Positions 1 through 64,000 of a stretch of 64,000 bases of DNA are shown here, piece by piece (position 1 is the stretch's first letter; each line of letters begins with the position of its first letter). This DNA is from Phytoseiulus persimilis. Lineage: Eukaryota; Arthropoda; Arachnida; Mesostigmata; Phytoseiidae. Location: NCBI GenBank assembly GCA_037576195.1, contig CM075103.1, positions 24,428,001 through 24,492,000 of the forward strand, in the 5' to 3' direction. The position numbers were made by a program, and so were the translations under genes. The notes beneath the pieces are model-generated. The model worked only from the letters and a program-made list of their open reading frames with translations. It was not told the DNA's origin and did no database searches.

Positions 1-992
1 GTGCAGGAAGTCGCGCAGCGTTCTGAGGCAATCGTCGTTTTGGTCGCCCAACGAATCCATATACTTGATCTCCCTGGACCGCAGGTCGATCATGGTCATG
101 CACTAGTGGCTGTTTTTTACATGCACAGGAGAAAAGAGGATATCGTTCGCTTCCAGCGACGAACAGCGTCAGGATCCGATTTTATGATCGCGGGGAAGTA
201 CATTTCAAAAGCGTAGACCTTCGGCCATTGTGGATTCTTTTGACTGCGTTTCACGATCAGAGCCCAGTAGGCATGATCTCATCGAGCCAATTGTCACCAC
301 TCAGAGTTTCCAGATCACGGTGCCTCACTTCGAATCTCGAGATGTTTACGAGAACAGAACCTGCCGGCTTACTCACAGCCTCTTGGACTACCGTTGTCAT
401 TTCATCTTAAGACACGAGGACTTCGTCGATTCGAGGGGCTTGCAAGCCGCGAAGAGGGGCGAGCGAGGCGCGCTCGATGAAAACGGAAATTTCGCCGTCG
501 TGAAGGGGTCGACTGAAGGCGTGGTCTCCGAGATTCGGCAGATTAGGCAGGCAATCATGGTCTGCCTCGATCCAATGACTCCACTCTACGATTCGAGTCG
601 GAGGCGTGCTTCGATCGTTGTGGAACAGTTCGTGATGCACCCCAGCTTGAATATTGGAAAACCGGTCAGTCAGAGTCAAAAGGATAGCGGAAGTTGCATA
701 CATTCATCAAAGATTGGTATCCGACGACACATCTCCACCTGCTCGGTACTTCACCCGTTCCACGAACATCTTGGGTGAGATGAGTCCCGCGTCAAGGCGA
801 TCCCACGAGAGTTCTTTCATGCGGCGGTTTTCCAGGGTCGTTTCACTTGGAATCGATCGGATGGGCAGATTTCCATGCTCATCTCGTGCCTCTTGGTCAA
901 TCACTACGTCTTGCGCGATCTCGCAGAATAAGGCGGGAACGAATGCTCCTGTTTCATTCTGGTGTTCTCGAATGAGCGATACTGAGAGAATT
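1..992. other. Unassigned stretch left of the MULE fragment
   Basis: No domain is recognised here. Two minus-strand frames of 98 codons each (1003-707 and 703-407) lie end to end just downstream of the MULE-derived frame ending at 993. They could be the decayed tail of the same gene, but nothing in their residues confirms it. No repeat, tRNA or long terminal repeat was seen. Confidence 0.3.
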
Positions 993-2278
993 TCAATGTT
1001 CATCCTGCGTATATGGGGTCAGGACGAGGGAAAGGTAGAGCGGAAGGTTCGAGGAGTCAACTTTGTTGAAGCTTTCGTTACGAAAGTATTCCAGTAACGG
1101 CGTGAATCGGAACGAATTGGCGTCGATGAATGTTTGGAATCTGATTCTGGAGGTCAGGCCGAGGAGTTCGTTCAACGAGTCGAGGTTCATTCGCGGATCA
1201 GAAGACATCAGGGAGGAACTGACTTCAGAATTGGCAGCCATGGCTTCCTGTGCACTCTCTAGGAACGTTGGGGCTATATCCTCGACAGGGAGCAGTGGAG
1301 GTGCCGTAAAAGCGAGCGAGGGGAGGTAGAGCGAAAGGTTCGAGGGGTCAACTTTGTTGAAGCATTCGTTACGAAAGTATTCCAGGAACGGCGTGAATCG
1401 GAACGAATTGACGTCGATGAATGTTTGGAATCTGATTCTGGAGGTCAGGCCGAGTAGTTCGTCCAACGAGTCGAGTTTCATTCGCGAATCAGAAGACATC
1501 AGGAAGGAACTGACTTTAGAACTGGCAACCATGGCTTCCTGTGCACACTCTAGGAACATTGGGGCCATATCCTCGACAGGGAGCAGTGGAGGTGCCGTAA
1601 AAGCGAGAAACCACTCCAGGATTGGTCCAGGGCACCGGATTTCACCAGCGAGGCCGACTGCGGGATCCCTAGCGTGCTTCACCGTGGATTCGCACGCCAG
1701 GTAATTCGGACCGCACCGCTGCTCGCATGGCTCCATCCCAGTCACCCATGTAAGCTTCCGGACGGAAATCAGGGGCTTCGCGCTTCAACAGTTGGAAAAT
1801 CTCAGCATACGCCGCTGAATCACTCCACTTCATGGATACGCAGGCGATCATGATCACCTGAGCGAGGATAACAGAATCAATCATTCAGCGAGGCTAGATG
1901 ATACAATACGGGGGATTTCACTAGTTCGAACATGGCTCAATATTTATTCCACCAACGGTTGAATTCTGCTCACGTCGTTTCCGACGCGCTCATCGAAGAT
2001 GGCCCTGAAGGTTCGCGTGTACAGTGAACAGTTGTTTTCCGAAGTTGCGAGGTACAACACCGTAGGTGGCATCTGCTTGGAGAATTCGTGCCTTTTGGAG
2101 CAGATTCAACTGTCGACGACTAGTCACTAGAACACTGTCACTTCGTGGCAAATGGAAGCTCAACAGGCGATTGCCGTCAGCCGTTTTAGTGTAGCCTGGA
2201 ATATCCATTTTGGTGATCGCTTCGTGGAGTTCTCCCGGATTCTTGACCTTCTGTGGCCGCACCGCCGCGAAATGCTTC
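993..2278 (-). pseudogene. MULE-type transposase, C-terminal part, broken
   Basis: The minus strand reads as a Mutator-like transposase in pieces. At 2262-1990 there is a long conserved block with QADATYGVVPRNFG and then QLFTVHA, the classic first-aspartate region of MULE transposases. At 1884-1669 comes the Y..IFQLLK...P.F.P.....D.D.A...AV block with the second acidic site. In another frame (1745-993) the segment LAFTAPPLLPVEDMAP matches the proline-rich part that follows in this family. Frames change at least twice. Between the first two blocks are about 100 bases with in-frame stops, either decay or an intron ending at the cag before 1843. The gene continues upstream at 27156-27490, on the far side of BEL-1: joining 2278 to 27156 keeps the frame open. 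Family assignment is fairly sure; function is lost. Confidence 0.72.
1029..1610 (-). repeat. In-frame tandem duplication, 2 x 291 bp
   Basis: Positions 1029-1319 and 1320-1610 are direct copies with a period of 291 bases (97 codons) and scattered substitutions. Both copies read in the same minus-strand frame and repeat the block from LAFTAPPLLPVED to the serine/leucine-rich end. The copies differ at a modest number of sites, so the duplication is not recent. Confidence 0.85.
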
Positions 2279-2574
2279 TGTCACGCACTCAACAGAGTGC
2301 TTGCGAGTTTATTGATAACACCGAATGAAGTACATCCTCGACTGTACGCCGCGTGCTGTTCTCTCTGTGCGACAGGCCGACTGCGCATGCGCCGGCAGCG
2401 GCGATGCCGGTGGGCAGCCGACAGTCGGTCGGTAAGCAGTAAGGTGTCTCACAGCGTTTGAGAGACAACGCACCGAGCACGAGAGAGAGCGGCCACGACG
2501 GCGTCTACAGGAGGATTCCAGATCCAGACCAGAGTATTCCCTCTCGTAGTATAAGTCCAAACTGTGGCATCACA
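2279..2574 (+). repeat. BEL-1 5' LTR
   Basis: This 296-bp LTR starts TG and ends CA. Close to the start, gcactc-aaca-gagtgc forms a perfect 6-bp hairpin. It differs from the 3' LTR by scattered substitutions and a few small indels, so BEL-1 is older than BEL-2. Confidence 0.88.
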
Positions 2575-2991
2575 TGGTGGCAGCGAGTTAAACGACCCCA
2601 GCCAGTCTCAAGAAGAAGCGTCAACCAGGATTCCAGATCCGCCGATTCAGGCGGCGTGACTTCGGACAGAGTTCGTCGCATTATTCAGTTCATCCAGACG
2701 GCCGAAGAGGGCAATCAGCTATCGAGGAGTCCTCACAGTCCCACGTGTGACTCGCAGCGGATATTTCGGGGAAATATCCAAGCTCCAACAACTTCAAAAG
2801 TGCTGCGTCAGCGAAGGCGTTCCTCACGCGCGCATCCCGCAATCGGTGTCCGGCTCCAGTGCTTCAAGTGCAACCACCCCAGGCGGCTGGATTTCATTAC
2901 CAAGGCGAGTCCAGTTCGTTGATTTGCTTTTCCGAGGCTCAGCGCGCCGACACTGTCACGGCCGCGAGAGGTTCCGGAATCAGTCTCGACG
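2575..2991 (+). promoter_or_regulatory. BEL-1 primer-binding site and leader
   Basis: Directly after the LTR comes tggtggcagcgag. It begins with TGG, the complement of a tRNA CCA end, as expected for a primer-binding site. The rest of the leader up to the gag-like frame at 2992 shows no other recognisable feature. Confidence 0.5.
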
Positions 2992-3767
2992 ATGGCGTCC
3001 ACACCGTTGGAGGACGCCGATCAGCTCGAGCTGGACGCCGAGACACAGCTCAGGTCCCGAGTCCCAACCGTCGAGGAACAGACAGAGTTCACCACATTGA
3101 TCGAGGTGCGACGGAACGTCAGAACTAGATTCACGAAGAAAGCTAGGGACCTCGAGGCGAAGACGGAGGTTGAAGTACCAGCGGAAAGATTGACGCGGAG
3201 TGGCAAGAATTCGATGACATCTACTCGGAGTTGCGCTCACTCAACTCCCAGATCACCCCGCTACTCGTCAAATGCGCCATCGCCCAATTCGACGACGCGA
3301 TGGAGCGGGTTGCAGCTTACGACAAACAGTACGCTCGCACCGTAAGTTTCCTGAAGAAGAAAACGGCAGCAGCGCACGCGAGCCGGTCGAGAGAAGCACC
3401 AGACCACGGGCCGAAGACGCCAGCACCAACCCACGCGTGCCAGACTGCAAGCAATCACTTCAAACTACCGAAGTTCACGGTCGACTTGAAGAGGTTTCGG
3501 GAGTGGTGGCAACTCTTCAACGTCCACGTCCACAAGAGGGGGATGGACCCCATCGAGAAATTCACGCTATTGAAGGAGGCGCTGCAAGGACCCCCATCCT
3601 TCGAGATCGCACACTTAGAATTCAGCCCGGACCAGTACGATGAAGCAGTCAGAATCATTGAGAAGAAATTCGGATGCCAACGCGCAGCTGAGAAGGAGCA
3701 TCCCCAGGAAATCCGGAAACTGTTCCGAAAAAAATTCCGAAAACCGGAAAGCCAGGTACCAGACTAA
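2992..3767 (+). pseudogene. gag: BEL-1 gag, frameshifted
   Basis: The frame starting at 2992 gives a charged N-terminus rich in E, D and R. It shifts at about 3230 into the frame that ends at 3767. The second part has the DUF1759-type gag core of BEL/Pao elements: FKLPKFTVDLKRFREWWQLF, then a segment on FTLLKEAL and a C-terminal ...RIIEKKFG. No zinc knuckles follow; the frame stops at 3767 and the next one resumes at 3788 with the pol linker. At least one frameshift and a missing knuckle/protease region make it non-functional. Confidence 0.8.
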
Positions 3768-3787
3768 GATCCGCACAAGTTGTCAGT

Positions 3788-5570
3788 ATGGCAACAGCAA
3801 CAGCGGTTAGCACGCCGGAAACCGGCACAGCACCGACTACATCCAGTCCAGCTGTTTTGAGCTCAGCCGAAAACGCGCAGTCAGAGACCGCCGACAGGTC
3901 AGCATTCCATGAGGAAATCAAAGCCGACCTGCACCTTCTGTGGTCAACAGAATTGCTGGGGATCGAAGATCCAGGCCAGGAGTCGGGCGACGCGGTCGAG
4001 GCAGAACTACAGATTTTTTTCAAAAACAATCTGGAGAGGCTAGAAGAAGGCCGATACATGGTCAGTCTCCCTTTCAAGGAGAATCTGAGAACGCTGGGGG
4101 AAAAACGAGAATATCGCGCGAGGCAGCTTAAAGAGATTTCTATTCAAGGCTTCCAAAGACAGAGAACTCCTCGCGGCAGTAGATGAAGAGATGAGTCGGT
4201 ACATAGGGAAAGGCTACGCGGAATTAGCATCACCGAAAAGGCCAGGCGAATTAGTTCATTATCTCCCGATTCTGCCGGTGGTCAAGAGAGACCCAGAATA
4301 AAAGCTTCTAAAGGTCAGAGTCGTGAAGGACGCGGGCGCGCACAGAAAGGACGAGGCAGCGCTCAACGACGTTCTCCACGATGGTCCGAACCTATTGCCG
4401 GACATTTTCAAGGTCCTGTTGAGATTCAGAAGGGATGAGATCGCGGTGGTATCGGACAATGAGAAAGCATTCCTACAATACAGGATCCGCCCCGACCACC
4501 GCACTCTCTTGAGATTTTTTTGGGCCCCGGGAATTAGCAGCGATCCGCGGGCGCCGATCAAAGAGTTTTGGAGTACCACGCTCGATTTCGGGACATCAGC
4601 GTCGCCATTCATTCATTGCGCCGGGTTGACGTACCATATCAGATACCTCGCGCAACAACACCCAGACAAAGCACACTTTCTGAAAGATGTAGAACAACAC
4701 TTCTACATGGACGATCTGGTCTTCACAGTAGATTCAGAAAACGAAGGCGCGGAGTGTTTCAAGTTCATGTTCGAGGCGTTCCAGACGGGAGGTTTCAGGC
4801 TGCGGAAATGGGCAACAAATAGTTCAGCGTTAGGTCGAGAGATAGAAAGATCGCTCAGCGACCCAGATGTTCAGATCTCCTTCGATCAAGAGGATTTCAA
4901 ATTCCCAGGAATAAGTTGGAACCAGAAAACAGATCAGCTTCACATAGACGTCGCGCCGGCGATAGAAACACTAGAAGCAAGCATTCCGTCGAAGAGAACC
5001 ATATTGAAGGGCACAGCACAGATTTACGATCCTCTCGGTCTCATTTCTCCGCTCACAGTCAGACCGAAAATACTGCTGCAAACATGCAGGAAACAAAAAC
5101 TCGAAGGGAACACAGAGCTGACAGGAGACACCCGCAGAGAATTCTTAGAAACTACGGACGCGCTCAAACACGCACGGGAATTTCGCATACAACGAAACAT
5201 AAACACAAACGAGCGCGACGTCACCCGAGAACTGCACGTGTTCTGCGAAGCGAGCCTGTCGGCACTCGGATGTGTGGCATACATCAGAGAGATGTCGAAA
5301 CGCCGCTCCGCGCAGATCTTTCTCGTCGCCTCAAAGGCAAGAGTGGTTCAAATAAAATCAACCTACTCGATTCATAAGTTAGAGCTTGTCGGGGCAGTCA
5401 TGGCGGCCAGAATGGGGTCGAGGATCAAGCAGTATCTCAATTATCATTTCGAAGCGACCCATTACTGGTCCGCAACTCCCCGACGCTACACTGGAAACGG
5501 TTCCGGGGAGAGTATCTGTCCTACCTACGTTCCGCACACATTCGGCCACCGGAGGCTCGCAGACCGATAG
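3788..5570 (+). pseudogene. pol: BEL-1 pol: reverse transcriptase and partial RNase H
   Basis: The pre-RT linker typical of BEL/Pao (LLWSTELLGIEDPG, then GRYMVSLPF) lies at about 3930-4100. The frame is broken by stops at about 4185-4320, and the RT core resumes at 4323-5570. The RT catalytic box FYMDDL is at about 4701-4718. RNase H begins with ELHVFCEAS, where the usual first aspartate (FCDAS) reads E, then has the HKLELVGAVMAAR block. At about 5470 the frame jumps from RNase H straight to WKRFRGEYLSYLRSAH, which belongs near the end of integrase. An internal deletion has thus removed the rest of RNase H and the integrase core. The gene then meets the BEL-2 insertion at 5577 and resumes at 13541. 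Confidence 0.85.
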
Positions 5571-5576
5571 CGGTAG

Positions 5577-5979
5577 TGTTGCGGAATCTTCCAAGGTCTC
5601 CCCGGAGACCGTGGAGTTTCGGCAAGCTCCAGAGCACCGCTCTGGAGCTCAGAGTTTCTAGCGTTCCAGGAACGCTACTAGAGTATTATTACGGCCAGTG
5701 GATAGAGGGCCGAGAGTGCATATCTGTCCATCCGAAATAAACGAGCCAACGTTGCACGTCGGCTCCGTGAAGCGAACATCACTGCGGTGTGGTCGACTGT
5801 CTGCAAACAGCCGACAACACACAAGTTGCAACCCGACCGTGAGCGACACGCACACGGTGCGAGCGATACGCTTGCAAATCTCTAACCAAGTTCGCTTTGC
5901 GGAGTCCGGACAGGCGGCTGCGGCCAGTAGACCAACAACCAGTGTCTTTCCTCAAGGATCCCGAGCGGGTTTGGCAACA
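5577..5979 (+). repeat. BEL-2 5' LTR with three hairpins
   Basis: The LTR starts tgttgc and ends gcaaca, a 6-bp inverted end pair. Its first 100 bases hold three perfect hairpins in a row: 5595-5610 (7-bp stem, 2-base loop), 5625-5649 (11-bp stem, loop acc) and 5659-5677 (9-bp stem, 1-base loop). An aataaa lies at about 5737. The 3' LTR lacks 25 bases corresponding to 5621-5645, which destroys the middle hairpin. Confidence 0.9.
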
Positions 5980-6096
5980 GTGGTGTCAGAAGTGGGATAG
6001 AAGAACCCACGCACGCCGGCACGCGACACGTGGTGCTGAGTCATCAACTAAAGTCAAGCGGTTTGAAACCGACACTGCGGTGTTTCCCCTCTCGAC
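5980..6096 (+). promoter_or_regulatory. BEL-2 primer-binding site and short leader
   Basis: One base after the LTR lies tggtgtcagaagtggga, starting TGG as a primer-binding site should. The same 13-base core, tggtgtcagaagt, recurs in BEL-3 (minus strand, 44659-44647). The two elements therefore probably use the same tRNA primer. The leader is only about 100 bases before the gag start codon. Confidence 0.75.
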
Positions 6097-9000
6097 ATGG
6101 CCAGCAAACAAGAGGCTGGAGCGGAGTTGTCATCCGAAGGTACAGGAATGGTGCCACTTCGACAGAAATTGTCTGTGGCGAGGCAGTTGGTCACCAGGGC
6201 GTGCACGAAAGTGCGAGAAGCATTAGCAGGTGATGCATCGGAAAGAACCATCGCGAGCGTGCGCGCGGCGATGGTGTTGTTGCAGAAGCAGGCAGCCCGG
6301 CTTTCGGCGGCGACCGAAGCTGCAATGGAATCCGGGGTATGGACATCAGATCAAACAGAGGCCGAGGTAGCCAAGGTTTTTGACTACGAGGCAAAAGTGG
6401 CCGACATGGAACTGGACGTGGAACAATTCCTGCGGGAAAACGATCCAGGAGCCTATCTGGACGAAAGATCACGAGGAAACTCGATGTCGATCCAGCATCA
6501 GAGCTCAATCGTCGAACCTCAAATCTCGGACACGAGACGACCGGAGGTTCCGAAGACGCCCACGTTTCTACGCACCTCCTGGGACGAGGTGATCAGAAGG
6601 GTTCCGAAGTTCGACGGAGATCCGGTAAAATTCAAGAACTGGCAGAATGCGTTCCGCCTGTACGTAGACTCAACCGACATCGATCCTCTCGAGAAGTTTC
6701 ATCTGCTGAAGGAGACCATTGGAAGAGACGTGGCCAGTTGCATTGCCAGTCTGGAGCTGAATTGCGACAACTACGAAATAGCACGGGACACAGTCTACAA
6801 ACTCTTCGGGCAGACTGCGGTGGCAGAGGACCGTTTAGTCGATAACGTGGTCGAAGCGTGCAACAGAGGAAACCTCAACGACGGCGCGAATTTCGTGAAA
6901 TTCGTGACGGATGTCACACAGAGTATCCAGTCTCTCATCGCACTTGGATACAGCCATGAAGGTCTGTCCCCCTTTCCTACTAGAATAATTATGAAAGCGT
7001 TGCCGTATGATCGTAGGCGAAGATTTGACGACGCAGTAGGTTGGCAAGATGAGGATGAGAGAAGTTGTAGGTTAAAAGAACTGCTGGACTTTCTGGAAGC
7101 TGAACAGTTTCAAGTGAGAAAGTTGTCACCGTCTGTGTTCAGAACACACTCGAGTCCTGTTCCGAGCAAAGGAATGGGAAGAGCTAGGGTCGATGCGTCA
7201 CCTAGAATGCCATCACAGCAAAGTCAGTTCAGCCGAAAGACCAAGCCGAGGTTCAGCCCTGCGGGGCCAACAGGTTCAATGAGCAATCAGCATGCTTTTG
7301 CGGTCACTGCATCTTCGCCCGCGGATCATTCGTGTATCTTTTGCTCAGGACAGCATATTAGTGGTAACTGTAGGAAGCCGATGTCTCCGGAGGAGCGGAG
7401 AAAGTGCGCGACGACAAAGAATGCTTGTTTCAAATGTCTGGATCGGAACCACAGAGTCGACAAATGCAAGGCAAAGGGTTGCGCGAAGTGTGGCAAGGGT
7501 CACCATAAGTTGCTCTGCGTGATGCCGACTGGGGTTGCGGCAGCGGCGCCAGCGGGAAGTCGAGCGGACGTTACCAGCGTGAATTCGATAAAGATCACAA
7601 ACATTTCAGAGAAGAGATTGCCTACGGGTTACGTCGAGGTAGTTTCGGACGAATGCGTGGCAGTAGGTAGAATCGTTCTGGATACGGGGTCTCAGAAAAC
7701 TCTCATCTCCAATAGGTTTGCGAATTTGTTGGGAGCGAAGGAGGTTGGCTCCGAAAACTTCTATCTGCAGTCAGCAGGTCAGGCGCACCCTAAGAAGTGC
7801 AAAGGGAGGATCGTAGAGATCACGCTGAAGAGTAGATTCTCGGACAACCACATGGTCATTTACGCGAGAGCGTTGCCGAACGTGGTGGAGGGTACTCTCC
7901 CGGAGGCTAACTTCACGGGAAACTTAGAGCCGATTGCGGATCGTAATGAGGGAGCGTGGTCGGCAGAGATCTGTATGTTGGTCGGGGTAGACTACTTATA
8001 TCCCATCGTGGGAACGAACACCAAAAAGGTAGGGGGATTCGTTGCGATCGAAACCCTGTTCGGGTATTTTCTATGCGGAACGGGCCAACATCAGGAAATT
8101 AGATTGAACCCAGCTCTCGTGAAAGTGATCCAACAAAAGAGAAAGGCATGGAACGGCAGAGCGGAAAGCCAGCGAGGCGGCAGCGCGACGGTGTCTCTCG
8201 CGGCGACAGTTCGTTCGAAATATGATCCAGAGGACATATCGTTCCTGTGGGATACGGAGGTCCTCGGGATCGAACCGTATTTCAAGGAAAATGATGAAGT
8301 GCCTAATGAAGAGTTGACGGAATTCGTTCGTACAACTACTCAGAGAAAACCCGATGGGAGGTATATTATTCATTTGCCGTTCAAACCGAACAAAGATACG
8401 TTGGGAGACAACCGCGAGCTGACGCTGCGGCGTCTGAAAAGCTTTTTGGCTCAGACAAAAAAGAATCAAGCGCTCTTAGAGGCAGTTGATACCGAAATGG
8501 TGGACCTGTTGGATCAGGGTTTCATTGAGCTTGCGGATTCTCCAGAACCGGGTGAACAATGCCATTATTTACCGTTGCTCGCGGTAATAAAAAAACAAGC
8601 TTCGGCGGAAGCCAAGATGAAAGTCAGAGTGGTGAACGATGCAAGTGCACGTTCGAGGAACGAAGCGGGCTTTAACGACGTGTTGTATCAAGGCGAGAAT
8701 CTCATCGCGGACATTGTGTCAGTCATACTCCAATTCCGGCAGCTTCCGATTGCGATCACAGCTGACATAGAGAAAGCATACCTTCAGTTCGAGATAACTC
8801 CGGAGCATAGGAAGTTTCTGAAATTCTTGTGGCCGATAGGCATAAGTAAGAATCCGAGAGCCCCCCTCAGGGAAATGCAATCGTGTAGGTTATCTTTCGG
8901 GTTGGTCAGTGCGCCTTACCAGCACTGTGCAGGCATCAGGCTCCATTTGGAGAATGAAATCAGGAATCGGCCGCAGGACAAGGAGTTACTCGAGTTCGTG

Positions 9001-11616
9001 AAAAAGTATTTCTATGTAGATGATTTGATCGCAGGCGCAGAGAACGCCGGGAGCGGAGAAAAAGTGGTTGAAATCTTACACGAGTCGTTCAAGGCAGGCT
9101 GCTTTCCGTTGAAAAAATGCTCGACGAACTCTGCGGAGTTGGGTAGATTCATACGACATCGATACCCTGACGCGACAGTCACGTTCGACGACGAAAATTT
9201 CAAGTTTCTCGGTGTGAGATGGAATCAGAAAGAAGACACGATGCACATAGATGTCTCAAAGACGATCGCGTTTTTCGAAACAAGCGTTCCAACGAAACGA
9301 TCTCTACTCAAGGGAGCTAGCCAGGTTTTCGATCCGTTGGGAATCGTGGCGCCGATCTCGTTGGGCATGAAGTGTTTACTTCAGCATCATTGGCAGAAGA
9401 AGCTAGATTGGAACCAGGTTCTGGCTGGGGAAGATCTCGAGCAGTACAGGGATGTCACGCGCAGGCTCGAAAATATCAAGCACATTAGCGTAGCGAGGGA
9501 CTTTCTAGCGGCCAAAGGTAGCCGAGGCACTGCGGTGCGGGAGTTGCACGTGTTTTGCGATGCAAGCCTCACAGGCTATGGGTGCGTGGCATACGCGAGG
9601 GACGTTTCGAATCGAAATCAGATCACGGTCTCGTTGATCATGGCGAAAGGGCGAGTGGCTCCGTTGAAGGGGAATTGGTCAATCCACAGGCTGGAGTTGT
9701 TGGGCGCGGTTTTGGCAGTAAGAATCGCAAAAAAGATCACCCAGGGAGTTGGCTTGCCGTTCGCGTCGATCAATTACTGGTGCGACAATGCATGCTTGCT
9801 AGCTTGGATTCGCGACAAGCCAGAAAGATGGAAGGCGTTCGTCGAAAACCGGGTAAAGGAAATCCAAGCGTCTTCCGAGGCAAGTCAGTGGAGCTATGTC
9901 CGTTCGGAGGAAAACAGTTGCGACTTGCTTTCCAGAAACTCAGCGCTGGATTCGAATGAGCTTCGGAATTTTTGGTTGCACGGCCCAGCATGGTTAAAAT
10001 CCGGCAGGAAACCGAAGGATCATAGCCTGAATCCGAGCGAATATGAGTTCGAAGTCGCGAACGAGAAACGGTCTCAATGTTTCGTAGGATCGGTCGCGGT
10101 GAAACAGGACCCAATCGACATTAAGCCCATGTCATCGTGGGCAAAGACGGTCAGGGTCGTCGCATATTTGCGGCGCTGGAGGGTATTCAGGCGGGAGTTG
10201 AAACCGCAGTGGCTGGCGTCGATCGCCACGAAAGAATACACCAACGCCGAGACAATTATCCTGAAGAACATCCAAGGCCAGCACTTCCATGCGGAGCTGG
10301 AAGCCGGGTTCGAGGAGTTGTCGAAGCGAAGTCAACTATATCAATATAATCCATTCGTGGACAAGCAGGGCCTGATTAGGTGCCGCTCCAGGTTGAACAA
10401 TCTCAAAAATGTTGACTTCGAGACGACGAACCCGATAATATTGCCTGGGGAAGATGCTCTGGTTGATCTGTACGTTCGTTGGACTCACGAAAAAGTGTGC
10501 ATGCATGCGGGCAGCATACCGGGTGTTATGCAGCGGATCAGAAGGCGCTTTTTGATTCTGCGGGGTCGGCGCGCGGCGAAAAAAGCAATCAGTCGATGCA
10601 AAGTGTGCGCGAAGTTCAGAGCTCAGCCAGCTGCGGAGTCTACTCCGGATTTGCCAAAATTCAGAGTCGAGACAGTGCCAGCTTTCAGCACTACGGGGGT
10701 GGACGCGGCAGGTCCGATCTGGATAAAAGATCATAATGGCAAGAAAGCCACGGCGTTCATCATGTTGTTCTGCTGCTCGGTTTCGAGAGCGGTCAGAATG
10801 GAGCTGGTCGAGAACCTGTCGACGTACGAATTTCTTTTGGCAATGAGGAGGTTCTACAATCGGAATCCAACGGTGGTTTGCTTCTTTTCGGATAATGCGT
10901 CATCTTTCCGAAGGGCGGCGAAAGAAATCAAACTTTTGTTCGACTTGGCGAGATCTGAGGAGACTCAGAGTTTTCTCTCAAAGCAGAGGATAGATTGGAA
11001 GTTCAATACGGAAAGAGCACCATGGAGGAACGGATTCGTAGAAAGACTCTTCGGAACGATAAAAAAACCTTTGCGGAAGGTGCTAGGGAAGAATTTACCA
11101 TCATTCAGAGAGCTCGAGACAATTCTCACGGATATCGAAAAAATCGTGAATGATCGACCGTTGGGATGCGTCAGCAACGATCCGAATGAACCTTTGCCAG
11201 TGACGCCGGCGGATTTGCTGTATGGCAACACAACGCGTCCAGCGTTGCCGGAGCTGAACGAGATCTTGGAAACATCGGAATCTGCGACAGCCACAATCTT
11301 GTCAGAACGATGGAAATTCCAGCAAAACATCCTGAATGCGTTCTGGAATAGGTTTCGCCGGGAGTATCTATTTCAACTCAAGTCCAACCTAGGATCTAAA
11401 CCGATTCGTAGCAGATCAATCGAGGTCGGAGACGTAGTGCTGCTCGACGATCCAGCGGCATCAAGAAGCTATTGGCCGGTCGCTAGAGTGCAGTCTCTAT
11501 GCGCGGGTAGCGGAGGAGACGGCAAGATGCGAACGTGCATAGTCAAATTGCCCAATGGGAAAACTTTGAAAAGACCCATTCAACTTCTGTACAAACTGGA
11601 TCTAGCTCAATACTAA
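6097..11616 (+). CDS. gag-pol: BEL-2 gag-pol polyprotein, intact
   Basis: One uninterrupted frame of 1,839 codons starts at the first ATG after the primer-binding site. In order: a coiled-coil-like gag N-terminus (1-160); a DUF1759-type gag core (about 172-330); three CCHC zinc knuckles (about 412-475, e.g. CFKCLDRNHRVDKC); an aspartic protease with LDTGSQ at about 528; the pre-RT linker LWDTEVLGI at about 718; reverse transcriptase with YVDD at about 972; RNase H with FCDAS at about 1153, HRLELLGAV and YWCDNA; an integrase zinc domain (HEKVCMH...CKVCAKF, about 1465-1505); the integrase D,D,E core (GVDAAG about 1534, SDNAS about 1598, FVERLF about 1648); and a DUF5641-type C-terminus. Every catalytic residue I looked for is present. 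The length fits autonomous BEL/Pao elements, so it is probably able to transpose or was until recently. There is no env-like frame on this strand. Confidence 0.95.
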   Translation: MASKQEAGAELSSEGTGMVPLRQKLSVARQLVTRACTKVREALAGDASERTIASVRAAMVLLQKQAARLSAATEAAMESGVWTSDQTEAEVAKVFDYEAKVADMELDVEQFLRENDPGAYLDERSRGNSMSIQHQSSIVEPQISDTRRPEVPKTPTFLRTSWDEVIRRVPKFDGDPVKFKNWQNAFRLYVDSTDIDPLEKFHLLKETIGRDVASCIASLELNCDNYEIARDTVYKLFGQTAVAEDRLVDNVVEACNRGNLNDGANFVKFVTDVTQSIQSLIALGYSHEGLSPFPTRIIMKALPYDRRRRFDDAVGWQDEDERSCRLKELLDFLEAEQFQVRKLSPSVFRTHSSPVPSKGMGRARVDASPRMPSQQSQFSRKTKPRFSPAGPTGSMSNQHAFAVTASSPADHSCIFCSGQHISGNCRKPMSPEERRKCATTKNACFKCLDRNHRVDKCKAKGCAKCGKGHHKLLCVMPTGVAAAAPAGSRADVTSVNSIKITNISEKRLPTGYVEVVSDECVAVGRIVLDTGSQKTLISNRFANLLGAKEVGSENFYLQSAGQAHPKKCKGRIVEITLKSRFSDNHMVIYARALPNVVEGTLPEANFTGNLEPIADRNEGAWSAEICMLVGVDYLYPIVGTNTKKVGGFVAIETLFGYFLCGTGQHQEIRLNPALVKVIQQKRKAWNGRAESQRGGSATVSLAATVRSKYDPEDISFLWDTEVLGIEPYFKENDEVPNEELTEFVRTTTQRKPDGRYIIHLPFKPNKDTLGDNRELTLRRLKSFLAQTKKNQALLEAVDTEMVDLLDQGFIELADSPEPGEQCHYLPLLAVIKKQASAEAKMKVRVVNDASARSRNEAGFNDVLYQGENLIADIVSVILQFRQLPIAITADIEKAYLQFEITPEHRKFLKFLWPIGISKNPRAPLREMQSCRLSFGLVSAPYQHCAGIRLHLENEIRNRPQDKELLEFVKKYFYVDDLIAGAENAGSGEKVVEILHESFKAGCFPLKKCSTNSAELGRFIRHRYPDATVTFDDENFKFLGVRWNQKEDTMHIDVSKTIAFFETSVPTKRSLLKGASQVFDPLGIVAPISLGMKCLLQHHWQKKLDWNQVLAGEDLEQYRDVTRRLENIKHISVARDFLAAKGSRGTAVRELHVFCDASLTGYGCVAYARDVSNRNQITVSLIMAKGRVAPLKGNWSIHRLELLGAVLAVRIAKKITQGVGLPFASINYWCDNACLLAWIRDKPERWKAFVENRVKEIQASSEASQWSYVRSEENSCDLLSRNSALDSNELRNFWLHGPAWLKSGRKPKDHSLNPSEYEFEVANEKRSQCFVGSVAVKQDPIDIKPMSSWAKTVRVVAYLRRWRVFRRELKPQWLASIATKEYTNAETIILKNIQGQHFHAELEAGFEELSKRSQLYQYNPFVDKQGLIRCRSRLNNLKNVDFETTNPIILPGEDALVDLYVRWTHEKVCMHAGSIPGVMQRIRRRFLILRGRRAAKKAISRCKVCAKFRAQPAAESTPDLPKFRVETVPAFSTTGVDAAGPIWIKDHNGKKATAFIMLFCCSVSRAVRMELVENLSTYEFLLAMRRFYNRNPTVVCFFSDNASSFRRAAKEIKLLFDLARSEETQSFLSKQRIDWKFNTERAPWRNGFVERLFGTIKKPLRKVLGKNLPSFRELETILTDIEKIVNDRPLGCVSNDPNEPLPVTPADLLYGNTTRPALPELNEILETSESATATILSERWKFQQNILNAFWNRFRREYLFQLKSNLGSKPIRSRSIEVGDVVLLDDPAASRSYWPVARVQSLCAGSGGDGKMRTCIVKLPNGKTLKRPIQLLYKLDLAQY

Positions 11617-11692
11617 AAGTATCTAGTGGGTAGGAAGTAGGCAGACCAAGTGAAGTTGTATAAAAAGGATATTTATTAACAGCGGGGCAACG
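11617..11692. terminator. Poly(A) signal of the antisense ORF
   Basis: Read on the minus strand, AATAAA occupies 11677-11672, 16 bases past the antisense stop at 11693. The plus strand of this 76-base gap shows nothing else beyond the stop of gag-pol. Confidence 0.55.
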
Positions 11693-12669
11693 CTAGGCTA
11701 GCCGCATCAATCGGAGGGTGCCGTCCGGGAGTCGGACTTTGTAGTAGGGCCCGTCGGCAGGCAGGGCGGCTGGGGCGGCGCGTGGCCGGACGGTGGTCTG
11801 CGAGCGGACCGCTGGGTTGGCGGCGGCTGATGTGTCGGCTGGGGCTGTCGGCGGTGGAACGGTGGTCCGCGAACGGACCGCTGGGTTGGCGGCGGCTGAC
11901 GTGTCGGCTGGGGCTGTCGGCGGTGGAACGGTGGTCCGCGAACGGACCGCTGGGTTGGCGGCGGCTGATGTGTCGGCTGGGGCGGTGTCGGAGGCGTGTT
12001 GGCGAAGGCGTGCCTCGGCGGCGGTGGCGGCACGGAGACGCATCTCCGCGGAGCGAGCTTCGGACTCGAGTCGAGGTGGGGCGGCGGCGAGGGCTTCGGG
12101 TTGATGGGGTGCCGTGGTGGCGATCGGTGACTCACGCGTGGGCCGGGCTTGTTCCTGGTACACGCGTTCGCGAGCCTCGTTCTCCTCATTCGTGAGTCGG
12201 GCGGCCTCGTTCCGGCGGCGCACCGCTTCCTCGAGGAACCGGTGGCGGGACCGGCTGGTGTCGGTAACGGAGGGGAAGGGGAGATGGCGTCCGCACAAAG
12301 CCAACGCATTGACAGCGGCGACGGCGGCGTCGGGGCAGCCCGTGCCCCGCAGGGCACGGGTTGTGTCGCGTAGGATACCTTGTTGGGCCGGCGTTAGCGT
12401 CTCATTGAAGTAGAAGGCCACCAGCTGAGAGCGGTCGACAGCGGGAAGGGTCCGGAACTCGTCGGACGTGGCGAACCACAAAGCGGCCAACACCCCGCAG
12501 GGCGAGGTCCGGTACTGCTGCTGGCGGTACCGCGGGACCTCCTGGTGGTGGTGTGCCGCGAACGGGACGTCGTCGGTGGGGTGAGCTCCAGGTCGTCTTC
12601 GGTGGGGACGAACTCAGTCGCACTGAGTCGGGTCGGCGAGGCACCAGGCGGACGTGATTCAGCCATCAT
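11693..12669 (-). CDS. Antisense ORF of BEL-2, unknown function
   Basis: This ORF runs opposite to gag-pol, between pol and the 3' LTR. The first ATG (12669) opens a frame beginning MMAESRPPG. It must shift by one base near a short C-run at about 12574 to enter the long frame that ends at 11693; with the shift the protein is about 325 residues. Parts: an acidic start (TEFVPTEDDLEL), a Q/H-rich stretch, a central helical block with CGVLAALWF and GCPDAAVAAV, a charged coiled-coil-like segment, three tandem 23-residue Pro/Ala repeats (unit beginning APADTSAAANPAV, about 11810-11990), and a short basic tail. A TATA-like box and AATAAA sit at the right places on this strand. No known family is recognised. 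BEL-1 has an ORF in the same place with a faintly similar core. The single shift may be decay or a sequencing error. Confidence 0.5.
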
Positions 12670-12754
12670 GTGGGGAGTCGGCGGAGCGAGGCTAAGATGC
12701 GTTCGTTTCGATAAGCCGGAGAACAAGCAGGTCTCAGAGGTCTGCGGACCTAGG

Positions 12755-12761
12755 TTTTATA
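12755..12761 (-). promoter_or_regulatory. TATA-like box before the BEL-2 antisense ORF
   Basis: The minus strand reads gtataaaacc here, with TATAAAA at 12761-12755. This is about 90 bases upstream of the first antisense ATG and would give a leader of roughly 60 bases. It is one of few AT-rich spots in a GC-rich stretch. Confidence 0.4.
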
Positions 12762-13162
12762 CTTTTCCAAGGGGGAGAAAACTTCCGAAAGGCGGGTCCA
12801 GTGGAATCTCAGAGAACTATGCGTGGTTCTGATTTGTCACTCAAAATCGCGTGTTCAACTCGGTTGACTTGCATAAGTGGTTCTCGTGTTTCCGAAACAG
12901 GCTCGCGTTTCTCACAGGCGTTCTCGGTCGTCGATCTCAAGAAATGGTACCGCGGATTTAGAAAGTCATCCATTCTAAAGCAAGAAGGAAATTAGCCAAC
13001 CAATATGAAATATATGCAATGTGAATTGGTTGAATGACCGCATGAAGAAGTGTCAAGTGTAATTCAAGTTTGTATGGACTCAAAAAGAGATGTCCGATGT
13101 ATACACGACAAAATTGTCCCAGATGTTAACAGGGTCAGAACCGCTGCGGCGGTTGCCGGGAG
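12762..13162 (+). other. BEL-2 3' untranslated region
   Basis: No frame with recognisable content lies here on either strand. The last bases before the LTR read gccgggag, short and only partly purine. BEL-1 has the matching ccgggag before its 3' LTR, so this is probably the plus-strand priming site shared by the two elements. Confidence 0.4.
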
Positions 13163-13540
13163 TGTTGCGGAATCTTCCAAGGTCTCCCCGGAGACCGTGG
13201 AGTTTCAGCTCAGAGTTTCTAGCGTTCCAGGAACGCTACTAGAGTATTATTACGGCCAGTGGATAGAGGGCCGAGAGTGCATATCTGTCCATCCGAAATA
13301 AACGAGCCAACGTTGCACGTCGGCTCCGTGAAGCGAACATCACTGCGGTGTGGTCGACTGTCTGCAAACAGCCGACAACACACAAGTTGCAACCCGACCG
13401 TGAGCGACACGCACACGGTGCGAGCGATACGCTTGCAAATCTCTAACCAAGTTCGCTTTGCGGAGTCCGGACAGGCGGCTGCGGCCAGTAGACCAACAAC
13501 CAGTGTCTTTCCTCAAGGATCCCGAGCGGGTTTGGCAACA
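13163..13540 (+). repeat. BEL-2 3' LTR
   Basis: This 378-bp copy matches the 5' LTR throughout except for a 25-base gap that removes the middle hairpin. It ends gcaaca and is followed by the target duplication ggtag. Confidence 0.92.
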
Positions 13541-13724
13541 GGTAGGAAACGTTTGCCTCCTTAAGGACGCAAGTCCTTCACGAGCGCACTGGCCGTTGTG
13601 TCGCGTACTCGGTCTTTCCGGCGGGGAGAGAACGGATCGACGCAAGCGATCCTGCCTAATCAAGACGGCCACAGGCCAAACGTTGAATCGTCCAATACAA
13701 CTACTATTCCCACTCGAGGTCTAG
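13541..13724 (+). pseudogene. pol: BEL-1 integrase C-terminal tail (DUF5641-like)
   Basis: After the BEL-2 insertion the frame VGNVCLLKDASPSRAHWPLC continues to RPIQLLFPLEV and stops at 13724. This is the tail that closes BEL/Pao integrase; compare RVGDVCLLED in BEL-3 and VGDVVLLDD in BEL-2. Across the empty site it joins the fragment at about 5480-5570 with one frameshift. Confidence 0.85.
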
Positions 13725-13796
13725 CCGATCTGATACTACACCCCGGGGCGCCGGTGCGCACCCCGTAGAACGAAAAGGCGATCATCCACCAACACA
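13725..13796 (+). other. BEL-1 sequence after pol
   Basis: Seventy bases of BEL-1 after the pol stop. They end in acaaca-type sequence whose final A is the left side of the Helitron A^T insertion site. Nothing else is seen. Confidence 0.4.
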
Positions 13797-15771
13797 TCTA
13801 TATATATAAAAATCCAGGGTCTGTTTGTTTGTTTGTTTGTTTGTTTGTCTGTTTGTTTGTTTGTCCTCAATAGGCTCCTCCGGTATTGATCGGATCTACT
13901 TGGAACAAACTGCATAATGTAGGGCGACTCACCGGGAAGGACATAGGCCACCCACCCCTCCCCCCCTCCCCTCCCCTCCTTCCCCCCTCGCGATTTACCC
14001 CAACTTTGACCCCCTCCATACTGTCACCCGCATCCAAATTCTGACGATAAGGTGCACCGCCCCGTTATGACGCCAGCCAGATTCATCCCATCGTCATCGG
14101 ATATCCTTCCCCACCTCCTCTCCTATACATCTATCATAAAAATTCCTGGAGGGGTGATTTAGAGACCAATAAGGCCATTACTTCCCAACTCTGGAGGGGT
14201 GATTCCGAGACCAATCTGGCCATTAGTTTCCAACTCTGGAGGGGTGATTACGAGACCAATCTGGCCTTTAGTTTCTAACTCTGGAGGGCTGATTGCGAGA
14301 CCAATCTGGACATTACTTTCCAACTTTGGAGGGGTGATTCCGAGACCAATCTGGCCATTACTTTCCAACTCTGGAGGGGTGATTCCGGGACCAATCTGGC
14401 CATTACTTTCCAACTCTGGAGGGATGATTCCGGTGCCAATTCGACCATTAGTTTTCAACTCTGGAGGGGTGATTCCGGTATCAATCTGGCCATTACTTTC
14501 CAACTCTGGAGGGGTGATTCCGGTGCCAATTTGACCATTAGTTCTCAACTCTGGAGGGGTGATTCCGGTATCAATCTGGCCATTACTTTCCAACTCTGGA
14601 GGGGTGATTCCGGTGCCAATTTGACCATTAGTTTTCAACTCTGGAGGGGTGATTCCGAGACCAATCTGGCCATTACTTTCCAACTCTGGAGGGGTGATTC
14701 CGGGGCCAATCTGAGCATTACTTCCCAACTCTGGAGGGGTGATTCCGAGACCAATCTGGCCATTACTTTCCAACTCTGGAGGGGTGATTCCGGTGCCAAT
14801 TTGACCATTAGTTTTCAACTCTGGAGGCGTGATTCCGAGACCAATCTGACATTACTTCCCAACTCTGGAGGGGTGATTCCGAGACCAATCTGAGCATTAC
14901 TTCCCAAATCTGGAGGGGTGATTCCGAGACCAATCTGAGCATTACTTCCCAACTCTAGAGGGGTGATTCCGGGGCCAATCTGAGCATTACTTCCCAACTC
15001 TGGAGGAGTGATTCCGAGACCGATCTGAGCATTACTTCCCAACTCTGGAGGGGTGATTCCGAGACCAATCTGAGCATTACTTCCCAACTCTGGAGGAGTG
15101 ATTCCGAGACCGATCTGAGCATCACTTCCCAACTCTGGAGGGGTGATTCCGAGACCGATCTGAGCATTACTTTTCAACTCTGGAGGGGTGATTCCGAGAC
15201 CAATCTGAGCATTACTCCCCAACTCTGGAGGGGTGATTCCGAGACCGATCTGAGCATTACTTTTCAACTCTGGAGGGGTGATTCCGGGGCCAATCTGAGC
15301 ATTACTTCCCAACTCTGGAGGAGTGATTCCGAGACCGATCTGAGCATTACTTTTCAACTCTGGAGGGGTGATTCCGAGACCAATCTGAGCATTACTCCCC
15401 AACTCTGGAGGGGTGATTCCGAGACCGATCTGAGCATTACTTTTCAACTCTGGAGGGGTGATTCCGGGGCCAATCTGAGCATTACTTCCCAACTCTGGAG
15501 GGGTGATTCCGAGACCAATCTGAGCATTACTTCCCAACTCTGGAGGGGTGATTCCGGGACCGATCTGAGCATTACTTCTCGAAACCTTAATGCTGACCCA
15601 GTGAAGAGAAGGAAAAGTGCCTCGATCCCAGGTCAGAATCCTATCGAGAATCGGTGGCCACCCCCGAAGGTGTCCCGATGACACCGCATGTTAGGCAAGG
15701 TGTGTCTGTCAGCAGTAGACTCCCAAAGCAAGGGACGGGCCAGCCAGCGTAGTCGGCCGAAGGCCGGCTAG
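13797..15771 (+). mobile_element. Helitron-1, non-autonomous, satellite-bearing
   Basis: It starts TCTATATATATAAAAATCC after an A and ends in CTAG before a T, the standard Helitron ends and target. Just before CTAG lies a 3' hairpin (gtcggcc-gaa-ggccggc). A GTTT microsatellite follows the 5' end. About 320 bases of 5' unique sequence lead to roughly 32 units of a 45-bp satellite, then a 3' unique part starting aatgctgacccagtgaag. That 3' part recurs at the end of the Helitron at 51541-58705. No protein is encoded, so it depends on a partner such as the RepHel at 19924-25542. Confidence 0.8.
14151..15575 (+). repeat. 45-bp satellite array, about 32 units
   Basis: The unit core is ctggaggggtgattccgaga followed by ccaatctgrscattact and a short pyrimidine-rich linker. 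The period is 45 bases with no unrelated spacer. Most units on the left read ctggccatta and those on the right ctgagcatta, so the two halves expanded from different variants. All long frames here follow from the period being a multiple of three. Confidence 0.95.
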
Positions 15772-16286
15772 TCTATATACATAAAAATCCAGGGTCTGTT
15801 TGTTTTTTTGTATGTTTTGTCAGACTACCTGGGCTACTTAGGGATAGAAGGTTCTCAAGGATGACGCGACTCGCTGGTGCCACGACTGTATTCAACTGCA
15901 CATCGACACTCTTGGTCTCAGTTTTCCTAGATGTGTCAGCCCGCGCTGCTGCATCCTTCTCTCTCATTCCGGCGCACAATACATTTGAATTCGACTCTAA
16001 CAGTTTGTTTGTCCTCAATAGGCTCCGCCGGTATTGATCGGATCGACTTGGAACAAACTGCATGATGTCGGGCGGCTCACCGGGAAGGACATAGGCCAAC
16101 CACCCCTCCCCCGCTCCCCCACCCCTCCTCCCCCCTCGCGATTGACCCCAACTTTGACCCCCTCCCTACTGTCACCCGCATCCAAATTCTGACGATAAGG
16201 TGCACCGCCCCGTTATGACGCCAGCCAGACTCTTAGGCCTCATCCCATCGTCATCGGATATCCTTCCCCACCCCCTCTCCTATACA
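15772..16286 (+). mobile_element. 5' fragment of a Helitron-1-type element
   Basis: It begins TCTATATACATAAAAATCC directly after the CTAG of Helitron-1 and matches the first 320 bases of Helitron-1, apart from a 185-base insertion (15818-16002). It stops at tatacA, where the next Helitron end (TCCTTACTATATATAA) begins at 16287. It is therefore either a truncated copy or the left part of an element split by the large Helitron. Confidence 0.7.
15818..16002 (-). repeat. 185-bp TG...CA insertion, possible solo LTR
   Basis: This block is absent from the two other copies of the surrounding Helitron end. On the minus strand it starts TGTTAGAGTCG and ends CTGACA, as an LTR might. It lies in a GTTT repeat, so the gttt on both sides cannot prove a target duplication. 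Confidence 0.35.
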
Positions 16287-16860
16287 TCCTTACTATATAT
16301 AATCGGCTTAGTCTGTCAGTTTGTCAGTTTGTCCGCACTTTTCCTGAAAGACATGAAGGTGATTCTGGGACCAATCCTTACTATCCTTATCCTTACTATA
16401 TATAATCGGCTTAGTCTGTCAGTTTGTCAGTCAGTTTGTCAGTTCGTCCGCACTTTTTCTGGAAGACATGAAGGTGATTCCGGGACCAATCCGAACATAC
16501 TCTCCCGAGTCTGGAGATCCTTACTATATATAATCGGCTTAGTCTGTCAGTTTGTCAGTTTGTAAGTTTGTCCGTACTTTTCCTGAAAGACATGAAGGTG
16601 ATTCTGGGACCAGTCCTTACTATCCTTATCCTTACTATTCTTACTATATATAATCGGCTTAGTCTGTCAGTTTGTCAGTTTGTCAGTTCGTCCGTGCTTT
16701 TCCTGAAACACATGAAGGTGATTCTGGGACCAATCCTTACTATCCTTATCCTTACTATATATAATCGGCTTAGTCTGTCAGTTTGTCAGTCAGTTTGTCA
16801 GTTCGTCCGCACTTTTTCTGGAAGACATGGAGGTGATTCCGGGACCAATCCGAACATACT
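16287..16860 (+). repeat. Five serial copies of the Helitron-2 5' end
   Basis: The end sequence TCCTTACTATATATAATCGG (or a slightly decayed form) recurs at 16287, 16390, 16518, 16629 and 16749. Each copy is followed by gtctgtcag/tttgtcag runs and a block reading acatgaaggtgattctggga. Spacing is 100-130 bases. Only the last copy leads into the satellite. Confidence 0.8.
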
Positions 16861-19290
16861 CTCCCGAGTCTGGAGAGGTGATTCCGGTAAGAGTCTGACT
16901 GTACTTTTCAAAAGCTGGAGGGGTGATTCCGAAACCAATCTGAACATACTTTTCAAAACCTGGAGGGGTGATTCTAGAACCAATCTGACCATACTTTTCA
17001 AAACGTGGAGGGGTGATTCTAGAACCAATCTGAGCATTACTTTCCAACTCTGGAGGGGTGATTCCGAGACCAATCTGAGCATTACTTTCCAACTCTGGAG
17101 GGGTGATTCCGGGGTCAATCTGAGCATTACTTTCCAACTCTGGAGGGGTGATTCCGAGACCAATCTGAGCATTACTTTCCAACTCTGGAGGGGTGATTCC
17201 GGGACCATTCTGAGCATTACTTTCCAACTCTGGAGGGGTGATTCCGAGACCAATCTGAGCATTACTTTCCAACTCTGGAGGGGTGATTCCGGGGTCAATC
17301 TGAGCATTACTTTCCAACTCTGGAGGGGTGATTCCGAGACCAATCTGAGCATTACTTTCCAACTCTGGAGGGGTGATTCCGGGGTCAATCTGAGCATTAC
17401 TTCCCAACTCTGGAAGGGTGATTCCGGGGTCAATCTGAGCATTACTTTCCAACTCTGGAGGGGTGATTCCGGGGTCAATCTGAGCATTACTTTCCAACTC
17501 TGGAGGGGTGATTCCGAGACCAATCTGAGCATTACTTTCCAACTCTGGAGGGGTGATTCCGGGGCCAATCTGAGCATTACTTTCCAACTCTGGAGGGGTG
17601 ATTCCGAGACCAATCTGAGCATTACTTTCCAACTCTGGAAGGGTGATTCCGGGGTCAATCTGAGCATTACTTTCCAACTCTGGAGGGGTGATTCCGAGAC
17701 CAATCTGAGCATTACTTTCCAACTCTGGAAGGGTGATTCCGGGGTCAATCTGAGCATAACTTTCCAACTCTGGAAGGATGATTCCGGGGTCAATCTGAGC
17801 ATTACTTTCCGACTCTGGAAGGATGATTCCGGGGTCAATCTGAGCATTACTTCCCAACTCTGGAGGGGTGATTCCGAGACCAATCTGAGCATTACTTTCC
17901 AACTCTGGAAGGGTGATTCCGGGGTCAATCTGAGCATTACTTTCCAACTCTGGAAGGATGATTCCGGGGTCAATCTGAGCATTACTTCCCAACTCTGGAA
18001 GGGTGATTCCGGGGTCAATCTGAGCATTACTTCCCAACTCTGGAGGGGTGATTCCGAGACCAATCTGAGCATTACTTTCCAACTCTGGAGGGATGATTCC
18101 GAGACCAATCTGAGCATTTCTTTCCAACTCTGGAGGGGTGATTCCGGGGTCAATCTGAGCATTACTTTCCAACTCTGGAAGGATGATTCCGGGGTCGATC
18201 TGAGCATTACTTCCCAACTCTGGAGGGGTGATTCCGAGACCAATCTGAGCATTACTTTCCAACTCTGGAAGGGTGATTCCAGGGTCAATCTGAGCATTAC
18301 TTTCCAACTCTGGAAGGGTGATTCCGGGGTCAATCTGAGCATTACTTCCCAACTCTGGAGGGGTGATTCCGGGGTCAATCTGAGCATTACTTTCCAACTC
18401 TGGAAGGATGATTCCGGGGTCAATCTGAGCATTACTTCCCAACTCTGGAGGGGTGATTCCGAGACCAATCTGAGCATTACTTTCCAACTCTGGAAGGGTG
18501 ATTCCGGGGTCAATCTGAGCATAACTTTCCAACTCTGGAAGGATGATTCCGGGGTCAATCTGAGCATTACTTCCCAACTCTGGAGGGGTGATTCCGAGAC
18601 CAATCTGAGCATTACTTTCCAACTCTGGAAGGGTGATTCCAGGGTCAATCTGAGCATTACTTTCCAACTCTGGAAGGGTGATTCCGGGGTCAATCTGAGC
18701 ATTACTTCCCAACTCTGGAAGGGTGATTCCGGGGTCAATCTGAGCATTACTTCCCAACTCTGGAGGGGTGATTCCGGGGCCAATCTGAGCATTACTTTCC
18801 AACTCTGGAAGGGTGATTCCGGGGTCAATCTGAGCATTACTTCCCAACTCTGGAGGGGTGATTCCGGGGCCAATCTGAGCATTACTTTCCAACTCTGGAA
18901 GGGTGATTCCGGGGTCAATCTGAGCATTACTTCCCAACTCTGGAGGGGTGATTCCGGGGCCAATCTGAGCATTACTTTCCAACTCTGGAGGGGTGATTCC
19001 GAGACAAATCTAACCATTACTTTGCAAATCTAGAGGGGTGATTCCGGGACCAATCTGAGCATTACTTTCCAACTCTGGAGGGGTGATTCCGAGACCAATC
19101 TGAGCATTACTTCCCAACTCTGGAGGGGTGATTCCGGGGTCAATCTGAGCATTACTTCCCAACTCTGGAGGGGTGATTCCGGGGCCAATCTGAGCATTAC
19201 TTTCCAACTCTGGAGGGGTGATTCCGAGACAAATCTAACCATTACTTTGCAAATCTAGAGGGGTGATTCCGGGACCAATCTGACCATACT
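16861..19290 (+). repeat. 45-bp satellite array, about 54 units
   Basis: This is the same 45-bp family as in Helitron-1. The variable middle is mostly gagacc, ggggtc or ggggcc, and the linker tttccaac or ttcccaac. A sub-variant with ctggaagg(a/g)tga clusters at 17400-18920. The left edge grades into the leader through diverged units (cttttcaaaagctgg). A near-identical pair of edge segments ending in tttgcaaatctag lies at about 18970-19030 and 19200-19260. Confidence 0.95.
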
Positions 19291-19923
19291 TTTTTGAGTC
19301 TGGAGAGGTGTCCAGGAAGGCGGTTCAGGAATCGATTCTGACCATACTTTTCGAGGCCGATGGATGCAATTTCGAAATAAATTCAGACCATGTTTCTCGG
19401 AATCTTCAGAGTTCTACGATAGTATCCGACAGAGTTCGAGAAGTTCTATTAGAATCAACAGAACCATTCACGGGAGTCTATGGAGGACCCCAGAGCCTCC
19501 TCCAGCGTTCACACGATTCTACAGAACCGTCCACAAATGCCTCCAAGACCATCTCTGATTGTTTTGTTGTTCAAACAACCGCTCCTAGAACCTCTCATGT
19601 GAGAGATGACGACGAATGTGAAAAAAGAGGGCTATCTAGACCCATCAGATGCAGGAGAAAGAAATCGAGTGTGTAGAACTATTTGAGAGAGGGTTTTACA
19701 CCAAACATGGGATCAGAATCAGGGCGTTTCTAGAATCTCGAGTAGAGGGGTACTCACGAGCCCAGAGACGCTACAAACATTCAAACGAACAACTCTGTTC
19801 ACGTGCCGTGTTCTTTCGAATCCTCTTCAATCGATTGCAGGACTTCCAATTTTGATTGAAAACCAGCGATTCACGTGGTGGAATCGTTCAAATAATCCGA
19901 GTTTTTCACGAACTGCTGAACAA
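19291..19923 (+). other. Helitron-2 leader between satellite and RepHel gene
   Basis: Unique sequence of about 0.6 kb. It starts as diverged satellite-like text (gaccatactttt...tctggagaggtg) and then becomes ordinary sequence without a recognised gene. It probably holds the RepHel promoter, but no clear TATA box stands out. Confidence 0.4.
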
Positions 19924-22900
19924 ATGGGTTCAAGGAGCTCAGAAGAAGACAGTGATACACGGTACGAAGTGGTGAGTGAACATGAACGTGAATACGCAGC
20001 ATCAGAAGACAGTGATACACGTTACGAAGTTGTGAATGAAAATGAACGTGAATACGCAGCATCAGAAGACAGTGATACACGTTACGAAGTTGTGAATGAA
20101 AATGAGCGTACATGCGCAGCATCAAAAGAAAAAAGCGAAAGAGGTCAAGAAACTGAAACACGATCCGAGAAGACTGCTACGGATGAAGCCGAGAAAAAAA
20201 CTCAGCGTCGAGCTCGAGAAGCTGAAAGGAAGGCTAGAAAGAGAGCTTCAGAGAAAACTGAAGAAACGTTTCAACGTCGGATACGACAAGCTGCAGCACA
20301 ATCCGCGAGACGAGCTTCCGAAACGACGGAACAAATAACTCGGCGTCGAGCTCGAGATGCGGAGGCGAAAGCCAAAAAGAGAGCTTCGGAAAGAACCGAA
20401 AAAGCAATCCAACGTCGGATTCATGAAGCTGAAGCGCAACGCTCAAGGAGGGCTTCAGAAACTTCGGAAGAAACAACTCAGCGTCGAATCCGTGAAGCTG
20501 AAGCGCAATCCACGAAGAGAGCTTTAGAAACACTCGAGGAAAAACTTCGGCGTCAAACTCAAGAAGCTGAGGCGCAATCCGAAAGAAGGGCTTCGGAGAA
20601 CGCCGAAGAAGCAGTTAGACGTCGAATTCGTGAAGCTGAAGCGCAATCCTCGAAGAGAGCTTTAGAAACACCCGAGGATACTCTTCAGCGTCGAACTCGA
20701 GAAGCTGAAGCGCAATCCAGAAGAAGAGCTCTGGAGGAAGCCGAAGGAGCAATTAGACGTCGGAGTCGAGAAGCTGAAGCGCAATCCTCAAAAAGAGCTT
20801 TAGAAACACCCGAGGAAACACTTCAGCGTCGAACTCAAGAAGCTGAGGCTCAATCCGAAAGAAGGGCTTCGGAGAACGCCGAAGAAGCAGTTAGACGTCG
20901 AATTCGTGAAGCTGAAGCGCAATCCTCGAAAAGAGCTTTAGAAACACCCGAGGAAACACTTCAGCGTCGAACTCAAGAAGCTGAGGCTCAATCCGAAAGA
21001 GGGGCTTCAGAGAACGCCGACGAAGCAGTTAGACGTCGAATTCGTGAAGCTGAAGCGCAATCCTCGAAAAGAGCTTTGGAAACACCCGAGGAAACACTTC
21101 AGCGTCGAACTCGAGAAACTGAAGCGCAATCCAGAAGAAGAGCTCTGGAGGAAGCCGAAGAAGCAGTTAGACGTCGGAGTCGAGAAGCTGAAGCGCAAGG
21201 TACGAAGAGGGCTTCTGAAACAGCCGAGGAAACGATTGAACGTCGGATGCGAGAAGCTGAAGCTCAAGTCTCTCGAAGAACCGCTGAAACCACCGAAGAA
21301 ACGACTCAACGACGGATCCGAGGAACTAGAGCACAAGCCGCAAGAAGAGCTTCAGAATCCACAACCGAACGCAACTTGCGCCTTTCATCTGACGCCGAAC
21401 TACATCGATCAATGCGTGCTATGAATCTGAGTTCACAGATCGCTCTGGACTCTAGAGAAGTCGGAGCGCATTATCTAGGTCCGATGTGTCACCAATGCGA
21501 ACATTGTCGCGCAAAACATTTCGCGGCCGAACGGAAACCACAGCATCCAAATTTATACTTGGATTGTTGCAATCTTGGCAGATTTCTCCTCAACAAATTC
21601 GACAATTTTCCGCATGTTCTACGACAACTCTTGGTTCGCGGATCAGACTACAGCGCCGAATTTCTGCATCTCCAAAAGAACTTCCACGATCTAATTCGAA
21701 ATTTTAACTCCTCACTCGCAATGGCTTCTATGGGCGCGCAAATCATCAAACCCCGTGGAAGGGGACCATACACTTTTCGTATACATGGGCAGATATACCA
21801 TAACATCGGACCACTGCACCCTGCCAATGATGAAAACGGACAATTCGGACAGATTTACATCCTGGATACCGCGGAAGCGGCGGCTCAAAGGTTACGACTT
21901 CCGCAGAACATTCAATGCAACCCAGGACTACTCGAAAACTTGGGCGCGCTCATCGCTGCAGTGAACCCCTACGCGCGATCCTATAGGATGATGGCGGAAC
22001 TCGAAAGAGCCGAGATGATGGCTGCACGACAAGAAAACCGCACCCCCCTGAACATAACCATGGTTTTTGATGATGTTCGCCCGAGAGGAATCCAAGGAAG
22101 ACTATACGACCTGCCAACAACAAACGAAGTTGCAGTTGTATACGTCGGAGACGATGGTGACGTCCCACCTACACGATCCATTTGCATTCATGAAAGAGGA
22201 GGTACGCTGATAAATATCTCGCACCTAGACAAACGTTGTGATCCGTTGACATACCCTCTACTTTTCCCCACAGGAGAAGATAGTTGGGAACCTTCTCTGC
22301 GAGACAACCGAGGGAAAAGAATTACTCAAAAGCAATTTTACTCCTATTTGTTCGCTGTCCGAGAATCGTTCAATCCCATCCAGCACGCTGGCAAGCTATT
22401 TCAGCAATTCGCTGTTGATTCTTTCGTGAAAATTGAGCAAAATAGATTGAATTACTATCGACAGAACCAAGCTCAAATACGTGCAGAATCTTATCAGAAA
22501 CTTCAAGATTTCTTGGCCGAATGCGACGACAAGTCGGGTCCTGCAGGTCGTCGTATAGTGTTGCCATCCACTTTCATTGGATCGCCACGGCACATGCAAC
22601 AGAGCTATCAAGACGCGATGGCCATTGTTGCCCGTTTCTGGAAGCCAGACATATTCATGACAATAACTTGCAATCCCAAATGGAGAGAAATACGAGAGAA
22701 TCTGTATCCTGGACAGGCCGCCGAAAATCGCCCGGATTTGGTATCGAAAGTCTTCAAATACAAACTGAAAGAAATTTTCAACGACCTATTACAGAAGAAA
22801 GTGTTCGGTGACATCGAAGCATACGTCATGGTGGTGGAATTCCAGAAGCGTGGTTTACCACACTGCCACACATTGCTCATATTAAAAGAGCAATTCAAGC

Positions 22901-25542
22901 CTCGCGCCGCCGAATTGGTTGATCGTGTTTGCTGTGGGGAGATACCAGATCCGATCGCGGAGCCACGTCTGCACGAGGCTGTTAAAGCTTTCATGATTCA
23001 TCGGAACTGTGGAGCATCCAACCCTGAGGCTCCATGTATGAAAGATGGCCGATGCTCGAAGAAGTTCCCGAAGGAGTTACGATCTGAAACATCTATAGCC
23101 AACGACGGCTACCCACATCTGCGCAGAAGAACGCGATTTTCAGCGCAAATCGGACACGTTGCCTATAGTGATGAATGGGTTGTGCCCTATAATCCGTACT
23201 TCCTGCTTAAGTATGGATGTCACATCAACGTTGAAATCTGTGGCATGATTTCTTCCGTGAAATACCTCTACAAGTACGTTTACAAAGGCTCGGACCGTGC
23301 ATCCATCGAAATCAACTCAACTGAAGACGACTGTGATGAGATAAAAAAACATTTGAATGCGCGTTACGTTTGTGCTCCAGAAGCTTTGCATCGCATTTTC
23401 GGATTCGAGCTCCAAGATAGATCTCACACTGTTCTGAGACTCGCAATACACTTGCCCAACCAACAGAACGTCATTTTCCATGACGGCGAAGAGCAATCTG
23501 CACTCGAGAGTGCAACGAACAAGTTCACCACCCTGACGGCTTTCTTCGAATTGAACTCCACGTGGAACAGGCAAACCCTCGGTGTCTGGGACCAAAGCGA
23601 CCTCTTCTACTACCAAATCCCAGAATATTTCGTCTTCAAGCCAAGAACAGGTTGGACCCGCAGGAAACGAGCCACTAAAGGTATTATCGGGCGAATGTAC
23701 ACAGTTTCCCCTCGAGATACGGAGCGGTATGCTCTTCGCATACTTCTGTTGAACATCAAGAGTCCCAAATCGTTCGAAGATCTCAGAACGATCAACGGAA
23801 CATTTTACCCCACGTTCATGGATGCTGCAAAAGCTGCAGGGCTTCTCAATGATGACACCTATTTCCGAAGCAGCCTCGAAGAAGCGTCGTCTTTCCAAAG
23901 TCCGAAAGTTTTGCGAGTTTTCTTCGCATGTCTCATCGCATTTTGTGAAGTTTGTGATATTCAAACTCTTTGGAATGATTTTTCTGACGCTTTGGCTGAA
24001 GATTTCTCCCGTCGTGGCTTTTCAGCCGAAGTTTCGTCTGCTCTAGCGTATCACGACATTTCTGAAATATTGGCAACTCTCGGCGTTCAATTCCAGAACA
24101 TGGTGCCAGTTCCGCAATGCGAGATTCCACAACTCACAACAACTGACGTTGACCATGATCGACACTCTTCGGAAGGCGCTTTCATGTACGCGAACTTGAA
24201 CCCAAATCAGAGAAAAGCAGCTGACGAGATCCTCGAAGCTCTGAGAGAATCCAGAATGGGCTACTTCTTCATCGACGGTCCCGGTGGATCCGGAAAGACC
24301 TATTTATACAACACAATATATAACCTCGCGGTAGGTGAACGGCGTCGCGTACTGTGCGTTGCCTGGACCGGAATAGCTGCAAACCTGTTACCGAACGGTC
24401 GCACCGTGAGCTCAATATTCAAATTGAACGTCAACGACAATAACCGCACATCAACAATGAGCCGCCAACAGAAAGAAGCCAAAAAGTTGGCGGAGTTGGA
24501 CATCATCATTTGGGACGAAATTTCCATGGTGCCTAAAGTAGCGTTCGAAGCAGTTGATACGCTTCTCCGTGACATTTTCCAGAACGACCTTCCTTTCGGT
24601 GGTCTCATTGTTGTCGTGGGAGGAGATTTCCGCCAAACACTGCCGATCGTTGAACGAGGTTCGGCAGCGGATACCCTCCAAGCTTGCGTTCCACGATCGG
24701 GACTGTGGTATAATTTCAAAACTTTCGAACTGACTGAGAATATTCGTTCAAGAGGTAGTGACTCATCATGGCAAGAGTTCCTTCTTCATATCGGAAACGG
24801 GGAATCCGGGAATGCCCAGGGCCACGTGACCGTTCCTTTGGAACTTATGTGCCAAAATGATATCATAGATGAAATTTACGGACCTGTAATACAGCCTGGG
24901 AACTTTGATGAATTGGCCGAAAAAGCAATCTTAGCACCGACGAACGTACACGTCTTCAAGTTAAACCAAAAGATACTCGACCGGCTCTTTGTAACGCACG
25001 CCTCTGAGGAACAGATCTACAAAAGCATCGATGAAATTGTTGAAAACAACCAAGGAGAAAAATCTTTCTTCCCAACAGAATACCTCAACAGTCTAACACC
25101 CACAGGTATGCCTCCTCATGAGTTGCACCTAAAGAAAGGCGCCGTTGTAATGTTGTTACGCAATCTGGATGTCACTCATGGTCTTTGCAACGGAACCAGG
25201 CTGAGAATCGAATGTTTAGGTCGATTCACACTCGGGTGCACCTTCATCGCTGGAGTGAGGCGGGGTGAATTTGTCATCATACCTCGGATCGACAACTATT
25301 GCGACTCGCGGATCCCATTCCGTTTAAAGCGACGACAATTCCCAGTGCGGCTAGCTTTCGCGATGACCATAAACAAAAGCCAAGGGCAAACCTTCTCAAA
25401 AGTCGGACTGTTCTTAGAAAGCCAAGTTTTCAGCCATGGTCAACTGTACGTGGCATTTTCAAGAGTTCGCCACCCCAACCAACTAAAGATAAAAGCGCCG
25501 AACAACATTCTAAAAAACATCGTACTGCGAAATGTCATCTAA
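19924..25542 (+). CDS. RepHel: RepHel protein of Helitron-2 (HUH nuclease plus Pif1-like helicase)
   Basis: One open frame of 1,872 codons from the first in-frame ATG (19924); the frame is open a little further upstream, but only from a TTG. It should nick and join single-stranded DNA and unwind it during rolling-circle transposition. Counting from that ATG: three 20-residue repeats at the start (EDSDTRYEVV...); a very charged region of about 23-residue repeats (about 80-480; R.REAEAQ..RA.ET.EE); cysteines CHQCEHCRAKHF at about 522; the nuclease HUH box GLPHCHTLL at about 980; the paired-tyrosine box KYLYKYVYKG at about 1115; helicase Walker A GPGGSGKT at about 1455; Walker B IIIWDEISM at about 1528; GGDFRQTLPIV; and the late motif QLYVAFSRVRHP near the end. 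All core motifs are present and no stop interrupts it. It is likely the source of activity for the satellite-bearing Helitrons here. Confidence 0.95.
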   Translation: MGSRSSEEDSDTRYEVVSEHEREYAASEDSDTRYEVVNENEREYAASEDSDTRYEVVNENERTCAASKEKSERGQETETRSEKTATDEAEKKTQRRAREAERKARKRASEKTEETFQRRIRQAAAQSARRASETTEQITRRRARDAEAKAKKRASERTEKAIQRRIHEAEAQRSRRASETSEETTQRRIREAEAQSTKRALETLEEKLRRQTQEAEAQSERRASENAEEAVRRRIREAEAQSSKRALETPEDTLQRRTREAEAQSRRRALEEAEGAIRRRSREAEAQSSKRALETPEETLQRRTQEAEAQSERRASENAEEAVRRRIREAEAQSSKRALETPEETLQRRTQEAEAQSERGASENADEAVRRRIREAEAQSSKRALETPEETLQRRTRETEAQSRRRALEEAEEAVRRRSREAEAQGTKRASETAEETIERRMREAEAQVSRRTAETTEETTQRRIRGTRAQAARRASESTTERNLRLSSDAELHRSMRAMNLSSQIALDSREVGAHYLGPMCHQCEHCRAKHFAAERKPQHPNLYLDCCNLGRFLLNKFDNFPHVLRQLLVRGSDYSAEFLHLQKNFHDLIRNFNSSLAMASMGAQIIKPRGRGPYTFRIHGQIYHNIGPLHPANDENGQFGQIYILDTAEAAAQRLRLPQNIQCNPGLLENLGALIAAVNPYARSYRMMAELERAEMMAARQENRTPLNITMVFDDVRPRGIQGRLYDLPTTNEVAVVYVGDDGDVPPTRSICIHERGGTLINISHLDKRCDPLTYPLLFPTGEDSWEPSLRDNRGKRITQKQFYSYLFAVRESFNPIQHAGKLFQQFAVDSFVKIEQNRLNYYRQNQAQIRAESYQKLQDFLAECDDKSGPAGRRIVLPSTFIGSPRHMQQSYQDAMAIVARFWKPDIFMTITCNPKWREIRENLYPGQAAENRPDLVSKVFKYKLKEIFNDLLQKKVFGDIEAYVMVVEFQKRGLPHCHTLLILKEQFKPRAAELVDRVCCGEIPDPIAEPRLHEAVKAFMIHRNCGASNPEAPCMKDGRCSKKFPKELRSETSIANDGYPHLRRRTRFSAQIGHVAYSDEWVVPYNPYFLLKYGCHINVEICGMISSVKYLYKYVYKGSDRASIEINSTEDDCDEIKKHLNARYVCAPEALHRIFGFELQDRSHTVLRLAIHLPNQQNVIFHDGEEQSALESATNKFTTLTAFFELNSTWNRQTLGVWDQSDLFYYQIPEYFVFKPRTGWTRRKRATKGIIGRMYTVSPRDTERYALRILLLNIKSPKSFEDLRTINGTFYPTFMDAAKAAGLLNDDTYFRSSLEEASSFQSPKVLRVFFACLIAFCEVCDIQTLWNDFSDALAEDFSRRGFSAEVSSALAYHDISEILATLGVQFQNMVPVPQCEIPQLTTTDVDHDRHSSEGAFMYANLNPNQRKAADEILEALRESRMGYFFIDGPGGSGKTYLYNTIYNLAVGERRRVLCVAWTGIAANLLPNGRTVSSIFKLNVNDNNRTSTMSRQQKEAKKLAELDIIIWDEISMVPKVAFEAVDTLLRDIFQNDLPFGGLIVVVGGDFRQTLPIVERGSAADTLQACVPRSGLWYNFKTFELTENIRSRGSDSSWQEFLLHIGNGESGNAQGHVTVPLELMCQNDIIDEIYGPVIQPGNFDELAEKAILAPTNVHVFKLNQKILDRLFVTHASEEQIYKSIDEIVENNQGEKSFFPTEYLNSLTPTGMPPHELHLKKGAVVMLLRNLDVTHGLCNGTRLRIECLGRFTLGCTFIAGVRRGEFVIIPRIDNYCDSRIPFRLKRRQFPVRLAFAMTINKSQGQTFSKVGLFLESQVFSHGQLYVAFSRVRHPNQLKIKAPNNILKNIVLRNVI
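20200..21370 (+). repeat. 69-bp coding repeats of RepHel
   Basis: About sixteen units of 69 bases (23 residues) encode alternating Glu/Ala and Arg blocks. Some neighbours are nearly identical (the blocks at about 20560-20700, 20830-20970 and 20970-21110), so the region expanded by unequal exchange or slippage. Arg/Glu/Ala repeats near the N-terminus are common in Helitron proteins, though seldom this many. Confidence 0.85.
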
Positions 25543-25712
25543 ATAAACCGTATACATTACGTAACTGATATTACCCTCTTCATTCATGAATTACAATTCA
25601 GAAGGAAAAACCCAAGCGAACCACCATGCAAAAAATGCGCAATGTGTACCTAATCGAAACGAGGCTAACTTGATGAAGGGGAAAAAATGTACCCGTCTCA
25701 GCACGCGCGAAC
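25543..25712 (+). other. Helitron-2 3' untranslated part
   Basis: A short stretch from the RepHel stop to the terminal GC-rich block. The attcatgaattacaattcagaagg text is AT-rich, and an aataaa at 25543-25548, directly after the stop, could serve as poly(A) signal. Confidence 0.45.
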
Positions 25713-25759
25713 CAACCGCGCGAAGCGCGGCCGACTCCAGTCGGCCGAAGGCCGGCTGG
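25713..25759 (+). repeat. Helitron-2 3' terminal hairpins and CTGG end
   Basis: ccgcgcgaagcgcgg is a perfect hairpin. It is followed by ggccgact-cc-agtcggcc, another perfect one, and then by ggccgaaggcc before CTGG. The hairpins overlap head to tail. The same block, with one or two changes, ends the Helitron at 58705. Confidence 0.8.
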
Positions 25760-26094
25760 TTATATATAGTAAGGATGTATAGGATAGGTAGTGGGGAAGG
25801 ATATCCGATGACGATGGGATGAGGCCCAAGAGTCTGGCTGGCGTCATAACGGGGCGGTGCACCTTATCGTCAGAATTCGGATGCGGGTGACAGTATGGAG
25901 GGGGTCAAAGTTTGGGTAAATCGCGAGGGGGGAGAAGGGGAGGGGGAAGGGGTGGGTGGCCTATGTCCTTCCCGGTGAGCCACCCTACATTATGCAGTTT
26001 GTTCGAAGTCGATCCGATCAATACCAGAGGAGCCTATTGAGGACATACAAACAAACAAACAAACAAACAGACCCTGGATTTATATATATATAGA
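25760..26094 (-). mobile_element. Inverted Helitron-1-type 5' fragment
   Basis: On the minus strand this starts TCTATATATATATAAATCC after AAA and follows the 5' sequence of Helitron-1 and of 15772-16286 for about 330 bases. It ends in ACATCCTTACTATATATAA at 25760. The sequence at 16280-16302 reads the same in the opposite direction, so the autonomous Helitron lies between two inverted copies. Confidence 0.8.
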
Positions 26095-26127
26095 TTTAAA
26101 AGAAAAAGAAGGGAAGCATATACTTAT
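26095..26127. other. BEL-1 sequence with possible antisense poly(A) signal
   Basis: BEL-1 resumes here. The minus strand reads gtaaataagta just after the antisense stop, only a variant of the AATAAA signal. Confidence 0.25.
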
Positions 26128-26745
26128 TTACACAAACGGAGACAGGTTGCGGTGGCGGCCTAGGCCCATTTCGTAGGCATCCGTTTGGCTCTCAGCGTCG
26201 CGCTGCGAGGCGGCGGGGGGCGACGGGCGGGGGTCGTGGGAGGGCCCGGCGGGCGATTCCGACGGCGGGTCCGGGGACGGTTCCGGTTTCCAGGCCCAGA
26301 GCGCTCTGAAAACGCACTCCTCAAGAGCCGCGGGGAATGGCGGCGGCACCGGGTTGCGGGTCCGGAATCGGCGGGCGTTGCAGGCGGCGTCGCAAAAGGG
26401 GCGCCTGGAGTCGAAGCTGAGACGGTCCCAGACATCGCGAGTGGCGTACCTCAGCTGCGCGTTGGGGGGTTGGCCGAATCGCCCCGACACGAGCGCTGCT
26501 TGATGGAACATGCCGAGGGGACTGTACAGGAAGGTGGACATGGCGAGGCAGGCACCACAGTGTTTCGACAGAAAGTGATTTGGGGAGCTTGGTTGAAGCC
26601 GAGATTCGAGTTCGTTCCGTGTTGGGTGAAAGGGAAAATGTCGGTGTCCTCTCGGAAATGACACAATTTCCGTCTCGTTAAAGCTCATCCAGTGTCGGGT
26701 TCGAGACCTCAATTGCTCAAATTTCGGAAGTCTCGGTTGCACCAC
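26128..26745 (-). CDS. Antisense ORF of BEL-1, unknown function
   Basis: The frame runs against BEL-1 gag-pol and lies between pol and the 3' LTR, the same place as the antisense ORF of BEL-2. It is open from 26765; the first in-frame ATG is at 26685 (MSFNETEIVSFP), which gives about 185 residues. It has a basic N-terminal half, a central part with CGACLAMSTF and PFCDAACNAR, and a Pro/Ser/Asp-rich tail. The centre can be loosely aligned with the BEL-2 ORF (AQ....RD...L, then C.AA..A, then PFP). No known family is recognised. No TATA box is seen. It stays open although the BEL-1 sense genes are broken. Confidence 0.45.
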   Translation of the reverse strand: MVQPRLPKFEQLRSRTRHWMSFNETEIVSFPRGHRHFPFHPTRNELESRLQPSSPNHFLSKHCGACLAMSTFLYSPLGMFHQAALVSGRFGQPPNAQLRYATRDVWDRLSFDSRRPFCDAACNARRFRTRNPVPPPFPAALEECVFRALWAWKPEPSPDPPSESPAGPSHDPRPSPPAASQRDAESQTDAYEMGLGRHRNLSPFV

Positions 26746-26865
26746 GCGCGCTAGTTCTAGATACTCAAATTCTCAAGTTCCGGTCGACCATCTCGGGTCA
26801 CCCAAAGAATGTGTCAAATGTGCTTAGGCAGGAAACGAGTTGTGAATTGAGAATTTGGCCGGGAG
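26746..26865 (+). other. BEL-1 3' untranslated region
   Basis: No gene. It ends in ggccgggag directly before the LTR, the likely priming site shared with BEL-2. Confidence 0.4.
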
Positions 26866-27155
26866 TGTCACGCACTCAACAGAGTGCTTGCGAGTTTATT
26901 GATAACACCGAATAAAGTACATCCTCGACTGTACGCCGCGTGCTGTTCTCTCCGTGCGACAGGCCCACTGCGCGTGCGCCGGCGATGCCGGTGGGCAGCC
27001 GACAGTCGGTCGGTAAGCAGTAAGGTGTCTCACAGCGTTTGAGAGACAAAGCACCGAGCACGAGAGAGAGCGGTCACGACGGCGTCTACAGATGGATTCC
27101 AGATCCAGACCAGAGTATTCCCTCTTGTAGTATAAGTCCAAACTGTGGCATCACA
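26866..27155 (+). repeat. BEL-1 3' LTR
   Basis: This 290-bp LTR matches 2279-2574 with a 6-base gap and scattered changes. It ends catcaca and is followed by gcttc, the target duplication also seen before 2279. Confidence 0.88.
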
Positions 27156-27490
27156 GCTTCTGTACCGTCCGGATGTGTCTAACGGGAATCACCAGCTTCG
27201 CAGCCGCCATCGGCACCTCGGGACGAATGAAAATCGTTAGCCGATAGCGACAAGGTTCGTCCCGTGCGAAAAAGTTCAGGGAAACTGCGATGCAACGACA
27301 TGTCAAGAAACATCGCCAAGATGAGAGGAATGTTACCCGCGCCTCAGGTCTAGGATGGCCATCGTCGTGGATGTGTCCGGCTGTCCCTGAGCCGACTTAG
27401 CCATTCGCTCCTCCGCGCTCGTATCTGACGAGCTTGCCCCTTCTTTCCGGGTTCGTGATTGTGGACGCCGACCACCTTTTAGATCTCGCC
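27156..27490 (-). pseudogene. MULE transposase, N-terminal part
   Basis: On the minus strand the frame ending ...HIRTVQKHF at 27156 runs straight on into the MULE block at 2278 once BEL-1 and one gcttc are taken out. Further upstream, in another frame, 27475-27449 reads VVGVHNHEP. Such an HNH box is typical of the zinc-binding domain (FLYWCH/WRKY-like) that precedes MULE transposase. Cysteine codons in the next 100 bases could complete that domain, but stops intervene. This shows that BEL-1 landed in an already existing MULE gene. Confidence 0.62.
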
Positions 27491-28415
27491 GTTGCGAGTT
27501 ATGGTTGCTCTGACAGGGCAGAGGACGTTGCGACTGGAATGGTAAACAATGCTCTCTAGATCGGGTTCGAGATTTGGGAGACTCTACCCCTGCTTAGGTT
27601 GGAACTGAGATGTCGGTGGAGTGGGCGCACTTTTGAACTCCAGACTGTCCAGGAGCAGTAATGATTCGAGCTTGAACTTGTGAAGTTCTCAGGTGGAGCT
27701 TGCTGAAGAGTTGAAGCTATTCTTCCTAATCGTATTTGAGTCATTCAGGTATCCACGAGAATTTTCGGTATTGTTCAGATCATGTCTTTGTTGTCGGTCA
27801 CGTCAACTGGCTAGCGCGTTCTCTAATGCTTGAATTGCTCGATAATTGAATCATGATCCGCTAGGAACTCACGGGGAGAATCTAGTTCCCTGATATCGAA
27901 TGATGACCCCATGTCCCTGTATTCCCTCTGCTTACTTTCCTCGACGGTGCACTGCTGAGTTGCTGCAGATTAGTATATCTATGGGAAAGTCATACGAACA
28001 GAGCCTGTGATATTTGGATGCCAGCTTCCTGAACTCAGAAATCTATGGAACCGTGGAAGCTCGGCACTGCCCCTTGTAAGATACAGAGAAGTCTCTCAGC
28101 TCGATCGCAATAGAATATGTCTGCATTGGCCCTTGAATCTCTTCAGTTGACAGAGGGAATTCTGAGCATGCTTCATGCCCTCTGAAGGATGCAATTGATG
28201 ATCTGAACTCATAATCAACTCACGTCCTATACTCGACGCATGTCAAGTACAGCCTGTTGCCGTCTGACGATGCTCTGTCGCGGGGGTTATATCATTACAC
28301 TCACGCTCCTAGTACGTCGTTTGTCTTCGGCAAGGAGTTTCAATCCAGATGCATCGATGATTTTACCGTCCGCCACCCATGTGTCATTCGTATGTTGAAT
28401 GATACTCATTGCTGG
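27491..28415. other. No recognised feature
   Basis: About 0.9 kb with only short frames on both strands and no repeat shared with the rest of the window. It may be the upstream part of the MULE element or host DNA. Confidence 0.4.
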
Positions 28416-28645
28416 GGCTGAAAAGAGTCTCGGCACTTTTGGTCTTGGTTCGGGGATACGAATGGGATATATTGTGTCAGATACCCCATCCCAAGAGAAC
28501 ACTTCCTGTCCAGTCGGCGGGCTCCTTGCTGCCTTGTTTTTTTTTATCGCATGAAACATCTTCTGGACCGATGAAAACCGAGCGAGATTTGGAAACTCAA
28601 AATTGCTCATATCTCCGCTGTCTGAAGGAGTTCAGAGCTCAGAAA
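28416..28645 (-). repeat. Left arm of a wide inverted repeat
   Basis: About 230 bases match the reverse complement of 31183-31416 at roughly 80-85% by eye. The best stretch contains gatatattgtgtc and ataccccatcccaagagaac, then an A/T run, then gatgaaaaccgagcgagattt. The two arms enclose the hAT gene and the fold-back repeat. Confidence 0.75.
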
Positions 28646-28713
28646 GTGGGTTTTGGAGAGCTCGTGAATCCAGCTCCCCGATGCGTCCTTCAGAGTTTTT
28701 CCACGATCGATCT

Positions 28714-29532
28714 GAATACCTTCAAAATCACCAACTTCAAAGTGAATGTTTCTAACCCGTTTCCTTGACGTTGACCACTTTCTAGTTTGTGTCATATTAT
28801 GCTCCCCTTTGCTGCACAATGGGATACACAGATTGAAAAATATTTGGGGGGTCAAGGTTACAAAACTGAAAAACTGTCGTTGCTCACCCTGAATTCATCG
28901 AATTTCATGCATAAACTCCGGAATATTTGATGGTGGAAGGCCCCGAGCCAGAGGAGATCATATTCTGAGCCGTGGAACACACGGAATCAGTCGAGCAGAC
29001 CCCCAAAGGTTTGGTCAGATTGATCCCGGAATCACCCCTCCAGCTTTTGAAAAGTATGGTCAGACTGGTTCCGGAATCCCCCCTCCAGCTTTTGAAAAGT
29101 ATGGTCAGATTGGTCCCGGAATCACCCCTCCAGCTCTTGAAAAGTATGGTCAGATTGGTCCCCGAATCACCCCTCTAGACTCAGAAAGTAATGGTCGGAT
29201 TGGTCCCGGAATCACCTCTCCAGCTTTTAAAGAGATCGTTGGATACATGGAGCCGCAGCTGATTCCGTGTGTTTCACGGCTCAGAATATGATCTTCTCTG
29301 GCTCGGGGCCTTCCACCATCAAAGATTCCGGAGTTTTTGCATGGAACTCGATGAATGCAGGGTGACAAACGACAGTTTTTCAACCTTGACCCCCCAAATA
29401 TTTTTTCGATCTGTTTACCGCATTGTGCTCGCACTGAAAAAGAGCATAATATGACACAAACTAGGAAGTGGTCAACCTCCAGGAAGTGGGTCAGAAACAT
29501 TCACTCTGAAGTTGGTCATTTTGAAGGTATCC
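28714..29532. repeat. Fold-back repeat with satellite in its loop
   Basis: 28714-28990 and 29259-29532 are inverted copies of each other, about 275 bases and some 85% alike. Shared landmarks are ggtggaaggccccgagccag, aatatttggggggtcaagg and tttgtgtcatattatgctc. The 268-base loop is mainly five units of the 45-bp satellite otherwise found in Helitrons. The right arm covers the last codons of the hAT gene at 29516-30772. Confidence 0.85.
29012..29240 (-). repeat. 45-bp satellite, about 5 units
   Basis: Read on the minus strand the units are ctggaggggtgattccggga followed by ccaatctgaccatacttttc, the variant seen at the edges of the Helitron arrays (about 16900-17000). Confidence 0.85.
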
Positions 29533-30772
29533 AAATCTCATTTGTTTGTGCCAGGTTCTCATCGTGTTCCGATGACAATTGGAACCACTGGACAAGCAGC
29601 TCCAGATCATCGATGACTGAGTGTGCTCTCAAATCGTTGCCTTCATACTTGGTTAGTGTAGCCATCAAATGAGGTGCATATTTTTTCAGCTGGTCCAGTT
29701 GAACACCAATATCCCTGGATTGACACAAATTGACGATTTCCGCCGTATTGAGACTTGGACTGGTGTGAGCCTCACAGTGGAAGAATTCAGAATACACTTC
29801 CAACCGGTCAGCGTGAAAAAGCGCGGCCTTGAACCAGCTATTCCATCTGATAACAACTGGGGTGGTTGGGAGACAGTCAGGTTTGCCTCTCTCCTTCATG
29901 AATAGTTTGAATCGTGCTTTCCGAGCTGGGCACGCCGTGAACGCTTTCTTTATTTCACAAACTAATTTGTTCCAAACCAGATTCAGAAAATGCGCGGTGC
30001 AAGTGACGTGGACGGCGTTCATCCAAACAGGCCTCAGTGAGCTGCTCCATGCTTTATACATGTACGCGGCATTATCTGTCACGAAAGCGCTCACTTTCAA
30101 TGGAGAGATGTTGTACTTGGAAGTGACATCCCGAACAGCTTCGCTCACAGTTTTATAGTTGGTGCTGTCCAAAACCACGCAATCGAGTAAGAAGGCTTTG
30201 AGCTGCACCTCATTATCTTTGCAATTGGGAACAGCGAGCATATTGAGGACGTAGCGATCCTCCGCATCTGTCGTCTCATCGCAAACGATTGCAAAGGAGA
30301 ATCGTTGTGCCAAGAGATCCTTCAGCCTCCTCACGTGGACATCGAATGCTTTTGAGAGATAATACCGCTTCAGCTGACCGGCCGAATGGATCGGAGTTTT
30401 CAAATGAGCTCGCAGGAAGATGTTCAAGCTTGTATTGTCGAGAGCATTCAAAGGGATATTAGCACCCGCGAAAGCGTCAACCAAGGACACAAGTGTCGAT
30501 CGTTTTTCTCGTTCTTTCTCCGCGAGTCCGCCCTGGAGTAGACTGTCGCTCACCGCGGATTTCCTGGCGTTTGCACTGTCGAGGTCTTCCAGCATTTTCT
30601 TGTGCATAGCGGTATCCAGATGCCTCAAGCAGCCATGTTTTCGGCAAAAATCGACCTCAACATTGCAGGTACTACAGAAAAGACCACACGGCGTTGCGTA
30701 GGAAGTCCCCTCTTCGAACTCCTTCGCCCTTTGCTCGGGGGTCACCTTGGTAGAGATTTTCGAGTTCGACAT
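29516..30772 (-). CDS. hAT-family transposase lacking its C-terminal part
   Basis: One open frame of 418 codons from ATG at 30772. The N-terminus has a zinc finger (CGLFCSTCNVEVDFC...HLDTAMH), close to the one in the hAT element at 42350-44488 (CEVCSRTFAGARKF...H). The catalytic domain shows FAIVCDETTDAEDRYV with the first aspartate, VSAFVTDNAAYM with the second, and the CTAHFLNLV and RWNSWF blocks. The third acidic residue and the hAT dimerisation block (ERSFS-like) are missing: the frame ends where the fold-back arm begins, with IWIPSK encoded by the arm. Either the fold-back replaced the 3' end or arms and gene rearranged together. Cutting activity should be lost, yet no stop has appeared, so it is either recent or kept as a DNA-binding protein. 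I see no TIRs around it. Confidence 0.8.
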   Translation of the reverse strand: MSNSKISTKVTPEQRAKEFEEGTSYATPCGLFCSTCNVEVDFCRKHGCLRHLDTAMHKKMLEDLDSANARKSAVSDSLLQGGLAEKEREKRSTLVSLVDAFAGANIPLNALDNTSLNIFLRAHLKTPIHSAGQLKRYYLSKAFDVHVRRLKDLLAQRFSFAIVCDETTDAEDRYVLNMLAVPNCKDNEVQLKAFLLDCVVLDSTNYKTVSEAVRDVTSKYNISPLKVSAFVTDNAAYMYKAWSSSLRPVWMNAVHVTCTAHFLNLVWNKLVCEIKKAFTACPARKARFKLFMKERGKPDCLPTTPVVIRWNSWFKAALFHADRLEVYSEFFHCEAHTSPSLNTAEIVNLCQSRDIGVQLDQLKKYAPHLMATLTKYEGNDLRAHSVIDDLELLVQWFQLSSEHDENLAQTNEIWIPSK

Positions 30773-30826
30773 GGTAGCACGAGACGTCACCTCAGAAACT
30801 CTGGCGTTGAATGAATTGGAGACTAC

Positions 30827-30849
30827 GGGGGGGGGGGGGGGGGGGGGGG
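30827..30849 (+). repeat. G23 homopolymer
   Basis: A run of 23 G lies 55 bases upstream of the hAT start codon (poly-C on its coding strand). Its length is unreliable by ordinary sequencing. Confidence 0.8.
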
Positions 30850-31716
30850 AATCAGCTCGGTCGGGAGTCGAGCTAAAATGTTTGTGCCTGCGACATTCTC
30901 AGAGATAAATGTGTTTGCGACAAACGTCGATACAGGCGGAAATCCTCCGCCTATTTACATTTTCGACACTCGCATCGGATGACTGATACCGTGAGATGTT
31001 GAGTTACTGTGATAGCTGGCAGCGAAGAGCTCAGGATGCTTCCCGAATGCGAGGTTTACCTCGGGATCGATCTGACTGCGGGAGATATTCGAAAATCCGT
31101 GCATTCTGCGGAGAAGTTGCGGAGCTCACGCACGTGACACGGAATTCACGACCGTGAATTCCGCGCCAAACTCCCAGCCCTATTTATGAGCTCTGAACTA
31201 GTTCAGATAACGAAAATATGATCATTTTAAGTTTTCAAATCTCGCTCGGTTTTCATCGGTGCAGAAGATGTTTCATGTCATAAAAAAAAACTAAGGCAGC
31301 CAGGAGCCTGCCGACTGGGCAGAAAATGTTCTCTTGGGATGGGGTATCCGACACAATATATCTCATTCGAATCCCTGACCCGAGGCCAAAATTGCCCAGG
31401 AACTGCCGAGACCTTCCTCGCGCCGTCAAAAAACGCCAATATCGCAGGCGAGTCGTGGTGAAGGATCAGAAAATCGCGGGAACTGAGTAGATCGCTCGAC
31501 AATCGTGAGGGGTGATGCGATCAAAAATTAGTGCATCATGTGTGAGGCAGAAACACACAATTCTCTTCATTTGACCACAGCATGAGCACCTTGCAAAACT
31601 AGAGAGGTCCGATCACAGGCTGGGGATTCGCCCACCTCAGACGATCAGGAGGGATTCGACTCAAGATATGATAATTTAGATTTGCGCTGGACTTGATTCG
31701 CATTCCAGCTCTAGAG
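30850..31716. other. Upstream of hAT gene and right arm of the wide inverted repeat
   Basis: 30850-31182 has no recognised gene; it could hold the hAT promoter. 31183-31416 is the right arm of the inverted repeat paired with 28416-28645. 31417-31716 shows only short frames. Confidence 0.5.
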
Positions 31717-31984
31717 CAGTGGTTCTCGAATTGGTCAATATCGACCCCTAGGGGTCGATGGCCGATCTCTCATTCACAGAGGTGATGCTGGGATGGATTT
31801 GACCATACTTCTGGAGTCCACGGACGTGGATCTAGAGGTCGACGGTCGATGCTCCATAGAGGTGATCCCGGAATTGCTCCAATAGGACGATGGTCGGCGA
31901 TCGACTTCCTAGGGAACGGCAGTCCATGAAGTTCAACGAAGTCGCTCAGGGGGTCGATGGGTCAGTGGAGTTTGAGAACCACTG
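31717..31984. mobile_element. hAT-type MITE, 268 bp
   Basis: The ends cagtggttctcgaattggt and agtttgagaaccactg form imperfect terminal inverted repeats of the cagtggttctcaa type common in hAT MITEs. It is flanked by 8-bp duplications ctctagag (31709-31716) and ctccagag (31985-31992), one mismatch apart. Inside are reiterated gg(g)gtcgatgg(t/c)c motifs and no coding capacity. Confidence 0.82.
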
Positions 31985-33097
31985 CTCCAGAGCATACCAC
32001 CGTTCTGATGAACCATGTCGTAGACGACTAAATTTGGCTCAGCGATGCTACGGCGGCCATTTCCGAATACTTCCGAGTACATGCTGAAAGACCGCTTCGC
32101 GGCAAAACTACCGACTGGAAGGCTGCGGCAAATTAACGCTATTCGAGAAAGTTTCGGGGAGCGTTGGTCATAGGCAAGCCAGAAGTCCACGGGGTGGCTG
32201 AACCTATTGAAGTTCTTGATATCGCAGAAGACTGTACAGTCGATTCCAATGGAGTGAGATAAACAGCTCGATTACGAGAGCAGACTCCAACAACCATGTT
32301 GGCTCGCTTCTGTTCCGCTTTTCTCGAATTCCGTGGATCATGTGATAGGACGTTCGTGCCGAACTCTGCTTCCGGTGTTGAGTTATCGATCTGGCTCCAT
32401 TGGAATCGACTGTCCAATCTCCGGCTAGGAAGTCCGGAATCGATGGTAAGTACTGGGAGTGTGGAATCGAAACTCCTGATGTGATATAGGAAATACGGAC
32501 CTCCACTTCAACTGGACATAACTGAGTTTGCGTTGAGCCTAAAAACCGAGTAAAATAGGAGGAACACTGTTGTAATATTTCGCTCAGACGGCCAAGATCA
32601 GACGGTCAGATCAAGTTTAAAGTTTACGGAATCTTCGACAAACACAAAGTCCTCTCTTCAAGCTTCCTAGTACTCCTCTATTTTCTAGTATTGGATTCCA
32701 TTTGGGCGAGTCATGGCTTCCGGAAGCGAATGAGAAAGAAACTCTCAATAAAGAGGCCCCGTGTCAGGGGCATGGCCAGCTTTTTTGTTTGAGGGGGCCA
32801 AGATGTGATGACGATGACGACGATGATCATCATCGTCGCGAGTTTTTCATTATGAAACAACGTGGTTTTCAAACCTGTGAAGATTTTCCCGATTACACAG
32901 AATCTTTGCGGAACGATTCCGTCAATCGAAGTGGAATTAAATCCGTCCTTCCCAATATTATTGAAGATTTCGGGTAGGCCACTGCACCCTGTGTGTCGGC
33001 CGATCGCTTCCTCTCTGGGTCCGCTGCTGATGCCAGGAGAGGACCCTTTGAGACTCTGAGATTGCCGCTTGGAAATTCCACTGAAACTTCGGAAAAT
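31985..33097. other. No recognised feature
   Basis: Short frames only. At 32809-32840 there is a small gat/gac repeat followed by its inverse (gatgatcatcatc). No element ends, tRNA or conserved protein were seen. Confidence 0.4.
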
Positions 33098-33396
33098 CCC
33101 GAAAATTTATGGATCAGAAGAGGAAACGAGTTCACTTGGAACGGGCGAGCAGTGCCAGTCTTCCCGTCCAGCGATCTGCGTACATGGGGGTTCACCAATA
33201 GGGAGCTTGTCCAATCGCTCCGAGCTCCGCTAACCACCCCTATTGGTCTCGAACGCAGAGCTTGCAGTGGTCTACATGTTTGGACATTTCTCGCACGAAG
33301 GAATAAGTCTTCCCAGGAGCTCCCACCTGAGCTTTACTGAGTTCGTGGGGGGTTCGTCCTGAGATCTCCCAACCTAGGCCATGTCCCCCTGCCAGC

Positions 33397-33663
33397 ATGT
33401 CCCCATTCGCTCAGACCGTTCAACCATCCGATGAATGTATGGAACGTTGGACAGGCCTCGTTCCGTTTCAATTACCCAGAGCATCTGGGGTTTCAAACGG
33501 GAACCTCACAATCTCGACACAGGGGCGCAGCAGCGGAATCTGCTGTTGCGGTTTTTCTGGGTACCTGCCGAGTTCGGGCATATCTGTTGAGGAGCGGGAG
33601 CGCCCGGGTGAAATTGAATTAAACTTCGAAATAATGGATCGGGCTTCCGAAAGAATTCGGTGA
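33397..33663 (+). other. Upstream ORF before the acidic gene, copy 1
   Basis: The frame MSPFAQTVQPSDECME... has 88 codons here and 109 in copy 2, where it overlaps the start of the acidic gene. In copy 1 it ends early at 33663. It could be an upstream exon or uORF of the acidic gene. No domain is recognised. Confidence 0.35.
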
Positions 33664-33713
33664 GAGGCACACCATGAGAGAGAGAGAGAGAGAGAGCATC
33701 GCAACCGCGAGAG

Positions 33714-34460
33714 ATGCGTAAAACTTGCTCGATGCGCCTGCTTCGTTTCATTCGAGAGTTTGGGTCTGACTGCATTGTAGCTCCAAACTTCACAATGAAC
33801 ACCATCTGCAGTGCTCACCGCGTGGGGCTCCCACAGCCATATTCGACCAGGATCAATGGTCCGACCTCGACATCTCTGGTACCTGAGGGACGAGAATCTC
33901 CTGAATGTGATATGGATACGAACGTGCCGTGGTTCGTGAGCTCCGTCGGGGTCGAAGCGGACGAATGTGACGCTGGTTCCGCTCCAGACTCTGGTTACGT
34001 CGCTGACACGGAGTCCGATACAGACGACATGAGGAGCTCGGATTCGGAATGGAGTTCAGCGGACACGGAGCCCGATACCGACTGCATGGAGAGCTCGGAT
34101 ATGGAATCGAGCGGAGCGGACACGGAGTCCGATACCGACTACGTGGAGAGCTCGGAGGTGGAGCGGAGTGATGCGGAAGACATGCCGATGGAAAACGACA
34201 GCGTCCATGATGGAGGTCAAGTGTCAAGCGAGGCCAAGTGTAGCGTACCCCCGATCAACTTCTTCCAGCCAGTTCAAAGCTTGTTCGATCTGCTGGATTC
34301 CCAACAGACGGAGCCGATCCAACAGCAGGAGTGTCCGTCGGCGAAGTTGGAGGAGATTCTGAGGCTCCTTGAAACGGGCGACGAAATAATCTTCGAGAAG
34401 CAGAGGAAGCACCGAGACTACCTTGCCTGGGCTGACAGCTGTCTCTCGACACCCCAATAA
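33714..34460 (+). CDS. Acidic 248-residue protein, copy 1
   Basis: Open from ATG to TAA, 248 codons, with AATAAA at 34491-34496, 31 bases past the stop. The middle (about 95-155) holds three 19-residue units of the pattern ADTE.DTD..ESS..E.S, very rich in D, E and S. The C-terminal quarter is mixed and well kept between copies (e.g. LEEILRLLETGDEIIFEKQR). No signal peptide, membrane segment or known domain is recognised; acidic serine repeats occur in many nuclear and chromatin proteins, but that is only analogy. A GA dinucleotide run lies 30 bases upstream and is longer here than in the other two copies. The N-terminal region may not be right: another frame (33397-33663) precedes it. Confidence 0.55.
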   Translation: MRKTCSMRLLRFIREFGSDCIVAPNFTMNTICSAHRVGLPQPYSTRINGPTSTSLVPEGRESPECDMDTNVPWFVSSVGVEADECDAGSAPDSGYVADTESDTDDMRSSDSEWSSADTEPDTDCMESSDMESSGADTESDTDYVESSEVERSDAEDMPMENDSVHDGGQVSSEAKCSVPPINFFQPVQSLFDLLDSQQTEPIQQQECPSAKLEEILRLLETGDEIIFEKQRKHRDYLAWADSCLSTPQ

Positions 34461-34496
34461 CTTCTCCTTTGTGGAGTCCTCGATTTCGAAAATAAA

Positions 34497-34769
34497 GGTC
34501 TTATTCTATGTGATGAGTGTTCGATTATGCAAGTGGTAAGAGACAGATAACCACTACGACGTTCGCTTACATTGATGATATCAACCCAAACGAATACCAC
34601 TCTTGATTACATCAAATCTCGACTGCTATGGCTGGAGCCAGTCCTTGCGAGCATTATTTGTTCCGTCAAAATCATTCGAATCATCAATCTTGTATGGATT
34701 GAGGGTGCGATTGATGAAAATTCCCGAGAGGACTGTCTCCAGCAATGACCTCGATTGTACCAACTAAGG
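34497..34769. other. Spacer between acidic gene and LINE remnant, copy 1
   Basis: Non-coding as far as I can see. The sequence gaggactg(t/g)ctccagcaatgacc and its partner atggctggagccagtccttgc appear in all three copies. Confidence 0.4.
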
Positions 34770-35290
34770 TCATGTTAACGCTCGATTGTATCGAAACTTC
34801 GACCAAATCGACAGTCTAGGATTCATGACATTTGTTGTTGAATGAAGTGAGGTCCAACTGGACCTCATTTCGGCTATGACAGCGACGACGGTGGCGATTG
34901 TGAATACGCTTTTCGATCCTCTTTGGCTTATTTGGCTTCCGATTATATAGTCGTACATTCTCTTACCCTTTTCAGCAACTTCATCTGCTATTTGTTTGCT
35001 TACATCCCTTTCCACCCTTTCTTCCTCTTTGAGGCTGTCAGGGATCAGGATGCCGGTTCCACCGCTGGCGTGTTTCCCAGACCGACCATCCCTGTTTGAC
35101 CCTACAAATCTGTAGCCTTTGATTTTTGGTGGTACCTCGTCGTTCATGAGTTTTGTTTCGCTCAACATGATTATTCATTCTTTCGTGTCTTCGAAAGTAT
35201 TCCTCATAAGCTTCTTCCATTTCACTTTTGTCCTGCCCCCAGCTAGATTGAAAACACATATGTTCAGGGTGTCTAGATTAATAAACGCAT
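34770..35290 (-). pseudogene. LINE ORF2 remnant, copy 1: endonuclease start
   Basis: The minus strand carries the first half of an APE-type endonuclease. LSETKLMNDEVPPKIKGYRF is followed by GGTGILIPDSL, the usual spacing of the catalytic glutamate block and the glycine-rich strand. Next comes a charged linker (VSKQIADEVAEKGKRMYDYI) that in LINEs lies between endonuclease and reverse transcriptase. The catalytic half of the endonuclease and all of the reverse transcriptase are gone. Copy 1 also lacks the segment coding for FWAYVK seen in copy 2. Confidence 0.7.
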
Positions 35291-35299
35291 TTTCATTTT

Positions 35300-35537
35300 T
35301 CATGCCTCTGCCTCCCACCCTTAATTTTTTCTTTTAACCTCTGAAACAGTCTTTCGCTTCTTTGGGCAGGACACCTGACACCTTATCCTATTTATCCCAC
35401 GGGTTTTTTCCCCGGCCAGGTTTTTGGTATGGGTTCCCCCTACCCCTGGTCGGATAAGGGGCAGAGGTCATTGAGTATGGAACGTCTCCGCTCCACCTTG
35501 CTTCTCTACCCCTGTGTGCACTCCTTTGGGCACCCCT
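35300..35537 (-). pseudogene. LINE ORF1, C-terminal end, copy 1
   Basis: The basic, Gly/Arg/Pro-rich tail (GDVPYSMTSAPYPTRGRG, then NPYQKPGRG) is cut at 35537 by the BEL-3 insertion. The rest of the same ORF1 resumes at 45123 on the other side of BEL-3. Confidence 0.7.
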
Positions 35538-35996
35538 TGTGGCGCACAAGTCGCCGAATGCTGAAGGAAGATCGAAAACACGATGCTGTTCACTCGAGCC
35601 GGCTTCCGGCGCGCGCACTTTTTTGTTAGACTCTGCCCGATCTCGAGACCGTTAGCGTCAGATCCCAGCTCCGCCTGTCGCCAGGCAGCTGGATGACGTC
35701 ACAGTCGTCTGGAGCTCATTCTGGAGTGGTGCCGTTCGGCAGTGTGAGGCGGGCAACCGAAGCCGGATTTATTTAGGTCGGAAGGGTGAATGGATTACAG
35801 TGGGATAACTTTTGGTTTTGTTAGGGTGGAATAGAAATGATACGATGAGCTAGATGCCGACGGAGCTCCCCTGATTCGTATGCTCTGATCTCTGTCGGTG
35901 ATATGGGTCCGCGTATGTGTAGCGAGGTGATAGAGTTCTGAAGCGGTGTGCGGGTGAAGCTCAGCGCAACGGGGACCCTGGGCTCCGTTCGTGATA
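35538..35996 (-). repeat. BEL-3 3' LTR
   Basis: On the minus strand it begins TATCACGAACGG, where the 5' LTR has TGTCACGAACGG, a point change at the end dinucleotide. It ends ...GCGCCACA. An AATAAA lies on this strand at about 35772. Confidence 0.88.
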
Positions 35997-36017
35997 GCCC
36001 CCCCCCCCCCCACCCCC
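35997..36017 (-). promoter_or_regulatory. BEL-3 polypurine tract
   Basis: The plus strand has a long C-run broken by one A. On the minus strand this is a G-rich purine tract ending one base before the 3' LTR, just where plus-strand synthesis is primed in LTR elements. Confidence 0.75.
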
Positions 36018-36076
36018 GAATTCCTCCGTGACGGAATTCCGGTACCGACGGGCAACGCGAGTTCATGGCATGTGCG

Positions 36077-39000
36077 TTAATTCGGCCGTTCTATCGGGTA
36101 GAGTTTGCATATAGGTCGGTTTAGTATTTGTCCCCTCGCCGTTTGTATTGTACATGATCTGGATGATTCCGGCTTGGAATTTTCGGGAAAGGCGATTACC
36201 CTGCACAGTGGCCAAAGGGCCCGGTTGTTCTTGGTGTCCTCCAAGAGACACACGTCTCCCACTCTCAGCGGTTTCTCTTCTTTTGGTTTTCGATTGTGAG
36301 CTGACCGAAGGTAACTCAGGTATTCGAGTCGGAAACGTTTCCAGTATGCGTTGAGGAGTCTCTGTTGGTATTTCCAGCGACGGCTGAAAACGATTTTGTC
36401 TTCGTCTGACTTTTTCGTCGGTTTCAGACCGTATTGGGGCAGGATTGTGCTGCCTTCATAGCCGTAGAGTAGATTTGCTGGGCTCAGCGCTTCGGCGTGG
36501 TCTTTTCCTGAGGCCACTACGGTGATCGGGCGACTGTTCACCAAGGCCTCGATGCCGGATAGGATGACCTCTAGATCTCTGGAGTGAGGTACAGCTGAGC
36601 CGAGGATCTTTCTGAGTGGCCTCTTGATTGATTGGATTTGTCTCTCATAGTAGCCGCCGAAATGAGGAGCGTTGGGGGTGATGAATCTCCATGTGATGAA
36701 GGAATTCGCCAGCCATCTTTTGATGTCACCTTCGGTGATATGCTCGTAGATGATCTTGAGCTCTTCTGCAGCCCTCTTAAACGACAGGCCGTTGTTGAAG
36801 TGATGGTTATGACGGCTGGGAGCCGATTTATGAACCTTTGGAGAGCTCCGAGCACTTCCGCTGTCGACATGTCGTAGGTCGGGTGGATGTTCACCGCTCG
36901 TGTGATATTACACGTGGACATCAGTATATAGCATTTGCCGACCTCGCCTGAGTCCTTTTTATGTCTGAATGGCCCCGCGAAGTCGACGCCGGCATGTGAA
37001 AATGGCGGTGCGGACTCGATTCGGTATCGGGGGAGCGACGCCATAGGGAGTGAAGCCGCTTCCTCGTGGAATATTTTGCATGTCTGACACGCGTTCAGGA
37101 CTTGACGAGTCAGACTCCGTGCTTTTAGGATGAAGTATTCTTTCCTCAGCAGTTGAAGCACGTAGTTCAGACCTCCGGCGTGTAAGCATTTGTGTTCATG
37201 AATGTCTTTGATAATTAATTTCGACAGGTTGCTCTCGTAAGGAAGAAGAATCGGAAACTTTCGAGTCTCCGATAGCTCGGTTGACTGACCAAGCCTGGTT
37301 CTGCAGCGGATTACGCCGTTTTCGTCCATGAAAGGGGCGAGTTGATAGAGTGGACTAGAATGCTTGGTTCTGGCACAGTTCGATGAAGTTTCTTCGGGAA
37401 AGTATGTTCTCTGGATCAATTTGATAAGGCTCAACCTGGCTTCCATCATCTCCTCTAGGTCCAACTGCCTGAGCGCGGTCTTAGCTCGTGGGGAACATCT
37501 TTCACCATTCTCGATCCGAAGTTTCGCTTGCCGAGATTTCTCGATCAAGCGCGTGATGAATGCTTGGAAACGGGTAGCTTTTTTCCAACACGAGAAGAGA
37601 TGTTCGAAAGCGATTTTGTTTTGAGTCGTTTTGCCGTCTGAAATAAAATATGTTGAAACAGAGAGCTTTCGTTCGACATTCAATTCTTCGGCGTCGACGG
37701 ACTGAATCGTGATTCTTTCATTTTCTCTTCGTTGTCGTTGTTCGGCATCACTGAGGAGCAGCCATGGTGGACCGTTGAACCACAAGGAGCCGAGATCGTT
37801 CGAGATGTCTTTTCCACGGGAGATGACGTCGCTTGGGTTCATTTCCGTGGGTACGTAGTTCCAGTCCGCCCGGCCAATCAGCTGATTGATCCTTCTAATT
37901 CGGTTTGCGACGTAAGGTTTCCACTTCTCCGGACTCGATCTGACCCAAGCCAATACTGAGGTGTTGTCCGAGAAGAGGTGTGTGGAGTCAATCTTGAAAT
38001 CGAGTGCCGATCGGAGATTGTTCAGGACTCTGGCTGCGAGGAGAGCGCCGAGGAGCTCCAACCTTTGGGTTGACTTCTGGCGGACTGGGGCTACGCGTCC
38101 TTTTGTACTGAGAAAGGATATCGTCGGTTTCTTGTTTTCGACATGTGTCTTCAGGTAGCATACGCATCCGTAGCCCAGTTGACTCGCATCGGAGAAGACG
38201 AAAATTTGGCGCCTGACTTTCCCAGGCTCCGCTCGTGTGCGAGGGATGGAAATGCCTGACGCTTTGAAGAGGAGGTCGCAGAAACTGTTGTAACTGACCC
38301 GTGGTTCACCTACCAGCTCAAGGTCCCAGCTTGTCTTGACTTTCCAAATTTCTTGAAGTAGGAATTTACCGTTCATTATTATTGGTGCAATGATCCCCAA
38401 TGGGTCGAAGATTTGGGCGATGCCACTGAGAAGCCTCCTCTTGGATGGTTTGCCTGTTGTGAGAACCTCCAGTGCTTTTGAAGAGGGGGCCGACAGAGTG
38501 TCCAATTTTTGATTCCATAGTACCCCTGAAATTTTTACTTGGTTCTGGTCCGTCGTGACAGTTGGGCTCTCGACTGGGGAGATCGCTCTAATGTACTTGC
38601 CTAGTTGCTGTGAGTTTGAAGACCATTTTTTCAACGAAAATCTACCGCTTCCGAAAATGTCGGACAGGAGTTTTATGCGGAGTTTCGCTTGCGAGAGCGA
38701 GTCTGCTCCAATAACAATGTCATCCATGTAAATGTTGCGGCGATTTCATTGATGAATTCTGCGTCCCGAGGGTGTGCATACGCTGCTGATTCCAAGAGTT
38801 TTTTGATAGCTTGGCAGTGTAAGAAGGGACTACAGGATAGTCCGAAGTCAAGACGTTTTGCTTGGAACTCCCGAATCCTGGCAGATTTGTCGTTGCTGAT
38901 GCCCAAGGGCCAGAGGAATCTGAGGAAGGTGCGATCTGGGCGAGCGATTTTGTTTTGCAGGAAGGCTTTTTCAATGTCGGCCGTGACCACGAAACGGTTT

Positions 39001-39158
39001 TCGCGGAACTTCATGATTACTTTGATGATGTCGGGAAGTAAGTTCGGGCCGCAGTGTAGGACATCATTCAAGCTCGGTTCATGAGAGCGCCGCGAGGATG
39101 CGTCTTTCACGACTCGTGTTTTCAGGCCGGAAGACAGCTCTGGAGTCTGCTTGAACAC
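36077..39158 (-). pseudogene. pol: BEL-3 pol: reverse transcriptase, RNase H, integrase
   Basis: Three overlapping frames on the minus strand make up one pol. 39158-38673 has the N-terminal RT (VVTADIEKAFLQNKI) and ends by frameshift exactly at the catalytic box. The next frame (38727-36571) begins MDDIVIGAD, the rest of the Y-M-D-D motif. It then carries RNase H (FVFSDASQLGYGC, QRLELLGALLAAR, LFSDNTSVLAW), the integrase zinc domain (HEHKCLHAG...CQTCKIF) and the first catalytic aspartate (GVDFAGPF). A frameshift around 36800 disrupts the second-aspartate region. The third frame (36544-36077) holds the end of integrase with YWKRFRLEYLSYLRS and RVGDVCLLED. Non-functional because of at least two frameshifts. 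Confidence 0.9.
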
Positions 39159-39435
39159 TGCCTGAATGGGGAGGTAGTGTGCCCTTTGTCCTTCCTTCCT
39201 CGTTGGGGCTGGCTCAGCATAGCCTGCGTCTAACTAGCCTCGAATCTCATCGTCGACTGCTTTTAACTTGACCGGATCCCTTTTGAGTTTCGAGATGAAG
39301 GATTGGAGTCGGGATCTGGTCAATCGCTCGTTGTCTCCCAAGGAGCGGATGTTTCCTTGAATGGCAGTCTCACGACTGTGCGGCCTGACCGGTCACAGTA
39401 GGAAGTATTGTTGAAGTGGATTATTAATGCCTCAT
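39159..39435 (-). pseudogene. BEL-3 linker between protease and RT, decayed
   Basis: The expected pre-RT linker is partly visible in another frame (39691-39320; e.g. RTVVRLPFKE). It is separated from both neighbours by frameshifts and stops. Confidence 0.6.
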
Positions 39436-42147
39436 TCAGTTCGTCTTCTTCCTCTTTTTCCCGTCCGGGTCGTCGTGGGTACCGATATCTTCGCATAGCC
39501 ACAGGAAACGGATGTCCTCCAATGTCTTCCGAACGGCCCTCGATTGTCTCTTCGGTATAGTTGGGATTGGAATTGTTGGGTCCGTGGGTTCTTGCGGTAG
39601 CTGGGTGCCCGACTGCACCAATTCGAAACCGCAGAAGAGCTGGAGAGAATTTGCCGAGATTGGTGGCTGCGGGGACCCGCCCAAAACCCATCCGAAGATG
39701 CAGTTGAATGCAAATGAGTCCTCCAGGGACTGTGGATCCGAGAAATTCATCTTGTAGATGTATTGATGTCCAAGGAGAATGTCAACGAAATCTAGCTTGT
39801 GATTTGGGACATGGTCTGCCAAGGGTGAGAAGTTGGGATTCGCCTGCATGATTGGTAAACTAGACCGAGTCAAACAGTCAAGTTTGAAGGTCTGAACCTC
39901 CAGGGACTTTTCCTGATCGTGCATACTTCGTAAAACCAAGTTGTGAATGCCGCAGTTGTATATATTTGCGACTTTACCGCCTGCGGTGGCGAGTGCGAGA
40001 TCGATGTGACCTGTGGGTTCTGATTTTAATCTCTTCACGAGTGAAGAGGTGATGTGCGATGATTGGGACCCGGGATCGATCAGAATACGGCACGGAACTC
40101 TGTGATCGCCTGCCTCTGCCCAAACGTGGGCTGTCCACAAACAGCCTGGGTCTCGAGTACCGCTGTCGTTCAGCATTGATGCCGCGTGAACTGTAGGACG
40201 CTCGTTCGAGTCCGCCGGAGCTTTTTTACACATGATCGAGTAGTGGTTACCGTTGCAATGTTTACATTTTGACTTTGGGCTCTGTCTACAATTTTTCGCT
40301 TCGTGGTTCAGTCTGAGGCACTTAAGACAAGCTTTGGCTGTGATCGCTCTTTCTTGGCGTTCCGCGTGTGTTAATTGGGCGTTGCACTTGTACGGAGAGT
40401 GGTCCGCTTCGCAAAAAATGCAAGGAACCTTGTGTTTCCTTGTCGGTGTTGGTGGTACTTCGTGCACCGGGACGTTGGGGGAAGCGACGTGATATGAGTT
40501 GTAGGTTTTCTTGAAGGATATTTCGCCTGGTGACCCCCTCTGCTGCTTTGAGTTGTCGTTGTAGTTGCGGGAAGTACTTGCCCGAGGTTGAACGCTAGTG
40601 AGAGACGGCTTCTGCTGCTTGTTACGACCGAGCTTCATGTTTTCTACCCTGAAGGCTTCTTTCCTGAGGAACCCGAGAAGAGCTTCGAGCTTGGGAACGT
40701 CTGTAAGTGTTTCCATGTAAACTAGAGCTAGACGATGGATATCGAATGGCAACCTGTCCATAATTCTATTCGTGTATGCGGCTGAGAGAGATTGGTATGT
40801 GTGGTTTATGGACAGCAGGGCAAGAATGTGTTGGGAGATCAGAGCAACGAAAGAGGGCAACTTATCATAGTTGAGTTCACCTCCGGTTGACAGGATACGG
40901 TCCATTTCGGACAGGTGACCGTTCTCGGCCATGTCCTTCTGGCCGAACGACTCCTTAAGCAGATGTCTCGTTACACTGTAATTCTCCGGGATGAGATTGA
41001 GATGTCTGACAAGATTGAGAGCTCTTCCGGACAGTGCATTGCGTAACACCACTAACTCCTGAATCGTCGGAATCGGCCTTCGATCGATAAATGCGTCGAA
41101 CATTTCAATAAATTCTCGGTAGCGTTTCACGTCGCCGTTGAACCCGGGGAGTCTCACGTTGTTGGCGAGGTTGGGTAGGTAACTCGTGGGGTCTTCGCTG
41201 CGTGCGGTAGGAAGCAGAGCGACTAGACTCTCATTGTTTGGCATCGACAACGACCTAGGTGCGGGGGGAGGGCGACCCGGAGCGGACAAGTCCATCGGTT
41301 CTGAAAACTGGATGGAAGTCGGTGGCTGTTCGAGAGTCGAAATCCGTCGCTGTAACGTTCCCTCGAATGATATTTTTGCTGGTGCCCTCGCGATACCGGG
41401 CTCCCCGTTGAGAGTCTCGCAAACGGGCTGGCTCTGCGTCAAGGATAGTCTGACTACTGGGTCTTGTGCTTGTAACTCAGGAGGGGTGCTTTGAAGATCC
41501 GGGGTCGTTCGGAAAGTGCCTCGTCGACGTGTATCGAAAGTTGATTCCGTCGCCATTGTTAGACGGTTGTTCACTATGTCGAGGCGTAGTTGAGACAGGT
41601 GACGGCGACTTTCACGGAGTTGGTCATCGATGGTTGCGATGTCTTCAAAAGGCATGGCATTGTTCGAGATCGCCGCTACGTCAGCCATATCGTCTGATAT
41701 GTTTTTCAACCTGTCCGCCAACTCGTCCAAGTTCCTTCGGAAATCGTCGATGTCGTGCACCGCTGCACTGGGGTCCATCGTGTCTCTATAGAACGTTCGG
41801 GCGCGGTTTGTCTGCCTACTGGTGATCATGTTCAACAGGGCTAGTTGGATTTCTAGCGTTGCCCATTGATCAGTCGATGATCTTTGGCCGGCAGGGTTTG
41901 GATCCGTTATCGATTGAGGCCTCGATTGATCTTGTATGGAAACAGAGTTGTTGGTGTTGTCGTTCAAGACCGTTTGGAGAACATCATGGGCATTGCTATC
42001 GCCCTCAAATTCGTCGCTGACGGTCAGATCTCGGAAAGCTCGGTTCAGCGTATCCTGTGGGAGTATCTGTTCTGTCTGCCAAGAGATCAGTTGGGCTGTA
42101 TTATCCGCTGGGTATGACTGAGAATCCATGTTCGGAGCTTGCGCCAT
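39436..42147 (-). CDS. gag: BEL-3 gag and protease
   Basis: An open frame of 903 codons from ATG at 42147. The DUF1759-type gag core begins at about residue 333 (VRLPGFNGDVKRYREFIEMF). Three CCHC knuckles follow (about 548-610: CIFCEADHSPYKC, CLKCLRLNHEAKNC, CKHCNGNHYSIMC). The retroviral-type protease is at about 675-850, but its active-site triplet reads D-P-G (LIDPGSQSS) rather than D-T/S-G, which may make it inactive. The frame ends by frameshift in a lysine-rich stretch at 39436, so gag and protease are intact but cut off from pol. A frameshift as a regular means of making Gag-Pol cannot be excluded, but pol has further breaks. Confidence 0.88.
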   Translation of the reverse strand: MAQAPNMDSQSYPADNTAQLISWQTEQILPQDTLNRAFRDLTVSDEFEGDSNAHDVLQTVLNDNTNNSVSIQDQSRPQSITDPNPAGQRSSTDQWATLEIQLALLNMITSRQTNRARTFYRDTMDPSAAVHDIDDFRRNLDELADRLKNISDDMADVAAISNNAMPFEDIATIDDQLRESRRHLSQLRLDIVNNRLTMATESTFDTRRRGTFRTTPDLQSTPPELQAQDPVVRLSLTQSQPVCETLNGEPGIARAPAKISFEGTLQRRISTLEQPPTSIQFSEPMDLSAPGRPPPAPRSLSMPNNESLVALLPTARSEDPTSYLPNLANNVRLPGFNGDVKRYREFIEMFDAFIDRRPIPTIQELVVLRNALSGRALNLVRHLNLIPENYSVTRHLLKESFGQKDMAENGHLSEMDRILSTGGELNYDKLPSFVALISQHILALLSINHTYQSLSAAYTNRIMDRLPFDIHRLALVYMETLTDVPKLEALLGFLRKEAFRVENMKLGRNKQQKPSLTSVQPRASTSRNYNDNSKQQRGSPGEISFKKTYNSYHVASPNVPVHEVPPTPTRKHKVPCIFCEADHSPYKCNAQLTHAERQERAITAKACLKCLRLNHEAKNCRQSPKSKCKHCNGNHYSIMCKKAPADSNERPTVHAASMLNDSGTRDPGCLWTAHVWAEAGDHRVPCRILIDPGSQSSHITSSLVKRLKSEPTGHIDLALATAGGKVANIYNCGIHNLVLRSMHDQEKSLEVQTFKLDCLTRSSLPIMQANPNFSPLADHVPNHKLDFVDILLGHQYIYKMNFSDPQSLEDSFAFNCIFGWVLGGSPQPPISANSLQLFCGFELVQSGTQLPQEPTDPTIPIPTIPKRQSRAVRKTLEDIRFLWLCEDIGTHDDPDGKKRKKTN

Positions 42148-42349
42148 AGTAACTGAATGTGTCTGGCTCGGTATGTTTGAAAGACCGTTGGCTTGTGAAC
42201 GGTTGTTCCGGCTTATAGGCCTGCTGCAGAAGCGTTAGGCTTACCGGTTATGCTAACCGACGACAGCTCTTTGAGCGATTTCCGCGATTTATTTGAGCGA
42301 TATCCGCTGGTGGTCTTCAGTGACGACCGCGGTTGCTCTGGGTGATTTG
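42148..42349 (-). other. BEL-3 leader, part next to gag
   Basis: About 200 bases of leader with no gene. They are cut at 42349 by the hAT element and resume at 44489. Its last eight bases, gtgatttg, form one copy of the hAT target duplication. Confidence 0.6.
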
Positions 42350-42354
42350 TAGGG

Positions 42355-42510
42355 CCCAAAATTTTATGCACGAAAATATGCATGAAAATGTGCATAATAT
42401 GCATGAAGATATACATGAAAATATGCATAATATGCACGAAAATATGCATAATATGCACGAAAATATGCATGAAGAACCGCGGAATCAGCGCAAAAGTATG
42501 CATAAGATGA
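42355..42510. repeat. Left subterminal ATGCA repeats of the hAT element
   Basis: About a dozen motifs of the form aatatgca(t/c)g(a) at 11-22 base steps. The right end (44385-44475) has atgcatatgc/gcatatgcagtatgc motifs. Such clusters bind transposase in other hAT elements. Confidence 0.7.
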
Positions 42511-42959
42511 TGCGGAGAAATGAGTGAGAATGCTCGACAACATGCGAGGTACTAGAACCGTGGCAAGATTCGGGCGGAATCATGGTTAGACTGTATCGAT
42601 CAGAATTATCTGATATCAGTTCCACCTACAGTCCGCAAAGATATGGGAAAAGTCGTCTCCCGGGTAGAAAAAGCCTCTCGATACAAATATCCCAAAAATG
42701 TCTCCTAGAGCTGGAACATATCACGAGCTTGAGTTGTTCGACGGACTTGGCAGCCTCTAGCTCCATGTCGGATGTGCGATCGCAAGACGACCATAACATG
42801 ACGAATTGATGTCGATCAGAGATGAGCTGAATAGCATGTCTTGAGAATCTCAAATGACGGGCCACCATCATCTGTGCCGCATTACCGAGCAGAACTTCGC
42901 AGCGCGCGGGTCTCCGTGTTCACGCCACAATTTCCAGTATCGCTAAGTTATAGACAACC

Positions 42960-44147
42960 ATGGGAAAACCGAAGCCCTCAGCTGAGGACCTCGTGCAGCA
43001 GTTCGGACCAGACTCATTCTCCAGTGCTGGAGACACTGTTTCTTGTGAAGTGTGCTCAAGAACTTTTGCCGGAGCTCGGAAGTTCACTCTCGATCAGCAT
43101 GTCAGAACCGCAAGGCATAAGCAAGCATTGGATCTTCGGGAATCCAACTTGGACAGAAGAGCAGAGCGGGTTGGGAGGTTCGAAGACGGTCGACTTCGAA
43201 GAAGCCCTTTCTCGTCAGAGCTCTGTGAGGCTTCTCTGAAGGCGGATATACCGCGATCGCTCATCTCTTCTGCAAAAGCCTGGCAATCCTGTGGCGAGGT
43301 GAAACCCACCATGAACGCGTGCTCCTCTTCGTCACAGATGCAGCTTCGTACATGAAGAAAGCCGGTCAAACGCTGCAAGGACTCTTCCCAAAAATGTGCC
43401 ACGTGACGTGTGTGGCGCATGGACTCCACAGAGTCGCGGAAGAAGTTCGGCAAAGTTTCCCAGACGTGGATAGTCTTATCGCCAACATGAAGAAGATCTT
43501 CCTGAAAGCCGTCTAGAGTTCAAGCCTTCAAAGCCGCCCTGGACATTCCTTTGCCGCCGTCCCCGATCGTCACGCGTTGGGGGACTTGGATCCAGGCCGT
43601 CGCTTACTTTGCGGCTCACTTCGAGAACCTCAAGAACTTTATAAGCGACCACCTTGACGCCGATGAAGCAACTTCAATTTCGAGAGCTAGAGAAGTGTTT
43701 GGGAAGTCCTCGCTCAAAACAGATCTCGCAACTATATGCAGCATGTTCGGAGCTTTGCCAACGATAATCGAAAAACTTGAAACGAAAGGCATGCCACTCT
43801 TGGACGCGATGAGTATAATCGGAGAGTTCCGATCGTAAATGAGGAACATTCGAGGTCCACGGCCGAGGAACGTCCGAGATAGAGCTTCAACAGTTTTCGG
43901 GAACAACGACGGATTACAACAGCTCTCCTTGATCGCCGGCTCATTCCAGGGCGTTAGTACCGAGGAGATCATCCAAGCGATCGAAAATTACACTGTCCAT
44001 GATCTTTTGCGATTTAGATTTGCTCCCGTAGTCTCTGTCGAAGTGGAACGATCTTTCTCGAAGTTCAAAGCCTTTCGGCGGGATAACCGGAGGAGTTTTG
44101 ACTTTGGGAACATGAAGGCCTATGTGGTTGTACTTTGCAACCAATGA
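42960..44147 (+). pseudogene. hAT transposase, broken
   Basis: From ATG at 42960 the frame begins MGKPKPSAEDLVQQFG and has a zinc finger CEVCSRTFAGARKFTLDQHV. After a frameshift and probable deletion at about 43215-43320 comes LLFVTDAASYMKKAG with the second catalytic aspartate, then CHVTCVAHGLHRVAEEV. A stop at about 43516 is followed by VTRWGTWIQAVAYF, and the last frame holds the dimerisation block PVVSVEVERSFSKFKAFRRD with the third acidic residue. The first catalytic aspartate region is missing. It is homologous to the protein at 29516-30772. Confidence 0.85.
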
Positions 44148-44496
44148 TATACCAGCGATCGGCAAATTAGAAAGAGTAAAGTACACGGCAATACCGTCTA
44201 TAAAACTACGTATTCACAACCATGCGCCGGGCTGGTCTCTGGTCTCCACTCCCCACATAGAACCACGCTGTCAATGTCAAACGTATCATATGATTCAATA
44301 CGAAAGAAGGGTTGTATGCTTACCTCATCAAATGCAGTCAATCAAGTACACTGATGCATCTTTCAGCACAAGTTCCAGTCCATAAACATACTGCATATGC
44401 ACATGCATGCTGCATATGCAGTATGCTTAATCATGTCCAGGTGCATACTGCATATGCAGTATGCATATGCATAAAATTTCGGGCCCTAGTGATTTG

Positions 44497-44646
44497 ACAC
44501 TGGGGTCCAAATCGAAGGGTTATTGCCTCGGTGGAGTCCGTGATGACCACGTGGTCTTGGGCTTCAGGTGGTCGTGGGTGTTGAAAGCAATTCAAATGCA
44601 CTTTCTCACCGCGAGTTGCCGATTATTATCGGGGGAGTTCTTGTTA
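44497..44646 (-). other. BEL-3 leader, part next to the 5' LTR
   Basis: The leader resumes after the hAT element. No gene is seen. Confidence 0.6.
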
Positions 44647-44659
44647 ACTTCTGACACCA
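44647..44659 (-). promoter_or_regulatory. BEL-3 primer-binding site
   Basis: The minus strand reads tggtgtcagaagt, four bases past the 5' LTR end. It is identical to the first 13 bases of the BEL-2 site. Confidence 0.75.
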
Positions 44660-44663
44660 TAAA

Positions 44664-45122
44664 TGTGGCGCACAAGTCGCCGAATGCTGAAGGAAGATCG
44701 AAAACACGATGCTGTTCACTCGAGCCGGCTTCCGGCGCGCGCACTTTTTTGTTAGACTCGGCCCGATCTCGAGACCGTTGGCGTCAGATCCCAGCTCCGC
44801 CTGTCGCCAGGCAGCTGGATGACGTTACAGTCGTCTGGAGCTCATTCTGGAGTGGTGCCGTTCGGCAGTGTGCGGCGGGCAACCGAAGCCGGATTTATTT
44901 AGGTCGGAAGGGTGAATGGATTACAGTGGGATAACTTTTGGTTTTGTTAGGGTGGAATAGAAATGATACGATGAGCTAGATGCCGACGGAGCTCCCCTGA
45001 TTCGTATGCTCTGATCTCTGTCGGTGATATGGGTACGCGTATGTGTAGCGAGGTGATAGAGTTCTGGAGCGGTGTGCGGGTGAAGCTCAGCGCAACGGGG
45101 AACCTGGGCTCCGTTCGTGACA
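44664..45122 (-). repeat. BEL-3 5' LTR
   Basis: 459 bp; on the minus strand TGTCACGAACGG...GCGCCACA. It is nearly identical to 35538-35996, with roughly ten differences seen by eye. Confidence 0.9.
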
Positions 45123-46250
45123 CCCCTGTTGCTGTTCTGTTGTGGGGTAGCTGCCCTCCTGTACCACCTATGTGGGTTGCCTGTGCTCCCCGCTGGATGC
45201 TGGGGAGCACTTGGCCCCAGGTTCGCATCACGGGCCAGTCTTTCGGCCCCAGTCTCTTTTTTTTTGGGCTAGAGTCAGTCTTTTGAACTCCGCCCTTATC
45301 TTGGCTACCTCTTCGTCTGAGGCTTTCGCCGTTTCACTATGCCATTCCACAATGGTCTCTGCCACTTTCTCCTCACCCACAGGTGTAAGGATTGGCTGCC
45401 TCTTAAGACTAGCCTGTGCCGTGCCGCACTGAGTCCATCGATTGGCCACTATGTGCCAAAGGTTCAAAATGCGGATCTTGCATCCGCCACACTCCTTGAT
45501 GGTCTCTTTAACCCACTCACAGATCTTGTCGTTTATCTCCTCGGCTACTCGCCTGAATGAGTCGACAGGTTGGATGATCAGAGTTGCCCAGGTGACAGAG
45601 TCAACCCCGGGCTGCGCCGCCACTTCGTTCAGCGCGCTCTGAAGTGTGTTGACCACTTAATCGATTCCTGTGGGCCTGAATTTGGCGCTCAACAGGTCGC
45701 CTAGGCTTACAAACCAGAGGATGTCTTTCACCTCTGTTTCTGGCCTTTTGCTCAGAAATACCTTGGTTTTCTCAAGGTGTTCATCTATGGTCGTGGGCCA
45801 GTTGCCCTGCCTAATTGTTACGCCCTTTTTGTATATCGCTCTCAAGCCATGGGGCGTATGCATGAGATCTGTTAGCGGCCCATCGCCTGCTATCAATACC
45901 AGATTGACTTCTTCTGGTTCATAAACCATTAATTCAGGGCAAACTCGTGTCCCTGTTGCTCTATCTCTTTCGAGATACTCTCTGTATCTTTTATTTGTTT
46001 CATTTAGCGAGCTGTTCAGCTCGATGAGTTGATCTTGCATAGCAATGATCTTATCTTTCGCCTCTCGCAATTCTGCTGAGAGTTTCTTACTGACTTGCTT
46101 TTGGTCGTTGAGTTCTTTTACAACGTTGCCAAAGCTGCCACAGTGCTTGCAATTAGTCATAAGCGCGCATGGGATGCATTGGACTTTGGGATCAGACTCC
46201 AACGCCCGCATCATCACTACGCATTTTGCACATGCCTTCAATTGTGCCAT
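45123..46250 (-). pseudogene. LINE ORF1, copy 1, N-terminal and middle parts
   Basis: Starts MAQLKACAKC at 46250. The N-terminus has paired cysteines (CAKC...CIPC...CKHCG), then a coiled coil (about 45-95), then an SGNH-esterase-like region: LVLIAGDGPLTD resembles the first block but has G in place of the nucleophilic serine, and ILWFVSLGDLLSAKF the middle block. A stop at about 45657 splits it; the second part ends near 45228 by frameshift. The basic tail lies beyond BEL-3 at 35300-35537. ORF1 proteins with esterase-like domains are known from CR1/L2-type LINEs. Confidence 0.7.
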
Positions 46251-48074
46251 TTTTTTCTTTTTCCCCGAGTTCTTTCACGGGTTTTTGTTACCTATCACTC
46301 ACCAACTGTCCTCTGCGTGAAATTCTTTCCACACGCACTTCACGGAACCACTTTTTTTCGAAAAAAGCGCTAACACGGACCACCACGAGCTCACCCTGCC
46401 TTAGCAGACGACAAGATTGTGGGAGACCACATGAGTTTGTCTGGGAGAATCTACTTTCCTCGGTAGCACTTTTTGAAGGGGGACGGCCATTGTCCCGAAA
46501 AAACATGGCCGTTCTGCCGTCAGCTTGTTACGGGAGAGGAGGAGCGGGGAAACAGTGGAGAACGAGCGGTTGGTATCGTTGAGGGCTCTCTGGAACATCT
46601 TGAGAACTTTTCACCATCGCCATATTACCCGCACAATAGTGGACGTCCACCGCAGTGACTCTGTCAGCTCGTTAATCAGCTCAACAAAGCCACTACCCCG
46701 CAGTTGAGTGGCACGGTCGGGAGGTGCGTTACCTCTGTGCTTCGCCTCAAGATGAGCCTTGAGTAGATCCTTGTCATGTTGTAGTTAACCAGTTGAGGCC
46801 CACGAGGGTTCCTATATCACTAGAAACTCTTTTAGAACGTGCCCCCGAGGGAATGGTCGGGGGATTCCCCCAACTGCTTGAAGCCGGGCGATAAATTTCT
46901 ATGCAATCTTATTGAGAGCGTCGATCTTGTCTCGTGATCTTTTCTTCCTGCACTGGAGGTAAAGGAACTATCCTACGGCTTTGACACGATGAAAAAAGGC
47001 GCTGATACCGCTCTCTTTCTCTGTTTGGTGAAGGCTCACGGTCACTTCATATTTATCTACCGAACTGTTACCCGTCACAAGGAAAGAATGAATGGGGTTT
47101 CGTCGTTTTGTAGTCGGGTTCGACAGTGGCATTCGGTCAGTAATTTTTGCTGCGTGGCAGCTGATGCGCTTCCGATCAGCGCTGAGAGCCTTACTCTCCC
47201 GGCGCTGAAAGTTGCAGTCGCATGAATCTTCCTCGATCTCCGGTCTGACTAATTCGGTTCCCTCAGCGTACCCGATCGGGTCCCTGCTCCCTGAGCTTTC
47301 GATCAAACATTCAGTTCCCCTAATACTACAAGACTAACAGTCTTCCCGGCCATAGGCGAGCGCCGGCCTGTGATGCTGCCTCTGAAAGAATATTGCTCGT
47401 GTGCTGGATCCGAATCTAACGATTATTTTTGCCAAACACTGAAACTAATTTTCTCAGAAAAATATTCAAAGAGAACTCTCTGCATTGGCCTCATATACAG
47501 GGGGAGCAGGTCGGAGCTCGACGACAGCATTGTGAACGATCTTCCGCGATCAGATGCCTAGGACGATGATGGGAAGCCTCCAAGGACCAGAGCGAAACTA
47601 GGAATCAGAGATTGGAGACCTCGCCTCAATCTTGGAGTTCGAGAACCTCGTTCTCAACCATGATCTCGAAGAGCTTGATTCGGGAGGAGGGAAAAGAACT
47701 TCTCTGGCTGAGACTCCCATATATTCCATTTTCCGGGAACGCTCCCGTATGGTATCCATTTTGTACAGAAAGAGTGCTCCTTCCTTCCCGAAAATTGATG
47801 GATCAGAAGAGGAAACGAGTTCACTTGGAACGGACGAGCAGTGCCAGTCTTCCCGTCCAGCGATCTGCGTACATGGGGGTTCACCAAGAGGGAGCATGTC
47901 CAATCGCTCCGAGCTCCGCTAACCACCCCTGTGCCGAGCTGGCAGTGGTCAACATGTTTGGACATTTCTCGCACGAAGGAATAAGTCTTCCCAGGAGCTC
48001 CCTCCTGAGCTTCACTGAGTTCGTGGGGGGTTCGTCCTGAGCTCTCCCAACCTAGGCCATGTCCCCCTGCCAGC
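46251..48074. other. Spacer of the tandem unit, copies 1/2
   Basis: About 1.8 kb without a recognised gene. It probably starts with the 5' untranslated part of the LINE (minus strand). Plus-strand frames at 46989-47225 and 47370-47561 recur almost unchanged in the next copy (59513-59779, 59924-60115), but all of the spacer is similarly conserved, so this is no evidence for coding. The same spacer lies at 58804-60600. Confidence 0.45.
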
Positions 48075-48404
48075 ATGTCCCCATTCGCTCAGACCGCTCA
48101 ACCATCCGATGAATGTATGAAATGTTGGACAGGCCTCGTTCCGTTTCAATTACCCAGAGCATCTGGGGTTTCAAACGGGAACCTCACAATCTCGACACAG
48201 GGGCGCAGCAGCGGAATATGCTGTTGCGGTTTTTCTGGGTACCTGCCGAGTTCGGGCATACCTGATGAGGAGCGGGAGCGCCCGGGTGAAATTGAGTTAA
48301 ACTTCGAAATAATGGATCGGGCTTCCGAAGGAATTCGGCGAGAGGCACACCATGAGATAGAGAGAGAGCATCGCAACCGCGAGAGATGCATAAAACGTGC
48401 TTGA
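48075..48404 (+). other. Upstream ORF before the acidic gene, copy 2
   Basis: 109 codons (MSPFAQTAQPSDECMKCW...), ending in a charged segment HHEIEREHRNRERCIKRA that overlaps the acidic gene start by 19 bases in another frame. The same overlap exists in copy 3 (60629-60958). No domain is recognised. Confidence 0.4.
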
Positions 48405-49132
48405 TGCGCCTGCTTCGTTTCATTCGAGTGTTTGGGTCTGACTGCATTGTAGCTCCAAACTTCACAATGAACACCATCTGCAGTGCTCACCGCGTGGGGC
48501 TCCCACAGCCATATTCGACCAGGATCAATGGTCCGACCTCGACATCTCTGGTACCTGAGGAACGAGAATCTCCTGAAGGTGATATGGATATGAACGTGCC
48601 GTGGTTCGTGAGCTTCGTCGGGGTCGAAGCGGACGAATGTGACGCTGGTTCCGCTGCAGACTCTGGTTACGTCGCTGACACGGAGTCCGATACAGACGAC
48701 GTGAAGAGCTCGGATTCGGAATGGAGTGCAGCGGACACAGAGCCCGATACCGACTGCATGGAGAGCTCGGATATGGAATCGAGCGGAGCAGACACGGAGT
48801 CCGATACCGACTACGTTGAGAGCTCGGAGGTGGAGTGGAGTGATGCGGAAGACATGCCGATGGAAAACGACAGCGTCCATGATGGAGGTCAAGTGTCAAG
48901 CGAGGTCAAGTGTAGCGTAGCCCCGATCAACTTCTTCCAGCCAGTTCAAAGCTTGTTCGACCTGCTGGATTCCCAACAGACGGAGCCGATCCAACAGCAG
49001 GAGAGTCCGTCGGCAAAGTTGGAGGAGATTCTGAGGTTCCTTGAAACGGGCGACGAAATAATCTTCGAGAAGCAGAGGAAGCACCGAGACTACCTTGCCT
49101 GGGCTGACAGCTGTCTCTCGACACCCCAATAA
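48386..49132 (+). CDS. Acidic 248-residue protein, copy 2
   Basis: Same length and layout as the copy at 33714, with AATAAA at 49163-49168. Differences from the other copies are single substitutions, many of them amino-acid changing (for instance K for R in VKSSDSEWSAADTE), and no indel. Stops and frameshifts are absent in all three copies, while the LINE parts of the same unit are riddled with them. That contrast hints at either recent duplication or some constraint on the gene. Confidence 0.55.
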   Translation: MHKTCLMRLLRFIRVFGSDCIVAPNFTMNTICSAHRVGLPQPYSTRINGPTSTSLVPEERESPEGDMDMNVPWFVSFVGVEADECDAGSAADSGYVADTESDTDDVKSSDSEWSAADTEPDTDCMESSDMESSGADTESDTDYVESSEVEWSDAEDMPMENDSVHDGGQVSSEVKCSVAPINFFQPVQSLFDLLDSQQTEPIQQQESPSAKLEEILRFLETGDEIIFEKQRKHRDYLAWADSCLSTPQ

Positions 49133-49168
49133 CTTCTCCTTTGTGAAGTCCTCGATTTCGAAAATAAA

Positions 49169-49814
49169 GGTCTTATTCTATGTGATGAGTGTTCCATAAT
49201 GCAAGTGGTAAGAGACAGATAACCACTACGACGTTCGCTTCCATTGATGATATCAACCCAAACGAATACCACTCTTGATTACATCAAATCTCGACTGCTA
49301 TGGCTGGAGCCAGTCCTTGCGAGCATTATTTGTTCCGTCAAAATCATTCGAATCATCAATCTTGTATGGATCGAGGGTGCAATTGATGAAAATTCCCGAG
49401 AGGACTGGCTCCAGCAATGACCTCGATTGTACCAACTAAGGTCATGTTAACGCTCGATTGTATCGAAACCTCGACCAAATCGACAGTCCAGGATTCATGA
49501 CATTTGTTGTTGAATGAAGTGAGGTCCAACTGTACCTCATTTCGGCTATGACAGCGACGACGGTGGCGATTGTGAATACGGTTTTCGATTACTCGAACCT
49601 CCACGAGGACTACGTTATCAACGGGAGCAAAGCAGCCACTGCGATGCAAAGTGAATGGCTTGCGGAATTTTCGAGTTCTGCGTGATTTCACAAAACTCCA
49701 GGAAGTCTTGTCCGGATCTCCCTCATTGATGACCCGAGATCGTTCAGATTTGTCGTCGACTTCGTCTCCGCCCAGAAGCTCTTTCAGCGTTCCGGTTCCT
49801 GATCATGTCGTCTG
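49169..49814. other. Spacer and decayed LINE part, copy 2
   Basis: The minus strand has a frame (49691-49356) with VDNVVLVEVRV, an unrecognised basic segment also found in copy 3. Copy 1 lacks part of it (about 300 bases). No domain could be named. Confidence 0.35.
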
Positions 49815-50294
49815 CTATCGGCACTCGTCTCTGATCACCGAAGCGCTTTTGGGCCTCTCGTCTGTATTTTTTACGTACGCCCAGAACCTTTTGGCTCTTT
49901 GGCTTCTTTGGCATCTGATTATATAGTCGTACACTCTCTTACCTTTTTCAGCAACTTCATCTGCTATTTGTTTGCTTACATCCCTTTCCACCCTTCCTTC
50001 CTCTTTGAGGCTGTCAGGGATCAGGATGCCGGTTCCACCGCTGGCGTGTTTCCCAGACCGACCATCCCTGTTTGACCCTACAAATCTGTAGCCTTTGATT
50101 TTTGGTGGTACCTCGTCGTTCATGAGTTTTGTTTCGCTCAACACGATTATTCGTTCTTTCGTGTCTTCGAAAGAATTCCTCATAGGCTTCTTCCATTTCG
50201 CTTTTGTCCTGCCCCCAGCTAGATTGAAAACACATATGTTCAGGGTGTCCAGATTAACAAACGCATTTTCATTTTTCATGCCTCTGCCCCTCAC
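49815..50294 (-). pseudogene. LINE ORF2 remnant, copy 2: endonuclease start plus linker
   Basis: From ATG at 50294, three bases after the ORF1 stop: LNICVFNLAGGRTKAKW, then VLSETKL and GGTGILIPDSL (APE-type endonuclease, first half). The rest is a linker ending RAKRFWAYVKNTDERPKSAS, normally found just before the reverse transcriptase. The missing middle shows an internal deletion fusing endonuclease start to linker. The frame is open but cannot give an active enzyme. Confidence 0.75.
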
Positions 50295-50296
50295 CC

Positions 50297-51540
50297 TTAT
50301 TTTTTTCTTCTAACCTCTGAAGCAGTATTTCGCTTCTTTGGGCAGGACACCTGATACCTTATCCTATTTATCCCACGGGTTTTTCCCCGGCCAGGTTTTT
50401 GGTATGGGTTCCCCCTACCCCTGGTCGGATAAGGGGCAGAGGTCATTGAGTATGGAACGTCTCCGCTCCACCTTGCTCCTCTACCCCTGTGTGCATTCCT
50501 TTGGGCACCCCTGTTGCTGTTCTGTTGTGGGGTAGCTGCCCTCCTGTACCACCTATGTGGGTTGCCTGTGCTCCCCGCTGGATGCTGGGGAGCACTTGGC
50601 CCCAGGTTCACGTCACGGGCCAGTCTTTCGGCCCCAGTCTCTTCTTTTTGGGCTAGAGTCAGTCTTTTGAGCTCCGCCCTTATCTTGGCTACCTCTTCGT
50701 CTACCTGAGGCTTTCGCCGTTTCACTATGCCATTCCACAATGGTCTCTGCCACATTCTCCTCACCCACAGGTGTAAGGATTGTCTGCCTCTTAAGACTAG
50801 CCTGTGCCGTGCCGAACTGAGTCCATTGATTGGCCACTATGTGCCAAAGGTTCAAAATGCGGATCTTGCATCCGCCACACTCCTTGATGGTCTCTTTAAC
50901 CCACTCACAGATATTGTCGTTTATCTCCTCGGCTACTTGCCTGAGTGAGTCGACAGGTGGGGTGATCAGAGTTGCCCAGGTGACAAAGTCAACCTCGGGC
51001 TGCGCCGCCACTTCGTTCAGCGCGCTCTGAAGTGTGTTGAACACTTCATCGATTTCTGTAGGCCTAAATTTGGCGCTCAACAGGTCGCCTAGGCCAACAA
51101 ACCAGAGGATGTCTTTCACCTCTGTTTCTGGCCTTTTGCTCAGAAATACCTTGGTTTTCTCAAGGTGTTCATCTATGGTCTCGGGCCAGTTGCCCTGCTC
51201 AATTGTTACGCCCTTTTTGTATATCGCTCTCAAGCCATGGGGCGTATGCATGACATCTGATAGCGGCCCATCGCCTGCTATCAATACCAGATTGACTTCC
51301 TCTGGTTCGTAAACCATTAATTCAGGGCACACTCGTGTCCCTGTTGCTCTATCTTTTTCAAGATACTCTCTGTATCTTCTATTTGTTTCATTTAGCGAGC
51401 TGTTCAGCTCGATGAGTTGATCTTGCATAGCAATGATCTTATCTTTTGCCTCTCGCAATTCTGCTGAGAGTTTCTCACTGACTTGCTTTTGGTCGTTGAG
51501 TTCTTTTACAACGTTGCCAGAGCTGCCACGGTGGTTGCAA
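50297..51540 (-). pseudogene. LINE ORF1, copy 2, main part
   Basis: The best-preserved ORF1. From 51540 down: coiled coil, then the SGNH-like region (LVLIAGDGPLSDVMHTPHGL; ILWFVGLGDLLSAKF; then VTWATLITPPVDSL), a helical segment and, after a frameshift at about 50690, the basic tail (HRGRGARWSGDVPYS...RGNPYQKPGRGK) with stop at 50297. The first 30 or so residues lie at 58706-58803, beyond the Helitron. The GDG in place of GDS suggests loss of esterase activity, if the alignment is right. Confidence 0.7.
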
Positions 51541-51659
51541 TCCTTATCCTTACTATATATAATCGGCTTCGTCTGTAAGTTTGTCAGTTTGTCAGTTTGT
51601 CTGTTTGTCCGCACTTTTTATGGAACACATGGGGATGATTCCGGGACCAATCTGACCAT

Positions 51660-54600
51660 ACTGTCCCGAGTCTGGAGAGGTGATTCCGGTACGAGTCTGA
51701 TTATACATTTTGAAAGCTGGAGGGGTGATTCTGGAACCGATCTGATCATACCTTTCAGAACGAGGAGGGATGATTCCGAGACCAATCTGAGCATTACTTC
51801 CCAACTCTGGAGGGGTGATTCCGAGACCAATCTGAGCATTACTTCCCAACTCTTGAGGGGCGATTTCGAGACCGATCTGAGCATCACTTCCCAACTCTGG
51901 AGGGGTGATTCCGAGACCAATCTGAGCATTACTTCCCAACTCTGGAGGGGTGATTTCGGGACCGATCTGAGCATTACTTCCCAACTCTGGAGGGGTGATT
52001 CCGAGACCGATCTGAGCATTACTTTCCAACTCTGGAGGGGTGATTCCGAGACCAATCTGAGCATTACTTCCCAACTCTGGAGGGGTGATTTCGAGACCGA
52101 TCTGAGCATTACTTCCCAACTCTGGAGGGGTGATTTCGAGACCGATCTGAGCATTACTTCCCAACTCTGGAGGGGTGATTTCGAGACCGATCTGAGCATT
52201 ACTTTCCAACTCTGGAGGGGCGATTTCGAGACCGATCTGAGCATTACTTTCCAACTCTGGAGGGGTGATTTCGAGACCGATCTGAGCATTACTTTCCAAC
52301 TCTGGAGGGGTGATTTCGAGACCGATCTGAGCATTACTCCCCAACTCTGGAGGGGTGATTCCGAGACCAATCTGGGCATTACTTTCCAACTCTGGAGGGG
52401 TGATTCCGGGCTCAATCTGAGCATTACTTTCCAACTCTGGAGGGGTGATTTCGAGACCGATCTGAGCATTACTTTCCAACTCTGGAGGGGTGATTTCGAG
52501 ACCGATCTGAGCATTACTTTCCAACTCTGGAGGGGTGATTTCGAGACCGATCTGAGCATTACTTCCCAACTCTGGAGGGGTGATTCCGAGACCAATCTGG
52601 GCATTACTTTCCAACTCTGGAGGGGTGATTCCGGGCTCAATCTGAGCATTACTTTCCAACTCTGGAGGGGTGATTCCGGGCTCAATCTGAGCATTACTTT
52701 CCAACTCTGGAGGGGTGATTTCGAGACCGATCTGAGCATTACTTTCCAACTCTGGAGGGGCGATTTCGAGACCGATCTGAGCATTACTTTCCAACTCTGG
52801 AGGGGTGATTTCGAGACCGATCTGAGCATTACTTCCCAACTCTGGAGGGGTGATTCCGAGACCGATCTGAGCATTACTTCCCAACTCTGGAGGGGTGATT
52901 TCGAGACCAATCTGAGCATTACTTCCCAACTCTGGAGGGGTGATTTCGAGACCGATCTGAGCATTACTTTCCAACTCTGGAGGGGTGATTTCGAGACCGA
53001 TCTGAGCATTACTTTCCAACTCTGGAGGGGTGATTTCGAGACCGATCTGAGCATTACTTTCCAACTCTGGAGGGGTGATTTCGAGACCGATCTGAGCATT
53101 ACTTCCCAACTCTGGAGGGGTGATTCCGAGACCAATCTGAGCATTACTTTCCAACTCTGGAGGGGTGATTCCGGGCTCAATCTGAGCATTACTTTCCAAC
53201 TCTGGAGGGGTGATTTCGAGACCGATCTGAGCATTACTTTCCAACTCTGGAGGGGTGATTTCGAGACCGATCTGAGCATTACTTCCCAACTCTGGAGGGG
53301 TGATTCCGAGACCGATCTGAGCATTACTTTCCAACTCTGGAGGGGTGATTTCGAGACCAATCTGGGCATTACTTTCCAACTCTGGAGGGGTGATTCCGGG
53401 CTCAATCTGAGCATTACTTCCCAACTCTGGAGGGGTGATTTCGAGACCGATCTGAGCATTACTTTCCAACTCTGGAGGGGTGATTTCGAGACCGATCTGA
53501 GCATTACTTTCCAACTCTGGAGGGGTGATTTCGAGACCGATCTGAGCATTACTTCCCAACTCTGGAGGGGTGATTCCGAGACCGATCTGAGCATTACTTT
53601 CCAACTCTGGAGGGGTGATTTCGAGACCGATCTGAGCATTACTTTCCAACTCTGGAGGGGCGATTTCGAGACCGATCTGAGCATTACTTCCCAACTCTGG
53701 AGGGGTGATTCCGAGACCGATCTGAGCATTACTTTCCAACTCTGGAGGGGTGATTTCGAGACCAATCTGGGCATTACTTTCCAACTCTGGAGGGGTGATT
53801 CCGGGCTCAATCTGAGCATTACTTTCCAACTCTGGAGGGGTGATTTCGAGACCGATCTGAGCATTACTTTCCAACTCTGGAGGGGCGATTTCGAGACCGA
53901 TCTGAGCATTACTTTCCAACTCTGGAGGGGTGATTTCGAGACCGATCTGAGCATTACTTCCCAACTCTGGAGGGGTGATTCCGAGACCGATCTGAGCATT
54001 ACTTTCCAACTCTGGAGGGGTGATTCCGAGACCAATCTGGGCATTACTTTCCAACTCTGGAGGGGTGATTCCGGGCTCAATCTGAGCATTACTTTCCAAC
54101 TCTGGAGGGGTGATTTCGAGACCGATCTGAGCATTACTTTCCAACTCTGGAGGGGTGATTTCGAGACCGATCTGAGCATTACTTTCCAACTCTGGAGGGG
54201 TGATTTCGAGACCGATCTGAGCATTACTTCCCAACTCTGGAGGGGTGATTCCGGGCTCAATCTGAGCATTACTTTCCAACTCTGGAGGGGTGATTTCGAG
54301 ACCGATCTGAGCATTACTTTCCAACTCTGGAGGGGTGATTTCGAGACCGATCTGAGCATTACTTCCCAACTCTGGAGGGGTGATTCCGAGACCAATCTGG
54401 GCATTACTTTCCAACTCTGGAGGGGTGATTCCGGGCTCAATCTGAGCATTACTTTCCAACTCTGGAGGGGTGATTCCGGGCTCAATCTGAGCATTACTTT
54501 CCAACTCTGGAGGGGTGATTTCGAGACCGATCTGAGCATTACTTTCCAACTCTGGAGGGGTGATTTCGAGACCGATCTGAGCATTACTTTCCAACTCTGG

Positions 54601-57600
54601 AGGGGTGATTTCGAGACCGATCTGAGCATTACTTCCCAACTCTGGAGGGGTGATTCCGAGACCGATCTTAGCATTACTTCCCAACTCTGGAGGGGTGATT
54701 TCGAGACCAATCTGAGCATTACTTCCCAACTCTGGAGGGGTGATTTCGAGACCGATCTGAGCATTACTTTCCAACTCTGGAGGGGTGATTTCGAGACCGA
54801 TCTGAGCATTACTTTCCAACTCTGGAGGGGTGATTTCGAGACCGATCTGAGCATTACTTTCCAACTCTGGAGGGGTGATTTCGAGACCGATCTGAGCATT
54901 ACTTCCCAACTCTGGAGGGGTGATTCCGAGACCAATCTGGGCATTACTTTCCAACTCTGGAGGGGTGATTCCGGGCTCAATCTGAGCATTACTTTCCAAC
55001 TCTGAAGGGGTGATTTCGAGACCGATCTGAGCATTACTTTCCAACTCTGGAGGGGTGATTTCGGGACCGATCTGAGCATTACTTTCCAACTCTGGAGGGG
55101 TGATTTCGAGACCGATCCGAGCATTACTTCCCAACTCTGGAGGGGTGATTCCGGGCTCAATCCGAGCATTACTTTCCAACTCTGGAGGGGTGATTTCGAG
55201 ACCGATCTGAGCATTACTTTCCAACTCTGGAGGGGTGATTTCGAGACCGATCTGAGCATTACTTCCCAACTCTGGAGGGGTGATTCCGAGACCAATCTGG
55301 GCATTACTTTCCAACTCTGGAGGGGTGATTCCGGGCTCAATCTGAGCATTACTTTCCAACTCTGGAGGGGTGATTCCGGGCTCAATCTGAGCATTACTTT
55401 CCAACTCTGGAGGGGCGATTTCGAGACCGATCTGAGCATTACTTTCCAACTCTGGAGGGGTGATTTCGAGACCGATCTGAGCATTACTTTCCAACTCTGG
55501 AGGGGTGATTCCGAGACCGATCTGAGCATTACTTCCCAACTCTGGAGGGGTGATTCCGAGACCGATCTGAGCATTACTTCCCAACTCTGGAGGGGTGATT
55601 TCGAGACCAATCTGAGCATTACTTCCCAACTCTGGAGGGGTGATTCCGAGACCAATCTGGGCATTACTTTCCAACTCTGGAGGGGTGATTCCGGGGTCAA
55701 TCTGAGCATTACTTTCCAACTCTGGAGGGGTGATTCCGAGACCAATCTGAGCATTACTTCCCAACTCTGGAGGGGTGATTCCGGGGTCAATCTGAGCATT
55801 ACTTTCCAACTCTGGAGGGGTGATTCCGAGACCAATCTGAGCATTACTTCCCAACTCTGGAGGGGTGATTCTGGGGTCAATCTGAGCATTACTTTCCAAC
55901 TCTGGAGGGGTGATTTCGAGACCGATCTGAGCATTACTTTCCAACTCTGGAGGAGTGATTCCGGGCTCAATCTGAGCATTACTTTCCAACTCTTGAGGGG
56001 TGATTTCGAGACCAATCTGAGCATTACTTCCCAACTCTGGAGGGGTGATTCCGAGACCAATCTGGGCATTACTTTCCAACTCTGGAGGGGTGATTCCGGG
56101 GTCAATCTGAGCATTACTTTCCAACTCTGGAGGGGTGATTTCGAGACCGATCTGAGCATTACTTCCCAACTCTGGAGGGGTGATTCCGGGGTCAATCTGA
56201 GCATTACTTTCCAACTCTGGAGGGGTGATTTCGAGACCGATCTGAGCATTACTTTCCAACTCTGGAGGGGTGATCTCGAGACCGATCTGAGCATTACTTC
56301 CCAACTCTGGAGGGGTGATTCCGAGACCAATCTGGGCATTACTTTCCAACTCTGGAGGGGTGATTCCGGGCTCAATCTGAGCATTACTTTCCAACTCTGG
56401 AGGGGTGATTTCGAGACCGATCTGAGCATGACTTTCCAACTCTGGAGGGGTGATTTCGGGACCGATCTGAGCATTACTTTCCAACTCTGGAGGGGTGATT
56501 TCGAGACCGATCTGAGCATTACTTCCCAACTCTGGAGGGGTGATTCCGGGCTCAATCTGAGCATTACTTTCCAACTCTGGAGGGGTGATTTCGAGACCGA
56601 TCTGAGCATTACTTTCCAACTCTGGAGGGGTGATTTCGAGACCGATCTGAGCATTACTTCCCAACTCTGGAGGGGTGATTCCGGGCTCAATCTGAGCATT
56701 ACTTTCCAACTCTGGAGGGGTGATTTCGAGACCAATCTGAGCATTACTTCCCAACTCTGGAGGAGTGATTCCGAGACCAATCTGAGCATTACTTCCCAAC
56801 TCTGGAGGGGTGATTCCGGGGTCAATCTGAGCATTACTTTCCAACTCTGGAGGGGTGATTCCGAGACCAATCTGAGCATTACTTCCCAACTCTGGAGGGG
56901 TGATTCTGGGGTCAATCTGAGCATCACTTTCCAACTCTGGAGGGGTGATTTTGAGACCGATCTGAGCATTACTTTCCAACTCTGGAGGAGTGATTCCGGG
57001 CTCAATCTGAGCATTACTTTCCAACTCTTGAGGGGTGATTTCGAGACCAATCTGAGCATTACTTCCCAACTCTGGAGGGGTGATTCCGAGACCAATCTGG
57101 GCATTACTTTCCAACTCTGGAGGGGTGATTCCGGGGTCAATCTGAGCATTACTTTCCAACTCTGGAGGGGTGATTCCGAGACCAATCTGAGCATTACTTT
57201 CCAACTCTGGAGGGGTGATTTCGAGACCGATCTGAGCATTACTTCCCAACTCTGGAGGGGTGATTCCGGGGTCAATCTGAGCATTACTTTCCAACTCTGG
57301 AGGGGTGATTTCGAGACCGATCTGAGCATTACTTTCCAACTCTGGAGGGGTGATTCCGGGCTCAATCTGAGCATTACTTTCCAACTCTGGAGGGGTGATT
57401 TCGAGACCGATCTGAGCATTACTTTCCAACTCTGGAGGGGTGATTTCGAGACCGATCTGAGCATTACTTCCCAACTCTGGAGGGGTGATTCCGAGACCAA
57501 TCTGAGCATTACTTCCCAACTCTGGAGGGGTGATTCCGGGCTCAATCTAAGCATTACTTTCCAACTCTGGAGGGGTGATTCCGAGACCAATCTGAGCATT

Positions 57601-58600
57601 ACTTCCCAACTCTGGAGGGGTGATTTCGAGACCGATCTGAGCATTACTTCCCAACTCTGGAGGGTTGATTCCGGGGTCAATCTGAGCATTACTTCCCAAC
57701 TCTGGAGGGGTGATTTCGAGACCGATCTGAGCATTACTTCCCAACTCTGGAGGGTTGATTCCGGGGTCAATCTGAGCATTACTTCCCAACTCTGGAGGGG
57801 TGATTTCGAGACCGATCTGAGCATTACTTCCCAACTCTGGAGGGGTGATTCCGGGCTCAATCTGAGCATTACTTTCCAACTCTGGGGGGGTGATTCCGAG
57901 ACCAATCTGAGCATTACTTTCCAACTCTGGAGGGGTGATTACGGGGTCAATCTGAGCATTACTTCCCAACTCTGGAGGGGTGATTTCGAGACCAATCTGA
58001 GCATTACTTTCCAACTCTGGAGGGGTGATTCCGGGCTCAATCTGAGCATTACTTCCCAACTCTGGAGGGGTGATTTCGAGACCAATCTGAGCATTACTTC
58101 CCAACTCTGGAGGGGTGATTTCGAGACCGATCTGAGCATTACTTCCCAACTCTGGAGGGTTGATTTCGAGACCAATCTGAGCATTACTCTCCAACTCTGG
58201 GGGGGTGATTCCGAGACCAATCTGAGCATTACTTTCCAACTCTGGAGGGTTGATTCCGGGGTCAATCTGAGCATTACTTCCCAACTCTGGAGGGGTGATT
58301 TCGAGACCAATCTGAGCATTACTTTCCAACTCTGGAGGGTTGATTCCGGGGTCAATCTGAGCATTACTTCCCAACTCTGGAGGGGTGATTTCGAGACCAA
58401 TCTGAGCATTACTTTCCAACTCTGGAGGGGTGATTCCGGGCTCAATCTGAGCATTACTTTCCAACTCTGGGGGGGTGATTCCGAGACCAATCTGAGCATT
58501 ACTTTCCAACTCTGGAGGGGTGATTCCGGGGTCAGTCTGAGCATTACTTTCCAACTCTAGAGGGGTGATTCCGACACCAATCTGACCATACTTTTCAAAG
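51660..58600 (+). repeat. 45-bp satellite array, about 154 units
   Basis: Variants differ mainly at the middle (ccgagaccaa, tcgagaccga, ccgggctcaa, ccggggtcaa) and in the linker (tttccaac or ttcccaac). Segments of the array are themselves duplicated: 52561-53260 equals 54361-55060 with about seven changes (1,800 bases = 40 units apart), 55261-55640 repeats 54361-54740 (900 apart), and the rare variant tcttgagggg occurs at 55991 and 57026 (1,035 apart). Three frames are open for thousands of bases. These are consequences of the 45-base period and not evidence of genes. Confidence 0.96.
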
Positions 58601-58655
58601 TTGGAATGCTGACCCAGTGAAGGGAGAGAAAAGTGCCTCGATGGTAGGGAGCGCC

Positions 58656-58705
58656 GTCCAAGTGCGCGCAGCGCGGCCGACTCCAGTCGGCCAAAGGCCG
58701 GCTGG
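58656..58705 (+). repeat. 3' terminal hairpins of the non-autonomous Helitron
   Basis: gcgcgcagcgcggccgact continues into agtcggcc, giving two overlapping hairpins, then aaaggccgg and CTGG. Nearly the same as 25713-25759. Confidence 0.8.
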
Positions 58706-58803
58706 TTAGTCATAAGCGCGCATGGGATGCATTGGACTTTGGGATCAGACTCCAACGCCCGCATCATCCCTATGCATTTTGCACATGCCTTCAATCGTGC
58801 CAT
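58706..58803 (-). pseudogene. LINE ORF1, copy 2, N-terminus
   Basis: MARLKACAKCIGMMRALESD with the first two cysteine pairs. It is cut off by the Helitron; the rest is at 51540-50297. Confidence 0.7.
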
Positions 58804-60592
58804 TTTTTTCTTTTCCCCCGAGTTCTTTCACGGGTTTTTGTTACCCATCATTCGCCAACTGTCCTCTGCGTGAAATTCTTTCCACACGCACTTCACGAAA
58901 CCACTTTTTTTCGAAAAAAGCGCTAACACGGACCACCACGAGCTCACCCTGCCTTAGCAGACGACAACATTGTGGGAGACCACATGAGTTTGTCTGGGAG
59001 AATCGACTTTCCTCGGTAGAACTTTTGGAAGGGGGTCGGCCATTGTTTCGAAAAAACATGGCCGTTCTGCCGTCAGCTTGTTACGGGAGAGGAGGAGCGG
59101 GAAAACAGTGGAGAACGAGCGGTTGGTATCGTTGAGGGCTCTCTAGAACAACTTGAAAACTTTTCACCATCGCCATGTTACCCGCTTAATAGTGGACGTA
59201 CACCGCAGTGACTCTGTCAGCTCACTAATCAGCTCAACAAAGCCACTACCCCGCAGTTGAGTGGCAAGGTCGGGAGGTGCGTTACCTCTGTGCTTCGCCT
59301 CAAGATGAGCCTTGAGTAGATCCTTGTCATGTTGTAGTTAACCAGTTGAAGCCCACGAGGGTTCCCATATCACTAGAAACTCTTTTAGAACGTGCCCCCG
59401 AGGGAATGGTCGGGGGGTTCCCCCCAACTGCGTGAAGCCGGGCGATAAATTTCTATGCAATCTTATTGAGAGCGTCGATCTTGTCTCGTGATCTTTTCTT
59501 CCTTTACTGGAGGTGAAATTACTATCCTACGGCTTTGACACGATGAAAAAAGGCGCTGATACCGCTCTCTTTCTCTGCTTGGTGAAGGCTCACGGTCACT
59601 TCATATTTATCTACCGAACTGTTACCCGTCACAAGGAAAGAATGGATGGGGTTTCGTCGTTTTGTACTCGGGTTCGACAGTGGCATTCGGTCAGTAATTT
59701 TTGCTGCGTGGCAGCTGATGCGCTTCCGATCAGCGCTGAGAGCCTTACTCTCCCGGCGCTGAAAGTTGCAGTCGCATGAATCTTCCTCGATCTCCGGTCT
59801 GACTTATTCGGTTCCCTCAGCGTACCCGATCGGGTCCCTGCTCCCTGAGCTTTCGATCAAACATTCAGTTCCCCTAATACTACAAGACTAACAGTCTTCC
59901 CGGCCATAGGCGAGCGCCGGCCTGTGATGCTGCCTCTGAAAGAATATTGCTCGTGTGCTGGATCCGAATCTAACGATTATTTTTGCCAAACACTGAAACT
60001 AATTTTCTCAGAAAAATATTCAAAGAGAACTCTCTGCATTGGCCTCATATCCAGGGGGAGCAGGTCGGAGCTCGACGACAGCATTGTGAACGATCTTCCG
60101 CGATCAGATGCCTAGGACGATGATGGAAAGCCTCCAAGGACCAGAGCGAAACTAGGAATCAGAGATTGGAGACCTCGCCTCAATCTTGGAGGTCGAGAAC
60201 CTCGTTCTCAACCATGATCTCGAAGAGCTTGATTTGGGAGGAGGGAAAAGAACTTCTCCGGCTGAGACTCCCATATATTCTATTTTCCGGGAACGCTCCC
60301 GTATGGTATCCATTTTGTACAGAAAGAATGCTCCTTCCTTCCCGAAAATTGATGGATCAGAAGAGGAAACGAGTTCACTTTGAACGGACGAGCAGTGCCA
60401 GTCTTCCCGTCCAGCGATCTGCGTACATGGGGGTTCAGCAAGAGGGAGCATGTCCAAACGCTCCGAGCTCCGCTGACCACCCCTATGCCGAGCTGGCAGT
60501 GGTCAACATGTTTGGACATTTCTCGCACGAAGGAATAAGTCTTCCCAGGAGCTCCCTCCTGAGCTTTACTGAGTTCGTGGGGGGTTCGTCCT
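58804..60592. other. Spacer of the tandem unit, copies 2/3
   Basis: Matches 46251-48050 closely. No recognised gene; see that entry. Confidence 0.45.
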
Positions 60593-60958
60593 ATGCTCTC
60601 CCAACCTAGGCCATGTCCCCCTGCCAGCATGTCCCCATTCGCTCAGACCGTTCAACCATCCGATGAATGTATGGAATGTTGGACAGGCCTCGTTCCGTTT
60701 CAATTACCCAGAGCATCTGGAGTCTCGAACGGGAACCTCACAATCTCGACTAAGGGGCGCAGCAGCGGAATCTGCTGTTGCGGTTTTTCTGGGTACCTGC
60801 CGAGTTCGGGCATACCTGATGAGGAGCGGGAGCGCCCGGGTGAAATTGAATTGAACTTCGAAATAATGGATCGGGCTTCCGAAGGAATTCGGCGAGAGGC
60901 ACACCATGAGATAGAGAGAGAGCATCGCAACCGCGAGAGATGCATAAAACGTGCTTGA
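60593..60958 (+). other. Upstream ORF before the acidic gene, copy 3
   Basis: 121 codons; from MSPFAQTVQPSD on it equals the copy-2 frame. It overlaps the start of the acidic gene by 19 bases. Confidence 0.4.
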
Positions 60959-61686
60959 TGCTCCTGCTTCGTTTCATTCGAGTGTTCGGGTCTGACTGCA
61001 TTGTAGCTCCAAACTTCACAATGAACACCATCTGCAGTGCTCACCGCGTGGGGCTCCCACAGCCATATTCGACCGGGATCAATGGTCCGACCTCGACATC
61101 TCTGGTACCTGAGGAACGAGAATCTCCTGAAGGTGATATGGCTACGAACGTGCCGTGGTTCGTGAGCTTCGTCGGGGTCGAAGCGGACGAATGTGACGCT
61201 GGTTCCGCTCCAGACTCTGGTTACGTCGCTGACACGGAGTCCGATACAGACGACGTGAGGAGCTCGGATTCGGAATGGAGTGCAGCGGACACGGAGCCCG
61301 ATACCGACTGCATGGAAAGCTCGGATATGGAATCGAGCGGAGCGGACACGGAGTCCGATACCGACTACGTGGAGAGCTCGGAGGTGGAGTGGAGTGATGC
61401 GGAAGACATGCCGATGGAAAACGACAGCGTCCATGATGGAGGTCAAGTGTCAAGCGAGGCCAAGTGTAGCGGGCCCCCGATCAACTTCTTCCAGCCAGAT
61501 CAAAGCTTGTTCGACCTGCTGGATTCCCAACAGACGGAGCCGATCCAACAGCAGGAGAGTCCGTCGGCAAAGTTGGAGGAGATTCTGAGGTTCCTTGAAA
61601 CGGGCGACGAAATAATCTTCGAGAAGCAGAGGAAGCACCGAGACTACCTTGCCTGGGCTGACAGCTGTCTCTCGACACCCCAATAA
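60940..61686 (+). CDS. Acidic 248-residue protein, copy 3
   Basis: 248 codons, the same three acidic 19-residue units and the same C-terminus, with AATAAA at 61717-61722. It is closer to copy 2 than to copy 1 (both begin MHKTCLM, both have FLETGDE). This fits copies 2 and 3 having separated last. Confidence 0.55.
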   Translation: MHKTCLMLLLRFIRVFGSDCIVAPNFTMNTICSAHRVGLPQPYSTGINGPTSTSLVPEERESPEGDMATNVPWFVSFVGVEADECDAGSAPDSGYVADTESDTDDVRSSDSEWSAADTEPDTDCMESSDMESSGADTESDTDYVESSEVEWSDAEDMPMENDSVHDGGQVSSEAKCSGPPINFFQPDQSLFDLLDSQQTEPIQQQESPSAKLEEILRFLETGDEIIFEKQRKHRDYLAWADSCLSTPQ

Positions 61687-61722
61687 CTTCTCCTTTGTGA
61701 AATCCTCGATTTCGAAAATAAA

Positions 61723-62464
61723 GGTCTTATTCTATGTGATGAGTGTTCCATAATGCAAGTGGTAAGAGACAGATAGCCACTACGACGTTCGCTTACATTG
61801 ATGATATCAACCCAAACGAATACCACTCTTGATTACATCAAGTCTCGACTGCTATGGCTGGAGCCAGTCCTTGCGAGCATTATTTGTTCGGTCAAAATCA
61901 TTCGAATCATCAATCTTGTATGGATTGAGGGTGCAATTGATGAAAATTCCCGAGAGGACTGGCTCCAGCAATGACCTCGATTGTACCAACTAAGGTCATG
62001 TTAACGCTCGATTGTATCGAAACCTCGACCAAATCGACAGTCTAGGATTCATGACATTTGTTGTTGAATGAAGTGAGGTCCAACTGTACCTCGTTTCGGC
62101 TATGACAGCGACGACGGTGGCGATTGTGAATACGGTTTTCGGTTACTCGAACCTCCACGAGGACGACGTTATCAACGGGAGCAAAGCAGCCACTGCGATG
62201 CAAAGTGAATGGCTTGCGGAATTTTCGAGTTCTGCGTGATTTCACAAAACTCCAGGAAGTCTTGTCCGGATCTCCCTCATTGATGACGCGAGATCGTTCA
62301 GATTTGTCATCGACTTCGTCTCCGCCCAGAAGCTATTTCAGCGTTCCGGTTCCTGATTATGTCGTCTGCTATCGACACTCGTCTCTGATCACGGAAGCGC
62401 TTTTGGGCCTCTCGTCTGTATTTTTGACGTACGCCCAGAACCTTTTGGCTCTTTGGCTTCTTGG
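61723..62464. other. Spacer and decayed LINE part, copy 3
   Basis: Equivalent to 49169-49814, with the same unrecognised minus-strand basic frame (62245-62042). Confidence 0.35.
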
Positions 62465-63088
62465 TCATCTGATTATATAGTCGTACATTCTCTTACCTTT
62501 TTCAGCAACTTCATCTGCTATTTGTTTGCTTACATCCCTTTCCACCCTTTCTTCCTCTTTGAGGCTGTCAGGGATCAGGATGCCGGTTCCACCGCTGGCG
62601 TGTTTCCCAGACCGACCATCCCTGTTTGAGCCTACAAATCTGTAGCCTTTGATTTTTGGTGGTACCTCGTCGTTCATGAGTTTTGTTTCGCTCAACATGA
62701 TTATTCATTCTTTCGTGTCTTCGAAAGTATTCCTCATGAGCTTCTTCCATTTCACTTTTGTCCTGCCCAGAGCTAGATTCAAAACACATATGTTCAGGGT
62801 GTCTAGATTAACAAACGCATTTTTATTTTTCATGCCTCTGCCTCTCACCCTCATTTTTCTTTTAACCTCTGAAGCAGTCTTTCGCTTCTTTGGGCAGGAC
62901 ACCTGACGCCTGATCCTATTTAACCCACGGGTTTTTCCCCAGCCAGGTTTTTGGTATGGGTTCCCCCTACCCCTGGTCGGATGAGGGGCAGAGGTCATTG
63001 AGTATGGAACGTCTCCGCTCCACCTTGCTCCTCTACCCCTGTGTGCACTTCTTTGGGCACCCCTGTTGCTGTTCTGTTTTGGAGTAGC
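62465..63088 (-). pseudogene. LINE ORF1 tail and ORF2 start, copy 3
   Basis: From 63088 down: the basic ORF1 tail (GDVPYSMTSAPHPTRGRG), which here runs without a stop into the ORF2 start (FVNLDTLNICVLNLALGRTK). A frameshift follows, then LSETKLMNDEVPPKIKGYRF and the linker. The ORF1 stop seen in copy 2 is lost. The tandem unit ends at about 63088. Confidence 0.7.
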
Positions 63089-63230
63089 TGTAAGGAGCTC
63101 GGAATGATGTGACTCGTGGTGTCGGAGATCGTGAGATACAACTGCATTGTTTATTATTGACTCCAAGCAGACTCCCCTTCGACGATGAAGGAGAGAGCGC
63201 GACAAGGCGCCAAACGGTGATCTACTAACA
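63089..63230 (-). repeat. Short LTR-like segment, 142 bp
   Basis: On the minus strand it starts TGTTAGTAGATCACC, has AATAAA in the middle and ends CTCCTTACA. It is preceded by the purine-rich aaaaggacggaga, as a 3' LTR of a Copia-like element would be. The 5 bases on either side (gtagc, tctcc) do not match, so no target duplication supports it; the rest of such an element is not present. Confidence 0.4.
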
Positions 63231-63326
63231 TCTCCGTCCTTTTGACCATTCTTAATTTTTTCTTACAATATTGTTCATGGTTTATTGGATCTGATTTTTT
63301 TTGTATTTATGAATCAACCTTTCAAT

Positions 63327-63893
63327 TCAGGCGAGAGCATGCTCAGCGGATCCTTTCTTGTTGCGTTCCCATTCTTCGAGAAGTCGCTTGGTCTTGTTCA
63401 CCAATGAATGATTCAGCTCGCTGCTTAGGCCGAGGCGAGCTGCGAGGTCTTCGTTGGTGTAGTAGAATTCATTGCATCCGAAGATCACGTGTGCGGTTGT
63501 TTCGGGGTGAACTCCACATCGGTCGCAGAATGTGTCTGGGGCAGCTTGGAAGATGGTATTGTGACATTTTGTTGGGAGGGTTCCAGCTCTCGCTAGGGCC
63601 AGCAGGGAGGATCCTCTACTATTGTCATATATGTGGGTGGTTGTGGTCCTTGACTCTTTGTGGGCTCGGTACAGCTCGAGAGTGGACCTCTTTTCCATCC
63701 CGTCTTCCCAGGCCTTATCCTGTACGGTCTTAACTTTTTCGGATAGCTTCCGGTAGTAGACTCCAAGGAGTGCTCGGTTTCCGTGGTCGTGTTCGATCTT
63801 CAGTGCGTCGCAATCGGATTTCGTTCTGAGAACTCCCATTCTTAGGTAGGCTTTCGTTTTGTTTTTCTGTAGCTCAACTGCATCGAGTAGCAT
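63327..63893 (-). pseudogene. LINE ORF2, C-terminal end
   Basis: A frame of 188 codons with the C-terminal zinc motif of Jockey/R1/I-type LINE ORF2: CDRCGVHPETTAHVIFGC (C-x2-C-x8-H-x4-C). It is followed by a helical tail ending LLEEWERNKKGSAEHALA. The upstream part is a K/R-rich helical region. The reverse transcriptase should lie to the right, but 63894-64000 shows no RT motif, so it is either truncated or simply cut by the window edge. It is not obviously the same LINE as in the tandem unit. Confidence 0.7.
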
Positions 63894-64000
63894 TTTGGGT
63901 CATCTCGAGTCCGGCATTGAGCGGATCCTCGCAAAATACCTGAGCTTACTTTTGGCTTCCCTCGCTTCGAAGGAGCTCCAGCTCAGCTCCGATGAAAGGT
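63894..64000. other. Window edge, nothing recognised
   Basis: Possible continuation of the LINE on the minus strand, too short to judge. Confidence 0.3.

What the first reader, a model, noticed from the sequence alone, without database searches (positions are those of the whole stretch)
11693..12761. BEL-2 carries an antisense gene with its own TATA-like box and poly(A) signal
Seen: opposite to gag-pol, between pol and the 3' LTR, there is a frame of about 325 codons (one shift at a C-run near 12574). It has TATAAAA about 90 bases before its first ATG and AATAAA 16 bases after its stop. Known: most BEL/Pao elements have only gag-pol; env-like genes, where present, are on the sense strand. Inference: an accessory or regulatory protein made from the minus strand, comparable in layout only to antisense genes known in some retroviruses and plant LTR elements.
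Basis: partly seen in the sequence, partly recalled or inferred. Interest (0 to 1): 0.78.

Follow-up and report, generated by a model that had tools for sequence, protein, structure and literature searches.

The report
Antisense gene in mobile BEL elements
A BEL/Pao jumping gene in what is probably a mite genome carries, on the strand opposite its replication genes, an extra gene whose protein sequence has been kept by natural selection in several related element families, which suggests that these animal elements make, or once made, a protein read backwards through their own genome.

Summary
Between pol and the 3' LTR of a recently inserted BEL/Pao element (5577-13540) a minus-strand frame (11693-12669) has a TATA box 92 bp before its ATG and AATAAA just after its stop. 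Open length alone is weak (5 of 500 shuffles reach it); comparison with other copies in the same genome is strong. Over the N-terminal part of six copies the antisense frame has median dN/dS 0.20, like pol (0.19), with third-position excess and no stops; flanking DNA does not. TATAAA is kept in 11 of 12 copies, AATAAA in 9 of 10. Three of 13 loci are unbroken (289-344 codons); the window copy is frameshifted by a short deletion. The gene belongs to a family of three diverged types, antisense wherever a neighbouring pol was found; one type has a conserved antisense splice-site pair. More distant BEL families carry other antisense genes in the same place, one in this window (26131-26541). No homologue or domain was found. 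Best reading: a trans-acting accessory protein from its own promoter; some copies transposed without it. Such genes are known in plant LTR elements and retroviruses; I found no report for BEL/Pao. Transcription and function are inferred.

The parts
5572..5576 (.). target-site duplication GGTAG, left copy
   Evidence: read directly
5577..5979 (+). 5' LTR (403 bp) of the BEL element
   Evidence: 378 of 378 aligned bases identical to the 3' LTR, plus one 25-nt indel
5980..6096 (+). primer-binding-site / leader region
   Evidence: position after the 5' LTR; matched in sister copies; PBS role recalled
6097..11616 (+). gag-pol, 1839 codons, open
   Evidence: Pfam DUF1759, Peptidase_A17, DUF5641 above cut-off, RVT_1 below cut-off
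11672..11677 (-). AATAAA poly(A) signal of the antisense gene
   Evidence: kept in 9 of 10 copies that hold this end
11693..12613 (-). antisense gene, main open frame (306 codons plus stop): conserved N-terminal domain, Pro/Ala-rich tandem repeats, conserved C-terminal motif
   Evidence: model of low confidence; dN/dS
11767..11991 (-). tandem repeats with 69-nt spacing inside the antisense gene; copy number differs between copies
12583..12669 (-). start of the antisense gene (first 29 codons), out of frame with the main part in this copy because of a short deletion
12755..12761 (-). TATA box (TATAAAA) of the antisense gene
   Evidence: TATAAA kept in 11 of 12 copies; in 10 of the 12 copies scored, the block from TATA on is 89-96% identical and the 5'UTR after it 60-76%
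13163..13540 (+). 3' LTR (378 bp)
13541..13545 (.). target-site duplication GGTAG, right copy
26131..26541 (-). second antisense gene (type D, 137 codons) in the remnant of another BEL family in the same window

Best explanation
This is a resident protein-coding accessory gene of a BEL/Pao lineage, placed tail-to-tail with pol and read from the minus strand. A TATA-type core promoter between the 3' LTR and the gene would start a short antisense mRNA, ending at AATAAA about 55 bp beyond the pol stop, so that it does not run into pol (inferred from sequence). The mRNA would encode a protein of about 290-345 residues: a conserved N-terminal domain, a repeat-rich middle, and a short conserved C-terminal motif. 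Shown: position, purifying selection on the frame, promoter and poly(A) conservation in this family, homologous antisense genes in sister families, a conserved antisense splice-site pair in one of them. Inferred: the protein is made separately from Gag-Pol and acts in trans as a multimerising regulator of the element's RNA or particles, as retroviral and plant antisense accessory proteins are thought to do. The window copy itself is broken. The confidence given is for a selected, minus-strand protein-coding gene; for the role as regulator it is about 0.45.
For: N-terminal part of six copies, 15 pairs: antisense frame median dN/dS 0.20 (0.04-0.37), changes at codon positions 145/129/344, 0 stops; pol C-terminus 0.19; flanking non-coding DNA medians 0.52-1.28 over six frames. 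At most 3 of about 200 neutral simulations per pair are as low, in 15 of 15 pairs. Whole gene against L010: 0.32-0.43 in the six longer copies. TATAAA 11 of 12, AATAAA 9 of 10. Sister types B and C, N-terminal part: 0.037-0.172 (10 pairs) and 0.035-0.116 (3 pairs), 0 of 200 simulations as low in any. Profile homology A-B E 3.7e-8, A-C 6.4e-6, B-C 4.7e-9; 0 of 60 column shuffles as high in each. Of 82 antisense loci of all types, 45 lie convergent with one of 150 listed pol rows, 0 in another orientation, 37 have no listed pol within 2 kb. Type C has GTAAGTT...TTTC(C)AG, 81-86 nt, before the ATG in 6 of 6 loci that hold the domain, of 10 loci tried. For trans-action: three insertions with unrelated flanks share one deletion of the gene; one element with two LTRs and a TSD keeps the gene but lacks gag-pol.
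Against: No RNA or peptide data. Ten of 13 type A loci are broken, truncated or deleted, the window copy among them. L020 (open 1860-codon pol frame), L022 and L030 lack the gene, as do L026, L033, L044 and L048, and L021 keeps only its ends, so it is not needed in cis. The core promoter is not uniform in sister types: of 5 type C loci checked only L036 has TATAAA (4 of 5 read AATAAAAC there), 4 of 4 type B loci have TTAAAAC in its place, and AATAAA was found near the stop in 2 of 4 type B and 4 of 5 type C loci (some of the misses are truncated frames). None of 10 type D loci has a consensus TATA box or AATAAA. No Pfam match, no convincing PDB match, no database homologue. The AF2 model is poor (mean pLDDT 52.8).
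Confidence: 0.87

Rival explanations
1. The antisense protein mainly counters host small-RNA silencing. An element that makes its own antisense RNA exposes itself to dsRNA, so the protein would bind that RNA or the silencing machinery.
For: The antisense mRNA would be complementary to about 1 kb of the genomic RNA (layout). One protein each of types A, C, D and E is basic, with many Arg and almost no Lys (pI 8.95-9.83). Fast divergence between families (26-30% identity) fits an arms race.
Against: No known silencing-suppressor domain. The type B protein is acidic (pI 6.05). Copies lacking the gene spread.
Confidence: 0.2
2. The antisense RNA, not the protein, is functional, for example for transcriptional interference; the frame is incidental.
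For: Promoter and poly(A) signal are conserved. Antisense non-coding RNA is reported for Drosophila micropia (passage of PMC7264820).
Against: Selection acts on codons of the antisense frame, about as strongly as on pol, and the protein domain is recognisable at 26-30% identity.
Confidence: 0.05
3. The conserved gene is on the sense strand and the antisense signal is its shadow.
For: One sense frame is in phase (third positions coincide) and shows median dN/dS 0.36.
Against: That frame holds 1-6 stops in 9 of 9 sequences of types A-C examined, and its dN/dS is higher than that of the antisense frame.
Confidence: 0.02
4. Chance open frame in GC-rich DNA.
For: Region 62-75% GC; 5 of 500 shuffles give a frame as long; two further minus frames of 228 and 151 codons are open here.
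Against: The comparative evidence.
Confidence: 0.01
5. A captured host gene or passenger rather than an element gene.
For: Distinct base composition; no listed pol within 2 kb of 37 of 82 antisense loci.
Against: No homologue was found outside these loci. Types track pol divergence and keep one position.
Confidence: 0.06

Closest known systems
Plant LTR-retrotransposon antisense aORFs (aORF-3R: maize Grande gene23, rice RIRE2, Silene Retand, PvRetro13)
   Same: Same place (between pol and 3' LTR), antisense, present in most copies of a family, unknown function; Grande gene23 is transcribed from its own upstream promoter (PMC7264820: passages, sections 5 and 7; PMC11963269: passages).
   Different: Plant elements (Retand is Gypsy; the others recalled). 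72 of 104 Retand antisense ORFs carry a known domain, 57 of them TRP28 (passage); no Pfam domain here. Here also a conserved antisense splice-site pair in a sister type; the word intron does not occur in the Retand paper.
Retroviral antisense genes (HTLV-1 HBZ, HTLV-2 APH-2, HIV ASP)
   Same: Minus-strand accessory protein in an element with LTRs (HBZ in a passage; names APH-2 and ASP recalled).
   Different: HBZ has a bZIP domain (recalled) and HTLV an antisense promoter inside the 3' LTR (passage); here the TATA box lies between the 3' LTR and the gene and no bZIP was found.
Boty elements of Botrytis and Sclerotinia
   Same: Non-plant LTR elements with an antisense aORF between pol and 3' LTR (PMC7264820 section 5).
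   Different: Fungal element; sequences not compared here.
Known BEL/Pao (Belpaoviridae) elements
   Same: gag-pol with the Pfam domains expected, LTRs, 5-bp TSD.
   Different: [quoted passage not shown] the word antisense does not occur in the main text of PMC8742986 or PMC3118150.

Membership tests
BEL/Pao LTR retrotransposon (Belpaoviridae) | Pao-type peptidase, RT and C-terminal DUF5641 in one gag-pol frame | tested here: met
   Peptidase_A17 E 8e-44, DUF5641 9e-14, DUF1759 1e-8; RVT_1 2e-4 is below its cut-off; the RT region matches 192 database proteins, the 120 listed all with A17
BEL/Pao LTR retrotransposon (Belpaoviridae) | paired LTRs within 0.2-1.2 kb and a short TSD | tested here: met
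   403 and 378 bp LTRs, TSD GGTAG; size range from PMC8742986
Antisense accessory ORF class (aORF-3R) as described in plant elements | antisense position between pol and 3' LTR, with conservation like pol | tested here: met
Antisense accessory ORF class (aORF-3R) as described in plant elements | present in most copies of the family | tested here: inconclusive
   13 type A loci found, 3 unbroken; at least 8 related loci lack the gene wholly or mostly
Antisense accessory ORF class (aORF-3R) as described in plant elements | transcribed from its own upstream promoter | not testable with these tools
   only sequence evidence: TATAAA in 11 of 12, AATAAA in 9 of 10
Retand-type antisense protein | TRP28 (PF04195) domain | tested here: not met
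   no Pfam family at E<=1 in any of 13 members of the N-terminal domain; longer proteins scanned without a TRP28 match
HTLV HBZ-like antisense gene | bZIP domain; promoter in 3' LTR | tested here: not met
   no bZIP match; TATA box at 12755-12761 lies outside the 3' LTR, which begins at 13163
env or env-like gene | membrane-spanning segments on a sense-strand gene | tested here: not met
   antisense strand; highest 19-residue Kyte-Doolittle mean 1.01 for type A

The most novel reading that the evidence does not exclude
The interval between pol and the 3' LTR of BEL/Pao elements in this animal lineage is an old accessory-gene slot reserved for the minus strand: at least three lineages of antisense gene (A/B/C, D, E), expressed from promoters of their own and in one type as a spliced antisense mRNA, are kept by selection and work in trans, an ambisense expression strategy not described for BEL/Pao.
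Probability: 0.5. Interest if true: 0.85.

Novelty: new variant of a known kind. Interest (0 to 1): 0.74.

Why it matters
BEL/Pao elements are described as gag-pol, at most with env (PMC8742986, passages). A selected antisense gene family would show that animal LTR elements can be ambisense, as a few retroviruses and plant elements are. It makes testable why such genes arise repeatedly: one genome holds unbroken copies, natural deletion derivatives and a derivative carrying only this gene. Annotation that reads element strands from pol would miss or mislabel such genes.

Tried and rejected
Homologues outside the genome: none at E<=1 for the type A protein or for profile A2, while the pol control found 192 proteins, so the database covers such elements. 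That search needs shared 5-residue words, so relatives at 25-30% identity could be missed. Profile A2 in viral contigs: 91 pattern matches, none confirmed. Profile against PDB sequences: best E 0.07, not convincing. AF2 on the window frame alone: pLDDT 52.8; I did not run a fold search on a model that poor. An alignment-based model was not tried because the tool's stated list of accepted loci does not name loci from the genome search.

Homology of type D to A/B/C: suggestive spacing of motifs, but hhalign E 0.036 and 1 of 60 column shuffles as high (the separate comparisons of D with A, B and C gave 34, 3 and 16 of 60), so not claimed. Type E to A2 or to D: no similarity. Of 11 further BEL loci fetched downstream of pol, L058 (type D) and L061 (type E) gave an antisense gene that I could show to be conserved; L057 holds a type D gene broken by a stop; L056 gave a weak profile hit (E 0.0024) that I did not follow; L054, L055, L059, L060, L062, L063 and L064 gave none that I could establish. 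Host species: COX1 search found nothing in the assembly.

Rows and values against the reading: one type D pair (L066-L067, dS 0.031) gave 1.46 and one (L058-window) was matched by 3 of 200 simulations; many type D pairs have dS near or above 1, so those values are rough. Searches compare only the N-terminal part of types A-C; over the whole type A gene against L010 the values are higher (0.32-0.43 in six copies). In one search, 10 stop-bearing codon pairs of pol were skipped (L009 carries a stop there).

Full report
What is there. The window lies at C3:24428001-24492000 of an unnamed 181-Mb assembly with 127 contigs. The BEL element runs from 5577 to 13540: a 403-bp 5' LTR, a 1839-codon gag-pol frame (6097-11616), an internal 3' region, and a 378-bp 3' LTR. 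The LTRs agree at 378 of 378 aligned bases apart from one 25-nt indel and are flanked by a 5-bp duplication GGTAG. The insertion is therefore recent. Pfam finds DUF1759, Peptidase_A17 and DUF5641 above their cut-offs, and RVT_1 below its cut-off, which makes it BEL/Pao. The element appears to sit in an older BEL pol, since a pol-like C-terminal frame follows the 3' LTR (reading of the sequence).

The antisense frame. On the minus strand, ATG at 12669, stop at 11695-11693, TATAAAA at 12761-12755 and AATAAA at 11677-11672. In this copy the first 29 codons are in a different frame from the remaining 306-codon open frame. Aligned with sister copies, the change of frame is a short deletion in this copy. 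Unbroken copies exist elsewhere: L010 (344 codons), L009 (324) and the second copy in L011 (289), 3 of 13 type A loci. Openness alone is weak: 5 of 500 dinucleotide shuffles of the window region reach 306 codons, 0 of 500 reach L010's 374, 1 of 500 reaches L009's 332 (stop-to-stop lengths).

Selection. For the N-terminal part of six copies (15 pairs; 109-144 codons each), the antisense frame has median dN/dS 0.20 (0.04-0.37), changes at codon positions 145/129/344 and no stop codons. The last 158 codons of pol in the same copies have median 0.19 (10 stop-bearing codon pairs skipped). The non-coding DNA between the promoter and the 3' LTR has medians 0.52-1.28 over six frames with nearly even codon positions, though single pairs scatter widely. 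The wrong frames of the gene region give 1.12-2.36, except the phase-coupled sense frame at 0.36, which holds stops. Neutral simulations are as low in at most 3 of about 200 runs for every one of the 15 pairs. Over the whole gene against L010 the values are 0.32-0.43 in six copies, so the repeat-rich rest is less constrained. The N-terminal part is constrained about as much as pol.

Signals. In 12 copies aligned at the DNA level, TATAAA is present in 11 (L016 has TATGAA). In the 10 copies scored for identity, the block from TATA to about +40 is 89-96% identical, the following 5'UTR falls to 60-76%, and the ATG region rises to 88%. AATAAA follows the stop in 9 of the 10 copies that hold that end (L009 has AATGAA). 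The poly(A) signal lies about 55 bp beyond the pol stop on the other strand, so the predicted antisense mRNA hardly reaches pol.

A gene family. A search with the divergent copy L012 found open frames 26-30% identical, some next to the pol of sister families. Three types emerge. A is the window family (pol of the gene-bearing copies 82-100% identical to the window over the C-terminal 239 residues or the part of it matched). B includes L028/L051, L049, L050, L052 and L053 (pol 64-77% where found). C includes L034-L036 and L038-L040 (pol 68-70%). In the 13 sequences aligned all share a domain of about 100 residues with 17 invariant columns, followed by a low-complexity middle that differs by type (Pro/Ala repeats, EQERAAAEEAARL-like repeats, Pro-rich repeats). 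Independent profiles match at E 3.7e-8 (A-B), 6.4e-6 (A-C) and 4.7e-9 (B-C); 0 of 60 column-shuffled controls are as high in each. Types B and C are also under purifying selection: 0.037-0.172 in 10 pairs and 0.035-0.116 in 3 pairs, 0 of 200 simulations as low in each. Their core promoters differ: TTAAAAC in the place of the TATA box in 4 of 4 type B loci; TATAAA in 1 of 5 type C loci with AATAAAAC in the other 4; AATAAA after the stop in 2 of 4 and 4 of 5.

Antisense splice-site pair. In type C, GTAAGTT and TTTC(C)AG, 81-86 nt apart and 5-7 nt before the ATG, are kept in 6 of 6 loci that hold the domain (10 loci tried), from three sublineages, although the sequence around them has diverged. 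In the antisense direction this looks like an ordinary small intron; in the sense genomic RNA it is not a splice unit, so reverse transcription would keep it. This is independent sequence evidence for antisense transcription in that sister family; splicing itself is not shown.

Other antisense genes. BEL families with pol about 39-48% identical carry a smaller antisense gene, type D (ten loci aligned, 133-172 codons, ending in most ...QTDAYEMGL..LSPFV). In 20 of 21 pairs of seven loci dN/dS is 0.066-0.613, in 19 of them below all 200 simulations; one pair with dS 0.031 gives 1.46. No consensus TATA box or AATAAA was found at these ten loci. One type D gene lies in this window at 26131-26541. 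A fifth type, E, sits in a 41% pol family (L061) with a 99% identical second copy and more diverged ones; its dN/dS was not computed. D is not shown to be homologous to A-C (1 of 60 shuffles as high), and E shows no similarity.

Losses. L020, L022 and L030 have pol 97-98% identical to the window over the compared part, but share one deletion that removes the gene up to its first codons. Their outer flanks are unrelated in 3 of 3 comparisons, so a form without the gene has transposed at least three times. L026, L033, L044 and L048 also lack it and L021 keeps only its ends. Conversely L049 (122-2966) has two LTRs and a 5-bp duplication, has lost gag-pol but keeps an unbroken type B gene of 341 codons; whether it lost gag-pol before or after insertion is unknown. 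I infer that the protein is not needed in cis and acts, if at all, in trans.

Function. No Pfam family, no convincing PDB sequence match and no database homologue, while a pol control found 192 proteins, the four highest-ranked of those with an organism name being from the predatory mite Galendromus occidentalis. The host is therefore probably a mesostigmatan mite (inference). The single-sequence AF2 model is poor (pLDDT 52.8); it draws helices in the N-terminal part at low confidence, a long helix, and a more confident C-terminal hairpin. One protein each of types A, C, D and E is basic with much Arg and almost no Lys; none has a hydrophobic segment like a membrane span. The most likely role is a multimerising trans-acting accessory protein that regulates element RNA or particles; a silencing suppressor is the main functional rival. 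Confidence is high for a selected coding gene, low for the exact role.

Relation to what is known. [quoted passage not shown] PMC11963269 passages). For BEL/Pao, the two overview papers held do not use the word antisense (PMC3118150, PMC8742986; term search and passages), and the titles and abstract openings listed by the searches show no paper reporting such a gene. The last two lists were cut to 12 of 670 and 12 of 29, and only an open-access library was searched. I rate it a new variant of a known kind.

Noticed in passing
window 26131-26541 (-): Second antisense BEL gene (type D) in the remnant of another family; the C-terminal (G/E)TQT(D/N) stretch of most type D proteins (SQTD in this copy) resembles the dynein light chain LC8 binding motif (motif recalled, not tested).
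   Followed up: partly
L061:179-784 (-): Antisense 202-codon gene (type E) beside a 41%-identity BEL pol (open frame 2094 codons), with a 99% identical second copy and diverged relatives; no Pfam match.
   Followed up: partly
L049:122-2966: LTR-flanked, TSD-flanked BEL derivative without gag-pol that retains an unbroken antisense gene.
   Followed up: partly
L034, L035, L036, L038, L039, L040: Conserved antisense GTAAGTT...AG pair, 81-86 nt, in the 5'UTR of type C antisense genes.
   Followed up: yes
window 11696-11743 (-): The antisense C-terminus (YKVRLPDGTLRLMRLA) resembles the pol C-terminal motif (VKLPNGKTLKRPIQLL) on the other strand nearby; chance or a duplicated hairpin, not tested.
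   Followed up: no
window 19687-25542 (+): 1951-codon open Helitron-type frame (Helitron_like_N, PIF1) with a long N-terminal repeat-rich extension.
   Followed up: partly
window 14041-15684, 16478-19033, 51421-58827: Arrays of a minisatellite (45-bp spacing measured in the first 20 kb) read openly on both strands as 15-residue repeats.
   Followed up: no
window 33678-34460, 48356-49132, 60910-61686: A 258-260 codon acidic-repeat frame present three times in the window; the one copy scanned has no Pfam match.
   Followed up: no
window 2747-5570 and 13546-13724: Older BEL gag-pol apparently interrupted by the insertion; a C-terminal pol part follows the 3' LTR.
   Followed up: partly
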